A DNA stretch of 48,406 nucleotides from an uncultured Methanobrevibacter sp. (GTDB taxonomy: Archaea > Methanobacteriota > Methanobacteria > Methanobacteriales > Methanobacteriaceae): positions 1 through 48,406 of the forward strand of contig NZ_CADAJR010000015.1 in the NCBI RefSeq assembly GCF_902788255.1. Reading direction: 5' to 3'. Numbering within the stretch: the first letter of the stretch is position 1; the number at the start of each line of letters is the position of its first letter. The notes below the pieces were generated by a model that saw only the letters and a list, made by a program, of their open reading frames with translations, made no database searches and was not told where the DNA came from. The translations under genes and the position numbers were made by a program. Positions 1 to 48,406 of the stretch are shown here, in pieces.

Positions 1-94
1 TTTTTAAAACACATTTCATTTTTGTGTTTTCTAGTAATTTAAAAGATATCCTGTCAACTACATTGAATTTTTAAAATCAACAAAGTTTTTGAAA

Positions 95-690
95 GAGTCT
101 TAACATTAACATTTCAGGATTTGGAATCTGATTTTGAAATGGACTTGATATATATTCGAGGATTGAAATTAACTTTAACATTAACAATCCATTCCGTTAA
201 AGTGAAAAGCTATTAATAATATTGAAGATGGAGATTTACTTTTGATTTAATTAACGTTAACATTAACATTAACGATAGCTAAGAGAGAACTGAAATTTAC
301 TTTAACATTAACGATTCCAATTCCAGAACTTATTTTCCCCTGCACATTGATATATATGTTGGAGTTAAAGTCAAATCAACTTCACAACCCCTCTGTTAAA
401 GTAAACGAAGAACCTCACAAAACAAGACTAGACAGCACACATTCTTTAAATTAATGTAACATTAACGTTACGATACCAAAACCAAACCGAAATTTACTTT
501 AACATCAGCATTTTGAGATTTGGAATTTGAATTAAGCTTGATATATAATTAGGTGAAAGTCAAAATAACTTCTCAACCAACAATAGTAAATCAAATATAG
601 AGTCAAGAATATTAAAGCTACAAACTTATCGTCGATTTAATTAACTTTAACGTTAACAATAACAATTGCGAAATCAGAAAAAACTTTACT
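95..690. repeat. Degenerate TTAACATTAAC repeat region, noncoding
   Basis: This stretch has no credible gene and is filled with variants of TTTAACATTAAC (near 99, 174, 252-273, 300, 461, 499 and 641-660). Larger units recur imperfectly. TTTAACATTAAC followed by an 'atttggaat' block, a TTGATATATA block and 'aaagtcaaa.aact' appears near 99-160, 300-390 and 499-580. A 'gatttaattaac' block at about 244 recurs at about 634. Spacing is irregular, so this is not a CRISPR array. It could be a decayed tandem duplication, a protein-binding array or an origin-like region; I cannot decide. Confidence 0.6.
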
Positions 691-701
691 TCTGGGGGAC
701 A

Positions 702-1700
702 TTACTGGTGGCGCTTTATTTCTGATTTTTTTCTGGCTATGGCTTCCTCATATTTTTTTATATTTTTTTCATAAACTTTATTTTTCCAGTTCTGATATTC
801 AGTAGTTTGCAGAGTTATTGGATTCGGATTGTTAGGGAGTTTAATATCCACATAATAATCAAACTCATCCCCAATAATCCCTTTTATTTCATTATATAAT
901 TCATCACAATACCACTCACAAAAAGAAGTTATGGATATTAAGTCAAGTTTGTCATATTCAGACATTTTTTCCCAATCGAAATCTATTCCATTAACATCAC
1001 AATAAACTTCAATATCTCCATATACAAAATCTTCAAAATTTTTTAATAAAAAAGATTGAAAATTAACTTCTTTAGAATAATCTTTAATGAATATAACCTG
1101 TGGAGAATATCCTCTATCAATTCCATCAAACTTCAAATCATGTTTATTTTCAACATTTTTAATTATATTTTTTATCCCAGGTTTCAAATTTTCAATAGAC
1201 TTACATTTATCTTCATATTTATTTAATAGACTATTAAATGGAGTATTATCTGTGTGAAAATCATTTATAAAATTATCAAAAACTTGTGAATCTAAAAAAT
1301 TAAATAAATTTAATATTTCGTAAAGTTGTTGTTCAGTATAATTTTCTAACAAATATCTTACTGATTTTTCATTATTCCATTGTGTGATTTTAAAGAATTT
1401 ATTAAAAATATGCATATTTTCTGTTAGTAGAATATAAAATTCTTTATAATGTAATTCCTTTTGTTTTTGTTTTTTTTCTTCTTCTAATTTTTTTTCTTTT
1501 TCTATTTGAATTTTCTTTTCTAAAATATGCAGTTCATCATCCAAATCTCGAATCTTTTCATTAATTTTTATTAAATCGTATTTATATTCAATAATATCTT
1601 CTCTAGATTGAGGCAATTCCAATTTTCTTTCTAATTCGTTACGCTTATATTTTAAAGAAGATAATTCTTTAGAAACTTGTAGATACTCCTCTTCTAACAT
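702..1700 (-). CDS. Hypothetical protein with N-terminal coiled coil
   Basis: A 332-residue protein of no family I recognise. Residues 1 to about 85 are rich in Glu, Lys and Leu with heptad-like spacing (ELERKLELPQ, ILEKKIQIEKEKKLEEEKK) and should form a long coiled coil. The rest is a mixed alpha/beta globular domain rich in aromatic and acidic residues (FCEWYCDELYNEI, GDEFDYYVDIKLP). A short basic helix closes the protein. There is no signal peptide or membrane segment, so it is presumably cytoplasmic. It stands alone between the repeat region and the structured-RNA candidate, and its codon use is very AT-rich. The start is the ATG after 'TGAGTGATATAA'. A role in DNA or phage biology is possible but unsupported. 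Confidence 0.75.
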   Translation of the reverse strand: MLEEEYLQVSKELSSLKYKRNELERKLELPQSREDIIEYKYDLIKINEKIRDLDDELHILEKKIQIEKEKKLEEEKKQKQKELHYKEFYILLTENMHIFNKFFKITQWNNEKSVRYLLENYTEQQLYEILNLFNFLDSQVFDNFINDFHTDNTPFNSLLNKYEDKCKSIENLKPGIKNIIKNVENKHDLKFDGIDRGYSPQVIFIKDYSKEVNFQSFLLKNFEDFVYGDIEVYCDVNGIDFDWEKMSEYDKLDLISITSFCEWYCDELYNEIKGIIGDEFDYYVDIKLPNNPNPITLQTTEYQNWKNKVYEKNIKKYEEAIARKKSEIKRHQ

Positions 1701-1840
1701 TTATATCACTCATTAATAAAATTAATTAAATCCCTTGATAAAAAAAATATACTTTAATTTTAGTATCTTTATAGAAGTTTATAATATTTTTTATATAAAA
1801 CATAATTTTGAATCAAACACTAGATACATGTTATAAGTGA

Positions 1841-2090
1841 ACCAATTCGCCAGGCCGGAACCACGCCGACCGCAAGGGAGGCGTGTGTGTAGGTCTGGTG
1901 TAAAGAATTGGTGAGCATATACTATAGGGAGGAACCGACCCTTGCCGGTCTGTTCCGTATAGATAGTGTATTCAAAATAAGCTATACATCTCTGATGGAC
2001 AGGTTGCGACAAATGAAATGAGTCACAATAGATATATGAAGAATAATTAATTTTGTCAGATTTAAGAACCGACCCTTTAGCGGTCGGTTC
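1841..2090. ncRNA. Candidate structured RNA with GC-rich nested hairpins
   Basis: In very AT-rich DNA this segment is GC-rich and folds well. ACCAATTC (1841-1848) pairs with GAATTGGT (1905-1912). CCAGGCC (1850-1856) pairs with GGTCTGG (1892-1898). CACGCC (1862-1867) pairs with GGCGTG (1880-1885) and encloses GA-CC-GCAA-GG-GA, that is tandem G.A pairs under a GNRA tetraloop. A second hairpin pairs ATATACTAT (1917-1925) with ATAGTGTAT (1963-1971) around GGAAC...GTTCC and GACC...GGTC. A third is perfect: GAACCGACC (2066-2074) with GGTCGGTTC (2082-2090). Hairpins two and three share AACCGACCCTT. The strand is unclear: TATA-like stretches lie on both sides (about 1789 for plus, about 2143 for minus). 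I could not match it to SRP RNA, RNase P RNA or tRNA. Confidence 0.5.
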
Positions 2091-2146
2091 GAGGTTAGTT
2101 TTGATAAACTTGATTTTATTTTGCATTGGCTTCTTGGGTAATTATA

Positions 2147-2163
2147 TGGGGGCTTGTCCCCCA
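2147..2163. other. Perfect GC hairpin TGGGGG-CTTGT-CCCCCA
   Basis: Six-base-pair perfect inverted repeat with a five-base loop, just outside the structured-RNA candidate. There is no T-run on either side, so it is not a typical terminator. It may be the end helix or a separate element of the same RNA. Confidence 0.4.
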
Positions 2164-2297
2164 TTAATTAGGCATTAAGGGTTACAATGCAAATAGGGGA
2201 TGAGAAGTTAAACACCACAAACAATTCCCATCTAATTCAATAACGAGCGTTCATGAAAAAATCTAGCTCCGGTGAAAAAAGCAAAAGACCCTCATAG

Positions 2298-2460
2298 CTA
2301 TATTCTAGTTCTATTGAAACCCATATCATTTAAAATTTTATTATATTCCTCACGAGTAGTAAATGAAGGAGCATTTTCATCATCACTACCTCCAGTTGAT
2401 CCGTTCACCAGAGTTTGTTATAACAATGTAATCTGAATCAATACCCTCCCTTACTGACAC
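2298..2460 (-). pseudogene. Remnant of a protein gene, C-terminal part, frameshifted
   Basis: Reading leftwards from about 2402 gives a coherent acidic tail (GSTGGSDDENAPSFTTREEY, then NKILNDMGFNRTRI) ending at a TAG at 2298-2300. Immediately upstream, another frame gives SVREGIDSDYIVITNSGE. The two join only with a frameshift near 2400. No start or ribosome site is present. It looks like the 3' end of a decayed gene. The low-complexity acidic linker recalls the tails of the MENK-type membrane proteins elsewhere in the window, but no direct match was found. Confidence 0.35.
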
Positions 2461-2788
2461 TGTAGTACTTAATTATCATTATTATTTAACTAAAATTTTT
2501 TTAATCTAATAACCTTACTAATCATTTTAATTTTTACATATCTTATTGAGCTAATAAAAAAATAACCTTAAAATTATTCAATTGTATAAATTAATGAAGA
2601 TATAATATTATAAAGTAAATTATATGGTTTATTTTCCTAAAAAGGTAATAAAATAAAGTCAAGGCATTATTTAAATCGATATCTATAAATAAATTTCAAG
2701 TATAGATATAATATTAAAATGTAATAAATCTGTGTTTAAAAAAAAACTTAATTAAACATATAAATTTAAGAAGAATAAAGGTGATTAA
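2461..2788. other. AT-rich intergenic region, promoter of the 2.8-6.8 kb gene set
   Basis: About 330 bases with no reading frame worth naming. It is extremely AT-rich with several TATA-like stretches (for example around 2604-2630 and 2700-2715). It must hold the promoter of the zinc-ribbon membrane protein gene that begins at 2789, preceded by AAGGTGATTAA. No inverted repeat stands out. Confidence 0.4.
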
Positions 2789-3481
2789 ATGGGAGAGTTA
2801 GACGAATTAAAATCAAAAATTACATATGATAACAAAACTATTTTTGGAATAGTCGGTATTATTGTTGGCTTTTTGTTTTGGGGAATTGGCCATCCAGGTA
2901 TTGGAATTGGAGACGTTTTAATATTAATTTTCCCCTGTATATTATTAATAATACCCAGCCCTACAATAAAAAACAGTAAAGTTCTATCGGTGATTTCAAT
3001 AATAATTTTATTATTATTACTGCTTGTTGGCCTATCTTCATTATCCGAAATACTTATCTACTATTTACCTGATAGTTATATGTTCGCTGATGGCTATGTT
3101 GAATCAATGTTATTATCAGATATCCTTCAACTAATTTTATGCATTTACGGATTATTCTGTGCATTTTTATTATCCATTCAAAGTGAACCTAATCAAACAA
3201 AAAATGTAGTTTCATCTACCAATTATAATATGTCCAATAATGCTACAAAAAATTTTGATAAATATTGTACAGAATGTGGTCAGGGATTAATGAACGATGC
3301 AAAGTTCTGCCCAGGTTGTGGAAGAAATCTGAATGCAAATGATAATGAACCTGCTACCGAAGAAAACATGACTGTTGAGGAAGAGGATGAACTTAAGTGT
3401 AAAAAATGTGGTGCAGAATTAACTGAAGAAAGTATATTTTGCCCAGAATGTGGCGAAAAAATAAAAGATAATACTGAGTAA
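2789..3481 (+). CDS. Membrane protein with two C-terminal zinc ribbons
   Basis: A 230-residue protein. Residues 18 to about 135 hold four or so hydrophobic segments (FGIVGIIVGFLFWGIG, VLILIFPCILLIIP, IIILLLLLLVGLSSL, ILQLILCIYGLFCAFLL). The C-terminal part is hydrophilic with two zinc-ribbon motifs: CTECGQGLMNDAKFCPGCG, then CKKCGAELTEESIFCPECG. Such zinc ribbons are usual in archaeal and Firmicutes membrane proteins of unknown function and probably mediate protein contacts. The start follows AAGGTGATTAA. It is the first gene of a same-strand run of six (2789-6796). Function is unknown; a membrane scaffold role is inference. Confidence 0.85.
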   Translation: MGELDELKSKITYDNKTIFGIVGIIVGFLFWGIGHPGIGIGDVLILIFPCILLIIPSPTIKNSKVLSVISIIILLLLLLVGLSSLSEILIYYLPDSYMFADGYVESMLLSDILQLILCIYGLFCAFLLSIQSEPNQTKNVVSSTNYNMSNNATKNFDKYCTECGQGLMNDAKFCPGCGRNLNANDNEPATEENMTVEEEDELKCKKCGAELTEESIFCPECGEKIKDNTE

Positions 3482-3594
3482 AATGTCACTTCATATTAAC
3501 CATATGGAGAAATAAGAAAATACAAAATTGTGCAAATCTGAAAATGCATTTATAAGAGACCCCATATGTCTTATAAATTATTGAGGTGATAATT

Positions 3595-4254
3595 ATGCCT
3601 AAAATTTGTGAAGAATGTGGAGAAGAAATAAAAAACAAAAATGCTAAATTCTGTGAAAAATGTGGAGCCAAAATAAAAGTTGCACCAAATGTAGAAAATA
3701 AAAAAAATGATTCAAATATACAATCAACAGGAAAGCAGAAATTAATGATAATTGGAGCAATAGCCATTATAGCCATTGTTGCAGTAGTAGGATTTACGCT
3801 ATTAAGCCAGCCTACTCCAATAGAATGCAAAACAGTTGAAATTGTTGATGGAATTCCTATAGATGTTCCAATTAATTCAACAAAGGAAAAAAAGAATACC
3901 TTAACTTATTATAAATCCGATTTAGCAGAAGTGATATTGTTTACTCCTCCTGAAGGACCTGTTAATAAAAAAACAGTAGATGAACTATCAGGCATGAATG
4001 TTTGGACTAGAGAATATGAAGATTCATCCGTACAGGAAGATGCTGAACTCATAAGTGGAAAAATGCATGATTCAGTAGAGTATGATGATCACAAAAAAAT
4101 AGATGATGCTTTGGTATTTTATGACGAGACCAGTGGAATGTATTCTATAGTTCGTGATGGAGGGGCTAGTGGATATTGTTTATATGCTGAATCTAAAGAT
4201 CCACATGTTCTTGCCCAAATTTCGAACTCAATTGGCGGTAAAGATAATAAATAA
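3595..4254 (+). CDS. Zinc-ribbon, single-span protein with extracellular domain
   Basis: A 219-residue protein. Residues 1-30 form a zinc ribbon (CEECGEEIKNKNAKFCEKCG). A hydrophobic segment follows near 50-72 (LMIIGAIAIIAIVAVVGFTLL), then an outside domain of about 145 residues. The ATG at 3595 is preferred over a GTG nine bases upstream, because GAGGTGAT at 3583-3590 is correctly spaced for it and overlaps the GTG. The outer domain begins VEIVDGIPIDVPINS, similar in style to the start of the mature proteins at 4302 and 10435 (VDINGVTFNIP, VEVGKLNFTVP), suggesting one fold. Function is unknown. Confidence 0.85.
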   Translation: MPKICEECGEEIKNKNAKFCEKCGAKIKVAPNVENKKNDSNIQSTGKQKLMIIGAIAIIAIVAVVGFTLLSQPTPIECKTVEIVDGIPIDVPINSTKEKKNTLTYYKSDLAEVILFTPPEGPVNKKTVDELSGMNVWTREYEDSSVQEDAELISGKMHDSVEYDDHKKIDDALVFYDETSGMYSIVRDGGASGYCLYAESKDPHVLAQISNSIGGKDNK

Positions 4255-4301
4255 TTCATAAAATTAAAAAGGAGGAACTTTATGTCAAAAAAAATATTTT
4301 A

Positions 4302-4784
4302 ATGTTTTTAACATTAACATTAGTTGTTTGTGTATGTTTATCTCCATTAATGGCTGCAGACAATACTTATTCCGTTGATATTAATGGAGTTACATTTAAT
4401 ATTCCAAATAACTACCATGAAGATGAAGAAATGACTATGGCTGAAGATGGTTCTGTTATTGATAATTATATGGAAGATCATCCCTGTTATTATATTGGAA
4501 AAGTTTATACTGATGGGAATAATTCTATTTCCATAAGTACAAGTTCCAGTTACGGAGACCCATTTGTTGCAGAAGATATTTTAGATTTCAGTAGTGGAGA
4601 AAAAACAATTGCCGGCAACAGAGGTGAGTTTTATGAATATTCTCCTAGTGAACTTCAAATGTCAAATGATAATTTTTATTATAAACATGATAGTCTAGTT
4701 TCTTTTCGGTATGTTGAAAATGGTGTTTGTGTAATGATTGAAGCAGAAGATGTAAAAACAATTGAAAAAGTTATTGGTACTTAA
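4302..4784 (+). CDS. Secreted small protein, probable frameshift at its start
   Basis: The frame encodes 160 residues starting MFLTLTLVVCVCLSPLMAAD, a signal peptide lacking its basic N-region. The good ribosome site (GGAGG at 4271-4275) belongs to an ATG at 4282, which reads MSKKIF and then meets TAA. One extra A in the A8 run at 4287-4294 would fuse the frames into MSKKNILMFLTLTLVVCVC, a textbook signal peptide. So the gene probably begins at 4282 and carries a one-base deletion, a sequencing error or a slippage site. The mature protein (VDINGVTFNIPNNYHEDEEM) resembles the outer domains of the 3595 and 10435 products. Function is unknown. Confidence 0.75.
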   Translation: MFLTLTLVVCVCLSPLMAADNTYSVDINGVTFNIPNNYHEDEEMTMAEDGSVIDNYMEDHPCYYIGKVYTDGNNSISISTSSSYGDPFVAEDILDFSSGEKTIAGNRGEFYEYSPSELQMSNDNFYYKHDSLVSFRYVENGVCVMIEAEDVKTIEKVIGT

Positions 4785-4810
4785 AAATATAATTAATTAG
4801 GTGTGATTCT

Positions 4811-5407
4811 ATGGAAAAAAATCAAAAATTAATAATAGGAGCATTGATTGTGATAATTGCATTAATTGCCCTAATAGGAACAGTAATGCTCATGAATGTT
4901 GAAAAAACTGAAATTATAATCCCTGATGAATACACTCTTGAGAGTAATAAATCAGGAGTTTTAACATATAAAAATAATCTCAGTAATGGTTATAAATTAG
5001 AAATAAAAGAAGATACAAATTCTAAAGGAATCAAAAAAGAGAACATGTATGGCAGTATAATGAAATGTACAGTAAATGGCACAGATTATATTATAACATG
5101 TTATAATCCGGTTGATAAAACAAAAGAGGTAACTCCATATAATTATGGATTATATGATGTTTCAGATATTAAAGCTCATCCTGGTGTAAAACCTGTTGAA
5201 TGCGTTGGCTCAGATTCAATTACATTCCCAAGCATTTTTACTCAAACTAACAATCCTTATGATTTAAAAACATTGAATAATATGAATAAAACAGGTAATC
5301 TGAATGCAACAAGCATACAGCAATATTTCCCACCGACATATATGGATGCTGCTGATTTACTTAATCAACGTGACCAAGAGTATGTAGTAAATAGATATTT
5401 AGGATAA
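4811..5407 (+). CDS. Single-span membrane-anchored protein of unknown function
   Basis: A 198-residue protein with a short cytoplasmic MEKNQK, one hydrophobic segment (LIIGALIVIIALIALIGTVM, residues 7-26) and an outside domain. The N-terminus is of the MENK-plus-anchor type found in seven other proteins of this window (28026, 29453, 34319, 34941, 45430, 46248, 46858). The outer part has no Ig-like repeat and is otherwise unrecognised. It lies 26 bases after the preceding gene, with AGGTGTGAT upstream of the ATG, in the same run of six genes. Confidence 0.8.
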   Translation: MEKNQKLIIGALIVIIALIALIGTVMLMNVEKTEIIIPDEYTLESNKSGVLTYKNNLSNGYKLEIKEDTNSKGIKKENMYGSIMKCTVNGTDYIITCYNPVDKTKEVTPYNYGLYDVSDIKAHPGVKPVECVGSDSITFPSIFTQTNNPYDLKTLNNMNKTGNLNATSIQQYFPPTYMDAADLLNQRDQEYVVNRYLG

Positions 5408-5428
5408 ATAAACTATGGGAGAAATAAA

Positions 5429-5854
5429 ATGAAGTATTTTAATAAAATAGCCATCGTACTAATTTTATTAATTTTTACTATGAGTTTTGTAGCATCTGCA
5501 AATGTGCATGATTTTAAGTATCCAAACACTTTTAAAAAAATGGACGATGGAGACGGATATATCAATGATCTTGGCCAAGGCATGCTAGTTTATGAATATG
5601 ATGATTCTTCAAAAGCACTTTTCTTATCAAATCACGATCAATATGCTTTTGAATATTATGAAAATAATTATTATGCCTTTGCGGATGGTGAAAACAATTT
5701 AGGTGGCCTTTTGGAAGTTGTTTCATATAAAGGAGACAAATACATTGTAATATCAACAATTTTGATGGATAATCTTGAATCTGAAAGTGGATATATCCAA
5801 GATAATCTAGAAGAATTTAATAAATTAAATAAGGTTGAACCTTTAACAATTTAA
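5429..5854 (+). CDS. Secreted small protein of unknown function
   Basis: A 141-residue protein with a clear signal peptide (MKYFNKIAIVLILLIFTMSF, cleavage near VASA-N). The mature part of about 115 residues is acidic and aromatic-rich (HDFKYPNTFKKMDDGDGYIN; AFEYYENNYYAFADGENN). In size and layout it resembles the 4302 product. It follows the previous gene by 21 bases with GGGAGAAATAAA before the ATG, and precedes the SseB-like gene by 12 bases, so the run is probably co-transcribed. Confidence 0.8.
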   Translation: MKYFNKIAIVLILLIFTMSFVASANVHDFKYPNTFKKMDDGDGYINDLGQGMLVYEYDDSSKALFLSNHDQYAFEYYENNYYAFADGENNLGGLLEVVSYKGDKYIVISTILMDNLESESGYIQDNLEEFNKLNKVEPLTI

Positions 5855-5866
5855 GGCGGTGAAATT

Positions 5867-6796
5867 ATGCAAGAATCATATGTGACCAACAATCACTTAA
5901 GAACTGTATTTAATGACATTGGAGACTATTTGGAAAAAGGTCAGGAACCTCCAGAAGATTTATTCCTTGAATTTATCGGAGAATTGAGAGTATCCAATTT
6001 ATTAATTCCAGGCATAATTGAAGGAGATGAATTAATATCAGAAAATTTAACAAATGATGCTGGTGAGACAGTTATTCCATTATACACTGATGATGAGGAA
6101 TATGTTAAAGATAAAGGTTTAGATTCTGAATATGACCCCGTCCCTAATGACATCCGGTATTATGTTGATTTAATCAATGAAAATAATTTTAATGGAATTA
6201 TAATCAATTTAGCCAGTGAGGGTTTCTTCATACCATCTGATTTATTAAATAATTTATCATTAGGCCCAACATTTTCAATCAACGATAATTTTAGAGGATA
6301 CGAATCAGATCAATTAAAAAATATTGCTGAAAATACATCAAATGATTCTTTAGTCAATTTTATCAGAAATCCCAGCAATGACAATAACTTTGATGATTTA
6401 ATGATGGAATTAACAAAATCCACATTACTCAATGTTATTGTTGATGAAGAAAATCTGGAAGATTATTCTAATAATGGAATAATATTCAGAGAAGATGTTG
6501 GAGGATTTGAAGTCTGTAATACCGGAAATGATGAAGAAAACTTTGGAATATTATTCACAAGCAAAAATGCTATTTTAAACACAATGGATTATAATTCAGA
6601 ATTTTATTATTATTATCAAATTACCATACTTTCTGAATTCTTTGATTATGTGTTAAGAAGTGACATGGGAGGAGTTGTAATTAATCCGGGATTAGATGAT
6701 TATTTCATCCCAAGAGGGTTCTTATTAACATTTTCAAATGTTATGGACAACCCTAGTTTCAAACAAGCCCTGGATTATGCATTTTTATTGAAATAA
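5867..6796 (+). CDS. SseB-like protein
   Basis: A 309-residue cytoplasmic protein. Residues 20 to about 125 follow the SseB N-terminal pattern: a short helical start, then ELRVSNLLIPG, then GETVIPLYTDDEEYVKDKG, then GIIINLASEGFFIPSDLL. It resembles the better conserved SseB-like product at 35534, which is of nearly equal length. SseB family proteins are of poorly defined biochemical function. A second half (residues 155-300) appears to repeat the layout (LLNVIVDEENL ... GGVVINPGLDDYFIPRGFLL), suggesting an internal duplication. The start follows AAGGCGGTGAAATT. It is the last gene of the run. Confidence 0.7.
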   Translation: MQESYVTNNHLRTVFNDIGDYLEKGQEPPEDLFLEFIGELRVSNLLIPGIIEGDELISENLTNDAGETVIPLYTDDEEYVKDKGLDSEYDPVPNDIRYYVDLINENNFNGIIINLASEGFFIPSDLLNNLSLGPTFSINDNFRGYESDQLKNIAENTSNDSLVNFIRNPSNDNNFDDLMMELTKSTLLNVIVDEENLEDYSNNGIIFREDVGGFEVCNTGNDEENFGILFTSKNAILNTMDYNSEFYYYYQITILSEFFDYVLRSDMGGVVINPGLDDYFIPRGFLLTFSNVMDNPSFKQALDYAFLLK

Positions 6797-6837
6797 CTAT
6801 TATTTTTAATAGTTATTCTTTTTTTATTTATTATAAT

Positions 6838-6935
6838 GGATTTTAACTGATAAGTGTGAACAAGACGGCACATACAAAAATTTAGATGAAAAAATTAAAG
6901 AAATCAAAAACAATACCTTGGGTTATGAGGAATAA
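6838..6935 (+). pseudogene. Short C-terminal gene remnant
   Basis: The plus strand reads WILTDKCEQDGTYKNLDEKI, then KEIKNNTLGYEE, and stops at TAA 6933-6935. It has an upstream stop at about 6835 and no start codon. The composition is that of a real soluble protein tail and not of the surrounding AT-rich spacer. I read it as the 3' end of a deleted gene. Low confidence. Confidence 0.25.
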
Positions 6936-6983
6936 ATCGTAAACTACTTTTTATTCATACTCCTACATTGTTTTTTAATATTT

Positions 6984-7163
6984 TTAAAGACCATAATTGT
7001 ATATTTCAGATAAGATTCTACCTCGAATTTCTCCCAACTCCATTATTTTCTTTCTGATATTGTTTTTATCGTCTTCGGATAATTCAGTATTATTTTTTAA
7101 AATCATTTCATATGCTTCAATGGTTGTTCGGATGCTGTGCAATTCAGCTTCTGCTCTTGTCAT
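6984..7163 (-). CDS. Small helical protein, 59 residues
   Basis: A small gene with a strong ribosome site: AAAGGAGGATAAATT precedes the ATG at 7163. The protein (MTRAEAELHSIRTTIEAYEM ... KKIMELGEIRGRILSEIYNY) is charged and almost entirely helical, with heptad-like spacing, and probably forms a coiled-coil hairpin or dimer. It lies downstream of the EEP operon on the same strand, together with another 59-residue helical protein, so the two may be partners. Function is unknown. Confidence 0.65.
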   Translation of the reverse strand: MTRAEAELHSIRTTIEAYEMILKNNTELSEDDKNNIRKKIMELGEIRGRILSEIYNYGL

Positions 7164-7213
7164 AATTTATCCTCCTTTTATTGCAATGTATTTTTCTATT
7201 ATTCACACTATTT

Positions 7214-7393
7214 TTAACTTTTTTCATTAATCAGATTACATACCTCTGATAGATATTCCTTATTCATCATATAAACAAATTTAGGAGTGGGCTCAATAAT
7301 GTTATCTTCCATTAAATCTTTATCCTTTTCATACCTGCGGATTTCCAGTATAAGTTCGTCCCGTTTTTTTATGAGTTCTTCAAGGTGTTGCAT
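7214..7393 (-). CDS. Small coiled-coil protein, possibly frameshifted at its 5' end
   Basis: The frame from ATG 7393 encodes 59 residues (MQHLEELIKKRDELILEIRR ... NEKS), mostly helical and charged. There is no ribosome site in front of this ATG. In another frame, ATGs at 7433 and 7430, just after the EEP gene stop and behind GGAG, read MIDPVTFRKSLENATP and stop within the first codons of the frame above. A single-base change near 7390-7396 would join them into one protein of about 72 residues. Either the gene is frameshifted or these are two overlapping mini-genes. Confidence 0.55.
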   Translation of the reverse strand: MQHLEELIKKRDELILEIRRYEKDKDLMEDNIIEPTPKFVYMMNKEYLSEVCNLINEKS

Positions 7394-7439
7394 TTTCTAA
7401 TGATTTTCTGAAAGTTACTGGATCAATCATCATCGTAGT

Positions 7440-8144
7440 TTACTCCGGAATTTCAAAAACAATCGGCATATGGTCACTTATCCCTATCCATTTATCGGCA
7501 TCTCCAATTTGTAAATCTTTAACTTTATCTGGTGCTGCAAATACGTGATCCAAGTGAAAAGGACTGTTTAAATTTCTACGCCAATAAAATGTAGGTATTG
7601 ATTCTTTTCCTTGTTGTTCTCCAGTAAAATAATGATATGTATCAACAAGCCCTTTTTCAGATAATTTTTCTATCATCTCATAAACATTCTTTCCATGCTG
7701 TTTGTTAACTAATCTTACATCGCAATTAAAATCTCCACAGATAATCATCTCTTCATTGAAAAACCCTGAATTTTTGTGTTCTTCATAATATCTGGTAATC
7801 TCTTTAGGATAATAAATTTCCTTGCGTCCTTCAATGTTAGGATTAGTCCAAACACCTAAAAGATTAAAATCATCATTAACCCTAACAGGAATGAAATATC
7901 TAAGTCCTTTATCATCCAAATCCACTAAATCTAATTTTATATTATCTTTGGCAAATATCCCTAGACCATAACTCTGATTATGACCCACCCAATAATAATT
8001 GGAAGCAAATTCATTATACTCTTGCGAATCTATTGTCAATGGATTTTCACATTCCTGTATTACATATATATCTGCATCCTCTTCAAGAATAGCTGGAAAT
8101 CTTTCACTAAAGTAACCATTAGAATTCCAAGTAACTATTTTCAT
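7440..8144 (-). CDS. Endonuclease/exonuclease/phosphatase (EEP) family protein
   Basis: A 234-residue protein with the EEP motifs in order: TWNSNGYF (residues 4-11), ADIYVIQECE with the metal-binding Glu, GLGIFAKDNIKL, IICGDFNCDVRL (general base and metal ligands), and the closing SDHMPIVFEI with its catalytic Asp-His. Members cleave phosphodiester bonds in DNA, RNA, inositol phosphates or lipids; the substrate here cannot be told. It is closely similar to the 42318 product (VIQECE, GLGIFAKDDVKLE, HFIPVRVNDEFNLLGVW), so the two are paralogues. It is third in an operon with an exonuclease III-like fusion. No secretion signal is present. Confidence 0.88.
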   Translation of the reverse strand: MKIVTWNSNGYFSERFPAILEEDADIYVIQECENPLTIDSQEYNEFASNYYWVGHNQSYGLGIFAKDNIKLDLVDLDDKGLRYFIPVRVNDDFNLLGVWTNPNIEGRKEIYYPKEITRYYEEHKNSGFFNEEMIICGDFNCDVRLVNKQHGKNVYEMIEKLSEKGLVDTYHYFTGEQQGKESIPTFYWRRNLNSPFHLDHVFAAPDKVKDLQIGDADKWIGISDHMPIVFEIPE

Positions 8145-8155
8145 AACAATCCCAT

Positions 8156-8902
8156 TTATTCAACTTTTGTTCCACATTCATCACAGAATTTAGAGTCTTT
8201 TGCCAATTCATTTCCACAGTTTTTGCACTGTTTTAAATCATTTACATCATCTTCAACAATTTCTTTCAATTTTAAAAATTTTTCTTCAGTAATTAATCCA
8301 TTTTCACACATCTTTTCAAGACGTTGCAAATTATCTTTTTTTCTTTGAGCATCCAAATTTTTTACTTGATTAAAATCAATTTTCAATCCCCACCCCTCTT
8401 CTTCATAAAGTACACCGGAAATACGCTCATTTAAAATATCAATGCAATGATTTATAACATATTCTCCCCTATAACTTCCAAAAGTTGGGATAAAAAATAT
8501 TTTTTTATTGCCCAATAATGTAAGTACTCCCATGGACCTCTTTTTATTATCTTCCATATATTCTGCAGAGACAATATCTTCATAAGGAATTCTTATATCA
8601 CATCCATCAATAGCCCCATTTTTAAAAACAATACCTTTATCAACAACTTGCAAAATTGTTGTAATTATCCTGTTTTCTTCATTTTGACTTGTTCCACTTG
8701 TTGCAGCCCATCCTATTATACCAAAAGCTAGTGTAGCAACCCCTTTTTTCGCTCCACTACTCCCGGATGTTTTTAATTGTTTTTCAGGAAGAATTACTTC
8801 AACTTCAACTCCTTTAAATATATCATATTCTTCCAATATTCTTTTAATTTCCTGCCTTTCCCTTTCTTCCTTACTTAAGTCATTTTTATCAAAAAACCCC
8901 AT
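8156..8902 (-). CDS. PH-like, SHOCT and zinc-ribbon protein
   Basis: A 248-residue protein. Residues 1-30 are charged (LSKEERERQEIKRILEEYD). Residues 35-160 look like a bacterial PH domain with a glycine-rich insertion (FGIIGWAATSG). Residues 188-215 match the SHOCT pattern (LQRLEKMCENGLITEEKFLK). The last 25 residues are a zinc ribbon (CKNCGNELAKDSKFCDECG). SHOCT and bacterial PH domains are usually found in membrane-associated or oligomerising proteins. It sits 11 bases from genes on either side, between the ExoIII-HAD fusion and an EEP gene, so co-expression is almost certain. Its role is unknown. Confidence 0.8.
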   Translation of the reverse strand: MGFFDKNDLSKEERERQEIKRILEEYDIFKGVEVEVILPEKQLKTSGSSGAKKGVATLAFGIIGWAATSGTSQNEENRIITTILQVVDKGIVFKNGAIDGCDIRIPYEDIVSAEYMEDNKKRSMGVLTLLGNKKIFFIPTFGSYRGEYVINHCIDILNERISGVLYEEEGWGLKIDFNQVKNLDAQRKKDNLQRLEKMCENGLITEEKFLKLKEIVEDDVNDLKQCKNCGNELAKDSKFCDECGTKVE

Positions 8903-8913
8903 AATTTCACCAG

Positions 8914-10170
8914 TTAAATAAAATCTCCTTTTGGTCTTGCTTCAATTCCCAATTTCTTATACATGCTTCTGGTTGCAGGATTTGATTCAATAGCCAAATA
9001 TCTATCTCCATCATCTCCGTGTTGAGGCATTACCTCATTTTCCATCCAGTATTTCTTCAATACATGGGGTTGGCGATTTCCAAAATTCCAAAATGTTTCA
9101 TCCGGCTCAAATCCGGTTTTCTCTTTAAGGTCCCTAAGAATTGCATAAGACCTTCTGTAAGGACTAGCTGTTATTAAAATAACATAATTATCTTTAATTA
9201 AACTGATTAAATCCGTTTCATATTTTTGGGATTTGATTTTTTCAACCATTGGCAACCATTTTATTTCCTTGGAGTTGGCTATTAAAGTATAATTTAAATC
9301 CAAAAGAATTATCTTGTCTTTAGGAATTTTTAATTTATCCTCACAAATTTCTTCCTCTTCATCTTCAGTTTCTATTAATTTAATTCCACAGTACCCGCAG
9401 AATTCATTTTCGCTATCGTTTACTATTCCACATACAGGACAGGAATTTAATTCCAATACGATTGGTGCATGGTCTGAACCCATTTGGTCTTTTAGGATGT
9501 ATGAATCTGTCAATGTAGCCTCAAAAGTGTTGGATACAAGGAAGTAGTCAAATCTGTATCCCTTATTAGCTTCCCTGAAGCCTTTTCGGTTTGGCCACCA
9601 TGTGAAATTGTCCCCATCTGTATTGAACTTTCTGAATGCATCAACATATTTTGTCAATATTTCCTTAAACCATTCCTGCTCTTCTGGAAGGAATCCTGAT
9701 TTGCCTTTTATATTTTTAGGATTTTTAGCATCAATCTCAGCAGATATCCTATTGAAGTCTCCACAGATTATTGATGGCTTGTTTGATTTGTAAACGTATT
9801 CTGTGAACCCATCATAGAATCTGAATTTGCGATCCAGTCTTTCAGGTGAACTGGAACCTGATGGACAGTAAACATTATACAGATAAAAGTTTTCAAACTC
9901 CATTCTGATTACTCTTCCTTCAGCGTCAAACTCCTTATCGCCAAAACCTTTCCTGACGGAAAGTGTTTCGACCTTTGTATAAACCGCTGTTCCATATTTA
10001 CCCGGTTCAGATGACGGATAACCATAAAGTGTGTAATTTTCAATTTCAGGAATATCAGAAGTCCTTACTTCCTGAATACATATTATATCAGGGTTTTGTT
10101 GTTCAATAAGTTCTTTAACATCATTTAATCGTTTATTAATGCCATTAACATTCCAGGAAATAATTTTCAT
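8914..10170 (-). CDS. Exonuclease III-like protein fused to zinc ribbon and HAD domain
   Basis: A 418-residue three-part protein. Residues 1-245 are an exonuclease III/AP endonuclease domain: SWNVNGI, IICIQEVR, YNVYCPSGSSSPERL, SIICGDFN, and SDHAPIVLEL. Residues about 246-264 form a zinc ribbon (CPVCGIVNDSENEFCGYCG). Residues 285-418 are a HAD-like domain with the nucleophile motif ILLDLNYTLI, a threonine/serine motif VILITAS and a late YLAIESNPATR motif. ExoIII enzymes remove 3' blocks and cut at abasic sites; HAD domains of polynucleotide kinases remove 3' phosphates. The fusion therefore suggests DNA-end cleaning, which is inference. The zinc-ribbon-HAD part exists as a separate gene at 44029. 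First gene of the operon. Confidence 0.88.
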   Translation of the reverse strand: MKIISWNVNGINKRLNDVKELIEQQNPDIICIQEVRTSDIPEIENYTLYGYPSSEPGKYGTAVYTKVETLSVRKGFGDKEFDAEGRVIRMEFENFYLYNVYCPSGSSSPERLDRKFRFYDGFTEYVYKSNKPSIICGDFNRISAEIDAKNPKNIKGKSGFLPEEQEWFKEILTKYVDAFRKFNTDGDNFTWWPNRKGFREANKGYRFDYFLVSNTFEATLTDSYILKDQMGSDHAPIVLELNSCPVCGIVNDSENEFCGYCGIKLIETEDEEEEICEDKLKIPKDKIILLDLNYTLIANSKEIKWLPMVEKIKSQKYETDLISLIKDNYVILITASPYRRSYAILRDLKEKTGFEPDETFWNFGNRQPHVLKKYWMENEVMPQHGDDGDRYLAIESNPATRSMYKKLGIEARPKGDFI

Positions 10171-10262
10171 TTTAATCCAAATCCTTTAAATTGATATTTA
10201 TACCTATGTTAATAACATTATATAATTAATTCCATTCAAATTAAATCAGATAGTTATAGTGA

Positions 10263-10372
10263 AACGATAATGATGATGACAAATACCGTGGAAACCAGGA
10301 AATCCATTTCGTGATGAGGTTAACGGAAAGGATATGGGTTTTAGCCCAACATCCATGATGATTACGGGATAA
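10263..10372 (+). pseudogene. Fragment copy of the TPR-HIRAN gene 5' end
   Basis: The stretch reads NDNDDDKYRG, then after a one-base deletion NPFRDEVNGKDMGFSPTS, and stops at 10370-10372. It matches the N-terminus encoded at 12848-12985 (NDNDDEEYRGQ ... DPFRDAVNGWDMGSNPTS). It is a diverged, frameshifted duplicate of that 5' end, with nothing of the TPR or HIRAN part following. Confidence 0.6.
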
Positions 10373-10434
10373 ATCAAGATGAACCTTCCCTGACACTGAT
10401 AAGATTTAAATATCATGAATTTTAAAGAAGAGTC

Positions 10435-10944
10435 ATGGATAAAAGAACGGTTTTTGCAATTACTTTTTTCTTGTTATCCCTTATTGTTCTTTTTATGGCT
10501 TATGAGGGAGCTCCCGAACATTATGGAGGATCCAAATATCAGACTCCGGCACCTAAAATCGTGGAAGTGGGAAAACTAAATTTCACAGTTCCCGCAGGAT
10601 ATTTTGAAGAGGACCATCACGAGAAAATCAATCTTTCAAAAAGCGTTTCCAAACATGTCATTAAGAGCCATCAAAAATCGTTTAAGCAAAATGATCTGCT
10701 GTTATTGGATATTGCAGTGTTTGAATTGGATGACAATATAGATTTAAATGTTTTGAATGACGGAACATTTGCAAACAAATCCATACATGGTGTTGAGGGC
10801 ATTTTTAAAAGTTCCAAAGTAACCACGCAAACAGGTTTCGTTGAAAATTCCCATTCAAGATATTATTTCAATTATATTGAGGACAATAAACTGGTCATGA
10901 TTCAATGTGATAATTTAAAAGTCATTGATGGCATGATTTCATGA
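10435..10944 (+). CDS. Secreted or anchored protein of unknown function
   Basis: A 169-residue protein with one N-terminal hydrophobic segment (VFAITFFLLSLIVLFMAY) that may be a signal peptide or an uncleaved anchor. The outside domain opens VEVGKLNFTVPAGYFEEDHH, like the openings of the 4302 and 3595 outer domains, and closes KLVMIQCDNLKVIDG as the 4302 product closes with GVCVMIEAEDVKTI. These are probably distant members of one extracellular family. The ATG at 10435 has no strong Shine-Dalgarno; ATTTAAATAT at about 10406 could be a TATA box for a short-leader transcript. Confidence 0.75.
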   Translation: MDKRTVFAITFFLLSLIVLFMAYEGAPEHYGGSKYQTPAPKIVEVGKLNFTVPAGYFEEDHHEKINLSKSVSKHVIKSHQKSFKQNDLLLLDIAVFELDDNIDLNVLNDGTFANKSIHGVEGIFKSSKVTTQTGFVENSHSRYYFNYIEDNKLVMIQCDNLKVIDGMIS

Positions 10945-11271
10945 ATTTTTGTTATTGAAAAATCAATTCACATCCATTAGATGAAATACATGGTCTTGTA
11001 AAAACATACTTGACAAAAATAATCTAATAATATTAAAAAGAAAATTCATATTTTCTAAAATGCATTAAATTTACACAAAATGAAACTCCCATAGCCATAT
11101 CAATGAATTAATAATCTCCACTTTCTAAAAAAAGTACTGAGTAATAGCTTGATTTTATCAAAACAAGAAAAAAATTTAAATTAAACTTTAAGTTATTACA
11201 GTGACTCCAAGTAAAGTATAACGTAGCTTATTCTAAAAGTATTTAATATGATAATAAACATATTATAAATT
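10945..11271. other. AT-rich intergenic region
   Basis: About 330 bases without a credible gene. Several short A- and T-runs are present, with TATA-like sequence shortly before the secreted-protein gene at 11272 (ATATTATAAATT, about 11258-11270). Nothing else could be recognised. Confidence 0.4.
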
Positions 11272-12234
11272 ATGTTTAACAAAAAGGGAATAATATTACT
11301 ATTATTGACAATATTTTGTATAGGACTGACTGTTAGTTCAGTTTCAGCAATGGACAATTCAGCTGACAATCTGACAATAGATGAAACAGAATCGGTCCTA
11401 AAATTAAGTCCTAACGAATTTAATGACAGAGAAGCAAAAGAATGGGAAGGTCCAGTTGAATTAGAGGAAATGGACATTCATGCAGACAAGGCATTGCCTG
11501 CAAGTGATATCCAGGAGTTAAGAGCGGCAAAAAATGCAAATATAGAATTGGTTAAAAAGTATTCATACAAAACATCTGACGGATATAAATTAGTTAAAGC
11601 CAAATCCAATACTTATAAAAACATTTATGTTGATGTATACGGATTAAAAGATCTCAAAAAATATAAATGTACAGATACAGTCTATAAAAAAATTCCTAAA
11701 TCAATTCACAATATTGCATATAATACAAAATTAGGCAAATACATTTATAAAAACGAGTGGGAAATAAAGAAAATCAAAAAGATTAAAAAAACCTACAAAT
11801 GGAAATCCACAAAGTGGATGGAAAAAAAGGTCGGCACCAAAAAGGTTTGGGTTACAAAAAAGATAAAAACATATGAATCCTGGATAGATTCAGACGGAAA
11901 TCTGTACAAAAGCAAATACTGGAGCCCTTATAAGAAATATGGCTATAATATCAAATATGTTAAAAGCGTATGGAGATATTACAGTGACGGGGACATCTGT
12001 TATGATTACTATAAAGTTAAGGTAAACAAGCCAATATATAAATCATATTACAAAATCGTAACCCATAAGCAGAAACTAACTTTTTACAAAGTTAAACTAA
12101 AGAAAATCGTTTACAAAAAGGTCAGTGTTCCCCATAAATTAATTGTTTTTACAAGAGCCAACAAACAACCAGGTTTCATTCATGATTATTACTATGAGGG
12201 AGACCACATGATTGATCAGATGTACTGGAAGTAA
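11272..12234 (+). CDS. Secreted lysine/tyrosine-rich repetitive protein
   Basis: A 320-residue protein with a signal peptide (IILLLLTIFCIGLTVSSVSA, cleavage near residue 27), a 70-residue acidic linker, then about 210 residues extremely rich in Lys, Tyr and Trp arranged in beta-hairpin-like repeats (KKIKKTYKWKSTKWMEKKVG; YYKVKVNKPIYKSYYKIVTH). Its charge and composition resemble the smaller secreted product at 30076. In a pseudomurein-walled archaeon such a basic exported protein would be expected to bind the acidic cell wall or a surface polymer; that is inference. It appears to be monocistronic, with a TATA-like element directly upstream. Confidence 0.75.
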   Translation: MFNKKGIILLLLTIFCIGLTVSSVSAMDNSADNLTIDETESVLKLSPNEFNDREAKEWEGPVELEEMDIHADKALPASDIQELRAAKNANIELVKKYSYKTSDGYKLVKAKSNTYKNIYVDVYGLKDLKKYKCTDTVYKKIPKSIHNIAYNTKLGKYIYKNEWEIKKIKKIKKTYKWKSTKWMEKKVGTKKVWVTKKIKTYESWIDSDGNLYKSKYWSPYKKYGYNIKYVKSVWRYYSDGDICYDYYKVKVNKPIYKSYYKIVTHKQKLTFYKVKLKKIVYKKVSVPHKLIVFTRANKQPGFIHDYYYEGDHMIDQMYWK

Positions 12235-12343
12235 ATTAATCATTAAAACTTAAAAATAAGGAAAATAATCCTTATTCTTATTTTTTTATTATGTTAAAAG
12301 TTATTTATCACTCAAAACAAAAATATGTACAGAGGTTAAGAAA

Positions 12344-12772
12344 ATGATTTCAAAAAACAAAATAATAATTTCACTGGTGATATGCCTGATTGCACTCAGC
12401 AGCATATCAGTTGTCTCAGCAATGGAAATCTATGGCGGGGCCTTTTCAACCAACGGAGGATTGGATGACTTGACCTATGCCTCCATGGATGTCGGTACCG
12501 CATACTCAGGAAAGAATGTCATTGTCCAGATCTGGTATTCACGTGACGGATCCATCCTGAATCACGGAAACATGGTTCCAATAACCGTAACATCCGACGG
12601 TTACATAAACATCAGAAGCGCAGATGCATACAGGTTCTTCCCGGATCATGCCGAAATTAACATCTACGACACATCAAGAAATCTGATATGCTCAAAAGAG
12701 GTTAGCATGTCTCCTGAAAGCGGAATTCAGACATACGGCGATGGATTCTATGACCACTCATATATCCGCTAG
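12344..12772 (+). CDS. Secreted small beta-rich protein
   Basis: A 142-residue protein with a signal peptide (IIISLVICLIALSSISVVSA) and a mature domain of about 115 residues with beta-sandwich character (KNVIVQIWYSRDGSILNHG; VPITVTSDGYINIRSADAYR). It resembles single Ig-like domains of archaeal surface proteins but I cannot assign a family. GAGGTTAAGAAA precedes the ATG. Codon use is less AT-rich than in the preceding gene. Confidence 0.75.
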   Translation: MISKNKIIISLVICLIALSSISVVSAMEIYGGAFSTNGGLDDLTYASMDVGTAYSGKNVIVQIWYSRDGSILNHGNMVPITVTSDGYINIRSADAYRFFPDHAEINIYDTSRNLICSKEVSMSPESGIQTYGDGFYDHSYIR

Positions 12773-12847
12773 GAACTAAAAACCAGTTAAAATAAACCAT
12801 CACCATTACAACACAATTAATCTAAAACTTAAAACAGGTTGATAATT

Positions 12848-12985
12848 ATGGGATTTTTCAGAAACGATAATGACGATGAGGAATACAGGGGACAGACCGG
12901 CGACCCGTTTCGCGATGCTGTCAACGGATGGGACATGGGCTCCAACCCAACCTCCAATGACGATTACAGTATAGAACCGGATTAA
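12848..12985 (+). pseudogene. 5' part of a TPR-HIRAN gene, ending at an in-frame TAA
   Basis: The frame from ATG 12848 (behind AGGTTGATAATT) encodes 45 residues (GFFRNDNDDEEYRGQTGDPF ... SNDDYSIEPD) and stops at TAA 12983-12985. The same frame then continues without a break: DTSKRDEYSKKAWDYYMDFR, into the TPR-HIRAN protein. The homologous segment of the intact 41378 gene (GEEAWDLYMDFRDTEALSVI) shows that residues before the downstream Met belong to the domain. So the gene is split by a nonsense mutation; a separate 45-residue protein is the less likely alternative. Confidence 0.6.
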
Positions 12986-13042
12986 CCATTAATAGACACC
13001 AGTAAAAGGGATGAGTATTCAAAAAAGGCATGGGATTACTAT

Positions 13043-13768
13043 ATGGACTTTAGGGAGGAGGATGCTCTGCGCTATATCAATATGGCACTTGATTTGGACA
13101 GTGACAATGCAAGGAACTGGAACAAAAAGGCGATAATTCTTGAGGCCATGAAAAGATACCCTGAATCGGAGGAGTGCTATGACAAGTCACTGGAACTTGC
13201 ATTCGACAATCTTGTAAGCGACAATGAGGCGAGAATGCTTTATGACTGGGCATATGTATTGATTGATGAGTCAAAAACACTGCCGAACGGATTGGACAAA
13301 TTGGAAAAGGCAAAAGAGATAAACAAAAAAGCGCTTGAAACACGTCCGGGGATTAATAGTGAGGAGTCAATTGACAAGTACCTCAACCAGAGAGATGAAA
13401 TCAACCGCCATATCAATGATGAAAGGGAATATCTGAAAAACCTTGAAACCCTAAAGTCAATTGACAAAGGTGAACTGTTTACAATAGCCGGAAGATTCTA
13501 TTATGAAAACAGCACCGACCTTGCAGCGGGAATGCTCCTAAAGCTTTTAAGAGAACCGGAAAACGAGTTTGACCGGGATGCGATTGCAGTATATGCCGGA
13601 GATGTAAAAATTGGCTACGTTGCAAACAGTGCCTCAACAAAACATGAACTGACCTCATCATCTTCAGAGTTAAAGGATAATATTCATGACACAGCTCAGG
13701 CAATCTGTTTATTCAACCTGCAAAGACATTCAGACACACGGTTTCTAATTGGAAAAATAATTGAATAA
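13043..13768 (+). CDS. TPR-like protein with C-terminal HIRAN domain (probably truncated)
   Basis: A 241-residue frame. Residues 1-125 are helical repeats of TPR type (ALRYINMALDLDSDNARNWN, KKAIILEAMKRYPESEECYD). Residues 140-240 are a HIRAN domain with the hallmark LREPENEFDRDAIAVYAGD and KIGYVAN. HIRAN domains are DNA-binding modules found with helicases and nucleases (HLTF recognises 3' single-stranded ends). The annotated Met lies inside the TPR region and lacks a ribosome site, and the codons before it have no alternative start back to the TAA at 12983. Expression is therefore doubtful. The intact paralogue at 41378 has a zinc ribbon in place of this gene's acidic N-terminus. Confidence 0.75.
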   Translation: MDFREEDALRYINMALDLDSDNARNWNKKAIILEAMKRYPESEECYDKSLELAFDNLVSDNEARMLYDWAYVLIDESKTLPNGLDKLEKAKEINKKALETRPGINSEESIDKYLNQRDEINRHINDEREYLKNLETLKSIDKGELFTIAGRFYYENSTDLAAGMLLKLLREPENEFDRDAIAVYAGDVKIGYVANSASTKHELTSSSSELKDNIHDTAQAICLFNLQRHSDTRFLIGKIIE

Positions 13769-13808
13769 TGAAATTAATCCGTCAAATAATATAAAAAAAA
13801 TCCCATTT

Positions 13809-13844
13809 AAAAAAAAATAGAAAGCAGATGAATTGAATTCATCT
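13809..13844 (-). terminator. Intrinsic-type terminator of the adhesin gene
   Basis: On the minus strand the stop codon is followed at once by AGATGAATTCAATTCATCT (13826-13844), a perfect hairpin, and then a T9 run (13809-13817). Confidence 0.6.
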
Positions 13845-15585
13845 ACATTTTCACTTTCGCAGCTACTTTAACTGTATCCTTCAGGTATGTTGCCTGATAG
13901 ATGATCTTTTTACCGACCTTGAGCTTATTGAGAACCGGTTTTTTAACGGTTATCTTTGCAACACCCTTCTTGTCGGTTTTTGCACTGTATTTTTTACCGT
14001 TGAACTTGAATGTGACCTTTTTGCCTTTGAGGTATTTTCCGTTAAGCTTTGAGAGGGTTGCCTTGAGAACCAGTTTTTTCAGGGATTTCTTGACGGTCAC
14101 CTTTTTCAGGCTCAAGAGATGCTTTACGGTCAATTTTTTTGTTGCGGTTTCGCCGAGGGCAGTGATTTTAACCTTGTATGTGCCCGGAGCCTGGGACACC
14201 TTGAACTTGACAATGCCCCTGGAATCTGTCCTTAATGTTTTGAACGCCCTGTTGTTTATCTTAACAACGACCTTGACACCGTTTTTAAGATTCTTGTCAC
14301 TGTCATATATCCTGATTGAATAATAGGAACCTTTCCTGTAGACGGTTTTCAGGTTGGATGCTGAAATATAGCGGTCAGAAAACACACAGCCTGTTATCCT
14401 GGAGGTGGCTGTTCCGAAGCTTTCATCAGTATACACCGCACCGTTGCTTCTGGCGTTAGGGGAGTTCTTGATGAATTTTGAGTTGGTGACCTTCAGCTCA
14501 CCGGAATAACCGTTATAAATAGCTCCCCCTTCAGGAGTATTGCTCTGCTCTGAAAGTGAAAACACTCCTGCAATGTTTTCCTTGAAGGTGACATGGTCCA
14601 TATTCACCACAGCATTTGAGATATAGATTGCACCCCCATCATCGGATACAGCATTCTTATCAAACTCACAGTAGTTCACATTCAGGGTAGGTCTCTCACT
14701 GTTCCATATGCTAACAGAAATCGCTCCTCCAAACCTTGAGGCAAAATTGTCATAGAACAAGGTATTATCTATTTGGGAAACGCCTCCACCGATGGCATAG
14801 ATTGCACCACCTTCAGAACCCGTATGCGGTCCGGCATTGCTTCTGAACTCGGAATTTGAAATCCTGAAGGTTCCCCTCCAGTTATAGATGGCACCTCCGC
14901 CATCCGCCTTGTTTGCTGTGAACCTGCTATTTTCGACAATCAGGTTTCCCCGGAAGTTATCGATGGCCCCGCCATAATACTCGGCCTCATTGTTTGTGAA
15001 TGTTGAGGATTTGACTTTCAGGTTTCCATCGCTTAAAATTGTACCTGAAGCAACCGCATTGGGATACTTGCTCCAGTGGGAATCACCGCTTATCCAACCG
15101 TCATGTTCCGCTTTGTTAGTCTCAAAGACACACTTGTTTATCTCCAAATCCGCCTCACTTTTGATTGCTGAGCCGTAATTGGCAAAGGCATTGGTGAATC
15201 TGATGTTGTTCAATACCACGCTGACGCCCGGTCCGATTTCAAATATTCTTGATTTGGACTGTGCATCTAAAGTATGCCCGTTTCCGTTGATTGTCAGGTC
15301 CTTGGAGATATAGATACCCTTCGTATAGAATCCCTCATCATATTTGTAATCATTTACCAGGTTAAGGGTTGACCCTGCCTCGGCACTGTCAATCTTGCTT
15401 TTAAGTGTGGTGAATGTGCCGTCATCAGCTTTTAAAACATCACCCTCTGATACACTCAATTCATCTACTGAAATTTCTTCCTGCGCTATCGCATCATCTG
15501 TTGAGTTTGCATCACTTGCGCTTACAGCACCAATCGCCAGAATCGCCACTAGTATGCAAACAGATATTATATGTTTAAACTTCAT
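13843..15585 (-). CDS. Adhesin-like surface protein, beta-helix plus Ig-like tail
   Basis: A 580-residue secreted protein. The signal peptide (FKHIISVCILVAILAIGAVS) is followed by an acidic linker. About 330 residues form a right-handed beta-helix with the GGAIYN/GGAI repeat of polymorphic outer membrane/adhesin proteins (SGTILSDGNLKVKSSTFTNN; AEYYGGAIDNFRGNLIVENS). Residues about 420-580 are two lysine-rich Ig-like domains (KNGVKVVVKINNRAFKTLRT; LNGKYLKGKKVTFKFNGKKY). This is the standard layout of Methanobrevibacter adhesin-like proteins, which sit at the cell surface and contact hosts or partner microbes. The ATG at 15585 is preferred to one at 15609 because GGGAGTAATGTT precedes it. Confidence 0.9.
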   Translation of the reverse strand: MKFKHIISVCILVAILAIGAVSASDANSTDDAIAQEEISVDELSVSEGDVLKADDGTFTTLKSKIDSAEAGSTLNLVNDYKYDEGFYTKGIYISKDLTINGNGHTLDAQSKSRIFEIGPGVSVVLNNIRFTNAFANYGSAIKSEADLEINKCVFETNKAEHDGWISGDSHWSKYPNAVASGTILSDGNLKVKSSTFTNNEAEYYGGAIDNFRGNLIVENSRFTANKADGGGAIYNWRGTFRISNSEFRSNAGPHTGSEGGAIYAIGGGVSQIDNTLFYDNFASRFGGAISVSIWNSERPTLNVNYCEFDKNAVSDDGGAIYISNAVVNMDHVTFKENIAGVFSLSEQSNTPEGGAIYNGYSGELKVTNSKFIKNSPNARSNGAVYTDESFGTATSRITGCVFSDRYISASNLKTVYRKGSYYSIRIYDSDKNLKNGVKVVVKINNRAFKTLRTDSRGIVKFKVSQAPGTYKVKITALGETATKKLTVKHLLSLKKVTVKKSLKKLVLKATLSKLNGKYLKGKKVTFKFNGKKYSAKTDKKGVAKITVKKPVLNKLKVGKKIIYQATYLKDTVKVAAKVKM

Positions 15586-15778
15586 AACATTACTCCCAAT
15601 AATGCCCATTTAAGCACTATCTTATAAGTTATTATCTGTTGAAAAAAAGATATAAGTCATCCAAAGCAATTGCTTTAATCAAAGTCCGGATTATCTTCAA
15701 TTTGAGATGCATGGAATATGATTTGCCAAATCATCCATCTTCAAAAGCTAAAAAAGGCCTGTTTCATCACACATGGAA

Positions 15779-16612
15779 TTAGTCATCCAAATTTTTCAGG
15801 CATTTAATCAAATCATCAGTATTGCTGATTTGCTTTTCCAGATCAATATCCAAATAAAGTTTCTTTTCAGCTCCAAAACTTGAAGAGAGTATCATTTGCC
15901 TTCCAAAAATTTCATAGCCTTCACTGATGACATTATGACCGATCACCATAACATTGGACTCGACAATATCCAAAAATCGGGAAACATCCTCAATTGAATA
16001 ATCCTTTTCAAATCTGGACCACAATACATAATACACTGACCTGTCGAGATATTCCTCACCTTCTATAATTGATTTGTAGTCGTCATATGTCTTTATTTTT
16101 GGTGAAGGTCCCGCATGGGATACAAAAACACCATTTTCACACTGTATAAAAAAGGGGATTGACTTGAAAAAATCGATATAATCTGATAAATATGGGTCCA
16201 AAGAGCCTTTTTTCTCGATAATCAGCCTTTCAAAGTCTATTTTCTGATTGATATTTGCCTTAAATACATTGGCGCCAACAATATGGGCCCATTCATGATT
16301 GCCTAAAATGGGATGAAAGTTATCATATTTCTTATACTTATCAATCATGTCCTCCAGCACTTCCAGGGAATAATCCTTTTTATAAATGCTGTGAATAAAA
16401 TCTCCCGCTATGATAATATGACAATCGGGATCATTGAAATCCCATTTCTCCAAATACTTATTATAATCATCCAGATCGCCATGCAAATCTGTGAAGATTA
16501 AAGCTCTGCCTCTTTTAGGCAATTTCATCAAACGGCCATTTTTACACATGTTATCATCTAAAAAAAAGGGTAATATTTGAAATCGGTTTTCAAATACTAC
16601 CTGAAGTTTCAT
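15779..16612 (-). CDS. PPP-family metallophosphatase (Ser/Thr phosphatase-like)
   Basis: About 277 residues with the calcineurin-like phosphoesterase motifs: IFTDLHGD (D-x-H-G, near 40), IIIAGDFIH (GD, near 70), ILGNHEW (GNHE, near 107), FVSHAGPSP and VIGHNV. The spacing fits PPP phosphatases and their ApaH-like relatives. The usual GDxVDRG motif is altered to GDFIHS, so substrate choice may differ. It is the last gene of the Hsp70 operon and its probable role is to reverse the phosphorylation made by the kinase at 21835. Starts at 16630, 16612 and 16549 are possible; 16612 has AGGAT in front and overlaps the upstream stop, which suggests coupled translation. Confidence 0.85.
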   Translation of the reverse strand: MKLQVVFENRFQILPFFLDDNMCKNGRLMKLPKRGRALIFTDLHGDLDDYNKYLEKWDFNDPDCHIIIAGDFIHSIYKKDYSLEVLEDMIDKYKKYDNFHPILGNHEWAHIVGANVFKANINQKIDFERLIIEKKGSLDPYLSDYIDFFKSIPFFIQCENGVFVSHAGPSPKIKTYDDYKSIIEGEEYLDRSVYYVLWSRFEKDYSIEDVSRFLDIVESNVMVIGHNVISEGYEIFGRQMILSSSFGAEKKLYLDIDLEKQISNTDDLIKCLKNLDD

Positions 16613-16616
16613 TATC

Positions 16617-17000
16617 CTAAAATATTGCATTCAATGCGACTGCAAGCAGGCATGCCAATAAAAAGATAATGGCCACTGACACAATATTTATTTTATTGAA
16701 ACTAAAAAAAGTCCTGATTTTTGAATTTTTCAATTCACGACATTTTTTTAATCCATAAAAGGCTTCGGCATTATTCTCATCAATTTCCAAAGCACGGATG
16801 AAATATATTTCAGCGGATTCAAAATCCCTGTTCTGCGCATATATTTTTGCCATAATGATTGAAACTTCAATGGCATGATGGGAATTAGCTAAGGGATGCA
16901 ATAGGTTGAATGCGTCCCTGTACCTGCCGTCACCAGCCAATTTTTTAGCTATCTCGATAGTGACTCTTTCACTGCCAGAGTCCATATATCCATTCGCCAT
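16617..17000 (-). CDS. TPR protein with C-terminal membrane anchor
   Basis: A 127-residue protein. Residues 10-90 form two to three TPR-like helix pairs (AGDGRYRDAFNLLHPLANSH; ESAEIYFIRALEIDENNAEA). Residues 104-125 are a hydrophobic tail (VSVAIIFLLACLLAVALNAI), so it should be tail-anchored with the TPRs in the cytoplasm. TPRs commonly hold chaperone or kinase partners; here it could tether the Hsp70 or phosphatase to the membrane (inference). The start follows AAGTGATTTAA. It lies 16 bases after the hsp70 gene and overlaps or abuts the phosphatase gene. Confidence 0.8.
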   Translation of the reverse strand: MANGYMDSGSERVTIEIAKKLAGDGRYRDAFNLLHPLANSHHAIEVSIIMAKIYAQNRDFESAEIYFIRALEIDENNAEAFYGLKKCRELKNSKIRTFFSFNKINIVSVAIIFLLACLLAVALNAIF

Positions 17001-17016
17001 TTAAATCACTTCATGC

Positions 17017-19533
17017 TTATCTTAACCTGTTGTCTTTCTGGCCAGGGTCTTCTTTGACATCATCGGATGCCTGAGCGAACACTGAAGGCTTGGTGATTTT
17101 ATACAATTGACTTACAATTGACCTTAATTCATCAATATTTCCATTTGATAGGGCGGAATTACCTCTTTGAATCAAATCATTTGCAGCATTTTGATCTATA
17201 AATTCGCCTGAAGATGCAAATTCTAAGAATGTGAACATTATAAGCTCAGTTTCATGTATTTGAGCGAAAATGAACTGCATTTTATCCTTGACATTTGCAA
17301 GCAACTGGTCATTTTTGGTTTCAACCGCATTATCATACATGCCTTTCATCTGTTCGTACAGCACTTTGGTTTGAGGTTCGGCCTTGTCAAGATTTGCCTC
17401 AATATCCGCAATTAACTGGTCAGTCTCGTCCTTAAGTTCATCCCAGGACAGGAGACTGTTGAGAATTATCTCGATATTGTCCAGAATATTGGCGAATTCA
17501 TTAATCCTTTTACTTGCATTGTCCAATGCGTCAGGGTCGGTTTCACTGTTTCTCAGGAAAGTCTCAATGTTGTCGATCATGTTTTCAGATATTATCTGGT
17601 TGAGATAATTTTGAATTTGCATATTGGTTGTGCCTGCAGATTCAGTAAGAATCTTATTGTAACGTGACTTATGTTCCTCAAATCTTTCAATGAGAACGTC
17701 ACGAGACTTTTTCTCGGATGTGATGACCATACCCTCATCAAATTCCTGGTCCAGATATTCAATGTATACGCTGCTTTCAATGTTCATTGATTCATTGATG
17801 GTTACGGACAATTCAATTTCACTGTCCGCCGGCAGGTCCCTTTTAACGTCATTACCTGTTATTTTCAAATGACCAATCAGGGTATTCCTGTCGGCCTTAA
17901 TCATGTTTCCCTGATATAATGGAATATAAACTTCATCTGAGGCATTTCCCCTATGAACCGGGTTGGAAGACTTGTAGGTTTTCCTGAAGTGGAACGGCAG
18001 TTCAGTGGATTTTTCTGCAATGACATCCAGTTCATTTCCAAATTTACCCAATCCGATTGTATGGGACAGTTTTGGCCTGTCGGGAATGATGTCTATTTTA
18101 TACTTGATGGAATTCACACAGTTAGGGGACAGATTGGCAATATTTCCTGAAGAGTCATAAATTTTAATCTGATATATGTTGTAATCGTTTTCGTTTTCAG
18201 CCAGAAGCTGTGTTGTGAAAAATCCGTTTTCGGCAACCGGGATTCTTCCTGATGAATAACCGGTGACGCCGTTTACAAATTCAATTGAGTATCCTTGAGA
18301 TGATCCCTGCGGATTAATGATTTTTCCGCTCACATTGAATTCAATGTCATCCCCTAAAGTCTCATACATCAACTCAACGCTTACAAAGCCTTCATCAGGC
18401 TCTTCATCGGTGACGTGCATAAGTTTTGTTCCGGCATATATTGCAGCACCTCTTGCAACGACGGTTGTAGGGTCGATTGAATATTCCAGTGGAATGTTGA
18501 ATTCCTCGGTCAGTCTTTCATGTATATATGGACTTAGGGTTGAGCCTCCAACAAGGATGATTTTGGTGACATCGGAAATGGACAGGTTCTCATCCTCCAA
18601 AGCTGTGTGACAATGGTTTATGGTACGGTCAACGTAAGGCCTCATTATTTCGTCCAGCTCCTGACGGGTCATGTCATATTCAAAATCGAACACGTCCCCA
18701 TCATCGCTGATGAAGAAGTTTTCAATTTCAACTTCCGCAGTGTCATATGTGGACAAGTCGGTTTTGGCTATTTCGGCCGCCTTTTTCAATTTGGCGAAAT
18801 GCTTCAAGTATTTTTCATTGTCACGGTTGAAATCGGTCAAGCCCAATTCATCATTCAGGGCAGGCACAAATACCTTATCCACAATATCCCAGTCGATAAG
18901 CTTACCTCCCAGGTATGCGTCACCCTGGTTGTTGACGTTGACGATTTCATCCTCGGTCTTTTTCATAATGGATACATCGAATGTACCTCCACCCAAATCG
19001 TAGATTAACCAGAGCTCATTATCTGTTGAATTTCCAAACCCGTATGCCATTGCGGCGGCAGTCGGTTCCTGCAATAATATGACTTCCTTAAAACCAGCCA
19101 GTTCAGCCGCTTCAGTGGTTGCCTGAGTTTGAGGAGCAGTGAAATCAGCAGGAACTGTAATTACAGCTGCACGAAGGTCCTTTTGATACATCTGTTTAAC
19201 TGTGGCCCTCAGATTTTTAAGGATTTCCGCAGACAACTGCACAGGAGTCATTCTCATGCCGCTTTTTTCAAATTCATAAACATGATCGGAACCCATTCTT
19301 AATTTGAATTCGGCAAAACCGTTTTTAGGGTCGGTTGCAATCTTATTTTTTGCCTTATCCCCGACAAAAATGGTTCCATTCTTTTTAATGTAAACTGCTG
19401 ATGCGACAAAATTCTTATTGTCTGTTTTATTTGGAACAACAATAGTGGTGTCCCCGTCAACCTTAGCAATAGAACTTGTGGTTGTACCTAAATCAATACC
19501 GTAATCTATTGTACCTGTATTTTCCTCTACCAT
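17017..19533 (-). CDS. Divergent, extra-long Hsp70 (DnaK-like) protein
   Basis: An 838-residue protein against about 610-640 for DnaK. Residues 1-380 are a full actin-like ATPase: GIDLGTTTSSIAKV, LLQEPTAAAMAYG, LIYDLGGGTFDVSIMK and ILVGGSTLSPYI are all intact, so ATP hydrolysis is expected. The linker and substrate domain are not canonical: the usual DVxPLSLGIE is replaced by FVSVELMYETLG, and two beta-rich segments (390-510, 520-640) follow. Residues 640-838 are a long helical region with coiled-coil character (LLSWDELKDETDQLIADIEA). The partners GrpE-like and J-like are encoded directly upstream. It is therefore a dedicated chaperone or an ATP-driven switch, not the housekeeping DnaK. AAAAAGGTGATATT precedes the ATG. 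Confidence 0.9.
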   Translation of the reverse strand: MVEENTGTIDYGIDLGTTTSSIAKVDGDTTIVVPNKTDNKNFVASAVYIKKNGTIFVGDKAKNKIATDPKNGFAEFKLRMGSDHVYEFEKSGMRMTPVQLSAEILKNLRATVKQMYQKDLRAAVITVPADFTAPQTQATTEAAELAGFKEVILLQEPTAAAMAYGFGNSTDNELWLIYDLGGGTFDVSIMKKTEDEIVNVNNQGDAYLGGKLIDWDIVDKVFVPALNDELGLTDFNRDNEKYLKHFAKLKKAAEIAKTDLSTYDTAEVEIENFFISDDGDVFDFEYDMTRQELDEIMRPYVDRTINHCHTALEDENLSISDVTKIILVGGSTLSPYIHERLTEEFNIPLEYSIDPTTVVARGAAIYAGTKLMHVTDEEPDEGFVSVELMYETLGDDIEFNVSGKIINPQGSSQGYSIEFVNGVTGYSSGRIPVAENGFFTTQLLAENENDYNIYQIKIYDSSGNIANLSPNCVNSIKYKIDIIPDRPKLSHTIGLGKFGNELDVIAEKSTELPFHFRKTYKSSNPVHRGNASDEVYIPLYQGNMIKADRNTLIGHLKITGNDVKRDLPADSEIELSVTINESMNIESSVYIEYLDQEFDEGMVITSEKKSRDVLIERFEEHKSRYNKILTESAGTTNMQIQNYLNQIISENMIDNIETFLRNSETDPDALDNASKRINEFANILDNIEIILNSLLSWDELKDETDQLIADIEANLDKAEPQTKVLYEQMKGMYDNAVETKNDQLLANVKDKMQFIFAQIHETELIMFTFLEFASSGEFIDQNAANDLIQRGNSALSNGNIDELRSIVSQLYKITKPSVFAQASDDVKEDPGQKDNRLR

Positions 19534-19558
19534 ATAATATCACCTTTTTTAATTATTC

Positions 19559-20170
19559 TCAAGAAGAAGGAGAAGTAACAACAACTTCACCGTTTAAGAT
19601 CAGTTCGCCATTGTAGAATATGGACGGTTTAATTGTTTCCGTTATTGTACTTTCTTCGACATTATCATCCGTTTCAAAAACTAAAACATTCAAAGCCATA
19701 CCATCATAATATTTGGAGTTGGTATGGTCCTTTATTACAAATCCGTTGTCTTCTAAAAATTTCAAAACAGCCTTCAGCTGATTTTCAACATATTTAAGGG
19801 GTTTCAGGGAATTGTTAACATTTTTTGTAATGTATGTAATTTCATTGTCCTCAAACTCCTCATTTGATTTTATCATTGATTCTACCCTTTTCAGGTTATT
19901 GTTTGCCTTATAAAATTCAATCCTGTTATTCGCCCTCCATACACGAAGTATAACCTCTTTCATCATGTCCATATCCAAAGAATTGTCCTGAGAATTTTTC
20001 AATTCCCCATTCAATTCAGCGATTTCATATTTAAGAACTTTTAACTCACGCTGCAACTTGGCAACTTCATCATTTTCCTCATTTAACCTATCAATAATAT
20101 AATGATAGTCCCATTTGGAGGATATCCTAAATTCTTCGGGAAATTTTAGCTGACGATTATTGAAAAACAT
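19559..20170 (-). CDS. GrpE-like protein
   Basis: About 203 residues. Residues 20-60 are a coiled coil (LNEENDEVAKLQRELKVLKY), residues 65-135 are helical, and the C-terminal 60 residues have the GrpE beta-domain pattern: a loop with YYDGMALNVLVFE in the place of FDPxxHEAV, then ESTITETIKPSIFYNGELIL, then GEVVVTSPSS as in the GrpE ending LRPAxVxVxx. GrpE is the nucleotide exchange factor of Hsp70, so placing it directly before the hsp70 gene makes sense. Sequence similarity is weak and the assignment rests on layout plus context. The start at 20170 is chosen because GGAGGAGC lies just upstream; longer frames overlap the preceding gene. Confidence 0.6.
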   Translation of the reverse strand: MFFNNRQLKFPEEFRISSKWDYHYIIDRLNEENDEVAKLQRELKVLKYEIAELNGELKNSQDNSLDMDMMKEVILRVWRANNRIEFYKANNNLKRVESMIKSNEEFEDNEITYITKNVNNSLKPLKYVENQLKAVLKFLEDNGFVIKDHTNSKYYDGMALNVLVFETDDNVEESTITETIKPSIFYNGELILNGEVVVTSPSS

Positions 20171-20183
20171 AAGCTCCTCCATA

Positions 20184-21821
20184 TTAAATGAATCCAAGGA
20201 AGTACGCAATTATTGCAAAGATTATTATTATAATAATTATGCACCCGATGGCTCCACCTTTTCCTCCACCGGAACTTGATGAACTGCTTGAACTGGATCC
20301 GAGACTGCTTAAATCAACACCGGAATCCTGTAACTGTTTAATTATTTCTTTTTGTTTTTCTATTTCAGGCAATTGCTCTGTGAAGAATTCCATGTCCTTT
20401 TTAACTTTTTCCCTAACCTCATCGGAGGTGGCGTATATCTGTGCGGTTCTTAAAAAGCCCAGTAACGTAGTCTTATTTCTTATTACCCTATCAATATCGG
20501 ATTCGGATTGGTTAACATATGTAATAACAAAATTGTCCAAGGATAGGGCAAAACCATCAGACAACACTTCCTTATTTGGAGAATCGGAATTATCCAATTC
20601 CCTCTGCATATCTTTAGAATATGTTTTCACATAGGGTAATGATCTATTTTCGACATTTTCAATAAATGAAGTGATCCTTTTATGGATTGCATCATCCTGG
20701 GCAGATGATTTAACGGATTTCATCACCTCTTCCAATTGTTCAAGGTTGTTTTCAATTTCCTGCTTCACTGAAATTGTATAAGCCATTTCAACTAAACCTT
20801 TAAATACCTGTTTAATTTTATCCAAATCAAATCCGTCGAATGAATCTGCTCTGTTTACAATTGAAACATAATATCCTTTAACTGATTTTGCTATATTATC
20901 ACTTAACAATTGGAATTGAGCATCATCACCAAAGTACTGTTGTAGAATGGCGATTTCATCTTTAATACTGGCTAAAAAGCTTTCAATTTTTGGAATATCT
21001 GACTGTTTTTCATATTCATACTTTTCAAACGCTTCAAATTTCTCATTAACGGAGTCATATAGGGAATCAAAAATGCCTTTTAAAGCCTGTTTTTTGGTAA
21101 GCTCATCAAAATCAGAATTTCTAATCAATTCAATGTGTTTGCCAAAATTAGAGTTCTCATGTTTTTCATAATAATCATTAGCGAAGGATGCATTTATGGA
21201 TAAAATTGCGACCGGGAATTGTCTGAAAATATCCTCAACATAATCCTGCTTGATTGTAGGGTCATTCAATTGCTGAACCCTCAATAATGTTAAATTTTTA
21301 AAGTTATCATTTGATAATGTTTTATGCCATTGTTTTAAAGATTCTCTCCAGTAACCCTGACTGGAAGACAAATCTCCCCTAATTTCAGCATCAATAGCCA
21401 TTATGTGATTATATACGGCAAGATTATGTGAAGCATTAGCCGCAGTGGAGGAATTCCAAAGGGATACTGCACCATCAATATCAACTTTTTTCAAAGCCAT
21501 TATTGTTTCGTCTCTTTTATTGCCCAAGTCTTCAGGCCAAAACCAAAACAATTCATCAATAAATCGGCTTCTAGGCTTAGACAATCTATTTTTAGCATTC
21601 TGATAATCTAAAAAATTTGGTTTGGGTTCAATGGGAAAAGCGAGATTATTGTAAACATCCAAACTTTCCGTATTGTCCAAACTATTAAGATTTTTCATAG
21701 CTTCTATTCTACTAAATTCATTGTTTATTTTATTCGGCTTTGCATTGATGGGCAAATTAAAAATTCTAAACCCATTCTGCAAGTATATATTTTTTCCATT
21801 TATTTCATTTGACAGATCCAT
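20184..21821 (-). CDS. J-domain-like protein with C-terminal membrane segment
   Basis: A 545-residue protein. Residues 12-60 (NGFRIFNLPINAKPNKINNE) have the opening pattern of a J domain (Nxfxxlxlpxxaxxxxixxx) but no HPD triad, and are followed by SRFIDELFWFWPED, an aromatic block that I associate with TPR proteins of divergent Hsp70 clusters. The middle (90-480) is helical and charged. A serine/glycine linker leads to a final hydrophobic anchor (AIGCIIIIIIIFAIIAYFLG). It may recruit the Hsp70 to the membrane; without HPD it would not be expected to stimulate ATPase in the usual way. GGAGGGTAATTT precedes the ATG; the gene sits between kinase and GrpE-like genes. Confidence 0.65.
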   Translation of the reverse strand: MDLSNEINGKNIYLQNGFRIFNLPINAKPNKINNEFSRIEAMKNLNSLDNTESLDVYNNLAFPIEPKPNFLDYQNAKNRLSKPRSRFIDELFWFWPEDLGNKRDETIMALKKVDIDGAVSLWNSSTAANASHNLAVYNHIMAIDAEIRGDLSSSQGYWRESLKQWHKTLSNDNFKNLTLLRVQQLNDPTIKQDYVEDIFRQFPVAILSINASFANDYYEKHENSNFGKHIELIRNSDFDELTKKQALKGIFDSLYDSVNEKFEAFEKYEYEKQSDIPKIESFLASIKDEIAILQQYFGDDAQFQLLSDNIAKSVKGYYVSIVNRADSFDGFDLDKIKQVFKGLVEMAYTISVKQEIENNLEQLEEVMKSVKSSAQDDAIHKRITSFIENVENRSLPYVKTYSKDMQRELDNSDSPNKEVLSDGFALSLDNFVITYVNQSESDIDRVIRNKTTLLGFLRTAQIYATSDEVREKVKKDMEFFTEQLPEIEKQKEIIKQLQDSGVDLSSLGSSSSSSSSSGGGKGGAIGCIIIIIIIFAIIAYFLGFI

Positions 21822-21834
21822 AAATTACCCTCCA

Positions 21835-23592
21835 TTAAATTGTAGTGCCGTTTTTTAATATTTTAAGCTTGTTTTTATACCTGTTTTTAATTGTCACATC
21901 AAGCAACATGGCCAACTCCAAAAATGTGCTGGCTTCTTTAGGCTTATTATAAGCATTACTGAACAGCGCTTCCTTTTCCAAAAGTTTAGCATCTTTTTTA
22001 GATAACAAATCAAATGCAAAAGCATAATCATTTTTTATTAGAGTGTTTTCATCAGCTAATTTTTTAAGGTTGAATATACCCTCATCAATGGTATCGGGAT
22101 TTTGCATTAAGATAAAACATTTCCACAACTCCAATTTTGAACCGTATACCGATTTTAATTCAGGGTCCTGATTAAAGGCCTGATTTAAATAATCCACTCC
22201 ACGTTCATAATCTAATGAATTAGAAACCGCCCATAATGCATCTCTAATCAATTCATCAGAGTTCACTTCCGGTTTTTCTTCAATTATTTCCGGCTGCTTT
22301 TGTGAAGGCACTTCACTTATCTCCCCTCCCCCGAAAATCTCCTCAAGATTTTCAGATACGAACGGATTGCTGAGAGAACCTAAATCCGCTTTAAAGGGAG
22401 AATCATCATTTTCAGACACGTCGGATTGATTTTGGTTTTCAAAAACACTCTCAGTACGCACTGATTTATTCGATTGATTGTTTTTTAAAGAAACAGAACC
22501 AATGCTACCAGATTCGTTAGAATGATCGGTTTTTAAAGAAACAGAACCTATGCTACCAGATTCGTTCGAACGGTCGGTTTTTAAAGAAACAGAACCTATG
22601 CTTCCGGAATCATTAGGCTGGTCGGATTCCTTTGCAGTTACAGAAACCCTTTCCGGTTCGGAAGCCTTAGAGTCTTTTTTAATGTCCTCAGATTTGGGAG
22701 CGGATGAATCTTTAGAATTTTCCCATTCGGTAATCGCATCCAAAAGTTCCTTTGCATCCCTATATCTTTTTTCAGGATCGGTTGAAATTGCAGTGAAAAC
22801 GATTTCCTCCAATTTCTCATCACGAACAAGAGGATTATACTCACTAATCGGTTTTGGCTTATTTTTTAACCAACTGCCGGTCATTACATCAAACTCACTA
22901 TCAATAGGATAAGGGAAGTTATCAGTTAAAAGCATGTAAAATGTAACGCCCACAGCAAAAATGTCAGTTGAAGTGTCATCTTTCTTTTCTAGAAATTCGG
23001 GTGCCTTAAAAGCCAGAGTTCCTTTTGCACTTGCATATAAACTTGATGGGTTAACCGCCTTTACCAATCCGAAATCGGTTAATTTTGCTATCGGACAACC
23101 ATCATTATCAAAATCAACCATGATGTTTTGGGGTTTAATGTCTCTATGAATCATTGGAGGATTTTCCGAATGCAGGACATCCAAACCATAACAGATTTGT
23201 TTAATGAGAGTCACTACAATATCCACAGGCATAAATCTGGCGCCGAAGGATTTCCAATACTCATCCAAATCCTTTGAATAGAAATCCATTTCAAAAAATA
23301 CATGACCGTCACCATCATCTGTTGTGAAAATTCCCGCATCATGGACCTTAACAATATTTTTATGGTCAAATTTCGTAAGCAATATTGCCTCTTCCAACAA
23401 TTTTTCTATCGAAGAGGGATTTCCCTTAATGTCCGGTGAATTTTTAAAGATCTTGATTGCACGTCTGTTCTTTAAATACTTGTGTTTTACACGATAAACT
23501 TCACCAAACGCTCCCCCGCCCAGGTATTTTTCAACAATATATTTTCCGTTCAATATACTATTAATTTTTAACATTGTGTTCTGTTCAGACAT
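21835..23592 (-). CDS. Hanks-type Ser/Thr protein kinase with repeat linker and helical tail
   Basis: About 585 residues. The kinase domain (residues about 15-290) is complete: glycine loop YLGGGAFGEVYRV, RAIKIFK with the ATP-binding Lys, MIHRDIKPQNIM, LTDFGLVK, a GTLAFKAPEF activation segment and DIFAVGVTFYMLLT. It should be active in the cytoplasm. Residues about 300-400 form a serine-rich linker with three near-identical 20-residue units around SGSIGSVSLKTD, good candidates for phosphorylation or docking. The rest is helical repeat (TPR-like: DYERGVDYLNQAFNQDPELK). No membrane segment. ATG 23592 is preferred; a GTG at 23610 overlaps the clp gene end, with AGGTGA between. Confidence 0.9.
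   Translation of the reverse strand: MSEQNTMLKINSILNGKYIVEKYLGGGAFGEVYRVKHKYLKNRRAIKIFKNSPDIKGNPSSIEKLLEEAILLTKFDHKNIVKVHDAGIFTTDDGDGHVFFEMDFYSKDLDEYWKSFGARFMPVDIVVTLIKQICYGLDVLHSENPPMIHRDIKPQNIMVDFDNDGCPIAKLTDFGLVKAVNPSSLYASAKGTLAFKAPEFLEKKDDTSTDIFAVGVTFYMLLTDNFPYPIDSEFDVMTGSWLKNKPKPISEYNPLVRDEKLEEIVFTAISTDPEKRYRDAKELLDAITEWENSKDSSAPKSEDIKKDSKASEPERVSVTAKESDQPNDSGSIGSVSLKTDRSNESGSIGSVSLKTDHSNESGSIGSVSLKNNQSNKSVRTESVFENQNQSDVSENDDSPFKADLGSLSNPFVSENLEEIFGGGEISEVPSQKQPEIIEEKPEVNSDELIRDALWAVSNSLDYERGVDYLNQAFNQDPELKSVYGSKLELWKCFILMQNPDTIDEGIFNLKKLADENTLIKNDYAFAFDLLSKKDAKLLEKEALFSNAYNKPKEASTFLELAMLLDVTIKNRYKNKLKILKNGTTI
22484..22620 (-). repeat. 60-bp tandem repeat inside the kinase linker
   Basis: Two full units and a partial third of a 60-base direct repeat (TTTTTAAAGAAACAGAACC ... 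on the plus strand), encoding SGSIGSVSLKTD plus a variable SNE stretch. Units differ at a few positions only, so copy number could change by slippage while keeping the frame. Confidence 0.7.
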
Positions 23593-23606
23593 CTTAAACC
23601 CACATT

Positions 23607-25889
23607 TCACCTTTTAACATTAAAACTTAATTTATTTTCATGTAAACTAACATTAACCTCATTGTCAAAGCTGATTTTCTTTTTAAGAATCAAATCCGCC
23701 AATGGGAACTCAACCATTTTTTCAATGAACTTATCAAGATATTTTACTCCATTTTCCTTATCAAATCCTTTTTTACCTAAAAATTCAAAAACATCATCAT
23801 CAAAAGTTAACCTAATGTGTTTTTCCGAATAAAGCCTATTGGAGAGTTTTTCGATGGCTTTTTTAACCAGGATTTCAAAATCATTAACATCCAGCTGTTT
23901 AAATACGACAAAATCGTCTATCACATCCAACAGGTCTGTTCTGTAAAATCTGTTCAGATTCTTCAATTCCTGATTTTTATCACCGCTCGAGGAGGCTCCA
24001 TAAATCACATGATAATCTCCGGATTCATGAACCAAAAATCCGGTTACTATAAAAATGCAGTTATTGGCTATAATCTCATTGTTCTTTGAATCGACAATAA
24101 TTCCCCTGTCAAACAGCTGCAGCAGAACATCAACCACTTGAGGATGGGCCTTTTCGATGTTGTCAAACAATATGACTGAAGATGGATTGTTCTTAATGTA
24201 ATTTGTCAGAAATCCGCCTTCATCATTATTTTTATATCCGGGAGGGGAACCTATCAGCCTTGTAATTGTTGAACTGTCGCTAAACTCAGAAAGGTCAACC
24301 CTAAGAAATGATCTTGTATTTTCAAATAGAAATTCGGATAAGACTGATGCCGTATACGATTTGCCGACACCTCTTGAACCTAAAAACATGAACACCGCAA
24401 GTGGCCTTTCAATGTCCTGAATGCCTAAAAGGGCTTTTTTAATCCTGTTTGAAATCGTGTTCATCGCCTTTTTCTGACCGATTATTTGGCCGTTGAGGAA
24501 ATCCTCCATATGCTCCAGTTTATCTATTGCAAACGAATAGTCAATGACGGGAATGCCTCTCCAGTCTGAGATAACCGACTTGACATCCTGTTCGGTTACA
24601 CAGTTGTCTGAAATGGAATCCTCAGAAGAGTTGATTTTTGGAATCACCTTTCTGGAGCATGCCTCATCAATAACATCCAATGCCTTATCTGGCAGGTTCC
24701 TATCGATTATGTACTTGACTGACAAGTGCACTGCGGAATTTATTGCCTCATCGGAAATTCTTACATTATGAAACTCCTCATATTTTCCCTTCAGGTGATG
24801 CAAAATGTTAATGACCTCATCGGAGGACGGTTCCTTAACCATGATCGGTTGAAATCTTCTCTCAAAAGCGGATTCCTTTTCAAAATATAACGTGAATTCT
24901 TCCAGAGTGGTTGCTCCGATAATTGATATGTCCCCATTGGCCAATGCGGATTTAAACATGTTTGATGCATCCAAGCTTCCGGAACTGCCGGTTCCGATAA
25001 TGGTATGGGCCTCATCAATGAACAGAATCAGGTTGGGATCCTTTTTAGCCTCATCTATTAAATCGCTGATTTTCTCTTCAAATTCACCGCGATATTTGGT
25101 TCCCGCAATCAAAGAGCCCATATTCAATTCGACAATGGTTTTGCTGTTCATGTTTTTTCCAAGAGTGCCCTTGGATATTTCTATTGCCAATTTTCGAACC
25201 AATGTTGACTTACCGACTCCCGCTTCACCAACAATCAAGGCGTTATTCTTCCCACGCTTATTTAATGTCCTCACCAGTTTCAGCAGTTCTGCGTCCATTC
25301 CAATTACAGGGTCCAGCTTGGATTCCCTTGCAAGTTCAGTCAGGTCAATGCCGTATCTGCTCAGGATGGAATTGGGATCGGGCAATTCCGCAAAGGTCTT
25401 ATTATCAATGGTCTCAAGAATTTCAGTGCGACTAATGCTGAAAAGTTCCAGGGTCTGATTGATGCATTCAATGTCCTCTTCCAAAATCGCTTTCAGCAGG
25501 TGAACCGCACGAAATTCTATCAAGCCTTCAGCAATGGCGATTTTTTGAGCTTTTTTAAACAGGTCTTTTGAATATTCACTTCTGTGAATGACATTACCGT
25601 GATCTGTGAAGGAACCCTGTTCAATATTCAGTCTCAACAGGTGGCGAAACGAGGTCAGTGAAATATCGAAATTGGAAAAGATTCCCTGAATTTCATTACA
25701 TTCCTGTTTAATTGATTGGAATATGCTTGAATCTATTTGTTTCTCATTGGTTTTGAACAGGTTTACGACCTTATCCAAACTGAATATTCCAATCAACAAA
25801 TGTTCGGGTTCGATGAATTCCCTATTTGACATTAAGACTTCTGCCAGGCTTACTTCCCAAATGACATGAACGGAATTAGAAAAGTTCAT
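23607..25889 (-). CDS. Clp/Hsp100 AAA+ ATPase with degenerate second domain
   Basis: About 760 residues in the ClpA/ClpB/ClpC layout. Residues 1-150 are the Clp N-domain (EFIEPEHLLIGIF; EFRAVHLLKAILEED). The first AAA+ domain is complete: GEAGVGKS, ILFIDEAH, and the arginine fingers in AFERRFQPI. There is no M-domain insertion of ClpB type. In the second AAA+ domain Walker A is present (GSRGVGKS) but Walker B reads ILFDNIEKAH instead of DEIEKAH, and the arginine-finger motif NRID is DVID. Hydrolysis by this domain is thus doubtful. No obvious ClpP-binding loop was found. It would unfold or remodel proteins with the Hsp70. GAGAGGGATATT supports ATG 25889. Confidence 0.9.
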   Translation of the reverse strand: MNFSNSVHVIWEVSLAEVLMSNREFIEPEHLLIGIFSLDKVVNLFKTNEKQIDSSIFQSIKQECNEIQGIFSNFDISLTSFRHLLRLNIEQGSFTDHGNVIHRSEYSKDLFKKAQKIAIAEGLIEFRAVHLLKAILEEDIECINQTLELFSISRTEILETIDNKTFAELPDPNSILSRYGIDLTELARESKLDPVIGMDAELLKLVRTLNKRGKNNALIVGEAGVGKSTLVRKLAIEISKGTLGKNMNSKTIVELNMGSLIAGTKYRGEFEEKISDLIDEAKKDPNLILFIDEAHTIIGTGSSGSLDASNMFKSALANGDISIIGATTLEEFTLYFEKESAFERRFQPIMVKEPSSDEVINILHHLKGKYEEFHNVRISDEAINSAVHLSVKYIIDRNLPDKALDVIDEACSRKVIPKINSSEDSISDNCVTEQDVKSVISDWRGIPVIDYSFAIDKLEHMEDFLNGQIIGQKKAMNTISNRIKKALLGIQDIERPLAVFMFLGSRGVGKSYTASVLSEFLFENTRSFLRVDLSEFSDSSTITRLIGSPPGYKNNDEGGFLTNYIKNNPSSVILFDNIEKAHPQVVDVLLQLFDRGIIVDSKNNEIIANNCIFIVTGFLVHESGDYHVIYGASSSGDKNQELKNLNRFYRTDLLDVIDDFVVFKQLDVNDFEILVKKAIEKLSNRLYSEKHIRLTFDDDVFEFLGKKGFDKENGVKYLDKFIEKMVEFPLADLILKKKISFDNEVNVSLHENKLSFNVKR

Positions 25890-25933
25890 AATATCCCTCT
25901 CAAATAGCATCAAATACAATGAATGCTTTTTAA

Positions 25934-27601
25934 CTAATTAAATTCTATTTTACCTCTGTTTAGTAGTATATTGGAATTATCTTTCGCTGATTTCTTGTTG
26001 AGTACGGTTTGCGAGTCAATAGTTAACAGACAATTTTTCTGATTGTAGATTGCATTGTTCTCAAGGATGCCTCCGATTCTAAAGTCACACCCCACGATTG
26101 TTAAGACCGATATGAACTGGGTCAGTTCAACGGTATTGTCATTTTTTAAAATGCCCTCGGGACCGTTGCTGATAAAATGAGAGAAACTGCTTGCGGTATT
26201 TTTTCCAAAAATGCACCTGTCGAATTTTGACTTGCTTAAATTGCAGATTACTCCACCCAGTTTTATGGCGCTATTGGAGGCGAAATTGCAGTCAACAACT
26301 TTAATGTATCCGTCATCGATGAGATTTGTGGAATGATTATTTGAATAATGAACCAGATTTTTGGCCATATTGAATATGGCTCCACCGAATGTTGAGGAAT
26401 TCCCCTTAAAGGAGGTTGAGGATATCTCAGCATGACCGTAATTCATGACTGCACCTCCACCCTTTGAAAAATTGTTTGAGAAACTGCATTCCTCTGCCTT
26501 TAAATCTCCATAGTTATATATTGCACCTGCAAACATCTCTGAAGAATTATTTCTGAACTTTGAATCCCTTATGGATAGGGAGGATTCATGATAATTGTAA
26601 ATCGCACCGCCATTATGGGATTTATTCTCTTTAAAAATTGACTTGAAAATGTTTAACTTGTTAAGATTGGCGATTGCGCCACCGGACAATTTGCTTGAAT
26701 TGTTTTCAAAATTGCATTTTTTAGCACTTAACATGTTTCCTTTATTGAAAATAGCACCCCCATCACTTTCAGAATGATTGTTTAAGAATTTACAATCAAA
26801 AAAGGATACCGATGCATCCTTATCAATGAAAATGGCTCCTCCACCGGTCTCATGTTTTTCACTGCCAACGAAGCTGTTATGGCCATTTTTGAAAGTGCAG
26901 TTTTTGATTAGAATATTTTTCCCGGTAATGTTGAAAATACGATTTAAAAAATTCGCATCAATGAAATGCTTATTTCCATCAATTACGAGATTGTCCTCAT
27001 CTAGAGAAATTCCCTCTCGATATCTGGATTTTTCATCCTCTTTTATTTTAATATCAAAGTCCAAATTAATTGATTTTCCACCATTTTGAATGAGATCATT
27101 GAGATAATCAAAATTTTGTGAACTTGGCGGTTTCTGCTGTTCGGGAGTAATGAATTTTTTAAAGGCCTTTTTCCATTGGAGGGAATATTCCTGAGGACTC
27201 ATTGTGAATTTTAAAATGGACTGCCTGTTTCTGAGACGCAACTTAAGTCCTCCGGTCAATTGACTCTCATCAAGATAAATTAGAATAATGTCCTTGTTTT
27301 CATCATCTGCAAATTTAATTTCATTAATAACGTTGGAAGATGCAAGGGAATTTTTGCTGATGAAACATACGAATAGAGAACATGCTTCCAAAGCTTCGGC
27401 AATGGCATCATCCCAATCTATTCCAATGTCAATACCCTGGTCATACCAGATATTATATTTTTCATTTTTAAATTTCTTTAATTCGGAAAATACTATCTCA
27501 GCATCTTTGTGCGAATAGCTAATAAAGATATATTTTCCATCACCATCATAAGCAGGAAACGGTCTTTTTTTAATGAAATCATTCAATTTATCATCATTCA
27601 T
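25934..27601 (-). CDS. TIR domain fused to intracellular beta-helix
   Basis: About 555 residues. Residues 22-155 are a TIR domain: KYIFISYSHKDAEIV, IWYDQGIDIG, WDDAIAEALEACSLFVCFIS and NSLASSNVINEIKFA. Glu94 lies where TIR NADases such as SARM1 keep their catalytic Glu. Residues about 195-545 form a beta-helix of GGAI/NNS repeats (NHSESDGGAIFNKGNML; NNSSKLSGGAIANLNKLNIF) like those of secreted adhesins, yet there is no signal peptide, so the repeats should be cytoplasmic. TIR domains either signal by self-association or consume NAD; the helix could be a sensor or assembly platform. First gene of the eight-gene operon, 14-45 bases before clp. ATG 27601 is chosen over GTG 27610. Confidence 0.88.
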   Translation of the reverse strand: MNDDKLNDFIKKRPFPAYDGDGKYIFISYSHKDAEIVFSELKKFKNEKYNIWYDQGIDIGIDWDDAIAEALEACSLFVCFISKNSLASSNVINEIKFADDENKDIILIYLDESQLTGGLKLRLRNRQSILKFTMSPQEYSLQWKKAFKKFITPEQQKPPSSQNFDYLNDLIQNGGKSINLDFDIKIKEDEKSRYREGISLDEDNLVIDGNKHFIDANFLNRIFNITGKNILIKNCTFKNGHNSFVGSEKHETGGGAIFIDKDASVSFFDCKFLNNHSESDGGAIFNKGNMLSAKKCNFENNSSKLSGGAIANLNKLNIFKSIFKENKSHNGGAIYNYHESSLSIRDSKFRNNSSEMFAGAIYNYGDLKAEECSFSNNFSKGGGAVMNYGHAEISSTSFKGNSSTFGGAIFNMAKNLVHYSNNHSTNLIDDGYIKVVDCNFASNSAIKLGGVICNLSKSKFDRCIFGKNTASSFSHFISNGPEGILKNDNTVELTQFISVLTIVGCDFRIGGILENNAIYNQKNCLLTIDSQTVLNKKSAKDNSNILLNRGKIEFN

Positions 27602-27610
27602 CCAAATCAC

Positions 27611-27783
27611 TAATTGAAGTAAGTTATATTACTCCACATATTCAATTAAAATACATTGCCCGCTTCATTTTCTTAAATTAAATCCAAATTTGGAGTATGA
27701 AAATGATTTAAAGTTCAACGAGATAGCGCCAATATGTGAAAGTGTCTATTTTTATTGATAATATATATGTAAATTATTGTACA
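27611..27783 (-). promoter_or_regulatory. Upstream region of the TIR-Hsp70 operon
   Basis: AT-rich spacer with no gene. On the minus strand GTAATATAAC lies about 25-35 bases before the start codon at 27601 and could be the TATA box of the operon, which would give a short leader. No operator-like inverted repeat was noticed. Confidence 0.3.
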
Positions 27784-27811
27784 TAAAAAACATAAAGCAA
27801 AAACTTTATGT
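27784..27811 (-). terminator. Hairpin plus T-run on the minus strand
   Basis: ACATAAAG (27790-27797) pairs perfectly with CTTTATGT (27804-27811). On the minus strand the hairpin is followed by T6. There is no coding gene directly upstream, only the structured element at 27812-27960, so it probably ends a small RNA. Confidence 0.5.
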
Positions 27812-27960
27812 TACATATATATTACAAAATCAAGACGGATTTTCGAAGCGCTATTCCCATATTTGGAACTGTCATCATGGCCGTTCCGGCATTCAACCGG
27901 ACCGCAGTGATGCGCTATCCTGCATGTAAATCCGTTAGTTCTGGCGATAGTGTTCGTTGA
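27812..27960 (-). ncRNA. Candidate small structured RNA upstream of the TIR-Hsp70 operon
   Basis: Nested complementary blocks occur in the right order: ACGGATTT (27835-27842) with AAATCCGT (27928-27935), AGCG with CGCT (27847 and 27913 onwards), CATCA (27873-27877) with TGATG (27908-27912), and TCCGG (27885-27889) with CCGGA (27897-27901). This gives a long, interrupted hairpin of about 100 bases, GC-rich in AT-rich surroundings. On the minus strand it is followed by a terminator-like hairpin. No clear promoter is seen. It could be an independent RNA or a leader element of the operon that starts at 27601. No known riboswitch was recognised. Confidence 0.4.
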
Positions 27961-27984
27961 TGAAAAAAAGATTGAAAAACAATG

Positions 27985-28019
27985 AAAAAAAAGAAATTTG
28001 TGGATGATTGTCATCCACA
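27985..28019 (-). terminator. Intrinsic-type terminator
   Basis: TGTGGATGA-TTG-TCATCCACA (27999-28019) is a perfect hairpin, followed on the minus strand by T8 (27985-27992). It ends the Ig-like gene whose stop is at 28026. Confidence 0.65.
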
Positions 28020-28025
28020 TCATAT

Positions 28026-28628
28026 TTATTTAAATCCCAAACTGTGCACTTCACCGGTTCTGACATCCACAGTTCTCATATAACCGTCCGCATACTCCTG
28101 TTTGATATAGTTTTCATCAATATAATACCTGTTTGTTTCAGGATACGGATCATTAGTTGGAGGCAGGTTATTAATGTCATACGGAGTGCCTGATGATGAT
28201 TGGGATTCACCGCTGGAAACTTCCGAAGTGGAGGCTTCCTCCTTAATGGTTAAATTTTGAGAGGAGTGATTTGCAGTGAAGTTTTCATTTCCGTCATAGG
28301 TAACATTGACACTATATTTGCCCTTCTTCAAGTTCAAATCAAGTTTGGCATTACCCTTGGAATTGGTTTTAACAACATCATCCGCAACAACCTTGCCTTT
28401 CTTATCGGTTATTGTAATATTCACTATTTCCTTTGAAAGTGCAGTTCCGTTCATATCAGTTAGTTTAATTGACAATTCGGCACTGTCCTCATACTGTGAC
28501 TTGTCACTTGTAATCTTTATTTTAGTAGAATCCTTGGGATTTGTTTTATTTAAGAACATGAAGCCAAGAACTGCCGCAAGAATCACAACGACTATAAGCA
28601 ATATTATGATTATATTCTTATTTTCCAT
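28026..28628 (-). CDS. MENK-type single-span protein with Ig-like domain
   Basis: A 200-residue protein: MENKN, an N-terminal hydrophobic span (IIIILLIVVVILAAVLGFMF), then an outside Ig-like domain of about 90 residues (SIKLTDMNGTALSKEIVNIT; GNAKLDLNLKKGKYSVNVTY) and a serine-rich tail with YADGYMRTVDVRTGEVHSLG. The domain resembles the Ig-like repeats of archaeal adhesins, here as a single copy. It is one of six close paralogues in the window (with 29453, 34319, 34941, 46248, 46858). Anchored outside the membrane, it may contact the cell wall. ATATTAAGGTGAATATCAA precedes the ATG. Confidence 0.85.
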   Translation of the reverse strand: MENKNIIIILLIVVVILAAVLGFMFLNKTNPKDSTKIKITSDKSQYEDSAELSIKLTDMNGTALSKEIVNITITDKKGKVVADDVVKTNSKGNAKLDLNLKKGKYSVNVTYDGNENFTANHSSQNLTIKEEASTSEVSSGESQSSSGTPYDINNLPPTNDPYPETNRYYIDENYIKQEYADGYMRTVDVRTGEVHSLGFK

Positions 28629-28743
28629 TTGATATTCACCTTAATATTGTATATCTTGTTAATACATTATATTTATTTACTTTAAATGAAAAACCTTCAC
28701 AAACTGTTTGTTAAGGTAGAATATTGCTTTATGGGAAAAATCT

Positions 28744-28780
28744 AAAAAAAAGTTGTGAATGGGGCAAATGTCCCCATTCA
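28744..28780 (-). terminator. Intrinsic-type terminator
   Basis: TGAATGGGG (28756-28764) pairs perfectly with CCCCATTCA (28772-28780); T8 follows on the minus strand. It lies 80 bases past the stop of the small secreted-protein gene at 28861. Confidence 0.55.
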
Positions 28781-28860
28781 AATCTAAAAATAATATTCCC
28801 TAACGTTTAAGCATCAGGAATATCATTGCGTATAATTGGAGATTATATTTATTGAAAAAA

Positions 28861-29223
28861 CTAAACGTAATACCTTAATTTTAATGTTGTAACTGGTTTC
28901 TTATGGCCTAGCATATTGCATGCCTTATGTGTTTTAAGGTTTTTTGCCTGAGTATTCCATCCATTATAAATTGGACTTTGTTTCGGTCCTTTCCAAACAT
29001 CAACTATATATTTTCCCTTTTGACCATGATAACTGCCACCATATCCGCTTTTATATCTGCATTTTATTTTAATTGTCTTTTTACCGTCCTTAACCTTAAC
29101 GGTTATTGACTTTTTCCCTTTATATTTGGCGGCTGATACCGGGTCTGCAAAAGCCATGCTAATCGTCATTCCAATCACGAAGATTGCAAGAAGGGCGATT
29201 GTAATTTTAGTTATTTTCTTCAT
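28861..29223 (-). CDS. Small secreted basic protein
   Basis: A 120-residue protein with a signal peptide (ITIALLAIFVIGMTISMAFA, cleavage near SAA). The mature part is basic with a glycine-rich middle (KIKCRYKSGYGGSYHGQKGK) and ends KKPVTTLKLRYYV. It is probably a beta-sandwich wall or surface protein; the family is unknown to me. A truncated relative with the same ending and a similar upstream region lies at 31047-31133. A long AT-rich promoter region with TATATAATTTTATATTTAAA precedes it. Confidence 0.75.
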   Translation of the reverse strand: MKKITKITIALLAIFVIGMTISMAFADPVSAAKYKGKKSITVKVKDGKKTIKIKCRYKSGYGGSYHGQKGKYIVDVWKGPKQSPIYNGWNTQAKNLKTHKACNMLGHKKPVTTLKLRYYV

Positions 29224-29407
29224 AATTCCACCATGTTTTGTTAAATTATTTTCTAAATAACTATATATTTTTTAAAGTATATATAATTTTATATTTAAAT
29301 TAATTTTACATTAAAAAAAAGTTATAAATTTTAAATAAAACTAAAAAATGTTCATCAAAAAATATGATATATAAAATTAGTCAAAATAATGATATACCAA
29401 TCATTTG

Positions 29408-29438
29408 AAAAAAAAGCTGTAGATGCAATAGCATCTAC
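29408..29438 (-). terminator. Intrinsic-type terminator
   Basis: GTAGATGC-AATA-GCATCTAC (29419-29438) is a perfect hairpin followed on the minus strand by T8. It ends the transcript of the Ig-like gene at 29453. Confidence 0.65.
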
Positions 29439-29452
29439 ATTGTTATTTTGAT

Positions 29453-30046
29453 TTATTGACCCTGACCCGGAGCATAATAATTTCCGGCCATGTCATAATG
29501 TCCATTAGGATTATTTTTAATTTTTGATTCATATTCCTGATAAGACATCTTTGAAGAGTCATAATCAACTCCATCCCTCGGTGCATGGTCAAAGGAATTA
29601 TCACTTGCACTTGAAGAGCTCTCAGCAGAAGATGTTACTGCAGGTTCAGGTTCAACGACCTCTTCCTTAATAGTCAATTTCTGATTGGTGTTGTTTCCAG
29701 TGTAGTTTTCATTACCGCCATATGTGACATTTACGGTATACTTTCCTTTCTTCAAATCCAAATCAAGACTGGCCTTACCCTTTGAGTTGGTCTTTACGAC
29801 ATCATCCACAACAACTTTACCCTTCTTGTCTGTGACTGTAATGTTTACAATCTCTTTGGAAATTCCTGTACCGTTCATGTCAGTCAGCTTGACTGACAGC
29901 TTACCACCTTCATACTGTGACTTGTCACTTGTGATCTTTATTTCAGTAGGATTCTTAGCATTTGAATGATTTAAAAGCATGAACCCGGCGGCTGCAAGAA
30001 CAATAATTATAGCTATTAAAATTATGATAATTTGCTTATTTTCCAT
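29453..30046 (-). CDS. MENK-type single-span protein with Ig-like domain
   Basis: A 197-residue paralogue of the 28026 product. MENKQ and a hydrophobic span (IIIILIAIIIVLAAAGFMLL) are followed by the Ig-like domain (TSDKSQYEGGKLSVKLTDMN; ASLDLDLKKGKYTVNVTYGG) and a tail that is different from its neighbours (FDHAPRDGVDYDSSKMSYQE ... YYAPGQGQ). The near-identity of the first 130 residues with 28026 against unrelated tails points to a duplication with tail replacement. AAAGAGTGATAAA precedes the ATG. Confidence 0.85.
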   Translation of the reverse strand: MENKQIIIILIAIIIVLAAAGFMLLNHSNAKNPTEIKITSDKSQYEGGKLSVKLTDMNGTGISKEIVNITVTDKKGKVVVDDVVKTNSKGKASLDLDLKKGKYTVNVTYGGNENYTGNNTNQKLTIKEEVVEPEPAVTSSAESSSSASDNSFDHAPRDGVDYDSSKMSYQEYESKIKNNPNGHYDMAGNYYAPGQGQ

Positions 30047-30075
30047 TTTATCACTCTTTAATTTCTTATGATAAA

Positions 30076-30849
30076 TTAAATACTAAAATTATGTTTACTG
30101 GCGACATAATGAGTAAAATCATAGCCGAATATATTTCCTATAAAGAATAAATGGTTTCCTTTACTTAATTGACCATTATGAGCGGCATAACCAATTTCAG
30201 CTTTAACCTTTGTATAAACTGTTTTAAATTTGATTATTTTTGTTTGTTTTACTTTTTTTGTTACCTTGATTGTTGCATATTTAATAGTATTAGTTCCTTT
30301 ATAATAATGAAACTTAACTTTCATATTATATTTATCAGAACTGTATTTGTTAAAATATCTACTATAATCCCTGGAATACTTCTGAGGATTGGTGTATTTC
30401 TTATTTACAATAGTTTTTTTAACGGTTTTAGATTTTAATACTGGTTTAAGTACTTTACACTTATAATTAGTATCAAATGTATAAAAATCACTGAATTTAT
30501 TTTTTTTGGCAAATCTTAAATCCTTATATGTATCATGATCAATAATTAATTTATAAGTCTTTTTAGGAGCTTTTTTAACACTGTTTATTTGTTTTTTAGC
30601 CTTTTTAGATAATTTATATTTAGGATTATAATCTTTAATATAAACACTTTTTCCCTTTACTTTATAAGTATGGGTTGTTCCAGAGGATGTGTAAACATCA
30701 TTATCCGCAGATGAAATGATATCATCATTATTTGATACAGTAAGTACTTCAGATGCATCACTATCAATTTGAGCAGCATTGACAGCGTTAATTGCTAATG
30801 CAATAATAAATATACTTACAATAATTATTAAAATTTGATTTAATTTCAT
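30076..30849 (-). CDS. Secreted lysine/tyrosine-rich protein
   Basis: A 257-residue protein with a signal peptide (ILIIIVSIFIIALAINAVNA), a Ser/Asp-rich linker, and a very basic Lys/Tyr/Thr-rich region of repeated beta-hairpins (YKVKGKSVYIKDYNPKYKLS; IKYATIKVTKKVKQTKIIKF). It resembles the 11272 product in composition and in details such as the KxxYKxL/ADxxDLRxA-type segment (TYKLIIDHDTYKDLRFAKKN against TYKNIYVDVYGLKDLKKYKC). Probably bound to the wall. GGGAGGGATAAAA gives a strong ribosome site. Confidence 0.75.
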   Translation of the reverse strand: MKLNQILIIIVSIFIIALAINAVNAAQIDSDASEVLTVSNNDDIISSADNDVYTSSGTTHTYKVKGKSVYIKDYNPKYKLSKKAKKQINSVKKAPKKTYKLIIDHDTYKDLRFAKKNKFSDFYTFDTNYKCKVLKPVLKSKTVKKTIVNKKYTNPQKYSRDYSRYFNKYSSDKYNMKVKFHYYKGTNTIKYATIKVTKKVKQTKIIKFKTVYTKVKAEIGYAAHNGQLSKGNHLFFIGNIFGYDFTHYVASKHNFSI

Positions 30850-31046
30850 TTTTATCCCTCCCGATTAAATTCGTGACCAACAAATGTTAGATGACAGTTG
30901 TATTTATCAAGGAGCGATGTCTTTTAATATAAATTACAGGCAAAACCTGAAAATAACATAAAATCTACAAACCCCAAAAAACCTGTTGACTGTCTTATAT
31001 CAACATTTATTGATTTTTAACTATTAACTTGAATAATTTTCTTCAT

Positions 31047-31133
31047 TTAAAGGCCCACAATAGTAGATTTTAATTCTACTTTTGTAACTGGTTTTTTAAG
31101 ACCAAACATAGCATGCTTTAAATGTTTATTCAT
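31047..31133 (-). pseudogene. Internally deleted copy of the 28861 gene
   Basis: A 28-codon frame (MNKHLKHAMFGLKKPVTKVE) whose middle matches the C-terminus of the 28861 product (NMLGHKKPVTTLKLRYYV). Its upstream DNA (31140-31265) also matches the promoter region of that gene (AACTATATA, then TTTTTAAAGTATATATAATT). The pair looks like a duplication in which the signal peptide and core were deleted. Confidence 0.5.
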
Positions 31134-31261
31134 TATTTTCTCATTAATTATTATATAAATAACTATATAATTTTTAAAGTATATATAATTTTATATTTAA
31201 GTTATGTTTAAATTAGAAATAATTTGTAAATATTTAAATAAAATTAAAATATGTTCATTTT

Positions 31262-31293
31262 AAAAAAAAAGATTACGATGAAATAAAATCATC
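31262..31293 (-). terminator. Weak hairpin and T9 run at the end of the DUF6020-like gene
   Basis: GATGA-AATAAAA-TCATC (31277-31293) overlaps the stop codon and is followed on the minus strand by T9. Confidence 0.45.
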
Positions 31294-32755
31294 ATTTGTT
31301 TAATATACGTTTGAAAAATCCTCTTGAAAGAACAGATTCACCAGAACCTTTACTTAATCCCATCCAGATTATCACCAGAAGATAGCAAACAAGCAGATTT
31401 GCATACAAATATCTATAATCCTGTATAGGTGTTGAAAAGAACACAATGACAATATTCAAAAGGTTCGGAACATACATCAGATAAACTTCCTTCGAACGGG
31501 TCAGCGCATGCATCAGTATCAGAAGGATTATTGAAATGTACATGTAGAGTGCCGGACTGTTCAGGAAGGTGTCGAACACGCTTGTCTCTATACCCAGCGC
31601 CAGATTATTCAAGGCGTCAAATGCCGGAGTTCCCCAGTTTGCATATGAAAGGTTTTCATATGGCTGTGTCACATTATACTTATGGGCCCCATAATAGTAG
31701 TTGAAATCGCTCTGAAGCCTGTCGTGGTCGGCGCTCATGTAATACGGCCTTCCGTTCCAGCCGTCCTTGAAGATGTTCCACACCATCGGTGAGGATTCAA
31801 AGAGATACTGCATGCAGTGGAGAGGGTCGCGAAGTGAATATTTCACGGCAAGGTCCACATAGGTGGACCTGTTGGCCTCAAACTCCTTGTAGTCCGTAAT
31901 TGCAAAAATCGGGTCGGTATTCGTTTTTCTGTATGATTCGTTGATCTTGTCGGGATTGATGAGTGTGTGAATCTTCTGCCTGTCGCCATCCTCAATGTCA
32001 AGGTTCAGGTCATAGTCGGCAAGCATATGGGCAAGTTTGGTTGCAAATGCATCCTTTTCATTGTCTGAAACCTCATATGCAACATTCAGTGATGAAATCA
32101 AAAGAATGAATGTCACGGTTAAAATAGTTAAAGCAACACCCATCTTCACGTTCCTTTTCAAGATAAGATAGGCCATATAGACGACTATGCAAACCAGAAC
32201 AACATAAAATCCGTTTCCCCTGAGCTGTGAGACAAAGGCCATAATCAAAGAAAGCAATACAATGAACTTCAAATCAACATTGCCTTTCCGGTCAATCATC
32301 ACCATGATTAAAAAACACAGAAACATCATGCAGTAGCTGAAGAGTATGTCCTTCCACATGGTTATTGAATATAGTCCGTTTATCGGAATCACACAGACAA
32401 TTAGAGAAAAGATCACCTGCCATTTAAAGACATTCCCGTCATCGTCCCTGAAGTATTTACAGATTACGGCCCACATCACAGAAAACACTGAAATCTGAAA
32501 GACACAAATTGAAATGGTGCTCGGATAAACGCTCAGACACATCATCTCAATGAACGTATGGAAAAACGGATGCCAGTTTGTAAATGCGCCGGATGCAATC
32601 TGGTGAAACTGGTTGAAGGTGTCTGTTGTTGCAATGCCCGGATTGAATATAAATAGATAAATGGAAAACACTATAACAGGTATCAAAAATATCGCCAGGT
32701 CACGATAGTTGAATTTCCTGAAGTATTCTACAGTTTCCATTTCCCTAAATTCCAT
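31292..32755 (-). CDS. Polytopic membrane protein, DUF6020/glycosyltransferase-like
   Basis: A 487-residue protein with about ten hydrophobic segments and a large loop (residues about 215-370). The motif GIATTDTFNQFHQIASG near residue 45, followed by NWHPFFHT, is characteristic of the DUF6020 family of membrane proteins, thought to be related to GT-C type glycosyltransferases using lipid-linked sugars. An Asp in the first loop (TTD) would be the catalytic base in that model. The substrate cannot be inferred. The frame is less AT-rich than its neighbours. Starts at 32755 and 32740 are both possible. A T9 run with a GATGA/TCATC hairpin (31262-31293) overlaps its stop. Confidence 0.75.
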   Translation of the reverse strand: MEFREMETVEYFRKFNYRDLAIFLIPVIVFSIYLFIFNPGIATTDTFNQFHQIASGAFTNWHPFFHTFIEMMCLSVYPSTISICVFQISVFSVMWAVICKYFRDDDGNVFKWQVIFSLIVCVIPINGLYSITMWKDILFSYCMMFLCFLIMVMIDRKGNVDLKFIVLLSLIMAFVSQLRGNGFYVVLVCIVVYMAYLILKRNVKMGVALTILTVTFILLISSLNVAYEVSDNEKDAFATKLAHMLADYDLNLDIEDGDRQKIHTLINPDKINESYRKTNTDPIFAITDYKEFEANRSTYVDLAVKYSLRDPLHCMQYLFESSPMVWNIFKDGWNGRPYYMSADHDRLQSDFNYYYGAHKYNVTQPYENLSYANWGTPAFDALNNLALGIETSVFDTFLNSPALYMYISIILLILMHALTRSKEVYLMYVPNLLNIVIVFFSTPIQDYRYLYANLLVCYLLVIIWMGLSKGSGESVLSRGFFKRILNK

Positions 32756-32810
32756 ATCTAATGATATGTACTACATGTTAATAATAATTTTCCAAAAGTT
32801 TAAAAAAAAT

Positions 32811-33071
32811 CTATTTTAAGATGTCTGCGATTTCATCGCCCTCAGGAGTCAGTCTGTATAATCTTCCCTTTTTCTGGTCCTCATTGATGCATTCAACAAC
32901 ACCAGTGTCCTTAAGTTCACGAAGAACCTTTGAGATGTGGTTTGTCCTGATTCCGGTATCCCTTGCAATTTGAGACGGAATCTTGGTTTCATCCTTGAGT
33001 GCCTTTATTGTTTTTACCCTGTATGAGCTAATGATAATAAATCCATATTTCCTTAATGTTTCATCTTCCAC
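32811..33071 (-). CDS. Winged-helix transcriptional regulator (MarR/ArsR-like)
   Basis: An 86-residue single-domain wHTH protein: helix-turn-helix KIPSQIARDTGIRTNHISKV followed by LRELKDTGVVECINEDQKKG and the wing RLYRLTPEGDEIADIL. It resembles the 33837 product in almost every segment (PSKIAKEVGLRTNHVSNVLK). It should bind DNA as a dimer. It is transcribed away from it, with the membrane protein gene 31292 downstream on the same strand, a possible target. AAAGGGGTAGTGTTAGTGTG precedes the ATG. Confidence 0.88.
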   Translation of the reverse strand: MEDETLRKYGFIIISSYRVKTIKALKDETKIPSQIARDTGIRTNHISKVLRELKDTGVVECINEDQKKGRLYRLTPEGDEIADILK

Positions 33072-33366
33072 ACTAACACTACCCCTTTACTTTATTAACT
33101 TGATTAAAATATTTAAATTTAACTACATCTTTAGTGATTAGGCGCATTGCAATCAGTTAGAGATGAAAAAATACATTCTATAAAGGTAATTAAGTCATAT
33201 ATTTTTTCCAAATCATTTCATCTCATCTACATGAACTTATTGAAATATTACAGAAAGTGATTAATGATAAATCAGAATGAATCAATGATGTGTGAAAATA
33301 GTATTTAAGTTTCAAAGTACTGAAATGAATTAGGCAAAATTCAAAAAAATTGATAAAAGAATCACA
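33072..33366. other. Intergenic region
   Basis: About 295 bases. The left part holds the promoter of the wHTH gene (AAATTTAAATATTTTAATC on the minus strand). A short plus-strand frame ending at about 33280 (SSHLHELIEILQKVINDKSE) looks like a possible gene tail but has no start. Nothing else was recognised. Confidence 0.3.
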
Positions 33367-33579
33367 CTACATTTCATCCTTTATCTCATCAATTCTCTTT
33401 TTAAGGTTTTCAAAGGTGCCGTCATTCATACACCTTTCGGAGGATAAATTGTCACCTGAATGGTGGTCGGCCCTTTCAATGAATGAATATATGGTTATGA
33501 CCTCGCTGAATGTGAGCTTTTGTTTCGAAAGCTCCAATAAATCCTTCGGGCTGCCGGATGAGTTATGGTAAACAATCAA
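33367..33579 (-). CDS. Small hypothetical protein, start uncertain
   Basis: A 70-residue frame (IVYHNSSGSPKDLLELSKQK ... RIDEIKDEM) with a helical, charged composition typical of a real protein. It begins with TTG. A good ribosome site (AAAGGGAGATTTTTA) stands before an ATG at 33590 that reads MTDY and stops, in a different frame. This suggests that a single-base change near 33579-33582 has split the gene, or that TTG is used weakly. The opposite frame (33350-33571) looks like its shadow. Confidence 0.45.
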   Translation of the reverse strand: MIVYHNSSGSPKDLLELSKQKLTFSEVITIYSFIERADHHSGDNLSSERCMNDGTFENLKKRIDEIKDEM

Positions 33580-33836
33580 TAGTCAGTCATTAAAAATCTC
33601 CCTTTAGAAAAAATTTCACGGATTCCAATTCAAAAGTCTTATCTGTCAGTTCATATATCTATCGAAATAGGATAATATAAGTTGTGCATATATTTTCAAG
33701 ACGAATACTAAACTTTACAAGAATAACACGAATGTCACCTAAATAATTCAAAATACTATTAAACTGTACACAAAGATGCACAAACAATTGATAAGTTATA
33801 TACACAAATGTATTTAATGTTTTACAAAGAATAATT

Positions 33837-34097
33837 ATGGATGAAAACGAACTTTTTAAAATGATAGGCTATATAATGGCATCTGAATATCGTCAAAACA
33901 TCATCAGATGCCTTGGAAACTCAATGAAGACACCCTCAAAAATCGCAAAAGAAGTTGGTTTGCGAACAAATCATGTATCAAATGTCCTAAAGAGTTTAAA
34001 GGACAATAAAATTGTAGTCTGCTTAAATGAGGATGCGCGAAAGGGCAGATTATACAAAAACACAGAATTGGGATTGAAAATTCTGGAAAACATCTAA
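33837..34097 (+). CDS. Winged-helix transcriptional regulator, paralogue of 32811
   Basis: An 86-residue wHTH protein (MKTPSKIAKEVGLRTNHVSN; LKDNKIVVCLNEDARKGRLY). Same length and domain limits as the 32811 product, about half of the residues shared. The genes diverge from the spacer at 33.1-33.8 kb. A TATA-like ATATACACAAATG lies about 30-45 bases upstream of the ATG, and repeats of TGCACAAAC/ATACACAAATG nearby might be operator sites. Target genes are unknown. Confidence 0.88.
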   Translation: MDENELFKMIGYIMASEYRQNIIRCLGNSMKTPSKIAKEVGLRTNHVSNVLKSLKDNKIVVCLNEDARKGRLYKNTELGLKILENI

Positions 34098-34169
34098 CCA
34101 CCCAACCAAAGCCATCACACTTCCACACTGTGATGACCTCACATCAACAAAAATTACCCTAATTTTTTT

Positions 34170-34206
34170 AAAAAAAAAGAAAAATGAATGGATGGTTATC
34201 CATTCA
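34170..34206 (-). terminator. Intrinsic-type terminator behind a gene remnant
   Basis: TGAATGGAT-GGTT-ATCCATTCA (34185-34206) is a perfect hairpin with an A-run at 34170-34178 (T-run on the minus strand). It directly follows the stop codon at 34207-34209. Confidence 0.6.
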
Positions 34207-34273
34207 CTAAACAACTTCACTAACAGCCGGAACGAACTCCTCTGCAGGTGTTTCAGCAATATAATAAATATAA
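34207..34273 (-). pseudogene. C-terminal gene remnant with its own terminator
   Basis: The minus strand reads YIYYIAETPAEEFVPAVSEV V and stops at 34207-34209, immediately before an intrinsic-type terminator. No start codon is in frame. Because it lies downstream of another terminator (34276-34305), it cannot be part of the 34319 transcript. It is most likely the 3' end of a deleted gene. Confidence 0.35.
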
Positions 34274-34275
34274 CT

Positions 34276-34305
34276 AAAAAAAGATATCAAGGGTGCAAAG
34301 CACCC
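34276..34305 (-). terminator. Intrinsic-type terminator
   Basis: GGGTGC-AAA-GCACCC (34291-34305), followed on the minus strand by T7. It ends the Ig-like gene at 34319. Confidence 0.65.
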
Positions 34306-34318
34306 CCTCTAAAAAAAT

Positions 34319-34921
34319 CTAATAATAACCTACATAGTTTCCTTTGTCATCAAAACCAGGCTCATCAAGGTTGACATAACCGTTGTCCTGAAGGTGATAG
34401 TTGACTGAACCATATTTGTTGTACATATAACTGTCCACCTCAGCCTGACTGTACATAGGAGTACCGTCTGACTTGTATGCATATGCTGTACGCTGTGGCT
34501 CAGAGGAGGATTGGGTTTCAGCAGCTACCTCTTTTTCCTTGATTGTCAGTTCCTGTGTTGCATTGTCAGCAGCATACTTATCGTTTCCAGCGAAAGAGAC
34601 AACAACATCATATTTGCCCTTTTTCAGGTCCATGTCAAGCTTTGCCTTACCGTTACCATCGGTTTTGACAACGTCATCAACAACGACCTTGCCCTTACTG
34701 TTGGTGACTTTAATGTTCACAATCTCTTTTGAAATCGGATTTTCACTTAAGTCTGTCAAAATCACTGAAATCTTTCCGCCTTCATTCTGTGACTGGCCAC
34801 TGGTTACCTTTAATACTGAGGGATCCTTTTGAAAATGAGAACTAAAAAGAACCGCTCCAATTGCAATCGCAAGAATTGCAATTATTACAACCAATATTAT
34901 AATTATATTCCTGTTTTCCAT
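34319..34921 (-). CDS. MENK-type single-span protein with Ig-like domain
   Basis: A 200-residue protein: MENRN, a membrane span (IIIILVVIIAILAIAIGAVL), the Ig-like domain (SVILTDLSENPISKEIVNIK; GKAKLDMDLKKGKYDVVVSF) and a tail (AYAYKSDGTPMYSQAEVDSY ... NGYVNLDEPGFDDKGN). That tail recurs in the 45430 product, whose outer domain is otherwise unrelated, so tails and domains have been exchanged. ATG 34921 with GTGAGGTTTTTAGA is preferred over the ATG at 34951, which would overlap the upstream gene. Confidence 0.85.
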   Translation of the reverse strand: MENRNIIIILVVIIAILAIAIGAVLFSSHFQKDPSVLKVTSGQSQNEGGKISVILTDLSENPISKEIVNIKVTNSKGKVVVDDVVKTDGNGKAKLDMDLKKGKYDVVVSFAGNDKYAADNATQELTIKEKEVAAETQSSSEPQRTAYAYKSDGTPMYSQAEVDSYMYNKYGSVNYHLQDNGYVNLDEPGFDDKGNYVGYY

Positions 34922-34940
34922 TCTAAAAACCTCACTAAAT

Positions 34941-35525
34941 TTACCATCCATGAGTTATTATATTTCCATCCTTATCGACGACTCTCATATAGCCATCATC
35001 ATAATTTACCCTTTCATATCCGTTATCAAGCTTTTCACGTGAAACCTCATGCTCTTTAGGGTCCCATCCATCGGGAGTTATCTTATATTCCTCCCTTTCA
35101 GAACTCTGTGACGGTGACTTTTCAGCTGCACTCACAACCTCGGTCTTGACGGTTTTGACCGTGACATTGGTTGAGATTTCACTTGGGGAATAATGACCGT
35201 CACCTTTAAAGCTGCAATTGAGGCAATATTTGCCCTCATCATCCATCTTCAGTTTGGCAACACCCTTCGAATTGGTAGTCACATCCTCATCAATGACTGT
35301 TCCGTCCTTGTCCGTAAATCTGACATTCACGGTTGCGTTGGAAATCGGGTTTCCCTTACTGTCAGTGAGCTTTACCGCCAGCGAATCACCGACATTAATT
35401 TCCTTATCCGGAACCTCAAGAGAGGTGTTCTCCTTTGCGGTTAGCGGAGAAAACATTATAAGGCCAACGGCAAGTATTGCCACGATTACACACAAAAGAG
35501 CAATGATTATTTTCTGATTTTCCAC
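34941..35525 (-). CDS. MENQ-type single-span protein with Ig-like domain
   Basis: A 194-residue protein: a membrane span (IIIALLCVIVAILAVGLIMF), then SPLTAKEN and an Ig-like domain (LAVKLTDSKGNPISNATVNV; AKLKMDDEGKYCLNCSFKGD), then a tail with NYDDGYMRVVDKDGNIITHGW. The closest relative is the 46858 product, which shares IIILLCVIVAIL and SPLMAKED. Its tail shares DGYMRxVD with that of 28026. It lies 20 bases before 34921 in the transcript and nine after the SseB-like gene, so the three are probably one operon. Confidence 0.85.
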   Translation of the reverse strand: MENQKIIIALLCVIVAILAVGLIMFSPLTAKENTSLEVPDKEINVGDSLAVKLTDSKGNPISNATVNVRFTDKDGTVIDEDVTTNSKGVAKLKMDDEGKYCLNCSFKGDGHYSPSEISTNVTVKTVKTEVVSAAEKSPSQSSEREEYKITPDGWDPKEHEVSREKLDNGYERVNYDDGYMRVVDKDGNIITHGW

Positions 35526-35533
35526 AATCTCAC

Positions 35534-36367
35534 CTAGAGCTCATCGTAAAACGGCTGTTCGCCGCATCTCCAGACGGATGTAACCTCATCAATCTCCTCA
35601 ACAAGTACGAACTCGCTTCCGGGAGCTACAACAGTATCATATTCATCCTTTCCAACACCACCTAAAGGAAGAACCTTTTTGCCCGCATCAAAAAGCAGAA
35701 TATTCGTATACTTCAGGCCTTTCCTGAAATCCTTATCCCTTGAAACAAAAAGAGGCATGTTAACGACAAAGACACCATTCTGCGCATGGTCCTTTAACGT
35801 AATCTCGTCATCCCTCATCACAAAGGCCATATCCTCCTCAAGAGTGTATGAATTCTTTGCCAAGGCTTCCAGCATTTCACTCAGCGCTTCCTGAAACTGC
35901 TTTTCCTCTTCGGTAGGTTCAGCAAATATTCCGACAAACGCCTCGAAAGGAAGACCCATTTCATGTTCGGTAAGGGGATTGATTGTAACCGCCACATACC
36001 TGTCGGAGTCCTTGATCATATCCGCAATGCCTGACGGGTCCATCACCATAACGGATGAGGTGATACCGGCCTTCTTCATCATATCCTCGCTTGTAAAAAG
36101 GGGAACTGCCCTTCTTCCCTGAGCGTCACTTACATAATTAATGTTGAATCCTTCCTCGCCGGTTGTCTCGAATACGTCACCGGGTTTTGAATCCTCAATT
36201 CCCTCAAACATGGAATCGGAAAATGACACCGGCAAATAGAGATATGAGTCCTTCAATGCCTTTAGAAATTCAATCTGATTTTCTGGTGTCAATTCACCTT
36301 CAAGCATTTCCTCAAGTGCTGAATTGTCCACCTGCACTTGCTTTTTCAAATCATCTATGTTATCCAA
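35534..36367 (-). CDS. SseB-like protein, TTG start
   Basis: About 277 residues. The first 130 residues follow the SseB N-terminal pattern: FLKALKDSYLYLPVSFSDS, RRAVPLFTSEDMMKKAG, VAVTINPLTEHEMGLPFEAF. The second half contains a similar unit (GVFVVNMPLFVSRDKDFRKG). The start is probably TTG 36367 behind GGTGATATT; the frame continues upstream to 36469 but that part is hydrophobic and lacks a ribosome site. Better conserved than its relative at 5867. It heads an operon with two Ig-like membrane proteins. Confidence 0.75.
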   Translation of the reverse strand: MDNIDDLKKQVQVDNSALEEMLEGELTPENQIEFLKALKDSYLYLPVSFSDSMFEGIEDSKPGDVFETTGEEGFNINYVSDAQGRRAVPLFTSEDMMKKAGITSSVMVMDPSGIADMIKDSDRYVAVTINPLTEHEMGLPFEAFVGIFAEPTEEEKQFQEALSEMLEALAKNSYTLEEDMAFVMRDDEITLKDHAQNGVFVVNMPLFVSRDKDFRKGLKYTNILLFDAGKKVLPLGGVGKDEYDTVVAPGSEFVLVEEIDEVTSVWRCGEQPFYDEL

Positions 36368-36437
36368 AATATCACCACATATTATATTTTGTATTAACAA
36401 TATGATAACAATTTCTATTTGAAAATGGGACAAGTAA

Positions 36438-36577
36438 TATAAATTGAGAGTCTTCATCCAGTAATTCATTTAATCTTTCCATACCCATGTCTTGTTTGTC
36501 TTGAGAGTATAGTTTTAGGAATAACTCTGTTACTTTTTTTCATATTCTTCATAGGTTAATGGGTATTTTTTTGTCAT
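36438..36577 (-). pseudogene. Frameshifted, truncated copy of the 36610 gene
   Basis: From ATG 36577 (behind AGGAAGATAATTA) the frame reads MTKKYPLTYEEYEKK, then continues in the next frame VTELFLKLYSQDKQDMGMER, LNELLDEDS. This matches residues 1-45 of the 36610 product (YPMTYEEYEKRVIFLFLKVY). The 3' half is missing. A tandem duplicate in decay. Confidence 0.7.
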
Positions 36578-36609
36578 TAATTATCTTCCTCTAATATTTA
36601 TCCTATTTT

Positions 36610-36888
36610 CTAGAAATTTCCTCCCAACACCATATGCAATGTATTAACCGGTATGGATTCCAATAGCTGATCTTCAAATACTTTTTTACAGGTTTCACCA
36701 TACAAATCCTGCCTATCATATCTGAAGCATGACTCCCCATACAATCCATCAATGAATTTGGGATCATCTTCCAGCAGTTTATTTAACCTGTCAACCATCA
36801 TTTCCTGTTTATCTTCAGGATATACTTTTAGAAATAAGAATATCACCCTTTTTTCATATTCCTCATAGGTCATTGGATATTTTCCCAT
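36610..36888 (-). CDS. Small acidic protein of unknown function
   Basis: A 92-residue cytoplasmic protein (YPMTYEEYEKRVIFLFLKVY; LNKLLEDDPKFIDGLYGESC), mostly helical with three cysteines. Family unknown to me. TAAGGTGGTAAT precedes the ATG. It lies ten bases after the 36898 gene and is followed by its own decayed copy at 36438. Small, variable, tandemly duplicated genes of this kind are often immunity-like or inhibitor proteins, but nothing here shows that. Confidence 0.7.
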   Translation of the reverse strand: MGKYPMTYEEYEKRVIFLFLKVYPEDKQEMMVDRLNKLLEDDPKFIDGLYGESCFRYDRQDLYGETCKKVFEDQLLESIPVNTLHMVLGGNF

Positions 36889-36897
36889 ATTACCACC

Positions 36898-37131
36898 TTA
36901 TCCGCATATTGGATAATAGTCCATTGCCAAATCGTATGCAGGATATCTGGCATCATACATCCTTTTAACCATATCCCTCTCAAATTTGACAAAATCCCTT
37001 GCTTCACCTTCACTGTATCTGCAGAATGTCTTCAAGCAGGCCACGATATCATCAACATATTCCTCGATTGAGGAATAATTCCCAAACCTGCTGCATTTAT
37101 CCATAAGTTCCCTTTCAAATTGATCCATCAT
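36898..37131 (-). CDS. Small helical protein of unknown function
   Basis: About 77 residues (MDQFERELMDKCSRFGNYSS; EARDFVKFERDMVKRMYDAR), acidic, mostly helical, ending AMDYYPICG. The ATG at 37131 overlaps the stop of the TPR/zinc gene and follows GGATGTGAT, so translation is coupled. No known family. Confidence 0.7.
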   Translation of the reverse strand: MMDQFERELMDKCSRFGNYSSIEEYVDDIVACLKTFCRYSEGEARDFVKFERDMVKRMYDARYPAYDLAMDYYPICG

Positions 37132-37132
37132 A

Positions 37133-38833
37133 TCACATCCACGGCACATGCTTCAAATATTCTGTAAATTCCCAGTCGATTCTGTCAATGTTTTGGGTAA
37201 GCCTTCTTATCTCATCCCTAAGCTCCATAAGCGCCCTTCCAAAGAGGTTTTCGCAGTCATCTGAAACGTAAAGGAGAGGCTCATCACCAGTAGAAAGAAG
37301 CTTTTGGGTTAATTCCTCATCCTGCATGATTTTATAGTAGCTTGCATTCAAAAGGACTGTATATTCGAAGTCATCCCAGATTTTTTCCTCTTCCAGATTA
37401 TATTCCAAATCCTCAAGTGCCTTCAAGTCCACTTTCTTGTCATGGTACCTTTCAAAGTAGAGTGCCTTTGAAAGACTAACTGCATGCTCGATTGAGGAAA
37501 AGCTGAAGGTGTCAGAAGTGAATTTCTTTTCATCCTCAAGTGTTATGAAATCATTCACCTCAGTTCCCCTGTCGATTTTTGGATATTTCGGCTTTCCGTC
37601 CTCACTCCAGAAAAATCCGAGTGGAGGATAAGGTCCCTTAACGGATCTTTTCCTGAAAAATTCCCAGTTTTTTGGCATTGGGAAGAGTCTTTTGAACTCT
37701 TCAGTGTGATACGGTTCGTTCATCACATAGTTTTCACCGTATCCCATTCTCCATCCTATGGTTCCCATTGAAAGCTGGGGATATACAAGCCATCTCGGAG
37801 CGGCGAATTTGTCCTCATCACAGTATTCCTTCGCCACCTTCAAATCCTCAAAACCTGAAAGGGCAACGTATCCCTCACGTGGTGATGTGAGATACCCAAG
37901 GTTAGTGAGCCGGTTGATGAATAAATAGAATTCTATATCATCAATACCCTTCAGGTCATCCTTAAGTTTATCAGCAGATCTTATGAACAGCATTGTATCG
38001 TTTCTTAAGCATCCTGTGAGCTCCTTGATTTTGTATTCAGTGTAGTCATGGAAATCACCAAATTCAATTTCCACACCATTGCATCCAAGGTCAAACTCAT
38101 GACTACAGTCGATGCAGTGGTAATTGGCAGGATTTGGAGGAATAACACACCCTCCCAAAAAGATCTCTTCACGGTCTGCCTGTTCGAGCAGTTCTGTTGG
38201 AGGATATCCGTATACAATTGGAAGGAGTCTGCCTCCACAGTCGGGACATGATTCGATGCTTGTGAAGGACCTGATTGCATCAATCCATGAGATGTAAAAC
38301 CCACCTGCCTTAAGGGGATTGATCTCCTTGACCTTGTCAATTATCTCATTGCACTCATCATAGTCCTCTTCAAAACAGTATTTCAATGCCTCCTCATATT
38401 TTTCAGCCTCAATGAGAAGGTCAGTGAAATCCTCATGCAAGATTGAATTTTGCCAGCACTCCTCTGCCTCCTCAATCCTGTCAAGCTTGAGCAGTGCCTT
38501 GATCTTGTTTTCATAAAGCCAGTCAAAACTTTTAATCTTCAACCCTTCTTCTGAGATTTCAAGGGACTTTTCATACTCCCCTATGTCATAGTAGGCCATT
38601 GAAAGGTTGTTTTTGATGTAATAGTTTTTGGGATAGAGTTCCATACCCTTCTCAAGTATCTCGATTGCCTTTTCAGGCTGGTTCAGGAATATGTATGCTA
38701 CACCCTTGTATCCTATTGCACCAGGGTTTTTGGAATCAATAGCCAAAATTTCATCGCACACCTTTACAAGAGCCCTGTAGTCACCTGCATAATACACTTC
38801 GTCACATTTTTCAATTAAATCTTTCAAGTCCAT
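37133..38833 (-). CDS. TPR protein with zinc-binding motif
   Basis: About 566 residues. Residues 1-190 are four to five TPRs (DYRALVKVCDEILAIDSKNP; GAIGYKGVAYIFLNQPEKAI). Near residues 225-285 are two paired-cysteine motifs (SCPDCGGRLLP and YHCIDCSHEF) that can form a zinc ribbon split by an insertion. The C-terminal half (300-566) is an unrecognised alpha/beta region rich in aromatic residues (EFFRKRSVKGPYPPLGFFWS). ATG 38833 behind GGTGATAAC is the real start; the upstream extension to 38911 is not protein-like. It heads an operon with the small genes 36898 and 36610. Confidence 0.8.
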   Translation of the reverse strand: MDLKDLIEKCDEVYYAGDYRALVKVCDEILAIDSKNPGAIGYKGVAYIFLNQPEKAIEILEKGMELYPKNYYIKNNLSMAYYDIGEYEKSLEISEEGLKIKSFDWLYENKIKALLKLDRIEEAEECWQNSILHEDFTDLLIEAEKYEEALKYCFEEDYDECNEIIDKVKEINPLKAGGFYISWIDAIRSFTSIESCPDCGGRLLPIVYGYPPTELLEQADREEIFLGGCVIPPNPANYHCIDCSHEFDLGCNGVEIEFGDFHDYTEYKIKELTGCLRNDTMLFIRSADKLKDDLKGIDDIEFYLFINRLTNLGYLTSPREGYVALSGFEDLKVAKEYCDEDKFAAPRWLVYPQLSMGTIGWRMGYGENYVMNEPYHTEEFKRLFPMPKNWEFFRKRSVKGPYPPLGFFWSEDGKPKYPKIDRGTEVNDFITLEDEKKFTSDTFSFSSIEHAVSLSKALYFERYHDKKVDLKALEDLEYNLEEEKIWDDFEYTVLLNASYYKIMQDEELTQKLLSTGDEPLLYVSDDCENLFGRALMELRDEIRRLTQNIDRIDWEFTEYLKHVPWM

Positions 38834-39074
38834 GTTATCACCGAAACTGGTTATTTCGACAATCACTAAAACTGGTGTTTGGTGAAAGTTGAATTTCAAA
38901 GTTACACACAAATTAATAATAAACTTTGTTAATAAATTGTTTGTATTTGGATTATATAAATGTTATGGTTTACAGGAGAAATATCTCATAGATAATATTT
39001 GAAGACAGACTTCATTAAATTAAAAGAAAAAGCGTTGATGCTGACATTACTCGAGCAACATATAAAAAAACACC

Positions 39075-39105
39075 TGATGTTTCATTCTGACAGGGTGAAA
39101 CATCA
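39075..39105 (-). terminator. Hairpin with T-run behind a gene remnant
   Basis: TGATGTTTCA (39075-39084) pairs with TGAAACATCA (39096-39105); T7 follows on the minus strand at about 39064-39070. Confidence 0.55.
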
Positions 39106-39110
39106 ACTTA

Positions 39111-39224
39111 TTATACAGAGCGATCATTTGTTGAAATGGCCTGTTCTGAATATTTTCCTCCCAAACTCATTTTGATATGATTATTTCCCCCATCTTTAAT
39201 CACATTAGCCACACCATATATATA
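39111..39224 (-). pseudogene. C-terminal gene remnant
   Basis: The minus strand reads YIYGVANVIKDGGNNHIKMS, LGGKYSEQAISTNDRSV, ending at a TAA at 39111-39113 directly before a terminator. A stop lies immediately upstream of the frame and there is no ribosome site for the internal Met. It reads like the tail of a real protein whose 5' part is lost. The family is unknown. Confidence 0.4.
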
Positions 39225-39262
39225 CTATTAGTTATAACATTTACATATCCACTTGAAGGAGA

Positions 39263-39517
39263 ATGAACATGATAGACTGGATTATTGCATTATTCTTTTT
39301 CATTGTTGTCATTGCATGCTGCTGTGCCAGCGACGGAGACTCTTCCAAAAGCACAACAACAAAAAGAAAAACAACCAACACAACCCAAAGAAACACCCAT
39401 TACGCCAACCATGCATACAGCGAATGTCCATCATGCGGCGCACCATACTTTGACGGATACTGTGGGGAATGCGGATATCCCGACATCAATCAGGGATGGC
39501 TTGGAGAGGAATACTGA
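39263..39517 (+). CDS. Small membrane protein with zinc-ribbon tail
   Basis: An 84-residue protein: MNMIDW, one membrane span (IIALFFFIVVIACCCA), a Ser/Thr/Lys-rich stretch, and a C-terminal zinc ribbon (CPSCGAPYFDGYCGECGYPD). GAAGGAGA lies right before the ATG; a second ATG at 39269 is equally plausible. Two overlapping frames of similar length are shadows of it. Topology suggests that the ribbon faces the cytoplasm or the wall, depending on orientation. Confidence 0.75.
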   Translation: MNMIDWIIALFFFIVVIACCCASDGDSSKSTTTKRKTTNTTQRNTHYANHAYSECPSCGAPYFDGYCGECGYPDINQGWLGEEY

Positions 39518-39560
39518 ACAAAAAATACAACGCAGTTGACTGAATTCCAACCATGAGTTT

Positions 39561-39587
39561 AAAAAAAAGGTTATGATAAACATAACC
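39561..39587 (-). terminator. Intrinsic-type terminator
   Basis: GGTTATG-ATAAA-CATAACC (39569-39587) followed on the minus strand by T8. It ends the zinc-ribbon membrane protein gene at 39596 and may also serve the convergent gene at 39263. Confidence 0.6.
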
Positions 39588-39595
39588 TAATTAAT

Positions 39596-40168
39596 CTAAA
39601 AGAGATTGTTGAAATCAAGAGTGTCTTCGACTTCAATTCCATTGTTGATTTTTTCGGCTGAATTGTACGCGTCATATATCGCATAACCCCAAACCAGAAG
39701 CCACAATATGAATCCGACAAATATCAGCATCAGAATTCCTGAAATAATTGCCAGAACAAAGAGTATGATTCCCTTTTTGGTCAAGCCCAGATACACCTGA
39801 CCCAGACCGATTATAAGAAATGACAGCACCGCCGCAAGACCTGCACTCTTTTCGTACCTGACGACTACCTGAGTGTTGCTTGGCGGAGTCACACCTGATG
39901 TTGGAGTTCCGCATTCCGGACAGAACTTGAGACCTGCATCGATTTCATGGCCACACTTTGCACAGAACTTTGTCTTTGCCTCTCCGGATTCGTCCTTGTT
40001 GAGTTCACATCCGCAGTTTTGACAGAATTTCATTTTCTCTGCCACTTCACTGCCACATTCAGGACACACATTTGCCTTGTTTTCTTCAACTACTATTTCA
40101 CTACCACATTGGGCACAGAATTGAGCCCCATCTACTACTTCACTGCCACAATTTTGACATTTCACCAT
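39596..40168 (-). CDS. Multi-zinc-ribbon protein with TM2-like membrane domain
   Basis: A 190-residue protein. Residues 1-95 carry three successive zinc-ribbon units (CQNCGSEVVDGAQFCAQCG; CPECGSEVAEKMKFCQNCG; CAKCGHEIDAGLKFCPECG). Residues 110-170 are a pair of membrane helices of the TM2 type (LAAVLSFLIIGLGQVYLGLT, then GFILWLLVWGYAIYDAYN). The layout is shared by the next gene, 40177. AGGTGATAAC precedes the ATG. Role unknown; zinc-ribbon plus TM2 proteins are common in methanogens. Confidence 0.85.
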   Translation of the reverse strand: MVKCQNCGSEVVDGAQFCAQCGSEIVVEENKANVCPECGSEVAEKMKFCQNCGCELNKDESGEAKTKFCAKCGHEIDAGLKFCPECGTPTSGVTPPSNTQVVVRYEKSAGLAAVLSFLIIGLGQVYLGLTKKGIILFVLAIISGILMLIFVGFILWLLVWGYAIYDAYNSAEKINNGIEVEDTLDFNNLF

Positions 40169-40176
40169 GTTATCAC

Positions 40177-40950
40177 CTAATTTTCTACATAATATGTCTT
40201 TCCACCAACATCAACGGTTCCATGAATATGTCCGTCACTGTCCATATGAGAATTTATTTCATAATCTCCATAATCAGTATGTCCGGTCTCATGAGCATCA
40301 ACACTTCCATCATCATTCACTGTTCCCTCCAAGTCAGATGATCCGTACTCCCCCTCATAGTGTGAAGACACATCATGACCGTTGGATGATGATGAATAGC
40401 TGCTATCACCACTGCCGGAACTGGATGAAACGCTATTGCTATTCAAATTATCCTTTGAGGTATAATCATCATTTGTATAATCTGAAGTAGATGTTTTCGG
40501 AGAGAATGCTGACATTGAACCTGCTATTACTATCAAAAGAATTATCACTACTGCAACTACTGCACCAATCTTTTTGGATGAATCCCAAGTTTTAAAGTCT
40601 TCAATTAAATTGGGATTGCTTTCACCATTGGCTATTTTAACCTCATTGTATGTTGCATAAAGTCCATATGCCCAAATCAGAAATGCTATTACTGAAAAAA
40701 TTCCCATTCCCAAAATGGCAAATATGATTCCTAAAACAAAAAGGATTATCCCTTTCTTCTTGTTTCCAGCATATGCAACACCCAAACCTGTGAAAATAAA
40801 GGATATGATTAATGCAAGAATCATGTCCTTATCCTTTTTAAGAAGACCAGAATTATTATTTGGAGACGCCTTTTCTTGATTTTCAACACCACAATGAGGA
40901 CAGAATGTCGCACCATCAGGTATTTCCTTTCCACAATTTTTACAAAACAT
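40177..40950 (-). CDS. Zinc-ribbon and TM2-like membrane protein with Ser-rich outer domain
   Basis: A 257-residue protein. Residues 3-22 form a zinc ribbon (CKNCGKEIPDGATFCPHCG). Residues 45-120 are TM2-like (ALIISFIFTGLGVAYAGNKK; FLIWAYGLYATYNEVKIANG). A further span (VGAVVAVVIILLIVIAGSMS) leads to an extracellular Ser-rich linker and a small Gly/Asp/His-rich domain (DGSVDAHETGHTDYGDYEIN). The ATG has no clear ribosome site and overlaps an inverted repeat, so it may be translated from a short leader. It lies eight bases before the 39596 gene on the same strand. Confidence 0.82.
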   Translation of the reverse strand: MFCKNCGKEIPDGATFCPHCGVENQEKASPNNNSGLLKKDKDMILALIISFIFTGLGVAYAGNKKKGIILFVLGIIFAILGMGIFSVIAFLIWAYGLYATYNEVKIANGESNPNLIEDFKTWDSSKKIGAVVAVVIILLIVIAGSMSAFSPKTSTSDYTNDDYTSKDNLNSNSVSSSSGSGDSSYSSSSNGHDVSSHYEGEYGSSDLEGTVNDDGSVDAHETGHTDYGDYEINSHMDSDGHIHGTVDVGGKTYYVEN

Positions 40951-40965
40951 ATTTTATAATATGTT
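40946..40965. promoter_or_regulatory. Inverted repeat in the divergent promoter
   Basis: AACATATT-TTAT-AATATGTT is a perfect eight-base inverted repeat. It overlaps the start codon of 40177 and lies about 30 bases before 40993, in a spacer of 42 bases shared by both divergent genes. It could be an operator or simply TATA-rich sequence. Confidence 0.35.
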
Positions 40966-40992
40966 ATAAAAATATATATAAATAGTGATACC

Positions 40993-41367
40993 ATGAAATG
41001 TCCAAAGTGCAACAAGACCTATAATAAAGGAAACAAATTTTGTATAGACTGTGGAACTGAACTGATTGAAGATAAAAATCTTGTTGAAGTCAACCCTTCC
41101 GTGATACCAACCGTTGAATCAGAAATCGGATCATTGGATGTTCAGCTTGTAAACAAAAAGATATCACAATACACACAGGAAGCAGAACTGGCCGACAGAG
41201 TATACAAGTCATATGTTACAATGGGAATATCAAGGCTGGATAAGATTAACGGAAGATTTCTTGCAAGCCAGACAATCAAACTGGACATCCTTATAGAACA
41301 GAACAAGCAACTAATCGAACAGAACAATACAATCATAAAGTTATTGGAAAAGATAAGTGAAAAATAG
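40993..41367 (+). CDS. Zinc-ribbon protein with helical tail
   Basis: A 124-residue protein: N-terminal zinc ribbon (CPKCNKTYNKGNKFCIDCG) followed by about 95 mostly helical residues (VNKKISQYTQEAELADRVYK) ending in a leucine-zipper-like helix (LDILIEQNKQLIEQNNTIIK). It is soluble and probably oligomeric. AGTGATACC precedes the ATG. Convergent with the TPR-HIRAN gene. Confidence 0.8.
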   Translation: MKCPKCNKTYNKGNKFCIDCGTELIEDKNLVEVNPSVIPTVESEIGSLDVQLVNKKISQYTQEAELADRVYKSYVTMGISRLDKINGRFLASQTIKLDILIEQNKQLIEQNNTIIKLLEKISEK

Positions 41368-41377
41368 CTGTTTAACG

Positions 41378-42277
41378 TTATTCGATCAACCTTCCGATAT
41401 GGAACTGTATTTCTGCATATCTGTCAAGATATATCAGATACTCCGCCTTTGCCTCTTTTTGAACCTTATCTTTGAGTTGTGAAGCCAAGGAGGTGCCCTC
41501 ATATGCAGTGGAGATGTTGTTTGCAACATAACCTATTTTTTTATCGTCCATATATACTGCAATTGCATCATTGTCAAATTCATTTTCTGGTTCCCGGACA
41601 AGCTTTAATGGAGTATGGTAATATAAATCGGTTTTTCCATAATGTTTAATTCCAGTTATGGTAAAGAGCTTTTCAATGTCATTTTCACCGACGATCCTGA
41701 CGCTTGCAAAGAATTTCTTTTGGTAATCCCTGTTGAAATTGATTGAATCCCTCAGCCCGAGATATTTTTTGATATCCTCTTCACTGCCCCGTTCCGGAAG
41801 TGCATCAATAGCCCTTGTTATGGTATCTGATGCCTCATCGAGTTTTGACAATCCGTTGCACATTTTCTTTGACTTTTCAAGCAGTTCACAAGCCCAGTCA
41901 TATAGCATTCTTGCCTTGTTGTCCGACACCTTGCTGGAGCGTCTCAACTCCAATGAGCGATTGTAGCATCTTTCAGACTCACCAAACCTTTTGAGACTCT
42001 CCAGGATGATGGCCTTTCTGTTCCAGTTGTTCGGATGTCTGTCATCGTATTCCAAAGCTTCATTAATGACGCTGAGTGCTTCCGTGTCCCTGAAATCCAT
42101 GTACAAATCCCAGGCCTCCTCTCCCAGCCTGTCTGCAGGAGTTTTCCTTGGCCTGTATGAGGGTTCATAACCTGAATCCCAGCCATCATTATCAGAACTG
42201 TAGCTTCCGCTGCCTCCACAGTTCATGCAGATGTCTCCTTCATCAACCCAGCTTCCGCAATTTGGACAGATTCCCAT
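41378..42277 (-). CDS. Zinc-ribbon, TPR and HIRAN domain protein
   Basis: About 299 residues. Residues 3-22 are a zinc ribbon (CPNCGSWVDEGDICMNCGG). Residues 50-190 are TPR-like helices (LSVINEALEYDDRHPNNWNR, KAIILESLKRFGESERCYNR). Residues about 200-299 form a HIRAN domain with LKLVREPENEFDNDAIAVYM and KKIGYVANN. HIRAN domains bind DNA, in known cases 3' ends or stalled forks, so a role in sensing damaged DNA is plausible. It is the intact paralogue of the split gene at 12848-13768. ATG 42277 behind AAGGTGA is favoured. The next gene upstream is an EEP nuclease-like protein. Confidence 0.87.
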   Translation of the reverse strand: MGICPNCGSWVDEGDICMNCGGSGSYSSDNDGWDSGYEPSYRPRKTPADRLGEEAWDLYMDFRDTEALSVINEALEYDDRHPNNWNRKAIILESLKRFGESERCYNRSLELRRSSKVSDNKARMLYDWACELLEKSKKMCNGLSKLDEASDTITRAIDALPERGSEEDIKKYLGLRDSINFNRDYQKKFFASVRIVGENDIEKLFTITGIKHYGKTDLYYHTPLKLVREPENEFDNDAIAVYMDDKKIGYVANNISTAYEGTSLASQLKDKVQKEAKAEYLIYLDRYAEIQFHIGRLIE

Positions 42278-42317
42278 TTTTTTCACCTTGCCATTAACTC
42301 AAAACACTTTTAATAAT

Positions 42318-43136
42318 TTAAATCTTAAATACAAGTGGCAAATGGTCACTAACAGTAACCCATCTGTAATGGTCTAGTATTTCAAAGTCTTTTACCACAT
42401 TTTCAGCAGCATAAACAAAATCCAAGTGGAACGGATTGTTCAGATGTCTTGCCTGGAAAAATGTTTTTGATTTTTCACAACCTTGTTCATCATCGGTTAT
42501 TTCATGATAAACACTCTTTAAACCTTTACTTACAAGTTTTTCATCCAATACAGTATGGTTTTTTGCTTTTGGGTGATGTCCATTGAACCTCACATTACTG
42601 TTAAAGTCACCACACATAACAAGATTTTCGTCAAATAACTCCTCATTTGCATCGAAGTAGTCGTGAATCATTTCAACATACTTTGACATTGCCCAAACCC
42701 CAAGCAAATTAAACTCATCATTTACACGGACAGGAATGAAATGTTGAAACTCACCATTATCCTCAATCCTTTCAAGTTTTACATCATCTTTTGCAAATAT
42801 TCCAAGACCCTTATAGTGCAAGTTTCCTGTCCAGAAATAATTGTCCCCTGCAAATTCCTTGTATTCCTCTTCAGTTGATTGTGCAGGATCTTCACATTCC
42901 TGAATAACATAGATATCAGCTTCAAGATCAATTATTTCATTGAATTTTTCCCTGAATTTACCATTACAGTTCCATGAAACTATTTTCAATTGACTTTCAT
43001 CAAGCCATTTGTTTATTAAATTTTCAAATTCTTTAATTGCTTCTTTATTATCACTATCGGCAAGATTTGAGTAAATTTCATAGATTTTTATTTGATCCTG
43101 TGTCCAACTTTTTGGCATTTCATCTATTTCAATCAA
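42318..43136 (-). CDS. EEP family protein with N-terminal helical extension
   Basis: About 272 residues. Residues 1-50 are a helical extension (MPKSWTQDQIKIYEIYSNLA). The rest is an EEP domain with VSWNCNG, ADIYVIQECEDP, KGLGIFAKDDVKLE, LVMCGDFNSNVRF and VSDHLPLVFKI, all key residues kept. Closest relative in the window is the 7440 product. Its substrate is unknown. The start is probably TTG 43136 behind GGTGATTAAC. It shares a spacer of about 80 bases with the divergent nuclease-like gene at 43220 and a strand with the TPR-HIRAN gene. Confidence 0.85.
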   Translation of the reverse strand: MIEIDEMPKSWTQDQIKIYEIYSNLADSDNKEAIKEFENLINKWLDESQLKIVSWNCNGKFREKFNEIIDLEADIYVIQECEDPAQSTEEEYKEFAGDNYFWTGNLHYKGLGIFAKDDVKLERIEDNGEFQHFIPVRVNDEFNLLGVWAMSKYVEMIHDYFDANEELFDENLVMCGDFNSNVRFNGHHPKAKNHTVLDEKLVSKGLKSVYHEITDDEQGCEKSKTFFQARHLNNPFHLDFVYAAENVVKDFEILDHYRWVTVSDHLPLVFKI

Positions 43137-43219
43137 GTTAATCACCACTAATTTATACTATTTTCAAAACATTGTAATATAAGTTGTGTATAAATATCAT
43201 CATTTACATAACTATCCTC

Positions 43220-44026
43220 ATGAAAACCGAAATACCATTTAAAAGTGAATTTATTCTTCACACATTAACACAAGACTTCTTAGATGAATTGTTCAGTCTC
43301 GAATTTGTTGCATCAGAAATTCAGCTGAATGATTTGAGATTGGATAACCTGGCTTTTGACAATGATGCCAATTCATTTGTAATAATCGAATATAAAAATG
43401 AATTCAATGCGAATGTACTAAATCAGGCACAGGAATACTATGATTTGCTTCAGGAAAATCCCGAATACTTTTTAAATCGTCTGGACAATAAAAAGGATGT
43501 TGATTTTGATAATGTCAAGGTAATGATTATCGGACCAAAATTCAGTGATGAGCAAATAAAAGAGGCCAAAGACAATTTTGAATTGTGGAAAATAACATTG
43601 TTCAGCGATGGTGAAGTAAGCTATGAAAACCTTAAAACAAATGAGATTAAAAGTATAAATATCAATTTAGAAGACCTTAAACATTCAGAAGAACAATTAT
43701 TACAAGATAAAACTGAATATATGAAGGAATTATACTTTAACCTGAAAGACAATATATTAAACGAGTTCAGCGATGTTGAACTTAATTTTCAGGTCGATCA
43801 ATTCTCATTTAGGGCAAACGGCAAACTTGTCTGTGTAGTGAAATTCTTAAAATCAGGTTTCACCATATTCTTTTATGCCAATAATCTTGAAAATGCAGAC
43901 AAGGCAACTGACATTACCGATAAACCTCACACTGGAAACGCTAATTATAACCTGAAATATGAATCTGATGATGATTACGAATATTTCCTGGATTTATTCA
44001 AGCAGTCATATAACCAAAAGGTGTAA
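43220..44026 (+). CDS. PD-(D/E)XK nuclease-like protein with DUF5655 domain
   Basis: About 268 residues. Residues 5-110 look like a NucS/RecB-type nuclease fold: LRLDNLAFDNDANSFVIIEY K gives the metal-binding D...(E)xK arrangement (VIIEYK), and NQAQEYYDLLQE is the usual following helix. Residues about 160-268 match DUF5655 (KDNILNEFSDVELNFQVDQF; LVCVVKFLKSGFTIFFYA), a domain commonly attached to such nucleases. It may cut or bind damaged DNA ends. The ATG at 43220 lacks a ribosome site and GTATAAATA lies about 30 bases upstream, so the mRNA is probably leaderless. Three bases separate it from 44029. Confidence 0.72.
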   Translation: MKTEIPFKSEFILHTLTQDFLDELFSLEFVASEIQLNDLRLDNLAFDNDANSFVIIEYKNEFNANVLNQAQEYYDLLQENPEYFLNRLDNKKDVDFDNVKVMIIGPKFSDEQIKEAKDNFELWKITLFSDGEVSYENLKTNEIKSININLEDLKHSEEQLLQDKTEYMKELYFNLKDNILNEFSDVELNFQVDQFSFRANGKLVCVVKFLKSGFTIFFYANNLENADKATDITDKPHTGNANYNLKYESDDDYEYFLDLFKQSYNQKV

Positions 44027-44028
44027 AA

Positions 44029-44571
44029 ATGACATATAATATATGTCCGGCATGTGAAACAAAAAACGATTCCGCAGAGGAATACTGTCTCAACTGCGGT
44101 CAAAAGTTAATCTACAGTGAAGAAAAGGATGAAATCATAAGCTCCAAAATTCCAATTCCAAAAGATAAAATCATTCTTCTGGACTTAAACTACACACTAA
44201 TCAGCAATTCATGGTCAATTCGGTATGAGAAATATCCTGCCAAAATCAACAAGAGAAAATATGAAAAAGAACTGGTTGAATTAATCAAGGACAATTATGT
44301 CATTCTGATTACAGCAAGTCCTGATTACACTTCCGAGGATTCCCTAAAACACATCAGTGAAAACACCGATTTGAAAATCGCTGAATCCTACTGGAACTTC
44401 GGCAAGCGTCCTCATGAGCTTAAGGAATACTGGATGAAAAAGGAGGTTTTGCCTAAGCATGGAGAAGAACCCGACAAATACCTTGCAATAGAGTCAAACC
44501 CTAAAACAAGGGCAATGTATAAAAGACTTGGAATAGAAGCAAGGCCTAAGGGAGATTTCATAAGACAATAA
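44029..44571 (+). CDS. Zinc ribbon plus HAD-like domain protein
   Basis: A 180-residue protein: zinc ribbon (CPACETKNDSAEEYCLNCG) at residues 6-24 and a HAD-like domain with ILLDLNYTLI, VILITASPD and YLAIESNPKTRAMYK. It is strongly similar to the C-terminal third of the ExoIII fusion at 8914 (IPKDKIILLDLNYTLI and ARPKGDFI are shared). The first Asp of the HAD nucleophile motif is present, but the second is Asn, so phosphatase activity is probable but not certain. Paired with a nuclease-like protein, three bases downstream of it, it may process DNA ends. Confidence 0.82.
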   Translation: MTYNICPACETKNDSAEEYCLNCGQKLIYSEEKDEIISSKIPIPKDKIILLDLNYTLISNSWSIRYEKYPAKINKRKYEKELVELIKDNYVILITASPDYTSEDSLKHISENTDLKIAESYWNFGKRPHELKEYWMKKEVLPKHGEEPDKYLAIESNPKTRAMYKRLGIEARPKGDFIRQ

Positions 44572-44854
44572 CAGAAAAAAATCCCCATGATTTGACAGAA
44601 TTTAAAGCTCAGATCTGCTACATCAGACAAATAATATTTTAAGAGAATTTACAACTCTCTTACCATTCACCATTTAAATTTTGTTTAAATTTAAACCATT
44701 ATACATTAGGATATTATTTAATGTTAATTTTACAAGTTAAGGCCAATATTGACTTGAACTTATAATTAAATAATTATTTAAGCTTAAAAAAGTTTATATA
44801 GAATGTAAATTTAATTATATAATTAATGAGAACTCTTGAATTAGGAGAAATCAT
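44572..44854. other. AT-rich intergenic region
   Basis: About 280 bases with no gene. TTTAAATTTTGTTTAAATTTAAA (about 44672-44694) is inverted-repeat-like, and TTTATATAGAATG (about 44790) could be the TATA box of the mini-genes that follow. Confidence 0.4.
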
Positions 44855-44950
44855 ATGAAAGTTAATTTTAACGTTTATTTTAGAAATAACTTAATGATTT
44901 GTGCCGATTCAATCCAACTAAATATTGGAGGAACAATTTATGGAATCTGA
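44855..44950 (+). CDS. Mini-gene, 31 residues, coupled to the next
   Basis: A 31-residue frame (MKVNFNVYFRNNLMICADSI ...) with AGGAGAAATCAT before its ATG. Its end overlaps the start of the next mini-gene by eleven bases, and the ribosome site of that gene (GGAGG, 44929-44933) lies inside it. Too short to classify. Two correctly spaced Shine-Dalgarno sites in a row make real expression likely. Confidence 0.5.
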   Translation: MKVNFNVYFRNNLMICADSIQLNIGGTIYGI

Positions 44951-45032
44951 AGTTTCCATAACTATTACAGTAGATTTAACTCAAATAATTGATACAATCT
45001 GCTTAATAGTACTTTTATACATATTTATATAA
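44940..45032 (+). CDS. Mini-gene for a 30-residue membrane peptide
   Basis: A 30-residue frame (MESEVSITITVDLTQIIDTI, CLIVLLYIFI) behind ATTGGAGGAACAATTT. The last 15 residues form a membrane span. Small hydrophobic peptides of this shape occur as toxins or as subunits regulating membrane proteins; no antitoxin RNA is obvious here. Confidence 0.5.
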   Translation: MESEVSITITVDLTQIIDTICLIVLLYIFI

Positions 45033-45249
45033 AAGTAATGATTTCTCAATTATCACCCGCAAATAGATTGTAATCTAATTTTATCTAAGGTTTCTTTCGA
45101 AATATCCCAGTTTCGGTGTTCTCCCCTTGTTTAAAGCACACCCTATCTATTTGCAAATATTTATATACCATTAACAGTTAATAATTAAACAGAGGTTAAA
45201 CCTCCACAATTAGGTGATAACTTAATTGACCAATGTTTAGTTGGATAAT

Positions 45250-45298
45250 ATCAATATCTTGGGAAATTGCAGGATTTTATTCTGCAATTGATATTGAT
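45250..45298. repeat. Long perfect-arm hairpin
   Basis: ATCAATATC pairs with GATATTGAT and, inside a six-base bulge on one side, AATTGCAG pairs with CTGCAATT around a nine-base loop. It falls in a stretch of about 400 bases (45033-45429) without a recognisable gene. A 24-codon frame (45233-45307; MFSWIISISWEIAGFYSAID) covers it, with AGGTGAT fifteen bases upstream, but may be accidental. The spacer also contains GAGGTTAAACCTC (about 45192). Confidence 0.5.
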
Positions 45299-45429
45299 TA
45301 CACTTAACTATTTTTCAAACCTAAAACCATTTAAACTAATTTTAAAATCATGAAAAATTATTTTCGATTTGTTAATGTTAATAAATTGTATATATTCTAT
45401 CTTACAAAATATAAACATAAGGTGACAAT

Positions 45430-46158
45430 ATGGAAAATAAGCAAAAAATTATAATTGTAGCCTTGATAGGCATAATAATTGTTTTAGGTGCAGCAATCAT
45501 GGGCACCCTATTAAAAGAACCATCAAAAACAGTTGAATTATTTGAAAACGGAACCACAATTGAAGTATCAGCAGATACAAATCTCACAAGTCACGATAAT
45601 TTCAGTTCAACTTACCAAACAGGTAAAAATACAACAATTATCGGCATAGACAACAACAATCTTGCTGGAGCATTGGCATCAAAAATTCTATCTGATCTCA
45701 TCGTAAATAAAGGTGAAATGCAGGATAATGGTTTATACAAACTTGACAAGAAAAGCATTATGGAATTGGGCGATCAGTTAGGTCAGGGATATGATGAAAA
45801 CAAAATTAAAGAAGTGTATGTGGGCATAAAACATAACACTACAGTAAATCAAACCATAATACTTATCGGAATTGATGAACAGGAAATGACCAATATCATT
45901 AAAAGTGTCAACTGGAAACTGGGAACAACCACTACCACCGCTGTTTCAGCAGACACCAGCACACCAACATCCAGTGAATCAAGCAATTCACAGCCAACCG
46001 CATATGCATACAAGTCAGATGGAACTCCAATGTACAGCCAGAGCGAAGTTGACGACTATATGCTTAACAAATATGGTATGGTTGACTACCATGTCGGAGA
46101 AAACGGATACATCGATATGGATGAAGCAGGCTATGATAATGCCGGAAATCCAATATAA
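45430..46158 (+). CDS. MENK-type single-span protein with unrelated outer domain
   Basis: A 242-residue protein: MENKQK, a span (IIIVALIGIIIVLGAAIMG), an outer alpha/beta domain (LAGALASKILSDLIVNKGEM; KEVYVGIKHNTTVNQTIILI) without Ig-like repeats, a Thr/Ser-rich linker and a tail (AYAYKSDGTPMYSQSEVDDY ... NGYIDMDEAGYDNAGN). The tail is about 65 percent identical to that of the 34319 product, although the middle domains differ. AAGGTGACAAT precedes the ATG. Surface or wall association is likely. Confidence 0.83.
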   Translation: MENKQKIIIVALIGIIIVLGAAIMGTLLKEPSKTVELFENGTTIEVSADTNLTSHDNFSSTYQTGKNTTIIGIDNNNLAGALASKILSDLIVNKGEMQDNGLYKLDKKSIMELGDQLGQGYDENKIKEVYVGIKHNTTVNQTIILIGIDEQEMTNIIKSVNWKLGTTTTTAVSADTSTPTSSESSNSQPTAYAYKSDGTPMYSQSEVDDYMLNKYGMVDYHVGENGYIDMDEAGYDNAGNPI

Positions 46159-46177
46159 TTAAATTAAAAACAAAAAA

Positions 46178-46206
46178 GTGATATTTGGTTATTCACCACA
46201 TATCAC
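46178..46206. terminator. Hairpin between convergent genes
   Basis: GTGATAT (46178-46184) pairs with ATATCAC (46200-46206), with an inner TGGT/ACCA pairing. T-runs flank it on both strands (A6 before, T6 after), so it may end both the 45430 and 46248 transcripts. Confidence 0.5.
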
Positions 46207-46247
46207 TAAAACTAATTTTTTAAGACTTAAATTATTTAACTTTAATA

Positions 46248-46847
46248 TCACAACCTATTACCCATCTTTATATTTCCCTGTGAATCCTGTCCAAGATATT
46301 CGTAATGTCCATCCCCGGCAATTACAACATACTGACCGTTAGACAATTCAACAACACCACATTCATCCTGAGCAATTCCAGTTTTCCGATAATGACCTAA
46401 TTGAGAACTATATTCCGGATATTTACTTAAATCAACCTCATCAACCTTTTCAGTTTTTTTCTCTTTAAGAGTCAGTTTCTGAGAAGTTGAGTTTCCTGTG
46501 TAGTTGTCATTTCCATCATATGTCGCGTTAACGGTATATGTGCCCTTCTTCAAATCCAAATCAAGCTTTGCCTTACCCTTCATGTCGGTTTTGACTGTCT
46601 CATTGACCACAACCTTGCCTTTCTTGTTGACAACTATGACTTTGACCTTCTCTTTAGAAAGTGCGGTCTTGTTCATGTCAGTTAGCTGAATTTTCAGAGT
46701 TCCTCCAACATCCTGTGACTTGTCACTTACAATCTTGATTTTACTGGCCTCCTTACCGTGACCTGATTGCATGAACATCACTCCTGCAATGACGGCCAGA
46801 ATAACGGCAATTACGGCCAATATTATTATGATATTTTTGTTTTCCAT
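46248..46847 (-). CDS. MENK-type single-span protein with Ig-like domain
   Basis: A 199-residue protein: MENKN, span (IIIILAVIAVILAVIAGVMF), Ig-like domain (LKIQLTDMNKTALSKEKVKV; GKAKLDLDLKKGTYTVNATY) and a unique tail (KYPEYSSQLGHYRKTGIAQD ... GHYEYLGQDSQGNIKMGNRL). Sister of 28026 and 29453 in the domain but not in the tail. TAGGAGGTAGAAT precedes the ATG. It lies ten bases after the 46858 gene, with which it must be co-transcribed. Confidence 0.85.
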   Translation of the reverse strand: MENKNIIIILAVIAVILAVIAGVMFMQSGHGKEASKIKIVSDKSQDVGGTLKIQLTDMNKTALSKEKVKVIVVNKKGKVVVNETVKTDMKGKAKLDLDLKKGTYTVNATYDGNDNYTGNSTSQKLTLKEKKTEKVDEVDLSKYPEYSSQLGHYRKTGIAQDECGVVELSNGQYVVIAGDGHYEYLGQDSQGNIKMGNRL

Positions 46848-46857
46848 ATTCTACCTC

Positions 46858-47481
46858 CTATGTATGGTAACATCCCGCTTTAGGATCATATGCCACATAT
46901 CCTCCTACGGTAACCATTTCACCCGGCCTGTCACCATCGACTTGCATTTCAATATAGTGCATATCCCTTGCAATTGCCTCTTCACGTGTGATTCCCTGCT
47001 GGTCTACTTCCGGACCATATTCAGGATAGATTGATCCGTCAGAAGCGTATTTGCTTGTGTGAACTGCAGTTGATGTCTGCTCCTTGCTGATGCTTTTGGT
47101 GGCTGCCTTTTTGACTGTGACATTGTCTGAAATGCTGCAGCCGTCATATTTGGAGTTTCCATTGAAACTGCATTCAAGAGAATACTTTCCCTTTTCATCA
47201 AGTTTCAGTTTTGCCTTTCCCTTGGAGTTTGTAGAGACATCCTCATCGATTGTTATTCCGTCCTTATCGGTGAGTTTGATCTTAACTGTCTCGTTTGCTA
47301 TAGCAGTTCCATTGGAATCGGTCAACTTGACCACCAATGAATCTCCAGCAATGACATTCTTATCGGCAATTGAGAGCTTTGAATCCTCCTTTGCCATCAA
47401 AGGCGAAAACATTACAACACCAACAACAAGAATTGCAACGATTACGCATAGCAATATGATTATAGTCTTTTGGTCTTCCAT
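46858..47481 (-). CDS. MEDQ-type single-span protein with Ig-like domain
   Basis: A 207-residue protein: MEDQKT, span (IIILLCVIVAILVVGVVMF), Ig-like domain (LVVKLTDSNGTAIANETVKI; AKLKLDEKGKYSLECSFNGN) and a tail ending VTVGGYVAYDPKAGCYHT. The closest relative is 34941. Each locus thus pairs one MENK-type with one MEDQ/MENQ-type protein (34319+34941; 46248+46858), so the pair was duplicated as a unit and may work together. GGGGTAAAAAT precedes the ATG. Confidence 0.85.
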   Translation of the reverse strand: MEDQKTIIILLCVIVAILVVGVVMFSPLMAKEDSKLSIADKNVIAGDSLVVKLTDSNGTAIANETVKIKLTDKDGITIDEDVSTNSKGKAKLKLDEKGKYSLECSFNGNSKYDGCSISDNVTVKKAATKSISKEQTSTAVHTSKYASDGSIYPEYGPEVDQQGITREEAIARDMHYIEMQVDGDRPGEMVTVGGYVAYDPKAGCYHT

Positions 47482-47559
47482 ATTTTTACCCCATTAATTA
47501 TTATATTATGCACAATATTGTATTAATGTTTGGAAAAGCAAAAGTGAGATATTGGATTT

Positions 47560-47603
47560 AAAAAAAAATAGTATAAAATCACATCCTAATAGGATATGAT
47601 TAC
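47560..47603 (-). terminator. Hairpin and T-run at the end of the dCMP deaminase gene
   Basis: ATCACATCC-TAAT-AGGATATGAT (about 47578-47602, one mismatch) is followed on the minus strand by a short spacer and T9. Confidence 0.5.
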
Positions 47604-47607
47604 ACAA

Positions 47608-48057
47608 TCATTCATGAAGCTTCATGATTCCTTTCTGACTGACGATTTGATCGATTCCGGAGTTTTTAATCATCCTGAAGCATATCGGGCACGGTTCGGC
47701 ATCATCGATTTCAACCCAGTCACCCTCATCGAACTTCTCTCCGGCAAGATATATTGTTGATCCAAGCATCTCGTTACGGCTTGCACTAATCATTGCATTC
47801 TGTTCGGCGTGAACAGAAAAGCAATCATTGTACTGACCTGAATTTGACGGGAGATTCATCCTCTGACAGTCACCTCTGTCACAGCAGTTTTCCTCTCCCC
47901 TTGGATTTCCGTTATATCCTGTACTTACAATCTCATCATTGTTTACAATTACCGCACCGTATCTTCTTTTAAGACATGTGCTTCTTTTTGACACAGCAAG
48001 GGCAATAGCAAGATAATACTCGTTTTTGCTCATACGCTTTACATTTTCATCAGCCAT
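47608..48057 (-). CDS. dCMP deaminase
   Basis: A 149-residue zinc-dependent deaminase of the ComEB/dCMP deaminase family, converting dCMP to dUMP in dTMP supply. Visible motifs are YLAIALAVSKRSTCLKRRYG, AVIVNNDEIVSTGYNG, the catalytic VHAEQNAMI (His and proton-shuttling Glu) and AEPCPICFRMI (the two zinc cysteines). The CCDRGDCQRMNLP insertion with extra cysteines is typical of dCMP deaminases, which bind a second zinc there. Length fits the family. ATG 48057 lies before MADENVKRMSKNEYY; the frame is monocistronic. Confidence 0.92.
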   Translation of the reverse strand: MADENVKRMSKNEYYLAIALAVSKRSTCLKRRYGAVIVNNDEIVSTGYNGNPRGEENCCDRGDCQRMNLPSNSGQYNDCFSVHAEQNAMISASRNEMLGSTIYLAGEKFDEGDWVEIDDAEPCPICFRMIKNSGIDQIVSQKGIMKLHE

Positions 48058-48300
48058 AAGTTGTCTCCATTAAAAATAATTAATTATATTTTTGGATTTA
48101 ATGTTAATTAAATTATATGCACAGTTTGAAAACTAATCTTATTTCAATATCCTCGGTGGAAATGAAACGCTCCATCACAAAAAATAACAGTTGAAAGATT
48201 TGCTTTGATTATATTGAAAGGATAATGAATTATATTTAATGCCTGTATTGAAAACAGGACATTTTCATGAATCTTATACTTATAGCTGAATTTGAGGTCA
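48058..48300. other. Intergenic region
   Basis: About 240 bases, AT-rich, with TAATTAATTATATT as the probable promoter of the dCMP deaminase gene. Nothing else was recognised before the hairpin at 48316. Confidence 0.35.
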
Positions 48301-48315
48301 TTGTCCATTGAACAA

Positions 48316-48380
48316 CCTCGCCTTGAAGAAGGCGAGGATTCCTAGATTTTTCATGTTTATTTGCTCAATCGTTTATTGAG
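48316..48380 (-). mobile_element. Possible right end of an IS200/IS605-type element
   Basis: CCTCGCCTT-GAAG-AAGGCGAGG (48316-48337) is a perfect nine-base-pair hairpin next to GGATTCCTAG. On the minus strand this reads GGAATCCTCGCC...GGCGAGGTTGTTCA, the arrangement I know from the right ends of IS605/IS1341-type elements, where a TnpB gene and its guide RNA lie just inside. A second hairpin (CTCAAT/ATTGAG, 48364-48380) follows on the inner side. The element itself would extend beyond the window. Based on memory of the family pattern only. Confidence 0.35.
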
Positions 48381-48406
48381 TGTTTTCTAGGCAATCTCCG
48401 GGGTCC

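What the first reader, a model, noticed from the sequence alone, without database searches (positions are those of the whole stretch)
15779..27601. Eight-gene operon: TIR, Clp, kinase, J-like, GrpE-like, Hsp70, TPR anchor, phosphatase
Seen: eight same-strand genes with overlaps or gaps under 30 bases (except 45 bases or fewer after the first), all with intact key motifs apart from those noted. Established: Hsp70 works with J-proteins and GrpE; Clp ATPases cooperate with Hsp70; PPP phosphatases oppose Hanks kinases; TIR domains are signalling or NAD-consuming effectors in immune systems. Inference: this is a self-contained, phosphorylation-controlled chaperone machine coupled to a TIR effector, perhaps for defence, stress sensing or programmed cell death. 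I know of no described system with this gene set.
Basis: partly seen in the sequence, partly recalled or inferred. Interest (0 to 1): 0.92.

Follow-up and report, generated by a model that had tools for sequence, protein, structure and literature searches.

The report
Chaperone operon with swappable immune effectors
A gut-type methane-making archaeon carries an eight-gene cassette in which a second, unusual Hsp70/Hsp100 chaperone machine with its own protein kinase and phosphatase is tied to an NAD-cutting-type TIR protein; the same core recurs in other archaea and bacteria with different partner genes, which fits an undescribed immune or stress switch gated by chaperones, although no function has been tested.

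Summary
In detail: eight same-strand genes (15779-27610) encode TIR-beta-helix, Hsp100, Ser/Thr kinase, J-like membrane protein, GrpE-like protein, Hsp70, TPR-membrane protein and PPP phosphatase. The identical order recurs in three other species of the genus (type A), with purifying selection on every gene (dN/dS 0.05-0.18). Five genus-mates and one member of another genus keep the core but have a TPR/HExxH-protease gene instead of TIR (type B). The J-GrpE-Hsp70 triad recurs in Methanothrix and several bacterial phyla, often with kinase and Hsp100, in about 0.3-2% of sampled genomes. TIR genes adjoin such Hsp70 loci in three Methanobacteriaceae settings and in Methanothrix (again TIR-beta-helix); one ORF fuses TIR to Hsp70-lid and J segments. 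A normal DnaK/DnaJ/GrpE set lies elsewhere. No Pfam, NCBIfam or PADLOC model covers the system and I found no paper on it; nearest are predicted HSP70/GrpE-containing GAP1-N2 GTPase systems, whose GTPase is absent here. Corrections: no HPD motif; GrpE only probable; Hsp100 lacks the M-domain and its second ring is degenerate; TPR gene shortened. Best reading: membrane-tethered, phosphorylation-set chaperone switch controlling a TIR NADase; the defence role is inferred.

The parts
25934..27610 (-). TIR domain (residues about 28-130) fused to a right-handed beta-helix (PMP-type repeats), no obvious signal peptide; predicted NAD-cleaving effector or sensor
   Evidence: Pfam TIR_2 2e-16, Chlam_PMP 2e-17; Glu97 invariant in 7 TIRs, aligned with the Glu column of AbTir/Cat1-type TIRs; start may be 27601 (ATG)
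23607..25919 (-). Hsp100/Clp AAA+ ATPase, two rings; D1 intact, D2 degenerate in type A, no M-domain
   Evidence: ClpB/ClpA models 6e-174/9e-160; alignment A4 and motif check
21835..23610 (-). Hanks-type Ser/Thr protein kinase with Ser-rich tandem repeats and a C-terminal helical region
   Evidence: Pkinase 1.7e-41; catalytic motifs intact
20184..21821 (-). J-like (HPD-less) N-terminal module, helical/TPR-like body, C-terminal hydrophobic (membrane) helix; marker protein of the system
   Evidence: Family alignment A6 with invariant WFWP motif; AF2 model pLDDT 82, all-helical; weak hhalign to DnaJ E=0.063, best of its controls
19559..20209 (-). GrpE-like nucleotide exchange factor candidate; true start probably near 20167
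   Evidence: Pfam GrpE 0.012, Dehalococcoidia homologue 9.6e-4; hhalign to canonical GrpE 0.0022 versus 0.25-0.6 for controls
17017..19533 (-). Hsp70 with an extra beta-rich segment between the NBD and the substrate-binding beta domain, and a long helical lid
   Evidence: HSP70 5e-74; alignments A5 and to own DnaK; domain reading after residue 376 is by eye
16617..17000 (-). TPR plus transmembrane helix protein, shortened here (127 aa against 293-304 aa in relatives, which keep a domain beyond the membrane helix)
   Evidence: TPR matches; comparison with L013, L044, L045
15779..16630 (-). PPP-family (PP1-like) phosphatase; translated start probably 16549
   Evidence: Metallophos 2.4e-12; PP1 1.2e-7 with alignment A3
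16569..16601 (-). Terminator-like hairpin followed by T8, between the TPR and phosphatase genes
   Evidence: 14-bp stem; the number of hairpins in the region is not above shuffles, but this is the longest

Best explanation
It is a dedicated, accessory Hsp70-Hsp100 chaperone switch that controls an effector, used by this archaeon probably against viruses or comparable proteotoxic attack. SHOWN: the eight genes travel together; the J-like/GrpE-like/Hsp70 triad is the most stable core, with kinase and Hsp100 as frequent partners; the partner genes are swapped between TIR-beta-helix (type A), a TPR/HExxH-protease plus small membrane protein (type B) and a double-TIR-RyR gene nearby (another genus, G138); the TIR keeps the catalytic Glu; the kinase is intact; Hsp100 D1 is intact while D2 is degenerate in type A; two components carry hydrophobic membrane-type helices. 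INFERRED: the J-like and TPR proteins hold the Hsp70 at the membrane. The Hsp70/Hsp100 pair binds either the TIR-beta-helix protein or a misfolded or foreign client. In resting cells the chaperones keep the TIR protein monomeric or sequestered. When clients (viral proteins, envelope damage) occupy the Hsp70, or when the kinase phosphorylates a component, the TIR protein is released or assembled, its TIR domains meet and cleave NAD+, stopping growth. The phosphatase resets the threshold.
For: Identical 8-gene order in 4 species; dN/dS 0.046-0.178 for all eight genes; effector replacement with a conserved core in type B; J->GrpE->Hsp70 in 21 of 25 J-loci, including Methanothrix and bacteria; TIR-beta-helix gene beside J-GrpE-Hsp70-Hsp70 in Methanothrix, double-TIR-RyR gene beside Clp-J-GrpE-Hsp70 in G138 and beside a kinase-Hsp70 fusion in G084; TIR within 10 kb of 6 of about 34 system-type Hsp70 loci, 3 lineages, expected about 0.3; an ORF fusing TIR + Hsp70 lid + J segment that is not a chimera of the genome's own operon copy; FHA phospho-reader genes beside type B and C loci; TIR Glu invariant and aligned with NADase TIRs; patchy distribution typical of accessory systems; separate housekeeping DnaK/J/GrpE. 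Literature: chaperone thresholding of effectors is an existing proposal (PMC7159879) and DnaJ mediates phage sensing by bNACHT25 (PMC12169576).
Against: No virus, NAD or phosphorylation data. No PADLOC model for the operon and no strong defence island: only PDC-S18 16 kb away. No relatives in viral contigs with a strict pattern and none on plasmids. Bacterial core loci show no TIR in the flanks examined. J-likeness is weak and HPD is absent. The TIR-Hsp70-J fusion comes from one short MAG contig and may be decaying. PPP was found only in Methanobacteriaceae in this sample. The TIR-proximity estimate was made after seeing the pattern.
Confidence: 0.45

Rival explanations
1. Dedicated proteostasis machine for cell-surface proteins: a membrane-tethered Hsp70/Hsp100 set that handles the many beta-helix adhesin-like proteins of these methanogens, with the TIR-beta-helix protein as a decoy client that reports folding load; not an antiviral system.
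For: Two membrane-anchored parts; the window and neighbouring loci are rich in secreted beta-helix/Ig-like proteins; the TIR protein's own beta-helix resembles them (33% over 199 aa to 13843-15609); Methanothrix again pairs TIR with a beta-helix; an OmpA domain ends the TPR partner in Thermodesulfobacteriota.
Against: Bacterial and type B members show no beta-helix partner; presence is patchy (9 of 67 genus genomes carry type A or B); the catalytic TIR Glu is kept.
Confidence: 0.25
2. General phospho-signalling or envelope-stress switch (kinase, FHA reader, phosphatase) in which chaperones remodel a signalling complex and TIR acts as a protein-interaction module only.
For: Kinase-Hsp70 gene fusion with FHA, PPP, RtcB, SIS and RyR neighbours (type C); kinase in 15 of 25 J-loci.
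Against: TIR catalytic residue invariant across all association types.
Confidence: 0.2
3. The genes are merely neighbours or a degenerating cassette in the window species.
For: Window TPR gene is shortened, a terminator-like hairpin separates the phosphatase, Clp D2 is degenerate.
Against: Same order in four species, strong purifying selection, D2 degeneration shared by all type A copies.
Confidence: 0.05

Closest known systems
GAP1-N2 GTPase-centric conflict systems, HSP70/GrpE theme (Kaur et al. 2020, PMC7159879)
   Same: HSP70 + GrpE + J- or TPR-fused partner, sometimes a second NBD-only HSP70 (also seen here in Methanothrix L099); a separate theme has kinase + phosphatase; interchangeable effectors
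   Different: No GTPase or FNIII partner in the operon; has Hsp100, and PPP instead of PP2C/vWA; TIR partner; archaea. The GAP1-N2 systems are themselves computational predictions
Canonical DnaK-DnaJ-GrpE-ClpB disaggregase
   Same: Same families of Hsp70 and Hsp100, GrpE-like factor
   Different: HPD-less J-like protein with membrane helix, Hsp70 with extra segment, Hsp100 without M-domain and with degenerate D2; kinase, phosphatase and TIR added; a separate canonical DnaK/J/GrpE set is in the genome
TIR NADase defence systems (Thoeris, Cat1, AbTir-type TIRs)
   Same: TIR fold with conserved catalytic Glu position
   Different: No ThsA/SLOG/SAVED/CRISPR partner; TIR fused to a beta-helix and linked to chaperones
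CoCoNuTs and TerY-P triads (PMC11090510)
   Same: Hsp70-like unit and kinase + phosphatase modules within multi-gene conflict loci
   Different: No McrBC GTPase, vWA, PP2C or HEPN nuclease here; the Hsp70 here keeps an intact NBD
bNACHT25-DnaJ guarding (PMC12169576)
   Same: Immune sensing routed through an Hsp40/Hsp70 chaperone
   Different: There the host's housekeeping DnaJ is used; here a private chaperone set is encoded with the presumed effector

Membership tests
GAP1-N2 HSP70/GrpE conflict systems | TRAFAC GTPase plus GAP1 protein in the operon | tested here: not met
   None of the eight proteins matches a GTPase family apart from P-loop cross-hits within Clp; none in the flanking proteins scanned
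GAP1-N2 HSP70/GrpE conflict systems | HSP70 with GrpE and J/TPR partner | tested here: met
   J-GrpE-Hsp70 order in 21 of 25 loci; GrpE probable and J weak only
Canonical Hsp70-ClpB disaggregase | J-domain with HPD motif | tested here: not met
   No DnaJ match, HPD absent in 13 homologues
Canonical Hsp70-ClpB disaggregase | ClpB M-domain for DnaK docking | tested here: not met
   No insertion between the D1 lid and D2
Canonical Hsp70-ClpB disaggregase | Intact Hsp70 nucleotide-binding domain | tested here: met
   Alignment to own DnaK; phosphate-1/2 motifs and GGST kept
GrpE family | Significant similarity to GrpE | tested here: inconclusive
   Pfam 0.012 (window) and 9.6e-4 (L090), below cut-off; hhalign 0.0022, controls 0.25-0.6; AF2 model poor, no GrpE in fold search
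TIR NADases | Catalytic glutamate | tested here: met
   E97 invariant in 7 TIRs, aligned with the AbTir/Cat1 Glu column
TIR NADases | NAD+ cleavage | not testable with these tools
   Needs an enzyme assay
Thoeris | ThsA (SIR2/SLOG) partner | tested here: not met
   No such domain among the eight genes
PPP phosphatases | PPP metal-site motifs | tested here: met
   D48, H50, D77, N111-H112, H172, H232 invariant; PP1 E=1e-7; the DRG of the second motif is not conserved

The most novel reading that the evidence does not exclude
A previously undescribed class of prokaryotic immunity in which a private, phosphorylation-controlled Hsp70/Hsp100 machine senses foreign or misfolded protein and licenses interchangeable effectors (TIR NADase, HExxH protease, TIR-RyR), shared between methanogens and several bacterial phyla.
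Probability: 0.35. Interest if true: 0.93.

Novelty: new variant of a known kind. Interest (0 to 1): 0.78.

Why it matters
If the mechanism holds, it would be a chaperone-gated immune switch with its own Hsp70, Hsp100, kinase and phosphatase, making testable the idea that prokaryotes sense infection through protein-folding load. It would also give a first function to a J-like/GrpE-like/Hsp70 triad present in archaea and bacteria, and would add a candidate defence system for gut methanogens, where few are known to me.

Tried and rejected
The AF2 model of the J-like protein (pLDDT 82) found no significant PDB match, only TPR/helical repeats at E>0.02. The GrpE-like model was poor (pLDDT 61) and its fold search uninformative. 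A link between the window NADAR-TPR gene (592 aa) and 592-aa genes beside NBD-only Hsp70s in G081/G027 was considered and rejected: no BLAST similarity. Viral and plasmid carriage: none found. Defence island around the operon: not convincing. The type B protease profile hit in L095 is TPR repeats with a genuine DnaJ domain, not the protease. Chance arrangement and assembly artefact were rejected because four genomes agree.

Full report
Observation. The window lies in a genome whose genus includes named Methanobrevibacter MAGs: the contig with the type A operon of G069 has the same length (51160) as JAFUIW010000041.1 of a Methanobrevibacter sp.. Eight minus-strand ORFs occupy 15779-27610 in the order TIR-beta-helix, Clp, kinase, J-like, GrpE-like, Hsp70, TPR-TM, PPP. 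Pfam and NCBIfam confirm TIR, ClpB/ClpA-type AAA+, Pkinase, HSP70 and Metallophos, but not DnaJ, and GrpE only at 0.012. PADLOC has no model for the operon; its kinase resembles defence-associated kinases (MADS6, PD-T4-6), as most Hanks kinases would.

Conservation. A genus search with the Hsp70 (67 genomes) found three classes. Type A, 65-67% identical Hsp70: G069, G027, G081, each with all eight genes in the same order. Type B, about 40% identical: G018, G062, G075, G085, G088, plus G149 of another genus. These have Clp-kinase-J-GrpE-Hsp70-PPP followed by a TPR protein with HELTHH (weak Peptidase_M78 match), with a small membrane protein between them in the genus members; no TIR. Type C is a kinase-Hsp70 fusion of about 1170 aa beside FHA, SIS, RtcB, RyR and often PPP genes, in about 20 genomes, including the window's own (G000:C7). 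Between G027 and G081 all eight type A genes are under purifying selection, dN/dS 0.046-0.178. Canonical DnaK, DnaJ and GrpE lie elsewhere (G000:C1), so this is a second, diverged set.

Reach. The J-like protein was used as marker. It is found in 15 of 152 genomes of the phylum, and in 2 of 295, 3 of 345, 1 of 350 and 5 of 289 genomes sampled from the phyla of the Methanothrix, Thermodesulfobacteriota, Dehalococcoidia and Lentisphaerae loci; the seed genomes are counted in these. The genome-contig scan also returned Accumulibacter and Vicinamibacteria. In 25 loci the J gene is followed by GrpE-like and Hsp70 in 21; kinase occurs in 15 and Clp in 15. In Thermodesulfobacteriota (L095) the order is kinase-J-GrpE-Hsp70-TPR/OmpA-Clp-DnaJ/TPR.

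TIR link. TIRs recur beside these Hsp70s: type A; a double-TIR-RyR gene beside Clp-J-GrpE-Hsp70 in G138; a double-TIR-RyR gene beside a type C locus in G084; and a TIR-beta-helix gene next to J-GrpE-Hsp70-Hsp70 in Methanothrix. Within Methanobacteriaceae this is 6 loci of about 34 (3 lineages) against about 0.3 expected; a rough Poisson P for three or more is 0.004. This estimate treats TIR genes as evenly spread and was made after seeing the pattern. One ORF in G027 (L105:1950-3311) joins a TIR (55% to the window's), an Hsp70 lid segment (45%) and a J-protein segment (56%); it is less like that genome's own operon (49, 42, 39%), so it is not an assembly chimera of it. It sits on a 3.7-kb contig and may be a remnant.

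Molecular detail. The TIR Glu is invariant in seven TIRs and aligns with NADase TIRs of the PDB. Clp D1 is intact; D2 of all type A copies lost the Walker-B Glu, sensor-1 Asn and Arg finger, while type B keeps them; there is no M-domain. The Hsp70 NBD is intact, with an extra beta-rich segment before the substrate-binding beta domain (the segment boundary is my reading). The J-like protein has an N-terminal pattern N-x-F-R ... P-x-P ... A-x-x-R-L ... R-x-x-D-E-x-x-W-F-W-P, invariant over 13 homologues, with no HPD; profile comparison with DnaJ is weak (E 0.063) but better than its controls. GrpE-like against GrpE: E 0.0022 over the C-terminal beta domain, controls 0.25-0.6. PPP: the best solved relatives are PP1. 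In the window species the TPR protein lost the domain beyond its membrane helix, and a hairpin plus T8 precedes the phosphatase.

Interpretation. A stable chaperone core with exchangeable partner genes, patchy spread, phospho-control and a TIR with its catalytic residue intact matches the general grammar of chaperone-thresholded conflict systems (PMC7159879), although the defining GTPase of the nearest described systems is absent. The mechanism in the best explanation is inferred beyond the gene set. Main rival: a surface-protein folding system using the TIR-beta-helix protein as reporter. The defence label should not be treated as established: no viral test, no strong defence island, no carriage on viral contigs or plasmids.

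Literature. Searches of the PMC library for the combination returned no description of this system; subscription papers and preprints are not covered, so prior description cannot be excluded.

Noticed in passing
G000:C7:51051-52148 (L010:8187-11717) and about 19 other genus genomes: Kinase-Hsp70 single-gene fusions (about 1170 aa) beside FHA, SIS, RtcB RNA ligase, RyR-domain and PPP genes: a further undescribed Hsp70-kinase locus type.
   Followed up: partly
L105:1950-3311 (G027:C160): Single ORF joining a TIR, an Hsp70 lid segment and a J-like protein segment.
   Followed up: partly
L062:1436-4648 and L101:13842-17132: Double-TIR plus RyR-domain proteins beside Hsp70 loci.
   Followed up: partly
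L050:3694-4878 and L051:1990-3144: Hsp70 NBD-only proteins, 66% identical to the window Hsp70, in the two genomes (G081, G027) that also carry type A operons.
   Followed up: no
window 43184-44026: Match to PADLOC candidate defence family PDC-S18 (3e-44; DUF5655).
   Followed up: no
window 37133-38911: TPR protein with a C-terminal NADAR (ADP-ribose-processing) domain, about 9.5 kb upstream of the TIR gene.
   Followed up: partly
window 13043-13768 and 41378-42286: TPR-HIRAN proteins on both sides of the operon, with relatives near type C loci (L057, L058).
   Followed up: no
window 5867-6796 and 35534-36469; 7440-10170 and 42318-43148: Two SseB-domain genes and several endonuclease/exonuclease/phosphatase-family genes.
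   Followed up: no
L095:6117-8060 and L090:15766-17850: Transglutaminase-like proteins near the core in two bacterial phyla, possible alternative effectors.
   Followed up: no
L103:12898-18669 and L093:236-2023: RNA polymerase large-subunit genes directly upstream of Clp-J loci in two archaeal genomes.
   Followed up: no
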